From Saccoglossus kowalevskii (lineage: Eukaryota > Hemichordata > Enteropneusta > Harrimaniidae), in NCBI RefSeq assembly GCF_000003605.2, contig NW_003120920.1:445922-481649 (forward strand): a DNA stretch of 35,728 nt, written 5' to 3'. Made by a program: the position numbers and the translations under genes. Shown here piece by piece: positions 1 through 35,728 of this stretch; position 1 is the first letter of the stretch, and each line of letters begins with the position of its first letter. The notes under the pieces are model-generated. The model was not told the origin of the DNA, made no database searches, and was given only the letters and a program-made list of their open reading frames with translations.

Positions 1-595
1 AATTAAACCAATCAGAAACAACCATATGTGTATAATATGCAGATGACATTTGAAAGAAAGATGAGTTTGACGTGTATAAATACTATTCCAGCCTTGACCA
101 CGAGGTTGTTCACAACTGTGTTATTTCGTTTTCTTTTTCGAAAAAGTGCGATTAATATTTGCAAGCAAGTCTATATTAGCTTATAAAATGGCAGAATAAT
201 ACCAACAATACAAATATGTATAGTAAACAGGTGGCGGTTCCACACCACCTTTTCCAAATTTGGTTACATCAATTTGAGATTCTGTTTGGCATTTTAAGAT
301 TTAATTGTATAATTTGTAGCGGCGCGGATATTTAGTATAAGCAGTACTGTTAGCGCCATAGATTAATTTTGATTCAACCATCGGTGTTAATGTAGATAAC
401 AGATTTGAATCAAATCATCACCCACTTTTATTCTAAACAAAAGTTTACATTGTGATACAAAGAAGTACAATATTATATGTGATTCGTGTCAGATGACAAC
501 GTTTGAGGTAAAAGCGGTTGTACGTGATATCATTATTAATTTTAAAACTAAGTTAAATACCGGTAAAATTAATGATGAATATATGATATTGTTTA
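1..595. other. Upstream sequence without a recognised gene
   Basis: No convincing exon is seen. The stretch is AT-rich. The only notable structure is a 15-base inverted repeat at 402-416 (GATTTGA, one base, TCAAATC). Confidence 0.5.
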
Positions 596-616
596 TGACG
601 TCATACCTATAAAATA
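596..616 (+). promoter_or_regulatory. Possible CRE plus TATA-box promoter of gene 1
   Basis: A perfect CRE palindrome TGACGTCA (596-603) lies four bases before TATAAAATA (608-616). A start site near 640 would give a roughly 230-base leader ending at the ATG at 869. That leader would contain several upstream ATGs, which weakens the case. Inferred from motifs and spacing only. Confidence 0.25.
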
Positions 617-868
617 TACACAGAAACCAGTAACGATATGATGTGTACTGGTAAGACCGGTGCGACATAAATATTCATCAAAATACTGTAACGATGATGA
701 CATAGTATTACTACGTAAACTAATCCACACTACTAAAACATTATGGATGGTCATTTGTTTTATTAGTGGTAACGAATTTGCCAGAAGGACACTGTCACCA
801 GGAAAGTCTGAAGACTAAAATTAAGATTTCATATAATATTCAGCATCTATTAGACTTGAAATACGACA

Positions 869-871
869 ATG
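869..871 (+). CDS. Gene 1 exon 1: start codon only
   Basis: The sequence reads gacaATG followed directly by the donor GTAAGT at 872. An in-frame TGA at 857-859 closes the frame upstream, so this ATG is the first possible codon here. The 91-base intron (872-962) ends in TGTAG. Joining gives [10 protein letters not shown]. The intron therefore sits exactly after the start codon. Confidence 0.6.
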
Positions 872-3800
872 GTAAGTATGGTTACATTGAATCCATTCTT
901 ACAAATTACTTTATCTCTTACGTTTAAATGTACTAATTATGTGAAATGTGTTGTTAATGTAGTTCTGGGCGAGGTTTTACGGTAAGAAAGTTGGTGAGCA
1001 ACAGAATATATATCCGTTGCCAGGAACATCTGATTTACAGTTATTCGAAGTACAGGTAGGACTACATGATTACTTATATTTAGTTGTACACATGGCTATA
1101 CTGTTTATGTCACTCATCGGTTTAGAGCTTAATGAATTAGGTGATATTTATCTACCTTCAGGAAGGTGTCACACAGTAATGGTAGTTATGCATCTGAATC
1201 ACTGGATGACATTTTATAGAAGGTGGCACTTTCACCATTAACTTACTTACTAGTGTTTACCACTTTTGGCCCTATGACCCATTATTCTGGAAGTTGGGTT
1301 ATTTTTTTAAACCACACATACAAATGAAATACCATGAAATACCTTTGTATTACACATCAAATATTCCATGTAGTATATATATATAATTGAAATACACCTA
1401 TAACCATGTGTTTGAATAAAAATGTAAATGCACAATAATAAAAGAGACAGAAAAAAAGTAGTAATAAATCATCCAAAACAAAGAGGAACAATTTAGTTAT
1501 AAAATGTTCTGTATAGACGGACCCCCCCCCCCTCCGATTTGTTGAAGTATATTATTACTACTGGATTTTTGTATTAGATATCGCATATGTGGCACTTGAA
1601 AACTATTGCAAATATCGGAATACAATAGGTATTCGAACAATAGATATATTTGAATTGTTTAGGTAGGCCAATTTGAAATATGCACTGCGCATATGCGCAA
1701 CACAGCAATATGTAAACTGATCAATCAGTAGTTTTAAGTTTAAAGTCAAAGTGATAACAGAATCACTTGAGCAAAAAATATGCATTACTTTTGATAGGGC
1801 AGTGACGAAGCTCTCAAAGTGACAGACACATTTGGTGATGAAGACGGTGATGACGTAGCTCGGGTAAGTACACACTGTACACATAACTCAATGTGGATTT
1901 TTGTAGCAATTTAATCATGACATTTTAATAATAAAGTCACGAATGTTAACACAATTACTGCTGTATATCTTTTCATTTATTTAGGAACGACCTGATGTAC
2001 ACAAAGCTGTCTTGAACAATGACAAAGAATTGTTGAAGTCATTGATAAAGTCAGGCACTGACGTTAACATTACTGATGAGGTATGAATTTATTGTCATTG
2101 GGTTTTAATGAGCACGTGAATACCCTTACACAAAACATATTTGCAGTGCATGAACAATTATTTTGTGCTTATGCACATAAGCCAAACATGTTTTGAGGAC
2201 CATGGCTGATTGTATACCACTCAATATTGATATAAATCAGTGTTTGATTATGCTTGGATCCTCCATTAAATTATGCCAGTTAGGCAATTCCATATATTTG
2301 TACAATGATGGTTTGATATATTAGCTATTTAGCTATTTTTATGATAATAAATACTATGGGCTCAGTCTGAGATATTTTAGGGGTGTAAGGGAATAGAGCC
2401 CATGAACCACAGTGATGATGGGGTAGACATTTTGGTACTATGGATGGTCAATACCAGTTGGGATAATGGTAATCTACAAGGTAACAATAATCTTTTCTCT
2501 GGTCTTACCGAGTCTTCAACTATTTCCTTTCCTCGTCTTTTTTAATATATAGTTACCCTCCACCTGGGAAGCTGCTCCATTGTTTGTCACTTTGACATAT
2601 GCCACACAGGACAATGTTGCTATATTGTCTACCCTAGACTTTATACCAACAGTGAACATAGCATCACCAACTTTATTCAAATCTTTTTCGTCAACCCTCT
2701 TCTTTGGTTTCATTGTATTCTTTGTTAATTTGCCGCTGTTTAAAAGGGGGGAAAGGGCCAAGTTGTCCAGATTGATAGTGATTCCGTAACAGCAAGTGAT
2801 TCATTTCTTCTGGATGCAAATGTTCAGCCCACAGTACATTGTTAATGGATTTGCTTGATTTGATGGTGGTTTAATGTGCTCATTAGCTGCATGTATTTGG
2901 TATGTTCAGCAGTGCATTAAAAGATTCATTTTGGCTCGATTATCATGAATGTCCTTGAAGACCATGAATTATTTCCTTTTCAGTCAGTCTCTTCTTAAGA
3001 ACGTGTACAGGTATATTACCTGGTTAATGCAACATATATTTGCTTCTGGTGTGCTTCATATCTTAGTCTGCCAAGATATGTATTTCACATAAAGCTAGAA
3101 CACGTAAATAAACTCACGAAAATGTAGCCAAATTAAATACAATGCACGAAGAATATCAAATGAACTGTATGGTGTGCTAAAAAAATCATTTTACAAATTT
3201 CAATTGACACAACTATCAAACACTATTACAGTGAAAATATACAAAGATTGGGTGATATATCAATGTCTGTTTAGCGTCTCAATAATGTTAGATTTCACAA
3301 AGTCACGAAGTATATTTACCCCTCGATTGTAGTTAATACAATATTCTCCCATCATTCCATATTCTATCATATTTATTATGTATACTGTAACCAATTTTTA
3401 TTTTATAGAAAGGCATCTCAGCTCTTCACTTAGCAAGTCTAAATGGGAATGTCGATATGGTCAATATTTTACTAAAGTCCGGTGTGAACAAGCATGCGCA
3501 AACAAAGGTAGATGTTATTATATATGAAAATATTCAATACAAATAACAAATAACGTTTTACATTGTGTGTACAATGATAATATGTGTTTTATATTTCATA
3601 GAATGGTGCGACAGCTTTTCATTTAGCAAGTCAAAATGGCCATGTGGGTGTGGTCAGAATTTTACTGGATGCAGGGGTAGACAAACAGATTCGAACGAAG
3701 GTACTACACAATAAATCATATTTATTCCTGAATGTATTGAACACAACAAAATCAGCATTTCATTGTGTGCTACTGCAATCATTTTTTTAATTTCTAGGAT

Positions 3801-6800
3801 GGTGCTACGGCTCTTCATTTAGCAAGTCTGGATGGACATGTAGATGTATTCAGAACTTTACTGGATGCAGGTGTAGACAGCAGTGCACAAACGATGGTAT
3901 TATATTTTTGTAAATTCTTGATTATACTGAACACAATGACATGAACATTACGTGGTTTTTACTATTGTAAATATTTTATATTTCATAGAAAAGTTCCACA
4001 GCTTTTCATCTAGCAAGTCAGAATGGGCATGTGGAGGTGGTCAGAATTTTACTGGATGCAGGTGTAGACAAGAATAAACAAAAGAAGGTACTCCTTGATT
4101 CTATCATATTTATTTCTGTATTGAATATAATGAGATGAAGCATACGTTGTGTTTACTACTGTAATAATGTTAAATTCCATAGAAAGGCACCACAGCTATT
4201 CATTTAGCAAGTCAGAATGGACATGTTGATGTGATCCGAATTTTACTGGATGCAGGTGTGGACAAGAATGCCCAAACAAAGGTACTACATATCTTATTAT
4301 ATTTATACACGGCCAATTGACTGACAGCAAGATTAGCTAACTATTTACTGTGATTTCTTGCAATATTGCAAGAGACAAGAAATTGTTTTACCGACTGTAA
4401 TTTCCTGCTAACTTGAAAGTTTCAAGTGTGTTGTTGAGAGAGCGGAGTTATTTTAAACAGTTAAGTCATGAAGCCGGTGCAGTCCTGGCTCTTAAGTATT
4501 AAACAAATTTGAGAATGAGTTGTTTCTGGGGAAATCATATTGGCCAGCCAGTGTATAAGTAGCTGATACCACGGGACATCAGGGAGTTGTTCCAGGTTAT
4601 GCCCTGACATCACTTTTCTGTCACGCAGTGTTTCCTACATTTATACCTGTGTGTATTAAATACAATAAAATGAGCATTTCGTCGTGTCTACTACTGCAAT
4701 GGTTTTATATTTATAGAAAGGAACCACAGCTCTTCATTTAGCAAGTCAAAATGAACACATTAATGTGGTCAGAATTTTACTGGATGCAGGTATAGACAGA
4801 AATGCACAAACAAAGGTAATACAGATGCTATCATACTATCATTTCTGATTTATTAAATACAATAAAAAATGAACATTACATTGCGTTCACTACTGTTATC
4901 ATTTTACTTTCCACAGAAAGGAGCCACAGCTCTTCATTTAGCAAGCCAAAATGGTCATGTTGACGCTGTCAAAATTTTACTGGATGCAGGTGTAGACAAG
5001 AATAGACAAACAAAGGTACTACATATATTATATATTTCTTATCATATTTTACTGTCGTGTGTAATACTTTAATATGTTTTTTTATTTCATAGAAATGCAT
5101 CACAGCTCTTCATTTAGCAAGTCAGTATGGACATGTTAATGTCGCCAGAATTTTATTGGATGCAGATGTAAACAAAGAAGTACAAACAAAGGTATCATAC
5201 TATCAAAATGGACATTACATCGTATGTAATACTGTATTAATAAATTTATACTCCAGAATAATACTGGTTGCTGATATGAATTGAATGTACATATTCATGT
5301 AGAAATGAATGTGCTAGATATTCTTATTGTACTTAATATAGTGTGATAATATGTATTACTGTATTCATTTGTTATATTATAGGATGGCGAAACAGCTCTT
5401 CATTTAGCAAGTCAGAATGGGCATGTTGATGTGGTCAAAATTTTACTGGATTCAGATGTAGATAAAAGGATGTGCAAAAGAAGGTACTACAGATTATTTC
5501 ATATTTATTTCGCTGCTTGAAGAATACCACCAAAATATTAGTATACATTATAGTATGATGTGTAATTATCATTTCAATGTGTGATGTAACTACTTAAAAT
5601 CTATCGTAGGGCGAATGGGCAGCTCTTCATTTAGCAAGTCAGACTGGACATGTTGATGTGGTCAGAATTTTACTGGAAGCAGGTGTAGACAAGAATATAC
5701 AAACAAAGGTACCACATATTACATCATCCATTTCTCAATATATTATGAAAAAGACATTCTATCGCGTGTAACACTGTAATAATTTTATATTTCACAGAAG
5801 GGCATTACAGCTCTTCATTTAGCAAGTCAGAATGGACATGTTTATGTGGTCAGAATTTTACTGGATACAGATGTGGACAAGGAAGCACAAACGAAAGTAA
5901 TACAGTTTTTATCATATTTATTCCTGATTGTATTGAATAAAACAAAATGTACATTACGTGATTTGTAATACTGTAATACTTTTATATTTCATAGAAAGGC
6001 AACACAGCACTCCATTTAGCAAGTCAGAATGGACATGTTGATGTAGTTAAACTGTTACTGAATGCAGGTGTGGACACGCATGCGAAAACGAAGGTAATAC
6101 AGATTACATCACTCATTTCTCAATATATTATGAAATTGATATTCTATTGTGTGTAACACTAATAATTTTATGTTTAACAGAAGGGAACGACAGCACTTCA
6201 TTTTGCAAGTCGAAATGGACATGTTGATGTGGTCCGAATTTTACTGGATGCAGGTTTGGACAAGGAAGCACAAACAAAGGTACTACAGATTCTGACATAT
6301 TCATAACGTGAATATAACGTTATGAGATACAGGTTTAGAAAAGATGCTATATTTTTCCTCAACTAGAATGCCAATGAATTTACATTATAATACGAAATGT
6401 GTTTTTCTTTTTAATGAACCTCTTTTTAATATAATGTAGGACAAATCAACAGCTATTCATTTAGCAAGTATGAATGGACATGGTAATGTAGTCAGAATTT
6501 TACTAAATGCCTGTGTAAATAAGAATGCACGAGAGGAGGTAAAGCAGATTATAATTTATTCATTCACATGCTTATCAAATACAAATCGAATAATTATAAA
6601 ATTCACATTGTGTCTATCTGTTAACTGTGTGCTATAACTGTTTTCAATGTATTGTAGGACAAATGGACAGCTCTTCATTTAGCAAGTCAGGAAGGACATA
6701 ATGAAGTGGTCAGAAATTTAGTGGATGCAGATATAGATACGAATGCACAAACAAAAGTATGCTGTAATACACAAGGAATTTCACAGTGCATACATGCAGT

Positions 6801-9621
6801 GCATTTTTGTGGTTTTTGTGTTTTGTGGATGAGAAGAAGTTGCACTCGGGGTGTTAATAAATACGACATTGTTGAAAGAAAAAAATTTAGGCCACTAAGG
6901 GAAAATTTAATGTTTACAGTATGTATGTGTATGATAGAGTATATATCATAGTCAGTTGTCTGCTCGCTGATGTTGTTATTGAACAGGTACATCAACGTCA
7001 AGGCTATGGTAATTAATATGCAAATATGGGGAATCCAGGAAATACCCTCATTCACGAGCAACATCATCGTGTTGAATGTGTTGTCACAATATTTGTACGT
7101 GATTTTATAATAAACCAGACATTGAGATTCTTTATTTTATAGGATGGTGTCACAGCGCTTCATATAGCATGTCAGAATGGACACATTGATGTGGTCCGAA
7201 TTTTGCTGGAGGCAGAAGTTGACAAGAAAATGAAAACAAAGGTACAGCAGTTTTGATCTTATTTGCTCCGGAATGTATTGAATACAATAACATATACATT
7301 ACATCATCAACAGTAATGTACATTTTTTGATTTTGTAGGATGGCACCACAGCTCTACATTTAGCAAGTCAGAATGGACATGTTGATGTCGTAAGAATTTT
7401 ACTGGACGCTGATGTAGACAAAAATGCACAAATGAAGGTACTAGATATTCTATCCTGTTAATTTCTAAGTTTATGTGTATGTATAAATATGTACTTCTCT
7501 CCCAAATGTGTGCTATGATTGTTTTCATATACTGTAGGACAAATGGACAGCTCTTCATTTAGCAAGTAAAAATGGACACGATGATGTGGTCAGAACTTTA
7601 CTCAGTGCAGATGTAATCAAGAATGCACAAGGAGAGGTAGTAAAAAATATTTATGTCTAAGCTTATTGAATGCCAACACAACATATTACAATATTTATTT
7701 TGTGTGTTTATCTGTTGAATGTATGTAAGTATTTTAATGCATTACAGAACGAATGGACAGCACTCCATGTAGCAAGTAAGAATGGACATACCAATGTTGT
7801 CAGAATTTTACTAGATGCTTGTGTAAACAAGAATGCACAAGAGAAGGTACTAAAGATTCTATCTTACTCACTGATAAGCCCATATATATCAATGGGGAAG
7901 ACAATATAATGTTCACATTGTATGTTAATGCATTTTAGGACGAATGGACTGCTCTTCATTTAGCAAGTCAGGATGGACACATTGATGTGGTCAGAATTTT
8001 AATGGATGCCGATGTAGATAAGAATGCACGAACAAAGGTACTACTGAATACATCATACATTCATGATTGTGTGGAATATCGATGGAATAGACATTATATT
8101 GCGTGTACTGCTGTGATCATTTCATATTTTACAGCATGACGTCACAGCTCTTCATTTAGCATGCAAGAATGGACATATTGATGTGGTCAGAAGTTTACTT
8201 GATGCAGGCTTGGACAAGAATGCACCAATGAAGGTACTAACATTTCTATCATATTCATTTCTAAAGGTATTGAATAGAATGGAATAACATTTCATCATGT
8301 GCATTTCAGTAATCATTTCAAACTGTCAACCTATGCGAGCAGGTGCTTGTCAAAAAGAGTAGCAGTTTCTCCTAGGACAACTGATGTATTCATCTCAATA
8401 TATGTGTATGATTGAGTTGTGCAGCATATCATTTCTGTAGATTGGCTCTGAGCCAACTCTCACTACAAATATAACACACTGGCACTCCGTACTAACATAT
8501 CTATCAGTGTCAAAAATGACTGGATCTGACCACCAAATGTTTTGCTTCTGGCTAGCAAACCAAAATGATCACTTCTGACACTAAACGTCAGAAGGCCAAT
8601 TCATTTATTCTCTGAAAGTAATCTTCCATTCCGATCTTGTGATGTTCAAATTCACTTCAAATCACTATGGCGAACAAAATTGCTTATCTTACGAAATGTT
8701 CTGTAAATGAACTTCAGGTACTACATCTGTCTACTTTATTCCAATTCAGTCTTAGATAAATTGGAGTGAGAAACAATGCCCCCGAATTTGGCCACAGAAG
8801 CAAAGATGCTATGGGACATGCCAAAACATACACACTGACATTCTCAGTTTTGATAATAAATGTATGGCATCTCATAAGATTTCGGCTTGTGCTTGTGCTC
8901 ACAGTAGGGTGGCTCTCAAATCCATTACTGGTGATCACAGGGTTATGTCTTGCTTGAATGCTTGTGATAATCTTATGAGTAAACCAATGAAACATATTCT
9001 GATGCTGTTGCTAAAATGACTTTTGATCAGTAGTGTACATTACAAGGGCTTAGTCACGATGCTCATATTGCTATATATTGCTGCATACACTGGACATGCA
9101 TGTTCCTACCAGTGCACGCAGTAGTGCTCAGACCAGGCTCAAACCCAGTTATCTATAGTACAGCCATCTTTCGCATCATTTGTTTGGAATAAATGTTTTT
9201 TTCTTCCGCAGCCACTACGCCAATGCTAGTTTTCAAAATACTTACTTATAAGCACAATAAACACTAAAGCAATTCAGTTTTTGGTTCATATCAGAAAAAG
9301 ATGAATATTATTATAGCTACTGCATTTGGTATTCACAGCTAGAAGACCACACATGGGAAGCGAATAGAACTTGGTTAGTCAAGGGATACTATATGCATTC
9401 TGAATTTCTCCCAGTTTGCATGTCCGTGATCACTAAATATTGCCATTTAGTTGTTTCTTCTAGGTAAATAATATACTGTCTCATTGAGTACTGATTATTC
9501 GTGTTTATAATTTTAGTCACTGTGAATTGCAATCTATATGTTTCAGAACAAGAAGACTCCACTTGATTTGGCAAAGGAAGCTGGTCACCAGGATATAGCT
9601 GATCTTCTTCAGGATGCCTAA
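869..9621 (+). CDS. Gene 1: multi-exon ankyrin-repeat protein, about 800 residues, one repeat per exon
   Basis: The joined reading has 25 coding exons, all in phase 0: 869-871 (ATG only), 963-1055, 1798-1863, 1985-2080 (cap), 21 ankyrin exons between 3409 and 8233, and 9547-9621 ending in TAA. It encodes a 31-residue basic N-terminus, a 22-residue acidic segment, a half-repeat cap, 21 repeats and a 24-residue C-terminal half repeat. The consensus contains [19 protein letters not shown] followed by [11 protein letters not shown]. There is no signal peptide or membrane segment, so a cytosolic binding scaffold is likely. No enzymatic domain is present. The exon at 5383-5483 is 101 bases long and breaks the frame unless skipped; with it restored to 99 bases the product would be 803 residues, and with it skipped 770. 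Ankyrin identity is certain from the motif. The partner is unknown, and a link to gene 2 is inferred from shared cap and terminal exons. Confidence 0.85.
963..1055 (+). CDS. Gene 1 exon 2: basic N-terminal segment
   Basis: There are 31 open codons between an AG acceptor and a GTAGGA donor, phase 0 on both sides. The peptide starts [15 protein letters not shown] and ends DLQLFEVQ. I recognise no domain. Its aromatic and basic start is unlike the rest of the protein. The last five residues (LFEVQ) loosely resemble the LPAVQ that ends the exon before the ankyrin module in gene 2. Confidence 0.6.
1798..1863 (+). CDS. Gene 1 exon 3: acidic linker
   Basis: Twenty-two codons lie between the acceptor TTGATAG and the donor GTAAGT, phase 0. 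The peptide [20 protein letters not shown] is strongly acidic and probably disordered, a spacer between the N-terminus and the ankyrin array. Confidence 0.55.
1985..2080 (+). CDS. Gene 1 exon 4: N-terminal ankyrin cap
   Basis: Thirty-two codons encode [20 protein letters not shown] and then [12 protein letters not shown]. This is the usual capping half repeat: a helix pair without TPLH, followed by G-x-D-V-N. A decayed relative lies at 24786-24868 in gene 2. The exon is followed by a 1328-base intron, by far the longest among the first half of the gene. Confidence 0.75.
2081..3408. other. Long intron between cap and first full repeat of gene 1
   Basis: No ankyrin exon remnant is seen. A minus-strand open stretch of 81 codons (2516-2761) is basic and looks like decayed mobile DNA. 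Upstream of it on the same strand is a short peptide reading [10 protein letters not shown], which faintly recalls the QNxNESxN motif of a transposon-borne family common in invertebrates. The resemblance is too short to classify. Confidence 0.35.
3409..5191 (+). CDS. Gene 1 ankyrin exons, repeats 1-8
   Basis: Eight 99-base phase-0 exons: 3409-3507, 3602-3700, 3798-3896, 3989-4087, 4183-4281, 4717-4815, 4917-5015 and 5093-5191. Each starts (A/G)A(A/T) plus a short variable pair, then T/S-A-(L/F/I)-H-L-A-S, and ends just before GTA. Most begin KG or NG/DG. Position 2-3 and the middle of the second helix (HVGVV, HVDVF, HVEVV, HINVV, HVDAV, HVNVA) carry most of the variation, as expected for a binding surface. 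Introns are mostly 90-100 bases and resemble each other. Confidence 0.85.
4309..4638. mobile_element. Candidate 330-base insertion in an ankyrin intron, flanked by an 8-base duplication
   Basis: The intron before repeat 6 is about 340 bases longer than its neighbours. The octamer ATTTATAC occurs at 4301-4308 and again at 4639-4646. Removing 330 bases plus one octamer restores a typical 196-base unit. No good terminal inverted repeats and no coding potential are seen, so it could be a SINE or a non-autonomous element of an eight-base-duplication class. Confidence 0.45.
5383..5483 (+). pseudogene. Gene 1 ankyrin exon 9, frameshifted (101 bases)
   Basis: The exon starts [20 protein letters not shown] and runs to the end of the second helix. 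Then two extra bases (AG in GATAAAAGGATGTG) shift the frame before the donor GTACTA. If spliced normally, the next exon is read out of frame and hits TAG at 5632-5634, giving a product of about 391 residues. Since neighbouring exons are all phase 0, skipping this exon keeps the frame. A sequencing error is the other simple explanation. Confidence 0.6.
5610..6756 (+). CDS. Gene 1 ankyrin exons, repeats 10-15
   Basis: Six 99-base exons: 5610-5708, 5798-5896, 5995-6093, 6181-6279, 6440-6538 and 6658-6756. The repeats begin GEW, KGI, KGN, KGT, DKS and DKW. The last two belong to a distinct subgroup with D-K at the start; the intron before each also ends in a similar (A)TGTAG tract. The second-last repeat carries [14 protein letters not shown], less acidic than the usual DAGVDKN. 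Confidence 0.85.
6757..7142. other. 386-base intron between repeats 15 and 16 of gene 1
   Basis: It is about 290 bases longer than typical introns of this array. I see no target duplication and no reading frame that resembles a protein. It may hold a decayed insertion or a lost repeat unit. Confidence 0.4.
7143..8233 (+). CDS. Gene 1 ankyrin exons, repeats 16-21
   Basis: Six 99-base exons: 7143-7241, 7339-7437, 7538-7636, 7748-7846, 7939-8037 and 8135-8233. Three consecutive ones (start DKW, NEW, DEW) form a tryptophan subgroup with the DKW repeat at 6658. The last begins HDV and ends KNAPMK. The TALHLAS motif is intact in most; one reads TALHVAS, another TALHIAC and the last TALHLAC. Spacing of exon starts is 191-210 bases. 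Confidence 0.85.
8234..9546. other. Last intron of gene 1, 1.3 kb
   Basis: No further ankyrin exon or remnant is seen. Open stretches on both strands around 8714-8995 overlap each other and show no domain, so I treat them as chance. The intron ends in a normal TTTCAG acceptor. Confidence 0.45.
9547..9621 (+). CDS. Gene 1 terminal exon: C-terminal ankyrin half repeat and stop
   Basis: The 24 codons start [20 protein letters not shown] and end in TAA. This is a classic last repeat: TPLDLA, G-H, then a second helix with no loop after it. The gene 2 terminal exon (27857-27931) agrees at 18 of 24 residues by eye. Confidence 0.85.
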   Translation, partial: NKKTPLDLAKEAGHQDIADLLQDA

Positions 9622-10920
9622 AATCTCCAAACGAAAGTATGATGAAAAACGGTAATTTAGAAATGATGTGTTGTGTCAACAGGTTGCCCTTCATATTTTG
9701 AATACGTCCCTAAAATGAACGATTATTTACTAATCTATAACCTATAAACTTGTGTTAAGAATAATCTATAAACTTGTGTTAAATGCGACAAGTGAATTTG
9801 TGTTTGAACCTTTTATTATTTCATCTAGTGCACACTTTTTTTTACTAATCGAATTTTTATCTTCAGGTTTATTCAACGTTTCCTGCTTTAGAAACTGATG
9901 GGGATGTAGATCTCTTTGCTCGGATTTAAATTTTATGAGAGTAAATTATTCATTAGTCGTCCTTCATAGTAATTGTCAAAATTAAATTTGTTTACTGAAT
10001 TACTGTATTCTCAAACATGATGTTGTGTTATTGGCATGCACTACTGTTTAGTTTGTATTCCATGCATTTATTCAGAATGAAACAATTGGCATGTGTATTT
10101 ATCAATGACCATATTTTAATTTGTAATTTAAAACATATTACCAGGAATCGGAATTCCTTTCATTTTTTGTATTTTGTAAAGTTAATGTTATAGCTATGTA
10201 ATTAGTCATTATTCTTTTTGGTCTTTTTGTGTAATTTTCCGACGAAGAATATGCTGGCAACTACCACTCTATCCTCTTATGTTTTATTCTAAGCCATTAC
10301 TATCTTCATATATGAATTATTTTAATATTATATATTATAATTTGTGATCATACCTTTGGGTTAGAAGTTGTTATTTGAATTATTTTGGTATACTGATCAA
10401 CATAACTATAATTGGATTGTTTGATACATCGCCCTTATTAGTCAATCCCTCTAGTATTGAATTATTCCTTGACGTCAACATTATTTAGTCATTCAAATTA
10501 ACAAATTATATTACTGTAGCAATTTATAATTCGTTATATCAATAATTTATTGCTAGTTTGTAATTTGAAATATTTCTGAGATTATTCGATATCTATTTCA
10601 TGTGATACATGATAAAGGACAACTTGTATAATCAGGAAACCAGTTTCATTGTATTGTTTGTGGTTATGGGCTTGTTTGTCTGTAGTGTGTTTACAGCTGA
10701 GAACAAAATAGCGTGTTCCCCTGTGTGCACGATGCGAATGTACGATGGAGACATGTGGAATTCACAATTTACCAATACAGTGTGTTTTACTATGTCACAC
10801 ACAACGTAATATTATCGTAATTGGTATAGTACAGGTGTGATGGTTCAAATACCAAAATGGCAACAGTAACAGAAGACTTCCCTGGCGGCGATGATAAAAT
10901 ATGAACACGGAGCCAACAGA
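9622..10920. other. 3' flank of gene 1 and intergenic AT-rich DNA
   Basis: A possible poly(A) signal variant ATTAAA occurs at 9981-9986; no AATAAA is seen near the stop. A short imperfect tandem copy (ctataaacttgtgttaa twice) lies at about 9735-9782. The open stretch at 10609-10809 shows no recognisable domain. Confidence 0.35.
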
Positions 10921-11070
10921 TGAGTTTTCAACTGGTACTGGTATTATTATACTCTGCAAACATCAAGTACAATAACGCGGTAAAACTCCACTACTCCAAT
11001 GACTAGATACTTAAACTCCAATACAATTCAACGAGATCTCCGATCTGATCTCAGTGCTGAACAACTCCCC

Positions 11071-11260
11071 TATATATATACCCACACTGTCTATAAATAG
11101 ACCATTACATCATCATACATAATGAGTCTGGAACTTACTACAGATTTCTAGAATGTTCCATTACCTTCTATTGCCTCCTACAGTGTTCTATTACCTATTC
11201 AACCAGTTCCTAAAAAATATAGAATATTCCACCCAGACACAGTACAGTTCTAGAACATTC
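11071..11260 (-). promoter_or_regulatory. Cluster of heat-shock elements with TATA-like sequences
   Basis: Two perfect three-unit heat-shock elements (TTCnnGAAnnTTC) are present at 11146-11158 and 11248-11260, plus a two-unit GAATATTC at 11222-11229. TATATATA at 11071-11079 and CTATAAATAG at 11091-11100 lie just to the left. The order would suit a leftward promoter. No convincing gene follows, so this may be regulatory sequence of an old repeat. The HSF binding rule is established knowledge; the role here is inferred. Confidence 0.4.
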
Positions 11261-11848
11261 TCGGTGACACGGAAGTAGTAAATAAGTCGTATGTGACATA
11301 CTATTATATGACTCATATAAGTGACAGTAATTTGTAATACAACCGTCGCTGGAATCTTAGGAATTACTATACAAGGCATCAACCACAGCTGGTATAAACA
11401 AAAATGTGGCATATTTGGAGTGCATGCGTTCTGGGCATTTCCTCAGAAACGATCACGCAATTCTATCCACAGATGTAATTCATTCAATGTGTTCTTATGC
11501 AGTATATCACATTTTTGTGAAAATGTGAAATATAACCCTGCAGTAGCAAATACAAATGTTCAACATGGAATCCCCATGGTCATTGACCACACGCATATAG
11601 AAGTGTTGTTTTGTTCACTTATATGCGATATAAAATGGAACCATTTCCAAAATAATTAATCAAAAAATTAGTTGATATGTTCATTCTGAATCATATTTTC
11701 TGGTATTTTGTTTAATTTTCTGCATACTTAAAAGCAAAGCATCGACCGTCTAATTATTTGTCAAAAATGTCAACAATGTCCTTGTTATAATAGAAGGTGA
11801 TTTCAACTGTACCATTTCAGCTGAACTCAATCGTAATGGCGGCAATAC

Positions 11849-11957
11849 GTCAGGCATACACCCTTCGCTCTAACACTGTGTTAGAGCGTTTGAAACTTAC
11901 TGATGCCTCACGTCATTATCATGGTGACATCACCAAATGCACATGAGGCATACGTAC
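11849..11957. repeat. Nested inverted repeats including a 23-base palindrome
   Basis: CGCTCTAACAC, one base, GTGTTAGAGCG forms a perfect palindrome at 11866-11888. Around it, ATGCCTCA (near 11904) pairs with TGAGGCAT (near 11944), and GTCAGGCATAC is found on the left. It looks like a fold-back element or the end of one. Confidence 0.4.
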
Positions 11958-12150
11958 ATCTTTACTGATTTCTAGACTAAGCGCAGTGTTAATTGGGATA
12001 TCGGCAACAATAAAATAATATGGCTAACACAAGATCATTGTTATTTTGAAAACAATATTAAACAAGACAAAATGCGTCTTGAAAATGTAATCCATCATCA
12101 ATGAAAAGTGCATTTCCTCACACTTGTCATAAAAAGAACAAGTCATTGTC

Positions 12151-12864
12151 AATGACACGTCCCCGTTCCGTTCATATTTGAGTGACATATACATTCAAAG
12201 CAGATCATGACCGAAATGCACCTGTATATGTACAACACATTGTACCAAATTTGAACAAAATCCGTCCATGCATACCTGAGATCCGGTTCCGGAATTGTGA
12301 AAATACGTGATCTTGATGCATTTTCGGCCTTAAAATGGCTATCATTCAGCTATTCTTAAGCGGATCATGAAACAAATGCACATATCTATTTGTGACATGA
12401 TGTACAATGTACCATGTGTGTGTGAAGTTTGAACTTGATCAATCCAGACATGTCTCGGATACGGATCCAGAACTGAATTCTTTAAAACAAAATGGCCGCC
12501 AGTTGGCCATTTCGAACTTGATCCGAAAAAAAAATGACGTGCATCAAGGTCCTATTATGTTTAATGTATGTACCAAATTTCAACAAAATCCGTCCATGCA
12601 TAACTGAGATCCGGGTCCGGAATGGTGAAAAAATGCGATTTTGATGCATTTTCGGCCTTAAAATGGCCGCTATTCGGCTATCGTTAATCGGATCATGAAA
12701 AAAATGCATGTGCATATGTCCCATATAATGTGTGATGTATGAGTGAAGTTTGAACTTAATCGGTCCATGCATGTTCGAGATACAGGTGATCACGGACGCA
12801 CGGACGCACACAGGGCAAAACATAAGTCCCCGTTTTCGGACTACGTCCGAACGGGGACTAAAAA
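12151..12864. repeat. Hairpin-ended interspersed repeat, copy 1
   Basis: The element contains about two copies of a 328-base unit: taccaaattt...aacaaaatccgtccatgcat recurs at 12243 and 12571, followed by ccggaat and gcattttcggccttaaaatgg. It finishes with repeated cggacgcacggac and a stem-loop at 12825-12859 (AGTCCCCGTT ... AACGGGGACT). A second copy with the same ending is at 19750-20046. Non-coding; reading frames across it are incidental. The class is uncertain; the terminal hairpin would suit a Helitron-like or MITE-like element. Confidence 0.65.
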
Positions 12865-13070
12865 CGTTTGACACAACTTACAATCTCAAGGAGTTTTTGA
12901 CTGAAAGCAATGTTTCTTACTTTAGAATGGTACAATAGTACACTCACCTTAAGCATCAACCATTGTAGTCACCATTTTCAAGATATCCTTCACATCACTG
13001 GAAACTTTTATAAAAACTTGTACACCTCTGTTAACATTGATACAAAATGACAAGACATTTTTCTTGAAGG

Positions 13071-13430
13071 TTTACCACAAGTGCAAGTGATCGCGATGAC
13101 CTTGATGATGTCATCACTCGTGAAGAATTCGGCAAAACGATGAATCTCATTGCTGCTGGATGTACACTAGGCATTGATGGAATACCATGTGAATTTAAGC
13201 AGAAATTCTGGAATATTATTGATCAGAATCTGTATGATGTCATGTCCTGCTCAGTTCGTGATAACAAACCGCCCAAATAGTGCATTTAGGCGGTTGTCGC
13301 ATTGCTCCCCAAGTAATTGAACAATGGCGCCCTGCGAGTCTGCTCTGTAGTGACTACAAAATACTAACCTAAACAATGTCATGGCGTCTCCGCTATGTTA
13401 ACGGCTCAATCATACATTCATGATAATTTA
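13071..13430 (+). pseudogene. L1/Tx1-like LINE reverse transcriptase fragment
   Basis: Reading from 13071 gives a 69-residue stretch containing ITREEFGKTMNLIAAGCTLG then IDGIPCEFKQKFWNII, the G-I-D-G-(I/L)-P-x-E-F-x-x-x-F-W motif of L1-clade reverse transcriptases, stopped by TAG at 13278. After a frame change the downstream piece reads WRPASLLCSDYKILT-stop-TMSWRL, matching the NWRPISLLN.DYKI region. The 5' part and the catalytic core beyond are missing, so this is a dead fragment. Confidence 0.75.
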
Positions 13431-13949
13431 AACTTAATTATTCAAACATCAATTCTTCGTTGGGTATACCTATTCAAATCTTTGAAAGTTTTGGTCATGG
13501 TTTTATCAGTTCTGACAGTCACATATATTCCAATGCACAATCATCAATTTGAATAAACAGCGCTCTCACGGCACCAGTATCGCTTTCATGGGGCATACGT
13601 CAATGCTCTTCACTGTTATCACTTTACATTACATCTGATTCACTGTCACCACATTAAAAATCAGGAAAGAAAAAGACATCAAAGAATACATCATTCCGGC
13701 CAAAGGGTGATCTGCTTACATGTTTAAGTAAAGACACAGAACTTTCAGAAGATGATTCCAGCCACCCTGTTATCATCATTTGTGTAGATGTTGAAATCGG
13801 GTACATCTAGAGCTTTTTATAGTGAACACATTCATAGTGAACAAATCCTACCATACCCGGAAAAGCAACTAGAGTGAGTGGGAAGACTTGACCTAATGCA
13901 GGATGACTATTTTACCACATGTTTAAAAGCATCTACATGAGCTAGAAGA

Positions 13950-14655
13950 GGAAGTAGAACGAGAGGGCAGGTATCACCTTATGTTGCTATCCCTGGAAAT
14001 TGGCCTTGCTTATAACAAGAAAAGCTGTATCAAATCAGCAAGATTCAAACTGAAGGGAAGCAGCTTGTAGCTACTAATAATGAAAATGTAATTACATTTC
14101 CGCAACGTGATGATGTGTCTAGTCTATCACCATGTTCACACGAAGTAGCTAACAATGTATGATGATACATGTTGCTGATTCAATTGCAAAAGGTCACCAA
14201 GAAGTCATGATTCGTAAAGTAGAAACATATGTTGTTGTACTATCCATTGCTGCTGTACAGGCACTTCATATCTCAAAACTATGGATTGGAACGGGACAGC
14301 ATTACAGAGTTCTATCTATTCATTCTTATGCAGAAGTTCTTTATCCGATGCAATCAAAATCTCTGCCAATGTTGCATGCATTGACACATCACCATCCTTT
14401 GCTGGACGTGGTAAGAAAACGGCATGGATGACTTGGGAGAATTTTCCTGAAGTTACGGACGCAGTCCTTGAGTTAGCAGAAGGAACAGGCGATGTTGCTG
14501 ATCAGTGTTTGGCAACAATTGAGAGATTTATTATGCTGTTATATGACAGAACCAGGAGTTTTAAGAAGGGTTGTTCATCTCATTGCAAGTGTATAAAAGG
14601 AAAACCGCCCTATACTGCAGTGTGTGTTTGTTATGGTCTATGCGACAGAGACTGA
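13950..14655 (+). pseudogene. Decayed transposon-borne gene with SHEEADTR-type motif
   Basis: Pieces in shifting frames align in order: TRGQVSPYVAIPGNWP (about 13950-14005), EGKQLVATNNENVI (about 14055), SHEVANN (about 14140), then MMIHVADSIAKGHQEVMIRK (14159 on), and after another shift SFAGRGKKTAWMTWE and ERFIMLLYDRTRS (to about 14570). From memory, this order (PGNW, EGKQL, CSHEEADTR, DTDVVVL, SFAGRGKKTAW, LYDRT) belongs to a transposon-associated family very common in invertebrate genomes. The acidic DTD is changed to ETY and several frameshifts and stops are present, so it is inactive. Confidence 0.65.
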
Positions 14656-15180
14656 TCTTCATATTGAAAATTCAAGAGGATGTGATTAATTCCAAGTTTG
14701 CAACTTTTGAAACTTCTAGAGATAAAACAATGTAATTCTTTCAGTGGTAACCATTGATAAAACATTATAATTTGGGCTTGTTTATGGAAAAAATTATGAT
14801 TTTAAAATCATTTATACCAAAATATTGTGTTTTGAACCCCATAATTTCCTGACATACACATGCTTGTACTTGAATCCTAATATCTATAAGTTCAATTCTG
14901 CTAAACAGTGTTTTAACTCAAATTTTAGAGTCAATGTAATACTAGTATTAATATTAATATTGAGGTGATTTTGACAGAATTGTTACATATTTTCTGATAA
15001 GAATTGTTTGTTTGTTATTACATATATTCTTTAAAAATGTGTTTTGAATTATTTTTAAGCTTATAATATTTTTGCATTGTCAATATTACGAAACATGACC
15101 TTGTTTGAACTCTGGTTGACATTCAAAGTGTGCAAAGTTTCATGCTCGTATCATAATGTGCACAATATTTGCTATAATTA
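14656..15180. other. AT-rich intergenic DNA
   Basis: Nothing coding is seen. It is very AT-rich and separates the decayed transposon gene from the first copy of a direct repeat. Confidence 0.4.
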
Positions 15181-15450
15181 GGGCTATGCCACAGGACTAA
15201 GTGCCAGACAGCGCCGATGTCACTGCGTAACATAAATAATTACACCCACTCATCGGATTAATTGCTTTGTTCTATCCGTCGTTAAAATGGTGTAATGTCA
15301 AAAGTTAAACTTTGAGACACAAATTATCTCCTAGTCCTCGCATTATACTGATCCTAATCAACATTTTCTGGGTGAATCCCAAATAGTGCTACAGTCATGA
15401 ATTGCGAACAAAATACATAATAGACAAAAATGGCTGCTCCGGAGATCATG
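15181..15450. repeat. Diverged direct repeat, copy 1
   Basis: Begins gctatgccacaggactaagt, contains gtgccagacagcg, acacccactcatc, ctcctagtcctcg and actgatcctaatcaacattt, and ends near aatggctgctccgga. The same words in the same order recur at 15855-16135, about 670 bases on. Too diverged for recent LTRs. Confidence 0.6.
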
Positions 15451-15573
15451 GAGAGTTTTGTCGGCACTTCAACCGACTTCACCGACCACAATGCAAGTGA
15501 CTCTGTGCAGTGCACAGTTGATCGCGGCGACCAGCTACGCCAGAAGAGATATATTTCGTTCGTTTATAACTAA
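15430..15573 (+). CDS. Short ORF starting at the end of direct repeat copy 1 (47 residues)
   Basis: The ATG lies inside the repeat (aaaaATGGCTGCTCCGGAG). The peptide begins MAAPEIMESFVGTSTDFTDH and ends QKRYISFVYN before TAA. Its codon choice is richer in G and C than the flanks, and it looks like a first coding exon or a retrocopy scrap. In copy 2 the equivalent codon is ATA, so it was lost there. No domain is recognised. It may be chance. Confidence 0.22.
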   Translation: MAAPEIMESFVGTSTDFTDHNASDSVQCTVDRGDQLRQKRYISFVYN

Positions 15574-15854
15574 ACCCTATACGATAAACTTGATAATATG
15601 TTTTCTTTATGGTCCACTCTTCCCCGAGAAACAAATGCACGCTGACCAGTAAGTTTCCCTTAATGCTTCACAGGGAGTATTCGAGTATGCAAATGAAATG
15701 AAAATTAAAAAAATAGAATTGGCGTAGAATGAGTTGAAGCCCATTTTTCACTTTAAAACAATATTTTGTACTTAATAAAATAAAAAATAATAATATTGAT
15801 GTACCAATAAATGATTTTGGGCCAGAAAATAGCAGACATTTCACAGGTACTTTA

Positions 15855-16135
15855 AGGCTATGCCACAGGACTATGTGCCAGACAGCGCTGATGTCACTGG
15901 TATTATAAATAAATACACCCACTCATCAATCGGATGAATTGGTTTCTGCTATCAGTCGTTATAATGATATAAAAAGTTAAACTTCGAGACACCTTAACAA
16001 GGTCAATAATCTCCTAGTCCTCGTATGTTACTGATCCTAATCAACATTTTCTGAGTGAATCCCAAACACTGCTACAATCATGAATTTGTGAGCAAAATAC
16101 GTAATAGACAAAAAATAGAATTGGCTTCTCGGGAG
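15855..16135. repeat. Diverged direct repeat, copy 2
   Basis: Same series of words as copy 1 with small insertions (for example accttaacaaggtcaat after gagacac). The match ends near gcttctcgggagatgtg. The interval between copies holds no transposon protein. Confidence 0.6.
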
Positions 16136-18480
16136 ATGTGATGTATTGTATTGTGATGTTTACCACCGATGAATAATGATCCATGTTTGTATATGAGTCA
16201 AACAGATATTTTTTTATACCGTAGTATATTTGAACAGATGCAGGTGATTGTTTCTGTTTTGACATATTTTATAGTTAATTTAAACGAGTAAACTGCGTTC
16301 TTTTGCCAACATACAAAATAGTTCTCATAATTCACCGGGATTCGTTGATGCCTTTCAACGAACTCAAAATTATGCAATATTTATAAGCTGTCTACAAAAA
16401 CGGCACCAACAGGACCAAAGCATTCTGGCACCTGTTTCATAATTATTGAACTCGAGTGATTTTCATCCGGGTAATGTTATTGATCAGAAGCTTGAAGTGA
16501 AAATGCAGTTGGTGTCATGTATTTACTACCTAGTTTGCTTATCACGATATGGTTTTCTGAATATACAATAAGCCATGTGCTAATGCATAATAACGAGGTC
16601 ACGTGATTATTTTTGTTCATCTCAACTCTAGTCACATCAGTTGCCTTTTATTTTAGTCATATCTCTCGTTCAATGTCTTCATAATAACATAGGCTGCATC
16701 TCCATATCTGAAAAAAAAATGAAAATGGGATATTACCACGAAGCATATTAATGGGGTCAGATGAACCCACCCGAAGCACGTGATCTAGTCATGTGATATT
16801 TGATAGAAACAATGCCTATTCAGTGTGGAGTGCACATGCCAAATTTCAGACCAACCGGACCAACACAACACACATAATTCGACATAATTTCACAAAATCA
16901 AAGATGGCGGACAAACCATGTGACTTGTTGTGAACACTAGCATTGTGTTCAGTAAACTTTGTCTCGCTTGGCTGATAACACTTACACGTAGAGATAGCAG
17001 GTTTGATCCAAAGGAATATACACCTTAATTCATTACAAATAGTCCAGCTTTATTCATCTAAACTGTCAGCTGAGGCCACGCCTCGCTGTCTTCTTCCTCT
17101 GTCACAAACTCTGTAATAAAACTCTAAGGCGTGGCAGCGTTGACACGGCCGCGTGATTGCCAGGTATGTGTCTTATGATTAAAACATTGTAAAATTGCCA
17201 CTACTGAATATAATTAGTAAACAATCGATTTATAAAATTCCTGTATTATATATTTATAATGTCCACCCTAACCATGCAAGCTGTTGATCCTAAACAATGT
17301 GCATACGTGATGTGATTGATTTGTCTGCTGTCTGAAGGAGATCAGTGGAGAGTTGGCAAATGTCAAAGCAATAGGAAAATGTGGCATCAATATAAAATTA
17401 TTCACCTGTGACCGATCATTGAAAAGTTCTCAAACATTGATTAAGTTTGTACATATTTGAATTTTAGATCAATGGACTTTTCAAGTGTTTTTAACCGTTT
17501 TTCGGAAATCATGGCGGCCAAGGTCACGTGGCCACTAAAGATTTTATTACAAATTAGTGTATCACAAAAGACATGGCAAACACTATTCAGCTCTCCTGGA
17601 TTCTCAGAAAAGGTCAATCGAAGAAAAAGAAATGGACAATAATAATAACCTTAGATTAATAAGAGGTGCATAGCTTGGACCCTTAATAAATTTGATCTAA
17701 ATACGCAGTCAAATACGAACTAGTCTTCTTTTTTTTCATCTGGAACACTAACACTGCACTAACACTGAAATAAATTGCCACCTCCGTTATTGTGTAGAGT
17801 TGAACGTTGTACTGTAAAAATAAATCTTCAACTGATTTATTCTAACACAATGTACCTCCTCGCACACGTTACAACATATAAGGTCGATCGAACTATGCTT
17901 GCAAACGCTTGCAATTGCACCCAAATTGCATAATCACTGTATACAAGTCTTTCCCTGTTTGTTTGACTAGCATAGTTACTTGAAGATAACAAAATTTGAA
18001 TTTTAAAAATGAAAAATTGAAAGAATAAAACAGAAAGAAAAAAATCCCAATAAGACTTGGCTTGCCCTCACCTTCTACCGTACATGCGTTGTATATGATA
18101 GATCGCTGCGCCCCCAAACAAAATTCTAACACGACGGCATTCGAACGAATATTTCATAATAGTTACAGTACTATCAGGCGAACGAAAGATCACCGACGAA
18201 AACGACGAGTTTATGTACACTGAACGTATAGTCACAACCTTGGTTAAAAGAACATTATACAACACAAACCCTGACAAATATGTCTAAATTTCACACATAT
18301 CTAGTAGATGACAGGAAAGTTTTTTTAACATAAACCAATTTAGCTCACCCCTACACAGAGTTGTAATGGTAAATTCCTTATCAGGATATCGTCGGCAAAT
18401 ATCTAGCTGTCACCAAAAATTGAGTGATTTATACGCAGATATTCACTGAGTGGGTGGGGTTTGGGTTCCAGGAAAACGGC
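16136..18480. other. Intergenic DNA without a recognised gene
   Basis: Short open stretches exist on both strands, but none shows a domain or a convincing exon. The part around 16720-16920 (aagatggcggac, caccaac cgg words) has the look of old interspersed repeats. The compact stretch at 17060-17160 is richer in G and C, but nothing specific is seen. Confidence 0.4.
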
Positions 18481-18492
18481 TCTAAAACCTAC

Positions 18493-18581
18493 TTATAAGA
18501 CATGAAAGACGACAACATCGAAGGAACTACTTGAAGCGGGCGACGGGTGGCTACTGCTCCGACTTACTGCACATGTCACAC
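18493..18581 (+). promoter_or_regulatory. Possible TATA promoter and first exon of gene 2
   Basis: TTATAAGA at 18493-18500 is followed about 80 bases later by a strong donor CACAC|GTAAGTG at 18582. ATG TCA CAC (18573-18581) ends in phase 0 at this donor. Joined to the exon beginning at 21657 it gives M-S-H-I-M-N-G in frame. This mirrors gene 1, where the intron follows the start codon. An alternative is a promoter just before 21660, where AATAAAAGG occurs near 21426. Inference from splice logic; not proven. Confidence 0.33.
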
Positions 18582-21500
18582 GTAAGTGTTATTATTACAG
18601 TGTTTTGAGCGTTTTTCATAAAGATCGTTCAAGATGTATGTCCACCTTATGCCGGCGATGTAAATTAGCTATCATCCTGTAAATTGGGTTATACCTGTCA
18701 CCTGAAGTTATTTGCATTAAGACAGATTTGGGTATAAGATCCTAATACTCACTGGATAGCGAATGCGAGATATGGTATATCCAGAAATTGTTCTCATACA
18801 GCTAAATATTCTTATGTCTGACAACATTGTATGTCTTTGATATCAACCCTGAGTGTATTTTGTGTGCAAATTGTGAGTTTAGATACACAGTGTTATGCTA
18901 CAAATCACATTAAATATCTATGTCTACGAGACCGGCAGAAATTACAGGGGATAGGTCGGTGTTTCTTGGGGGTAGTTCACCGATTTTCTTGCGAGTGGGT
19001 TACAGTAATTTGTGCAGGCATGGTGGTGGTGGGGGGGGGGGTGGTGGTGGTGGTGGTGGTCGCAATTGTTTGTGCAATGCAAGCCTCATAACACCACAGT
19101 ATAAGCAGCCGAGATTGTATGCATAATCTGGTTGACTGTGTTGCCTCAACAAATGACTATTCCTATTACTCATTTAGCAATTGTATTTACAATTTACAGA
19201 AGCACTTACGTGGGCTTGTATGAGAAGAACTACCAACTACTGTGAATTATATAGACAGCCGACAGTTGACAAAGATTACTTGGGTAATTTATCATACCTG
19301 CCCTTATTATTATTTACATACACATGTATTTATTATCACCAGAGACCGAGTAAGTATGTACTGACATTACCGCTGACTGTGTCAGTAACACAAATATGTA
19401 TATATACTGAACATACGGCGGTACGATAACCTTGTTATCATGTTGGATATTCGTAACTCAAATTTCATTATATATAAATCTGATATAGTAANNNNNNNNN
19501 NNNNNNNNNNNNNNNNNNNNNNNNNNNNNNNNNNNNNNNNNNNNNNNNNNNNNNNNNNNNNNNNNNNNNNNNNNNNNNNNNNNNNNNNNNNNNNNNNNNN
19601 NNNNNNNNNNNNNNNNNNNNNNNNNNNNNNNNNNNNNNNNNNNNNNNNNNNNNNNNNNNNNNNNNNNNNNNNNNNNNNNNNNNNNNNNNNNNNNNNNNNN
19701 NNNNNNNNNNNNNNNNNNNNNNNNNNNNNNNNNNNNNNNNNNNNNNNNNACATGTATCCCAACATGTATAATCTATGTACCAAGTTTGAATGACAACTGA
19801 CAAAGCATGTCCAAAATACAACATTTTCAAAAAACAAGATGGCTGCCAGTCGGCCATTTTGAATGGAATCGCTAAACCACTGCATGTGCATATGTCCCAC
19901 ATAAAGTACTAGGCACATGCAAAGAATGAACGGAAACGGTCCAAGGGATTCTGAGATATGACTCCGGACGGACGCACGGACACACGGACGGACGGAGACC
20001 GAATTATAAGTCTCCGTTTTCGGACTTCGTCCGAACGGGGACTAAAAAGCAGACCCAAAAAAAAAAAAAAAATGTAAAAAGAATCGAGCTGACCGAAATA
20101 AAATTAAATAAATTGCAACTTTAAGGTGTACTTACATTCTTTAAACTGCCCGTGAATGCAAATTATCTATTTTTTAATTCATTATACTTTATTGTGTAAA
20201 GAAATTTGTAATGTCTGATAACAGCATGTGTCTATAAATATAAGTTCAGACAAAGTATAAAACACGGACACTTTGACCACAGTGACGACAAAGTGCCTTG
20301 CCACTGTGAAAAGATGTGTACCTCAGTGTCACGAGGTCGTACCAATTATTAACCAAAAACAATCAATAATCATTTATTTACCATCACGTGTGCAGGTTCT
20401 TAACAAGTTTAAAGTTACATAATTAGTAACACACGGGGATAATTTAGACTGATGGACGCCATTATAGCTCAATATAATTGTATGCATATATAAATAGAGA
20501 CACAAATGCACATCGGTCAATCTTACAACGCCACCCACAAACTACATGAAAGCATAGCGTATTAGGTACAGCAAAAACTATGCTTGGTATGGTTACTCGT
20601 CTATGGCAATATAAACTCCCCTGCAATAGTTCAGTGCTCAGCGCAACCTTCACGATTAGTAAGAATTGAAGACGACATAAACATGAGAGAGGAAGAGGAA
20701 AGTGGACATTCAATACTCTTCATATATATTTGTAAATTATCACGTAAATAACTGGCCAGAAAAATAATAGATTCTATAAATTAACAAGGATGTGTGTAGG
20801 TGTGTAAATGATCGGTGGCGTGCGGTTACCTGAATGACATGTAACCGACGACTGGATTCCTCACATTACGGTATCAATAGATTTCATTTTGTAGTAGACT
20901 TTGATGTTAATTGTTGGGTTCAGCTACGGTAGTAAGTGGATCCGCTCACTAGTTGTTGGGTCACAGCATGGAATTTCCTCACCAGTCAAAATCCTGAACA
21001 GGAACGCCAAAGAACACGTGATCGAACATCTAGTACCATGGTGTCACACAGTCCATTGTGCCAATAGTTAACCGGTTTGGGCATATGAACAAATGTTGTG
21101 CTTTACATACTTTTAAAAAATACGTAGGTTTTTTTTATTTTTCTATATATTTTGTTGTTGTTACAACTATGTTTTTTTTCTTGCATATAAGGAGTGTATA
21201 GCAGACAGTTTTGCTAATTTTTGAATTAATTTAAAATCACATTCCATGTCTAGTGCAAGTTTGTAACGTTTTCCCAACAACTTTTGTGGGCTTCATTGGA
21301 AATTGTTTTGTATTTCAAGTTATTCTTTGCTTATGTATGTGTGTTTCCTATTCTTTTTTTTCTCTCTAAAGTCACATGCATAGCTCGAATATGCAGTTTA
21401 AGCAATCAGCAGAATTATTTGACAAAATAAAAGGCTGACTGCTTTTCACAGTACTCCTGCTCTCGGTACAAGGGAGGTCAACAAGGTTGCCATTGACCTG

Positions 21501-24500
21501 CCTTCAAAAAGAGATCAATTCAACATGAATCCTGTAGCTTTTATTTTGCATTTGTTCAGTCTTTCCTAATCCAAGGAAATATTCCATACTGGAGAAGTTG
21601 AAGACACATGGTCAATCAATAACTACGTAACACTTGTAATTGTAATCTAATTGTAGATCATGAATGGTGCCCGAAAATGGAGTGCACTAATTGTAGGTCA
21701 TGAGTGGTGGCCGAAAAGGTTCAAAGATGGATCACTATCTCTCATTCAGAGAGATATTGCTAACACACTAGCCAAGGGAAAGGATATAAACAAAGTGTAT
21801 TGCACTGTTCTCGATGCAACACAGGAAGAAATAGATGATGCACGACAACTTGGAGTAGAGCTAACTTTGCCTGAAGTGAATAAGCGTTTGCGAAATAAGA
21901 CCCCAACTAGTGACTGGCTTTTGTTGCATGAATCCTACTACCTGCACCTCAAGGAATGCCATGACATTAACATCATTATCGGCCATTTATCACATTTAGG
22001 CAGCACTGTGGATGCAGCAAAAGATATCAAGGAAAAAGTATTCCCACATGCCAAATTAGTTGTATTTAACCACTATATTCCAGAAAATATTAGTTCATTT
22101 ACCCCCACAGAAGTTCAGAAGAGAGAAAATGAAGCAATCGAACATGCACAGTCTGCTAATCACGTGTTGTCAGTTGGCCCAAAAGTGATGCGTCACTTTG
22201 TACGCAAGTTTGGTGCACGTGTAAACACAACACATGCCTTATATCTTCCTGGCATAGATAACATGTTTAAAAAGAAAGATACGAACATATCTAACCTGGA
22301 AAATGGAATTGAGATACTTTCTTTGTATTCTATCGAAGATAATAAGAAAATCCGTGACATTTTGTGCGGAGTTGCTGATCCAAATTGTGAAGCAAATTGG
22401 AAGCTTCGTGGCACAAAATCTGACTCGGAGACAGGCCATAATCTAATGACTAATTGCCAAGATAATTGTCCCAACCTACAGATTAATCCATATCCGAATG
22501 GATCATACAAAGATATTTTGCAGGATCTAGAACAGTGTCATCTTTTTCTTCATAGCCCTCAAAAAGATGCATTTGGTATTATGATTCTAGTTGCGATCAC
22601 AGCTGGTGTGCCAGTTCTAACTGCATCTCAAACAGGTGTGGCGCTGTTTTTACGACAACGATTTGGAAAGCAATATGACAGATTTATTGTTGATGTTGGT
22701 GTCAATGAAGCTGATACATGTGCATGTGATAAATGGAAGATCAAAATCTGGAAAATTCTGCACAACTATCCAGAATCATGTCGCCGAATTCTGGCACTAA
22801 AGCAAGATCTAGAGAAATGTGAACATATCGAGGAATCACAGAAAGCATTTCGAGAATGGTGCTTTGAGAAATCCCAGCAGCAAAATGAAAACGTGGTATC
22901 TCCAGGTAACCATTCTCACCAGTTGCTATTTTTTTTTATCTATAAAAGCATCCAATAGTTTACATCAGAATTCTCGGCATTATTTTCATCTTTGTTTTTG
23001 TTATCTATCATGCAAGTTTCAGCAGGGATTGCATATATGTATACTTTGACTAATATACATTAACTATTCCATTATAGGCACGTATTCTACTTCACATGGG
23101 CAATGCGAATGTATGGATGATGTACAGTATACAAGTAAGTTATCCATGAAATTATGTTAATAAAATAGACATTGACCAGTTTATTTTACTAAGATAGTAT
23201 TTATAAATATAAACTGTTTGCTTTCAGACATTGTAAGTGCCCTTTCTGGACAGTCGCAGCAAGTCCAAGAATGTGAAAAAGAAATGCTCTATAGTAAGTT
23301 ATGCATCTGTTTTCACTTTTTATAACAAACATGTTATTAACAAAATGATTATTATATAAAATGGTTTGTTATCTATCTTACTAAATATAATGCATTAACT
23401 GTTTTGATTCAGAACCTGAGGCTTCTCAATCTACTATACAGAATAATCAAGAGTCTGAATATGAATATGAATATGACGAATCATTATCTACGAGTGAGTT
23501 TACATTTAAAGCACATTTCAAAAATTGGTGAAAGCTGGCACTGACACTTTCTGTCGCTTATGAGGACAATCCTGGCCTATTGACATTTCACTCATAGTCT
23601 CAAATAATATCATTGTTGAAATGTGTGTTCTCCACATGTAGACCATTCATATTATTTTATTATGATTCTCTAAGAAACAAGAAACAGAACACCTTACTAT
23701 TTAGGGGAAAATGAAACAATGTTAAGAGAATGTAGATTTTGCCGCGAATTTTTGAAATGTTTGTTTGTATTTTAGGGCAACTAGGAATGCACGTGAAGAT
23801 CGAATCTTCAGTGAACCATAGAACATCATGCCATAATCAAGCAATGCAGTATGTTAATTATCTAGCCTTTTCTAGCCTGAAAAGCAACGAGGATCTCCCA
23901 AATACTATAGCTGAGCTGAGAACACTTGGAGCATTTGCACAACGTTTACATGGTCATTGGCTCGTTGTGGAATGCCAACAAATTGCCACTCTCAATGGTT
24001 TGTGGGAGTTATACGACAGTAGAAAACTAGACAAACTGTTTCAGAAGGACATATCCACCAAATTCTCGCAGGATCTCCACACATCAGAGTTCAAACTGAA
24101 GACTACAATTCAGAAATGGAATTATAGAAAATGTTTGTTGGATTTGGAGTATGGTGAAGGTAAGTGTATAGGTTACACAAAGACCATATTCAAAGTGTGA
24201 ACTTTCTCTTATTCTAGGTTAATTGACTATACACATTTTCCTACAATGTAGATCCGGATGAAAAAGGATTTGAAGTAATTAGTGGAACACATATTAAGTA
24301 TTCATTGCAAGAAGAAAGGTTACCGGCAGTGCAGGTATTTAGAACATAACTGTACGATATTAACTTTTTAGTTGAGAGATGATTTAGGCACAACCAAATA
24401 TAGGGGAAGCATATTATTAGTCAAACTTAAGTACTAAATGAGAGTAGAAAAATATTTGCTTTAAATACTGTGAATGCACGGGGACGTGTTTAAAATAAAT

Positions 24501-27500
24501 TCATTGTGAATGACTTTAAGTTTAACACTAGCAAAGTATTCAGTTCAACAGTTTTGTCTCCACAGTCAAGACTAAGTCACACTGGTGCTCATGTCAAATT
24601 GCAAATATTTTGTCAGGGCAGATGCAGAGTTCTTAGTGTAACAGATACAGATGAGTTGAAAGCAATGTAGATGTTACTGCAGATGAGCTTAGTCCACATG
24701 TATATCTGAATTACACTTTAAAAATAAAAGTAAATTAAGAAAAATATTTATATATTATATATTTTTATTTATTTGTATCTGTAAGAACAAAGCATTTTGG
24801 ATAATGACAAAGATTTGACAAAATCATTGATATTATTTGTCACTTTGAATGTCAACATTACTAATGAAGTATAAATTTTTTATTTTTTTATTTTTTATTT
24901 ATATTTTTAGTAAAACCTTGAAGCCCGCAACCCATTTTGGGTAGTTGGTGCACATCACTTTAATTTGTAAAACTCAAGACGGCCAACTGCCGTTTTTTTT
25001 GAAAAAAATCTGATTCAGACATGGCCAACAGCTGGAATATGCATAATATATGAAATGTATAATACAGTGTTTAATATGATTTGTTACTATGTTTGATGTT
25101 GTGTAGAAGACATGGACCTCTCTTCACTTAGCAAGTAAGAATGGGCTTATTGGTATGGTCAGAATTTTACTGGGAGAAGGTGTTGACAGAAATGCACGAA
25201 CGAAGGTACGAGATAGTTAGCAATATTTACTTATATATGTATAAAAAAAGTTTATATTATACATGTATAATACAGTAATCATTTTATATCTGATAGAATG
25301 GTGGGACAGCCCTTCATTTGGCAAGTCATAATGGATATATTCAAGTGGTTAGAAGTCTACTGAATGCAGGGGCAGATAAGAATTTACAAACACAGGTACA
25401 TATACTACATATTCTACTAGATAGATTTAATTCAGTATGTATTGAATACAATGAATTTAATTTATGTGTTTTCTGTTATCACTTTATATTTTACAGAATG
25501 GCTTCACAGCTCTTCATGCAGCAAATCTCAATGGACATGTCGATGTAGTCAGACTTTTACTGGTTGGAAATGTTGACAAGAATGCACAAACAAAGGTAAT
25601 GTAGATTGTATCATACATATTCATGAAAGTATTGAATGAAATATACATAGCATCATGCACACTACTGTAATAATTTTATTTTCATAGAATGGATTCACAG
25701 CTCTTCATCTAGCAAGTCGTAATAAACATGTTGATCTGGTCAGAATTTTACTAGCTGCTGATGTAGACAAGAATGCACAAACAAAGGTACTACAAATTCT
25801 ATTATATTTTATATGGGTACAAGCAAATCTTATAGCCCTATGTTATTATTTTTTTCGACATAACATGGTCACATGGGTTAGCCTCCATTTAGGATTTCGC
25901 TAAACAAGAAGTAGTTTTTTACTGATGCCACATTTACCTGATTTTTTTTTCAAATTGCCATGTTGCATCTCTATATTAAAATTATTCAGACTCCTAAAAA
26001 CTGATTCGAATCAGTCACATGGCTTGGCCGCCAAATTGGATATTCCCCAAAAATATTGTTTATTTGTTTTTCATCAGTGCTTTAACCAATCAAATTGATA
26101 TTTGGCATGCATGGTCAAATCTTATGATAAAAATAAAATAATTTTGATCAGTCACCTGGTTTGGCTGCCATCTTGCATTTTTCCTTTTTAACAAGGGTTT
26201 CAACCGATCAAATTAATGTTCAGCATGTAGCATTAAGGCCAAAGTATATTAGAAGAAATTTTTTATTGATCGACATATTCGGCAGCCATATTGGATTGAA
26301 GTTAAAAATCAAAAGTTGCCATTTTGAACCCTTTTCTGAGAATCTAGACATTCTGATTTCATTGTTGTCAAATTATTAATATATGGGCTACTTATTGCAA
26401 TATTGAACTATAACAATAAAATGAATAGTTAACACTTCAGCAGTCAGTATAGCACCCTTTTGAGGAAGCATAGTTTATTCAATCATGAAATGAACATAAC
26501 ACATGGTGGGAATGTGTGTTTACTTTGTAATTTGATTCAAAATGGTCGTTGCTACATGTTTTTTCTTCTTCAGGTGTCTTCTTCATTTTGTTGGACATTC
26601 CTTCTCAGATTGTATTCAAAGTTTGGTAAAAAGACAAAATATTGTGTCTTTAAATGTAATTTCAGCCTAATACAAATGTTATTGACTTGTAATTTATAGA
26701 ATGGCTTCACAGCTCTTCATTTAGCAAGTCGGAATGGACATGTTGATGTGGTCCGAATTTTACTGAGTGCAGATGTGGACAAGGAAGCACAAACACAGGT
26801 ACTACTGATTGTTTCGTATTTGTTTTTTGTGATATATTGAATACACTAACATGGATGTTGCTGCTATTCAATTACTATCACTATTTTGGTTACTTAGATC
26901 TAAATAGATAAATTAGGTAACAGATAATTATCTACTGGGATAATTTTTTCCCTGGGAGATTAACGGAAAGTGGCGCCCTCTAGTGGCCAGTAAAGATGAG
27001 AACCCTGGAAAACCTTTCCCTGTGTTGTTTCACATTGTTAAATGACTGGCACATAAATCCAGTATTCTACTGTTTACACTGTGGCTACTAGTTCCTGCTC
27101 ATTTCTTACACCTCGTCCATTCTACCTCGGCAGCTCTTGCATTCATCAGTTGTAGGTTTCGCTTCAACCAAGGAAACAAACCTGATTTCTTAGGGTGTCC
27201 GGTACATACCGGAAACACCACTTCTGGCAGATCACCAGGGACATTTTTCATCCCAGAGGTAGATTTTAGTGAACCATTTAAATATTTAGATGATATCTAA
27301 ATATAAAATCAGTGCAAGTAATTGGCAGCCTCTAAAAAACAATAAAAAGTGTGATTTTGCTTCAGATTTTTTATTATGCATGTATACTACTGTCATAATT
27401 TTTCTATATTATAGAACTGCTTCAAAGCTCTTCATTTTGCAAGTCAGAAAGGACATGTTGATGTGGTCAGGATTTTGCTGGGTGTAAATGTAGACAAAAA

Positions 27501-27931
27501 TGCACGAACGAAGGTACATATACTAAAAATTCTAACATTCATTCCTGAGTGCATTTCATGTAAGGAAATGAACATCAAGACCTGTGTAGGGTGCATGTGT
27601 AATGATTTTATATTTTATAGAATTTCTACACAGCCCTTCATTTAGCAAGTCAGAACAGACATGTTGATGTCGTCAGAATTTTACTTGATGCTAATGTAGA
27701 CAAGAACGCTCAAACAAAGGTACTGGTAGTACGTATTCTATCATAGTTAATTAATCTAATTAATTTTTTTTCTATGTGTAATCATATATAACCATGCTTT
27801 GTCATATGTTTGATTACCTAATGATTACTGGTGCATATCATTTCAACTTATTTCAGGATAAGAAGATTCCACTTGATTTGGCCAGAGAAGCTGGTTACCA
27901 AGATATCGCTGACATTCTTCGGGATGCTTGA
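18573..27931 (+). CDS. Gene 2: GT4-conflict-like glycosyltransferase / TRADD-N-like / ankyrin fusion protein
   Basis: The joined coding exons are 21657-22905, 23078-23134, 23228-23293, 23413-23493, 23776-24159, 24252-24334, seven ankyrin exons from 25107 to 27719, and 27857-27931 with TGA. The product counted from the ATG at 21660 is 894 residues. An optional upstream exon at 18573-18581 would add three to four residues. Order: GT-B glycosyltransferase-like domain (about 5-400), variable linker (416-483), TRADD-N-like domain (about 520-606), short linker, seven ankyrin repeats (640-870) and a terminal half repeat. There is no signal peptide or membrane segment, so it is cytosolic. In animals, GT4-conflict and TRADD-N domains are known parts of proposed immune or conflict proteins; the role here is inferred. 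The exon joins are well supported by splice sites and frame. The domain names rest on motifs only. Confidence 0.75.
19021..19060. repeat. (GGT)n / poly-G simple repeat
   Basis: Four GGT-type units, a run of eleven or so G, then several GGT units. Reading frames crossing it encode poly-glycine or poly-valine and are not genes. Confidence 0.9.
19492..19749. other. Assembly gap (258 N)
   Basis: A run of N. It directly precedes the second hairpin-ended repeat, so the gap probably lies within that repeat. Confidence 0.98.
19750..20046. repeat. Hairpin-ended interspersed repeat, copy 2 (partial)
   Basis: Shares accaagtttgaa, caagatggctgccagtcggccattttgaa, the cggacggacgcacggac run and the terminal stem-loop (20009-20043, AGTCTCCGTT ... 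AACGGGGACT) with copy 1. It begins at the gap, and the left end is unseen. A poly-A run at about 20054-20071 follows shortly after the end. Confidence 0.65.
20072..21656. other. Intergenic DNA or 5' intron of gene 2
   Basis: No exon is recognised. At 21475-21499 AGGTCAA and TTGACCT form an inverted pair, and an AATAAAAGG TATA-like word is near 21426. If gene 2 starts at 18573, this is its first intron; it then ends in the acceptor TCTAATTGTAG at 21656. Confidence 0.4.
21657..22905 (+). CDS. Gene 2 main exon: GT4-type glycosyltransferase-like domain
   Basis: A 415-codon open frame from ATG 21660 to the donor CCAG|GTAACC (phase 1). The N-terminal Rossmann half starts with SALIVGHEWWPKR and DGSLSLIQRDIANTLAKG, matching the G-G-(L/I)-S-x-x-N-R-E-L-A pattern of the GT4-conflict family. 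It continues with IIIGHLSHLG and FPHAKLVVFNHYIPE (residues 106-142), then NHVLSVGPKVMRHF. The C-terminal half has LHSPQKDAFGIMILVAITAG then VPVLTAS (297-323), the place of the EX7E donor-sugar motif. Here the two acidic positions read D303 and V311, so sugar transfer may be weak or lost. A family GT4 transferase would move a sugar from a nucleotide donor to an unknown acceptor. An in-frame TAG immediately upstream (21654-21656) supports the chosen start unless the exon is spliced at 21656. Confidence 0.75.
23078..23493 (+). CDS. Gene 2 linker exons 2-4 (small symmetric cassettes)
   Basis: Three short exons, 23078-23134, 23228-23293 and 23413-23493 (57, 66 and 81 bases), all start and end in phase 1, so any can be skipped without a frame change. 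All have strong donors (A|GTAAGT, A|GTAAGT, A|GTGAGT). The peptides are polar: GTYSTSHGQCECMDDVQYT, then NIVSALSGQSQQVQECEKEM, then KPEASQSTIQ to SEYEYEYDESLST. The tyrosine and acid run EYEYEYDE is a possible phosphorylation or docking site. No domain is recognised; it is likely a flexible spacer between the glycosyltransferase-like and TRADD-N-like domains. Confidence 0.65.
23776..24159 (+). CDS. Gene 2 exon 5: TRADD-N-like adaptor domain
   Basis: A 384-base exon (phase 1 to 1) encoding residues 484-611. It reads GMHVKIESSVN, ASQ-free helix AMQYVNYLAFSSL, then RTLGAFAQRLHGHWLVVECQ, then LNGLWELYDSRKLDKLFQKD, ending SEFKLKTTIQKWNYRKCLLD. The pattern of a beta strand (LVVECQ), a helix with L-x-x-L-W-x-x-Y-x-S-(G/R)-x-L-x-x-x-(F/L)-Q, then beta LKTTI and a helix with C is the TRADD-N pattern as I know it from animal and bacterial conflict proteins and from the death-receptor adaptor TRADD. 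In TRADD this alpha-beta domain binds TRAF2. Partner here unknown. The name is from pattern reading and needs a profile search. Confidence 0.6.
24252..24334 (+). CDS. Gene 2 exon 6: linker that resets the phase to 0
   Basis: Begins with GAT completing a split codon, then PDEKGFEVISGTHIKYSLQE and ERLPAVQ. It enters in phase 1 and leaves in phase 0, which is what lets a phase-0 ankyrin module join the phase-1 front half. This marks the seam of the fusion. Confidence 0.65.
24786..24868 (+). pseudogene. Decayed ankyrin cap exon inside gene 2
   Basis: The piece aligns with the gene 1 cap exon: aacaaagca-ttttggataatgac against cacaaagctgtcttgaacaatgac, then LTKSL and NVNITNE before a GTATAA donor. 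One base is missing after GCA, and the first five codons of the cap are absent. With the frame broken it must be skipped for the fusion to be read, and exon 6 (phase 0) joins the first 99-base exon directly. Confidence 0.6.
25107..25786 (+). CDS. Gene 2 ankyrin exons, repeats 1-4
   Basis: Exons 25107-25205, 25297-25395, 25497-25595 and 25688-25786, all 99 bases and phase 0. Starts: KTWTSLHLAS, NGGTALHLAS, NGFTALHAAN, NGFTALHLAS. The N-G-F opening is typical of this gene and not seen in gene 1. Ends run to (R/K)NAxTK or KNLQTQ. Intron lengths are 91-101 bases, similar to gene 1. Confidence 0.83.
25787..26699. repeat. 913-base intron holding diverged tandem repeats
   Basis: The words (gt)cac(a/c)tgg.tt(a/g)gc(c/t)(g/t)cca recur near 25869, 26014 and 26149, with a weaker relative near 26268 (gacatattcggcagccatattgg). 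The spacing is about 120-145 bases, giving about four diverged units. Non-coding. Confidence 0.5.
26700..27719 (+). CDS. Gene 2 ankyrin exons, repeats 5-7
   Basis: Exons 26700-26798 ([20 protein letters not shown]), 27415-27513 ([20 protein letters not shown]) and 27621-27719 ([20 protein letters not shown]), all 99 bases and phase 0. The first ends KEAQTQ, the third KNAQTK. The NCFK start replaces the usual threonine of TALH with lysine. A 616-base intron lies between the first two; it contains a 27194-27219 hairpin. Confidence 0.82.
27857..27931 (+). CDS. Gene 2 terminal exon
   Basis: Twenty-four codons starting DKKIPLDLAREAGYQDIADI, then LRDA and TGA at 27929-27931. It is the C-terminal half repeat, closely related to the gene 1 ending but with a different stop codon and conservative changes (T/I, K/R, H/Y, L/I). 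Confidence 0.85.
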   Translation, partial: DKKIPLDLAREAGYQDIADILRDA

Positions 27932-28050
27932 AAGGCCACTCTGTAAACGAAAACAAAGTATGATGTTGTGACTGATGATACGGATTGAACTGATTATTTT
28001 AATCCATGTCATGGTTTCCCCTTGAGAGATGTTGCACTTATTATAATTTG

Positions 28051-28129
28051 AATAAAAATCAACTTGTTAGTTTTGCCCCCACCCTCCCATATTTACTGAA
28101 TAGCAGATTCCAGTTTGTTCGACAATAAA
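28051..28129 (+). terminator. Poly(A) signals of gene 2
   Basis: AATAAA occurs at 28051-28056 and at 28124-28129, about 120 and 195 bases after the stop codon. Either could serve. Confidence 0.55.
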
Positions 28130-30480
28130 AAGTGTTGAACATCTTTTTCAAGTCACCCAAAAAAACAATTGTGATCATCCATTGAACGTACACATATGAT
28201 GATATAATAATTAGTCAAGTATTTAAGTTAAAAGTTTAGAATTTGCATTTTGCATAAAAAATACTGGCTAAAATTTAGGTGTGAAATATTCTAAAAATGC
28301 AAAAATTTGATAGAAAAATACTAGCCAACACATGTACTGTATTACCGCAATGTATATTTTAGAATGATAAATGATAAAATCACATACAAAATAGGTTTGA
28401 CGGGTGCTTTCAGTCGCCATATTTTTGCAATTTGCATAGTGACTACAAGCATTTGTTTTCAAAGCAACTTTTTTTCATCCATTTTTAAAATTATTTTGCT
28501 AATACAATTACATTTAAGGGTGGTGGTCGTCGCGCCACGATGATTAATTGATTGATGTTCATTAGCATGGTTAGGGAATGACCATGTACAATGTATTATT
28601 TCTGAGGGAGGCGGGGGGTAAGGCAAAACATATTTTCTAAGGCCACAAGGGAAGGGGCAGTGACTTTTTATCAAAGCTGAAGGGGGGGGGGGCGAATAAT
28701 TTTCTCTTAAAGATTGACACACAATTGTTTTACTTTATGCTTTTTTTAAAAATAAATAAATAAACTGAATATATTTAAATATAATACAAAAAGATCAATA
28801 TAAACACATGAAAATATATATATAGAGGGGGGTTAAAAAATTTAAATTTTTTCTAAAGGGGTTCATTGACTTTTTTGAGAAAGCACTGAGAATTGCCCAA
28901 CCCCTCTAGGAATAATAAATAGTCATTCCCTTAGTAACTTTTAGAGAATGTCTGAATCACAGTTTGTTTTAACTTGGTTAATTTTAATTTGTTTCACCCT
29001 CTGGCTACTATAATACATATTTTTCATGTGCATAATTAGTATAATTCATCTTAGATTACAATGTACTGTTCACTCGCTCAATGAAAATGAATATACACAA
29101 TTCATAATGGACTACATTTTCTGAAAGTTTTTATTGTTCATTTTGATAATTTGCATGGCAATGTCTTATATATAGCCTGACTGCAATAAATAATGTAAAA
29201 TATTTTATTTTCAATGTTTTCACTGAAGAGATGATCCAGTGAAAATTATACATTTTTATGATATACATTTTTTCCTATGTTTCACATTCGAGTCATCAAA
29301 ATGAGTGAAAATAAACTCCATACAAAACAGGCAAATTGTCTTCTCAGTTTGGTTGTTTGATACACATCTTGCGACCTGTGGCAAAACGACGTAGAGTGGC
29401 AAATCACCATCATTCAAGTCAAAAAGAGGGGAAGCAAGGGGGGTAGCTGGTACGGTTTTACGGGAAATAAAAAGGGCTTATTACAATTTACAAGGAAAAA
29501 AAGACGTTTTTACAGTTTACAGTGTTAAAAAAAGGAACATTGAATGGTCCGAAGAGCTCTCTGGCTCAAATTCTCCGCCATTGCTGTGCCGTGTGTAGAG
29601 ACGCATGCGCATATTACCCTCGTATTGCTCTTCATTCGGTTAGAGGGCCTTTTACGTCTTGACATTCAATTTTGTAGTGAATTGTGTCATCTAGTCGTTT
29701 TACAGTTTCTATAATGTAATTTCCCTGGATTATTCTTTACGATTTTTTTATTTGGATGTAAATTCTTGTACGTACCGAGAAAAATGACACATTTTTACAG
29801 TGTACGAAAAAAATATTTGATCGATTACGTTGTACGTCTAGCCTGTGATTACAGAATTACGGAATTTATTTTTTCAATTTACGTAGTACGAACAAAAAAA
29901 TATTGCAATTACGTTGAACAAAAATAACCCTTGCCCCCCCCTCCAAAAACAGTGTGGGATATAATTTAGCATATACATGTACTGTAAATCAATCACTGGT
30001 TTTTAATTTGGCTATTTTTCATGATCTGAATTTCATCTGAATTAAAACCACCTTAAAATTTAAAATATCAATTAAACTTATTATTACCCTGCAAAGTTTG
30101 TGAACTTAGAAACCAGTGAAATTGTGAAATAAAGTGAAATTAAAAAAACAACGGAAAGAAATGATTTTACAGTAGTAAAACCCACCGTACATCACAAAAA
30201 GCGTATTGTCGCCAGATGGCTCAACTAATGGGAAAGCTGTGTTGAACGTTGATTCATTATATATTCAAATGATTATTTCAATGAAAGTAATTCTCACGTG
30301 TCACGATATACTGCAAAGCTAACATAGGCGGTTTCAGTACAATCAAATAAATGTTGTCTGAAATCCTCATCACAAATGTAACGAATATTGTCTTGACATA
30401 AGCATGTGCGACATTTGTGTTGATAGACATTTACTTTCCCAAAATCCAATGCGATTTTCTAATGAAATCACAAGAGTCTT
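28130..30480. other. Intergenic DNA downstream of gene 2
   Basis: No gene is recognised. It holds G-rich runs (28608-28617 and 28682-28692), a possible NRF1-like site GCATGCGCA at 29603-29611, and an imperfect tandem pair around 29794-29832 and 29875-29920 (gtacgaa.aaaaaatatt ... attacgttg). AT-rich elsewhere. Confidence 0.4.
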
Positions 30481-30547
30481 GCCCTGAGCACGGAAGGTAC
30501 TAACGTTAGTACCTGCCATGCCCTGAGCAACGAGTTTCTACTCGTTG
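30481..30547. repeat. Two adjacent hairpins, each led by GCCCTGAGCA
   Basis: GCCCTGAGCA at 30481-30490 precedes the perfect 18-base palindrome GGTACTAACGTTAGTACC (30496-30513). The same decamer at 30520-30529 overlaps the start of a stem-loop CAACGAGT-TTCT-ACTCGTTG (30528-30547). Same lead, different stems. Confidence 0.7.
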
Positions 30548-30599
30548 GTGTGCGCAACAGTCAAAATCACCATCTTTATTTATATGAGACCCATATCTG

Positions 30600-30880
30600 G
30601 CGCATGCGTGGCGTGACGTCCACCGCCCTTTAGGTTAGTTCCACTGGTATCATGAAGAACCTAAATGTGCAACTACGACATTGTGAGGAGAAGATGTCCC
30701 CATTAAAAGTTGGCAATAATCGAACATTTTGTTGATTCAGTTGTTGTTTCACTATCAATTATACAATTCTAAAAAGATAATTGAGTCCCAAGCGACGATA
30801 ACACGCTAAAAACGCAAAGGCTCATGGGTAGACGCTTGCTTGTAAACAATGACACGCTATGGCCATCTGACGCATGCGCA
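30600..30880. promoter_or_regulatory. NRF1-like and CRE-like sites
   Basis: GCGCATGCG at 30600-30608, TGACGTC at 30614-30620 and GCATGCGCA at 30872-30880 lie in a relatively G+C-rich block. These are typical core-promoter motifs of housekeeping genes, but no exon was found beside them. Assignment is by motif only. Confidence 0.3.
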
Positions 30881-31584
30881 GGTCACGACTCCCCTGCTTT
30901 AACTAAGCTTAAATTTGACCTCTTCAGTTTCCCCTGAACTCTACTACATCTATAATGGTTATTTTTCATGACAATGCATCATTAAGTGAATAAATAATAA
31001 ATACTTAAATATTATTTTATTTGAGTGGGACTGTTTGTTCTTACTGATCGCGCCCTCTGTCGACGAAATGCAGATGTAAAACTGACAGACTGATGAAATA
31101 AACAATGTCGTTAAAATCGACAACTGTTTTGGTGTTCGTTCCTCAGAATATGGTGCAGTTATCAAAACATTATTAGTTATTGACTAATGTCTACAGTCCA
31201 AAACTATGTCGACGCTGTGAACAGCCCGGGCGTCCCTTACACCGATTTACGTAATATGTGTCGTCGCAGGAGGGCGCAAACGACAGAAAATGTGTATTGA
31301 ACTCCGAAGAAAAGAGAGTTTGATTAATTCAAAGAAATGAATTGAGTTTCTTAGTTTGGTTTGTCTTAAACAAAATTTAGAACATTGACCAAAACCCGCA
31401 TATAGAAATAGTCGTCATGTTTGATATACTAGTGAATTATATATCAGTCAACTAAATACATTTACTATTTCGTTCACTTAGAATCTGTCTAATTATATGC
31501 GGTATGAAATTTACCAAAAATTACAAAATTGGTTGATATGTTTATTTTGACTGCCAATTTCATTAATTATATTTGTCAGCTTTT
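30881..31584. other. Intergenic DNA without a recognised gene
   Basis: A 68-codon minus-strand open stretch (30959-31165) shows no domain. I see nothing else specific. Confidence 0.4.
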
Positions 31585-31740
31585 TTAGGTCCACTGTCGT
31601 CATATTACTCATTGTCCGTCGTCTGCGTCGACTATTTAGCTCCGCTGTTAACTTGGTCGACACAGTGGAGCTGTTCATATTACTAATTGTCGCCGTCGTC
31701 CGTTGGCGTCAACTTTACATTTTGACTTTACATTCTTGAA
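31585..31740. repeat. Short repeated, partly inverted block
   Basis: tcatattact(c/a)attgtcc/gccgtcgtc appears twice (about 31599 and 31676). Between them AGCTCCGCTGT (31638-31648) pairs imperfectly with ACAGTGGAGCT (31662-31672). It resembles the end of an invertebrate repeat family with gtcgtccg words. Confidence 0.45.
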
Positions 31741-31774
31741 AATGGTAAATATGCTTGTTTTTATATATACATGT

Positions 31775-32165
31775 ATGTACTTTGGGTAGACCACAGATTA
31801 GTTTATTTTGTAAAAATAACTTCAATTTTGATAAATATTCTTGGCATTTTTGGTAAAATGTGATATATTTCTTTAATTCCCCTTGAAATCAGCGGATCTG
31901 ATTTCTTCGATATTTAATATATAAGTACCTCGGAGGGGGGGGGGGGCTCCCCAGTTTTGTTCATTTTATGACGATGTCTTCAAACCGTTAATTTTGATAA
32001 ATATTGGTATATTCTGGTACAAATTTATAATACCAAATTGCTTTGATATATTTTATGTGTAGACACTTTGGGTGGACCTCAGTCAGATTTGTTCGTTTTG
32101 TGACGATATCTTCAATTCTGTAATTTTAGTCAATATTTCTGTCAATTTTGGTAAAAAATTGTATT
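31775..32165. repeat. Three diverged tandem units of about 143 bases
   Basis: actttgggt.gacc(a/t)cag, then tt(g/t)tg..aa/cgatatcttcaatt, then ttttgataaatatt and ttggtaaaa recur, with starts near 31780, about 31925 and 32067. A poly-G run (31935-31946) interrupts the middle unit. Confidence 0.5.
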
Positions 32166-33143
32166 TTCGACTTTTTATTGAAAACGCCTTGACATTTTAT
32201 ATTCAGGTGATTTGAGTATTTGGTTGTCATTACGAACATTTTACTTCTCTTATTTTAGTGATTATTTTTTTTCTCATTTTTGGTTATTTCTGACGTCTTT
32301 TTGAAAACAACCATCCTTAGATGGATCACGTACTTTCAGATGATTTACTTCTTTCCTCTATGAGATTAATGCATTTAGTGTCAATAACAACAATTTTTAG
32401 TATCTAGTACTAGTATTTTGATACCCAAAATCCCTTGGGAGATAGACTTATGGCTATGCAATACGTGTTTATTTTATCGTATTGCTTATTACTACCGTGT
32501 CACAACAACACTATAACGAACTGCCGTGCATTAGGCAAGCACGGAAGCCAAACAGACACTTAGAAAAAACGACTGATAGGATAACGACTGATATTCCGTG
32601 AACACTGAACAGACATGTCTTTAAAATGGATGAGTCACGTGACAATTTATACCGAGCATGAAGATGACAACACATTTTGCATTGTAGTTTTATTTCGAGA
32701 AATATACTAATTTCAACTTGATTTTAGGATTTTCAGTCAGTTTGACTAAACACAAATCTACGTGCCCCTGCCATGGCTTTCGTTTTGGTATGTTAAATGT
32801 GAGGATTTGTCTTGTTATTCACAAAACATTCTCTGGAAAGTTTAGATAACTTTACGTGTCAAAATACCTCTATAGTTTTAGGAGGGGACACGTTGCTGGT
32901 ATAGGTAGGACATGTGAATGTTCTGTATAATAAAATAAACTCCTTTCCACTGAAATTAAAAATTATCCCACTTTTTAAAAATTAAATGCAAAACAATTAA
33001 AACAGCCTTATTGTTGAGAAACGCGGACAAATTAAATTTGACTCTAAGGGAAATATGCTGTCTTCTCGTTCTGATCGAACGCCTATGTGTGTTTGGTCCA
33101 GATGGAACTTTTAAAACAACAGGGTAAGCCCACTTTTTTTTCG
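32166..33143. other. Intergenic DNA without a recognised gene
   Basis: AT-rich; no exon, transposon protein or strong structure is seen. Confidence 0.4.
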
Positions 33144-33383
33144 GAGAGGTCGTACTGACGTAAGAGAGGTCGTATTGACACAAGAGAGGTCGTATTGACA
33201 CAAGAGAGGTCGTACTGGCACAAGAGATGTCGTACTGACACAAGAGAGGTCGTATTGACACAAGAGAGGTCGTACTGGCACAAGAGATGTCGTACTGACA
33301 CAAGAGAGGTCGTATTGACACAAGAGAGGTCGTACTGGCACAAGAGATGTCGTACTGACACAAGAGAGGTCGTATTGTCAGAC
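33144..33383. repeat. 20-base minisatellite with 60-base higher-order unit
   Basis: About twelve units of gagaggtcgtattgacacaa. Three variants, attgaca, actggca and g(at)gtcgtactgaca, follow each other in fixed order to form a 60-base block repeated three times and almost identical (33181-33360). It is open in several frames on both strands, but only because 60 is divisible by three. Confidence 0.9.
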
Positions 33384-33540
33384 AACATTCAATTTGTCAC
33401 AATCCCTGATCCCCTGGGATCCCATGAGTGTTTCAGTAAAATTTGAAAATAAATTGCTCCGGAACTGAAGACATTATTGTCTCTGGTAGGGAATTCCAAT
33501 CATTTGACAGCGAGGCGACCATCCAACATTACAATCCTCG

Positions 33541-34008
33541 GGGGCGGAGCTACGTCACAGACGTTCCACGTTGCTAAGACGCGCACCACTGTACCACGCA
33601 TTTCTATGGGCTCTGTGCGCGCTGCTGTGGAACGCCGGTCGAGCCGGTGAAAATTCGAGAAAACAACACAAACTCAACTTTGAAGTAATCCCGAACAACC
33701 AAATTTATATATGTTACACACGTAGGGCTAATCTTGTTACACTGTTCAGGGGAGTCTCAACAATCATCCCAAAGTACTGTTTTCTGCGAGTTTTGGCCCT
33801 TTGTTTTCACCGCCGCGGGTTGCCAGGCGGTGAAAATGCCCGGATGTCCGCCCCCGAGGATACTACAAGAGAGATCGTTCCAAGATTGAAAATAGCTTTG
33901 GAATGTTTGGTTTTATTATCAAAAGTTGTAATACCGAATTTCATTATTGATGATGTTTTGCAGACCATACGAGAGACGTGTTCATGGAATTTGCAGTTGT
34001 CTATATAA
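33541..34008 (+). other. Promoter-like block followed by a short ORF
   Basis: GGGGCGGAG (33541-33549) and TACGTCACAG (CRE half) begin a G+C-rich block. The first ATG of a 54-codon frame is at 33844 (MSAPEDTTREIVPRLKIALE and on to QLSI, stop TAA at 34006-34008). An open stretch upstream has no ATG in that frame. A hairpin TTTTCACCGCC / GGCGGTGAAAA (33804-33836) sits directly before it. The peptide has alternating hydrophobic positions but no known domain. It could be a repeat fragment. Confidence 0.2.
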
Positions 34009-34620
34009 TATAAACTCCAAGATCCTGTATATAATATATATTACCGTCGGTACTTATAGGCTGTTGACAGTCCTCGGGCCTAATGCAATTACAACAACAG
34101 TACAGTATTCTAAACATTCAAACAGATTCAAACGCCGAGGCCGGGGAAATGTAAAGGAGTTCAAGCGGGGGACTTACGGTACTCCATAATTCCTGTCCCG
34201 GCATTCTCAATTTATTTACGTCTATTACGTTTACGTACAATATATATTAATAATATAGATTAATATTAGGTACGACCGACTGTTGACAGTCTTGTCGCAT
34301 TGACGCTGCGCGCTGCAGGTCGGCGTCTTCTACAGCGCTTCCTGTGACGACACGAGTCTTGTATCCTGAGTCTCGCTGTCTACGAGATGAGACTTGAATG
34401 AGATCTTGACATGATGTACGTAGCAAACCCGTTGCAATTTACTTTTGTATTACTATATATCACGGCTACCGTTATACCCAAACAGCTACGTATAAGTCGC
34501 CGAGCCTTTGTAGGCATTTCTTGAAGAAAGGGATTTGTTTAATTCAAGACAGTAAGTAACAAGTCCAATGACAAACCTCAACGGCCACGGTATTAAAAAA
34601 GAAGGAAACTTATGTAGCCG
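34009..34620. other. Upstream region of EIF2S3
   Basis: No exon is recognised. The words ctgttgacagtc(c/t)t occur near 34060 and 34280, a weak direct repeat. Confidence 0.35.
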
Positions 34621-34627
34621 ACCACTT

Positions 34628-34636
34628 GATGGCGGC
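34628..34636 (+). promoter_or_regulatory. YY1-like site in the EIF2S3 5' region
   Basis: GATGGCGGC, the core of the YY1 motif often found near the start site of ribosomal and translation-factor genes, lies 48 bases before the start codon. Motif match only. Confidence 0.4.
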
Positions 34637-34683
34637 ATAGTAAAGTGACTCGAACTCAAAACGAGGCACATATAATTTTCAAC

Positions 34684-34740
34684 ATGGCGGGCGAAAGCAT
34701 GGGTCAGCCACATCTTGCGAAGCAGGATCTCGCAACGCTG
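34684..34740 (+). CDS. EIF2S3: First coding exon of EIF2S3 (translation initiation factor eIF2, gamma subunit)
   Basis: Nineteen codons, MAGESMGQPHLAKQDLATL, run from an ATG in good context (caacATGG) to the donor GTAAGT at 34741, phase 0. The G-Q-P-H-L-x-(K/R)-Q-D-L-x-T-L sequence is the conserved N-terminus of animal eIF2 gamma, the GTPase subunit that carries initiator Met-tRNA to the small ribosomal subunit. The next exon, expected to begin with D-V-T-K-L, is not in the window, so the gene is truncated by the window edge. This gives a conserved anchor for comparing gene order across animals. Confidence 0.88.
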
Positions 34741-35263
34741 GTAAGTAACGGTTCCTGGGCGATAGTTATAATTGTCATAAACACCGGGTGTCGTTATTCG
34801 TCATTCTACCTTACTGCAATCGTCTGAGTGGCTGGGATTTGCCCGACTTCATAACGCTTTGATCACACATCGTCGTCAGCTGGCAATAAAAACGAGCATG
34901 ATGCAATTTTCTTGACTGATAATTCATTTCCACGAATTACGATTTTGTGTTACGTAATTGTATCGACACATATATACCCCACCATTTACACCGACAATGT
35001 TATCGTCCCTTTATCACTGCGAGTGTCCCCTATGTGTCGTCATGCGCCGAGTCGGTTCCCTGTATCTTAACACAATGTCATTGTACATGTACTTTCGGTA
35101 TTGTTAAAAGTCATATCCGTAATTTCAATGTAATACCTGAATTCTAGAATAACCATATAGGTTTGATCACATTGATTGGTCAAAATTGAATCTCACTATT
35201 TCTACCTGTGTATCTGTAGTGTTACTATGTATGGCCATATGGTTATCATGAATTAATTACTAT
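34741..35263. other. EIF2S3 intron 1, first part
   Basis: No further exon is recognised. Short open stretches (for example 34947-35147) lack any domain. Confidence 0.45.
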
Positions 35264-35472
35264 ACTGTGGAATACTTTATTTTCGCTGATATTAATTTTC
35301 GCTGAAAAGGCTTTTTGGGCATTTTGCCTGGAATTTATTTTCACTGATTTTTGATGAGTTTAATGTAAAATATAGGAAAAAAGTATATTTGCTGGATTTT
35401 ATTTTCACGGAATCATTCCTTCAGCGAAAATAGCGAAAATAAATTCCAAGCGAAAATAAAGTATTCTACAGT
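35264..35472. mobile_element. MITE-like element (about 209 bases) in the EIF2S3 intron
   Basis: The left end ACTGTGGAATACTTTATTTT and the right end, read on the other strand, ACTGTAGAATACTTTATTTT, agree at 19 of 20 bases, with further matching in TTTTCGCT. Inside, ttattttcgctg-type words recur on both strands. No coding sequence. No clear target duplication is visible. Confidence 0.7.
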
Positions 35473-35728
35473 AACAGTGTTTTCTCCAGCTTTGTATTTA
35501 TGAGGGGGATTGTCGCCCCTTCAGATCAAAATAGAGGGGGATTTTCTGTAACAAGGGGAATTTCTAATAAGCATAAATTTTCTTAATAAAACATTGGCAG
35601 TAATTGTTCATTATTTTCTCCACTTGTTACCAATTGTTATGTTCTTCATTTTGTGTTCTAAAATGTATGTAATTTTGCAAATATAATAATTATAGTCCAC
35701 ACAATAATTTCATTATTTGTTATTTATT
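35473..35728. other. EIF2S3 intron 1, second part
   Basis: AT-rich; nothing specific is seen. Confidence 0.45.

What the first reader, a model, noticed from the sequence alone, without database searches (positions are those of the whole stretch)
18573..27931. A glycosyltransferase-like, TRADD-N-like and ankyrin-array fusion gene
One spliced gene appears to join a GT4-conflict-like domain, a death-adaptor-like TRADD-N domain and a run of ankyrin repeats. The first two are known from proposed animal conflict proteins (established knowledge of the families). Adding an expandable ankyrin recognition array would make an effector, adaptor and sensor in a single chain. The combination is inferred from motifs; I do not know it as a described system.
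Basis: partly seen in the sequence, partly recalled or inferred. Interest (0 to 1): 0.88.

Follow-up and report, generated by a model that had tools for sequence, protein, structure and literature searches.

The report
Disarmed sugar-transferase, TRADD-like, ankyrin fusion gene
An animal gene joins a former sugar-transferring enzyme domain, a cell-death-adaptor-like domain and a run of ankyrin repeats, and its enzyme part appears to have lost its active site, which suggests a sensor or scaffold of cellular immunity rather than an enzyme.

Summary
A 14-exon model (21660-27931, + strand) reads in frame with GT-AG introns. It joins a GT4-conflict domain (Pfam E 4.5e-44), a TRADD-like N exon and seven 99-bp ankyrin exons. 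The same order recurs at two further loci of this 572-Mb animal genome (C3614, C4098). The exon at 18573 is unproven. The TRADD-like call rests on paralog profiles; the window's own exon has no Pfam hit.

The "effector enzyme" reading is doubtful. Of 23 own-genome GT4 domains read (36 matches exist), 9, including this one, lack both glutamates of the E-x7-E donor motif. The same 9 lack the Gly-Gly loop and Lys, 8 lack the Arg, and they form one branch of the tree. The other 14 and 5 bacterial relatives mostly keep these residues. Two pairs among the 9 evolve under constraint. Best reading: a non-catalytic GT4-derived module plus TRADD-like adaptor plus ankyrin array, in immune or death signalling.

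GT4-TRADD-N-LRR proteins are published (PMC8195603). I did not find the ankyrin version or the active-site loss in the text I could read. New variant of a known kind.

The parts
21660..22905 (+). exon 1: GT4-conflict domain (PF20706), 415 codons; D303 and V311 stand where E-x7-E should be
   Evidence: Pfam E 4.5e-44; chain residues E281/E289 of RfaG/WaaG 2iv7 align to D303/V311; motif table
23078..23134 (+). short linker exon, phase 1-1, optional
   Evidence: splice model only; no homology
23228..23293 (+). short linker exon, phase 1-1, optional
   Evidence: splice model only; no homology
23413..23493 (+). short acidic linker exon, phase 1-1, optional
   Evidence: splice model only; no homology
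23776..24159 (+). TRADD-like N exon (called TR here), phase 1-1
   Evidence: 7-sequence TR profile vs TRADD-like alignments: scores 68.6 and 81.4; 400 shuffles reach at most 20.1; phase-1 borders available in all 7 TR exons
24252..24334 (+). connector exon, brings phase 1 to phase 0
   Evidence: splice model; no homology
25107..25205 (+). ankyrin exon 1
25297..25395 (+). ankyrin exon 2
25497..25595 (+). ankyrin exon 3
25688..25786 (+). ankyrin exon 4
26700..26798 (+). ankyrin exon 5
27415..27513 (+). ankyrin exon 6
27621..27719 (+). ankyrin exon 7
27857..27931 (+). terminal exon: half ankyrin repeat (DKKIPLDLAREAGYQDIADILRDA) and TGA
   Evidence: a 75% identical copy lies after the neighbouring array (9547-9618) and a 61% one (18 residues, E 0.004) after the C3614 array
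3409..9618 (+). neighbouring gene, 3' part: 21 ankyrin units (20 as exact 99-bp AG..GT exons) and a terminal exon at 9547-9618; a tandem relative of this gene's ankyrin part
   Evidence: no second GT4 or TR match on this contig

Best explanation
The gene encodes an intracellular immune or cell-death signalling protein of about 894 residues. Shown: the modules, their order and recurrence; absence of the GT4 donor-binding residues in this gene and in the 8 other copies on its branch among 23 read; constraint in two pairs of that branch. Inferred: the C-terminal ankyrin stack binds a ligand; binding frees or clusters the TRADD-like N domain, which recruits death-fold partners. The GT4-derived N-terminal module no longer transfers sugar; it acts as a scaffold, a regulatory or nucleotide-sugar-sensing lobe, or a decoy. 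GT4-conflict genes with intact motifs persist as separate paralogs.
For: GT4-conflict E 4.5e-44. Of 7 TR matches in the genome, 6 (this gene included) lie 0.9-2.9 kb downstream of a GT4-conflict match on the same strand; the seventh is 76 kb from the nearest. Ankyrin arrays follow at C1342, C3614 and C4098. Phase-1 borders are available at all 7 TR exons (partly read by eye) and a phase-1 donor closes the GT4 exon in 7 of 7 loci examined (two of these also have a donor-like site in another phase). I defined the disarmed set by loss of E-x7-E (E1 0 of 9, E2 0 of 9, by construction). Independent of that choice: GG 0, Arg 1, Lys 0 of 9, against 13, 11, 10 of 14 other own-genome copies (E1 13, E2 14) and 4, 4, 5 of 5 bacterial ones (E1 5, E2 4). 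The 9 are one side of a branch, 99/96, and 90/88 with the E-x7-E, GG-loop and Arg stretches removed. dN/dS 0.43 (0.26-0.71) and 0.54 (0.41-0.68) for two pairs of the 9. Mutating either Glu of E-x7-E reduced GnaT function, the first most (PMC12856342, passages). Ankyrin residues vary most at recalled DARPin binding positions in the upstream array (p 0.011) and C3614 (p 0.001); not significantly in the 7 repeats here (p 0.09).
Against: No transcript and no biochemistry. No usable structure: the single-sequence model has pLDDT 38 and the second job was not possible. Streptococcal GacB homologues are said to carry GX7E, and GacB works (PMC6802508, passages), so losing one Glu is not proof of inactivity. 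D303 is a conservative change. TRADD-like identity is weak for the window's exon alone (scores 21.2 and 25.5 against shuffles of at most 20.1). Of 4 paralog TR exons scanned, 2 hit PF20694, under its cut-off (17.8 and 13.7 bits, cut-off 23.7), one of them below an unrelated family; 2 do not hit it. Two of the 9 disarmed copies (L036, L039) show no TR in the sequence searched, though L036 runs into N about 5.5 kb downstream. dN/dS of this gene's own GT4 could not be judged: dS to its nearest relatives is about 2. Twelve of the 36 GT4 matches were not read.
Confidence: 0.6

Rival explanations
1. An active glycosyltransferase effector: on ligand binding by the ankyrins, the TRADD-like domain clusters the protein and the GT4 domain modifies invader or host molecules, as PMC8195603 proposes for GT4 domains in general.
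For: GT4-conflict family membership; bacterial relatives sit in conflict contexts: NB-ARC-TPR-GT4 (L051) and CATRA-N-GT4 (L052); the same genome holds copies with all motifs.
Against: This gene and the 8 others on its branch lack E1, E2, Lys and the GG loop; 8 of the 9 lack the Arg.
Confidence: 0.17
2. Two or three separate genes or alternative transcripts: a GT4-TRADD-like gene followed by an ankyrin gene.
For: No transcript data; about 0.8 kb without model exons between 24334 and 25107; an ankyrin array without a GT4 or TR match of its own lies upstream in the same window.
Against: The connector exon gives matching phase; the same order recurs at C3614 and C4098; no start or stop is needed between the parts in the model.
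Confidence: 0.13
3. A decaying pseudogene relic of a formerly active fusion.
For: The active-site residues are gone; one relative (C3421) has stops in its GT4 stretch.
Against: 894 open codons here; 9 long open GT4 frames on the branch; dN/dS below 1 in all 300 resamplings for each of two pairs of the 9.
Confidence: 0.05
4. The 128-residue exon is an unrelated domain, not TRADD-like.
For: No Pfam hit for the window exon; PDB profile search finds only chance-level matches; part of one comparison set was itself picked by weak TR similarity.
Against: Against the set picked by PF20694 alone (L047, L049) the TR profile scores 81.4, four times the best of 200 shuffles (20.1); one of the 6 PF20694 matches in the genome at E up to 1 is a TR exon (C3421, 19.2 bits, E 0.58).
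Confidence: 0.1

Closest known systems
Metazoan GT4-TRADD-N-LRR proteins (PMC8195603, DEDD2-like clade)
   Same: GT4 domain first, TRADD-N domain second, superstructure repeats last; lineage-specific expansion
   Different: Ankyrin instead of LRR; this branch's GT4 lacks its donor-binding residues, which the text read (sections 11 and 15, and passages) does not mention
TRADD-N-ankyrin proteins of the NCOA6 clade (sponge, cnidarian, Crassostrea; PMC8195603, passages)
   Same: TRADD-N followed by ankyrin repeats, proposed to sense invaders
   Different: Those carry DED or other Death-like domains in front, not GT4
Bacterial GT4-conflict proteins (for example L051 NB-ARC-TPR-GT4, L052 CATRA-N-GT4)
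   Same: Same GT4-conflict family, conflict context
   Different: GG, Arg, Lys and E-x7-E all kept in 4 of 5 examined; no TRADD-like or ankyrin family at E up to 0.001 in the four scanned by Pfam
NLR / STAND receptors
   Same: Logic of effector or adaptor domain plus repeat array in one chain
   Different: No NTPase domain in the model

Membership tests
GT4-conflict (PF20706) | Match above Pfam's cut-off over the whole domain | tested here: met
   151.4 bits, cut-off 26; profile 1-374 of 385
Catalytically competent GT4 glycosyltransferase | E-x7-E donor motif, Gly-Gly loop, Arg/Lys phosphate contacts | tested here: not met
   D303/V311; no GG; Arg and Lys columns hold S and R
TRADD-like N (PF20694) | Pfam match above cut-off | tested here: not met
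   Window exon none; of 4 paralog TR exons 17.8, 13.7, none, none; a further exon before TR in L030 16.6; cut-off 23.7
TRADD-like N superfamily | Homology to accepted members by profile comparison | tested here: met
   Score 81.4 against L047+L049 (27.2 and 19.5 bits to PF20694) and 68.6 against a 5-row set (one row above cut-off, three below, one without a hit); best shuffle 20.1
TRADD-N fold | alpha-beta sandwich structure | tested here: inconclusive
   AlphaFold2 single sequence, pLDDT 38.4
Ankyrin repeat proteins | Several Ank repeats above cut-off | tested here: met
   PF00023 183.2 bits, 7 stretches
GT4-TRADD-N-LRR architecture of PMC8195603 | LRR after TRADD-N | tested here: not met
   Ankyrin repeats instead; no LRR family in the Pfam scan
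DEDD2-like TRADD-N clade | Phylogenetic placement among TRADD-N clades | not tested
   No reference set at hand
STAND/NLR receptor | NACHT or NB-ARC NTPase | tested here: not met
   None in the 894-residue model

The most novel reading that the evidence does not exclude
One branch of the animal GT4-conflict family became a group of conserved pseudo-glycosyltransferases when it was joined to TRADD-like adaptors and expandable ankyrin arrays: an enzyme first taken from bacterial conflict systems and then disarmed into a sensor or scaffold of immune signalling, beside motif-intact paralogs (some next to DED exons) in the same genome.
Probability: 0.45. Interest if true: 0.72.

Novelty: new variant of a known kind. 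Interest (0 to 1): 0.6.

Why it matters
GT4 domains in animal TRADD-N proteins have been proposed as effectors that glycosylate invader or host molecules (PMC8195603). If the TRADD-linked branch is non-catalytic, that proposal fails for these proteins and the test changes: look for nucleotide-sugar binding and oligomerisation, not transfer. The genome holds motif-intact and motif-less paralogs side by side, a ready-made control pair. The single-repeat ankyrin exons (7 of 7 phase 0 and 99 bases here; 37 of 44 units with exact borders at C3614) show how such an array can grow or shrink without breaking the frame.

Tried and rejected
Structure of the TR exon: single-sequence AlphaFold2 gave pLDDT 38; not interpreted, not used for a fold search. 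Structure of the GT4 domain with bacterial rows: tool switched off. PDB profile search with TR and with the TRADD-like set, and phmmer with L045's TRADD-like exon: chance-level hits or none. PF09034 in the genome: none, and its control rang nowhere. Scan for TR relatives in bacteria: no conserved stretch. GT4 scan with N-terminal patterns: no relative. Pfam on 6 other ORFs: no match over a cut-off. Of 36 GT4-conflict matches the motif table holds 23. L044 was counted with the other 14 although its first Glu is Ser. Tree cautions: L050, L044, L053 and, without motif columns, L036 have long branches; the four actinobacterial rows differ in composition. The organism was not identified. The DARPin positions and the roles given to the Arg, Lys and Gly-Gly columns are recalled, not from a call, and so is the name WaaG for RfaG.

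Full report
WHAT IS THERE. The window lies in a 572-Mb genome of 4,830 contigs (C1342:445922-481649). Its introns and gene families (85 DED matches at E up to 1; 75 Death matches at E up to 0.1) are those of an animal. On the + strand a model of 14 coding exons runs from ATG 21660 to TGA 27931. All introns are GT-AG and the phases agree. It reads 894 residues without a stop. The first exon alone is a 415-codon GT4-conflict domain (PF20706, 151.4 bits, cut-off 26). Seven exons of exactly 99 bases, phase 0, each encode one ankyrin repeat (183.2 bits in sum for PF00023).

IS THE FUSION REAL. Transcripts are missing, so I used the paralogs. The genome has 36 GT4-conflict matches and 7 matches to the TR exon at E up to 0.01. 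Six of these seven, this gene included, lie 0.9-2.9 kb downstream of a GT4-conflict match on the same strand; the seventh (C1604) is 76 kb from the nearest. Phase-1 acceptors and donors are available at 7 of 7 TR exons (three acceptors and one donor read by eye from the printed sequence, and L033 has a further AG in phase 0). A phase-1 donor closes the GT4 exon in 7 of 7 loci checked (L028 and L031 also show a donor-like site in another phase). Ankyrin exons follow at C3614 (44 units, 37 with exact AG..GT borders) and C4098 (11 units, 10 exact, to near the contig's end). No ankyrin match was found in the flanks fetched for C166, C1053 and C3421 (C1053 ends 2.7 kb after TR). So GT4-TR-ankyrin is a repeated architecture in this genome, and TR also occurs with other or unknown C-terminal parts.

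WHAT THE MIDDLE EXON IS. Pfam sees nothing in the window's exon. Of 4 paralog TR exons scanned, two give sub-threshold hits to PF20694 TRADD-like_N (L034 17.8 bits; L031 13.7, below an unrelated family at 17.7; cut-off 23.7) and two (L033, L038) do not hit it; a further exon in front of TR at C4098 gives 16.6. In the whole genome PF20694 has 6 matches at E up to 1, of which one is a TR exon (C3421, 19.2 bits, E 0.58). A profile of the 7 TR exons scores 81.4 against two members picked by PF20694 alone (L047, 27.2 bits; L049, 19.5) and 68.6 against a 5-row set, two rows of which (L030's further exon and L045) I had noticed through weak TR similarity. 400 column shuffles reach at most 20.1 and reversed alignments 17.0. 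The window's exon alone scores only 21.2 and 25.5, so the identification depends on the family. The fold itself is untested: the one structure job gave pLDDT 38.

THE ENZYME PART HAS LOST ITS ACTIVE SITE. In the alignment with RfaG (WaaG; 2iv7) the two glutamates of E-x7-E (chain residues 281, 289) face D303 and V311. I aligned 23 own-genome GT4 domains and 5 bacterial ones. Nine, including this one, lack both glutamates; I defined the set by that. Independently of the definition, the Gly-Gly loop is kept in 0 of the 9, the Lys in 0 and the Arg in 1. In the other 14 own-genome domains GG, Arg, Lys, E1, E2 stand at 13, 11, 10, 13, 14; in the bacterial ones at 4, 4, 5, 5, 4 of 5. A tree places the 9 on one side of a branch with support 99/96; with the E-x7-E, GG-loop and Arg stretches removed it is 90/88, so the grouping does not rest on the motif. 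Seven of the 9 carry TR, the start of it (L042, cut by a run of N) or a TRADD-like exon (L045) downstream; L036 and L039 do not in the sequence searched. The four bacterial relatives scanned match GT4-conflict at 379-443 bits, for example NB-ARC-TPR-GT4 and CATRA-N-GT4. Two pairs of the 9 have dN/dS 0.43 (0.26-0.71) and 0.54 (0.41-0.68), not above the two motif-intact pairs (0.63, 0.61), so the disarmed domains are still under constraint; for this gene's own GT4 the synonymous distance to its nearest relatives is about 2 and says nothing. In GnaT, a GT4 enzyme, E283A nearly abolished and E291A partly reduced function (PMC12856342, passages). Against over-reading: GacB carries GX7E (PMC6802508, passages).

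THE ANKYRIN PART. The repeats are on average 64% identical to one another in protein and 75% in DNA, while 60 bases of the following introns, compared without gaps, are 36% identical: this suggests old exon duplications rather than recent array growth. A neighbouring gene on the same strand (3409-9618) has 21 such units and a terminal exon 75% identical to this gene's, but no second GT4 or TR match lies on the contig: related ankyrin parts joined, it seems, to different front ends. Variation is highest at the recalled DARPin binding positions in the upstream array (p 0.011) and C3614 (p 0.001); for the 7 repeats of this gene it is p 0.09. Surface exposure alone could produce such a pattern.

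HOW IT PROBABLY WORKS. Inferred: a soluble cytoplasmic protein; the ankyrin stack binds a ligand; the TRADD-like domain passes the signal to death-fold partners, which this genome holds in number; the GT4 remnant is a scaffold, a regulatory lobe or a nucleotide-sugar sensor. Context: one GT4 with both Glu (C2347, without the Arg and Lys) has DED matches 1.1 kb before and 2.5 kb after it, and another (C4091) one 1.4 kb before. The C166 TR locus has a weak Bcl-2-like stretch 3.5 kb after TR (19.2 bits, cut-off 31.4); in the PDB its best match is FAM118B (E 0.04), then Bak chains (E 0.1 and up), so this is a lead only.

WHAT IS KNOWN. PMC8195603 (sections 11 and 15 read, other passages) describes GT4-TRADD-N-LRR in cephalochordates, hemichordates and cnidarians, TRADD-N-ankyrin in other clades, a GT4 expansion of over 500 paralogs in Acropora digitifera, and proposes GT4 as an effector. 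Its figures and supplementary tables were not available, so a GT4-TRADD-N-ankyrin example may be drawn there. For the rest I saw listings only: no other paper on the combination among those shown (20 of 34; 10 of 10; 10 of 2,948; 4 of 4; 2 of 2), and none on inactive GT4-conflict domains (12 of 398; 12 of 18). The library holds only part of the literature.

VERDICT. A recurrent fusion gene, well supported by its paralogs though not by transcripts; a new variant of a published kind; the likely loss of catalysis is the new and testable point.

Noticed in passing
window 3409-9618: Second ankyrin gene, 21 units plus a terminal exon like that of the finding's gene; its front end lies outside what was read, and this contig shows no second GT4 or TR match and no DED or Death match.
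   Followed up: partly
L031 6883-7281 (C166): Weak Bcl-2-like stretch (19.2 bits, cut-off 31.4) 3.5 kb downstream of a GT4-TR pair: possible GT4-TRADD-like-Bcl-2 fusion; PDB matches are weak and the best is FAM118B.
   Followed up: partly
L041 4596-5066 (C2347); C2347:630655; C4091:42638: DED exons beside GT4-conflict domains that keep E-x7-E: that branch may be linked to DED.
   Followed up: partly
L030 2658-3146 and L045 2483-2890: A further TRADD-like exon between GT4 and TR (L030; 16.6 bits to PF20694) or after GT4 (L045; no Pfam hit): perhaps tandem TRADD-like domains in some members.
   Followed up: partly
window 13068-13280: Reading frame that looks to me like a reverse-transcriptase fragment (by eye; no Pfam match) between the two ankyrin genes.
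   Followed up: partly
window 33083-33450: Short tandem repeat with open frames on both strands (seen by eye in the ORF list), probably a satellite.
   Followed up: no
L046 (C3686:460240-460800): Looks like the NCOA6 orthologue: NCOA6_TRADD-N 97.5 bits, TRADD-like_N 41.1 bits.
   Followed up: no
L050 (Hymenobacter plasmid NZ_CP141187.1): GT4-conflict-like stretch without a listed gene and with one in-frame stop, near recombinase and HEPN genes.
   Followed up: no
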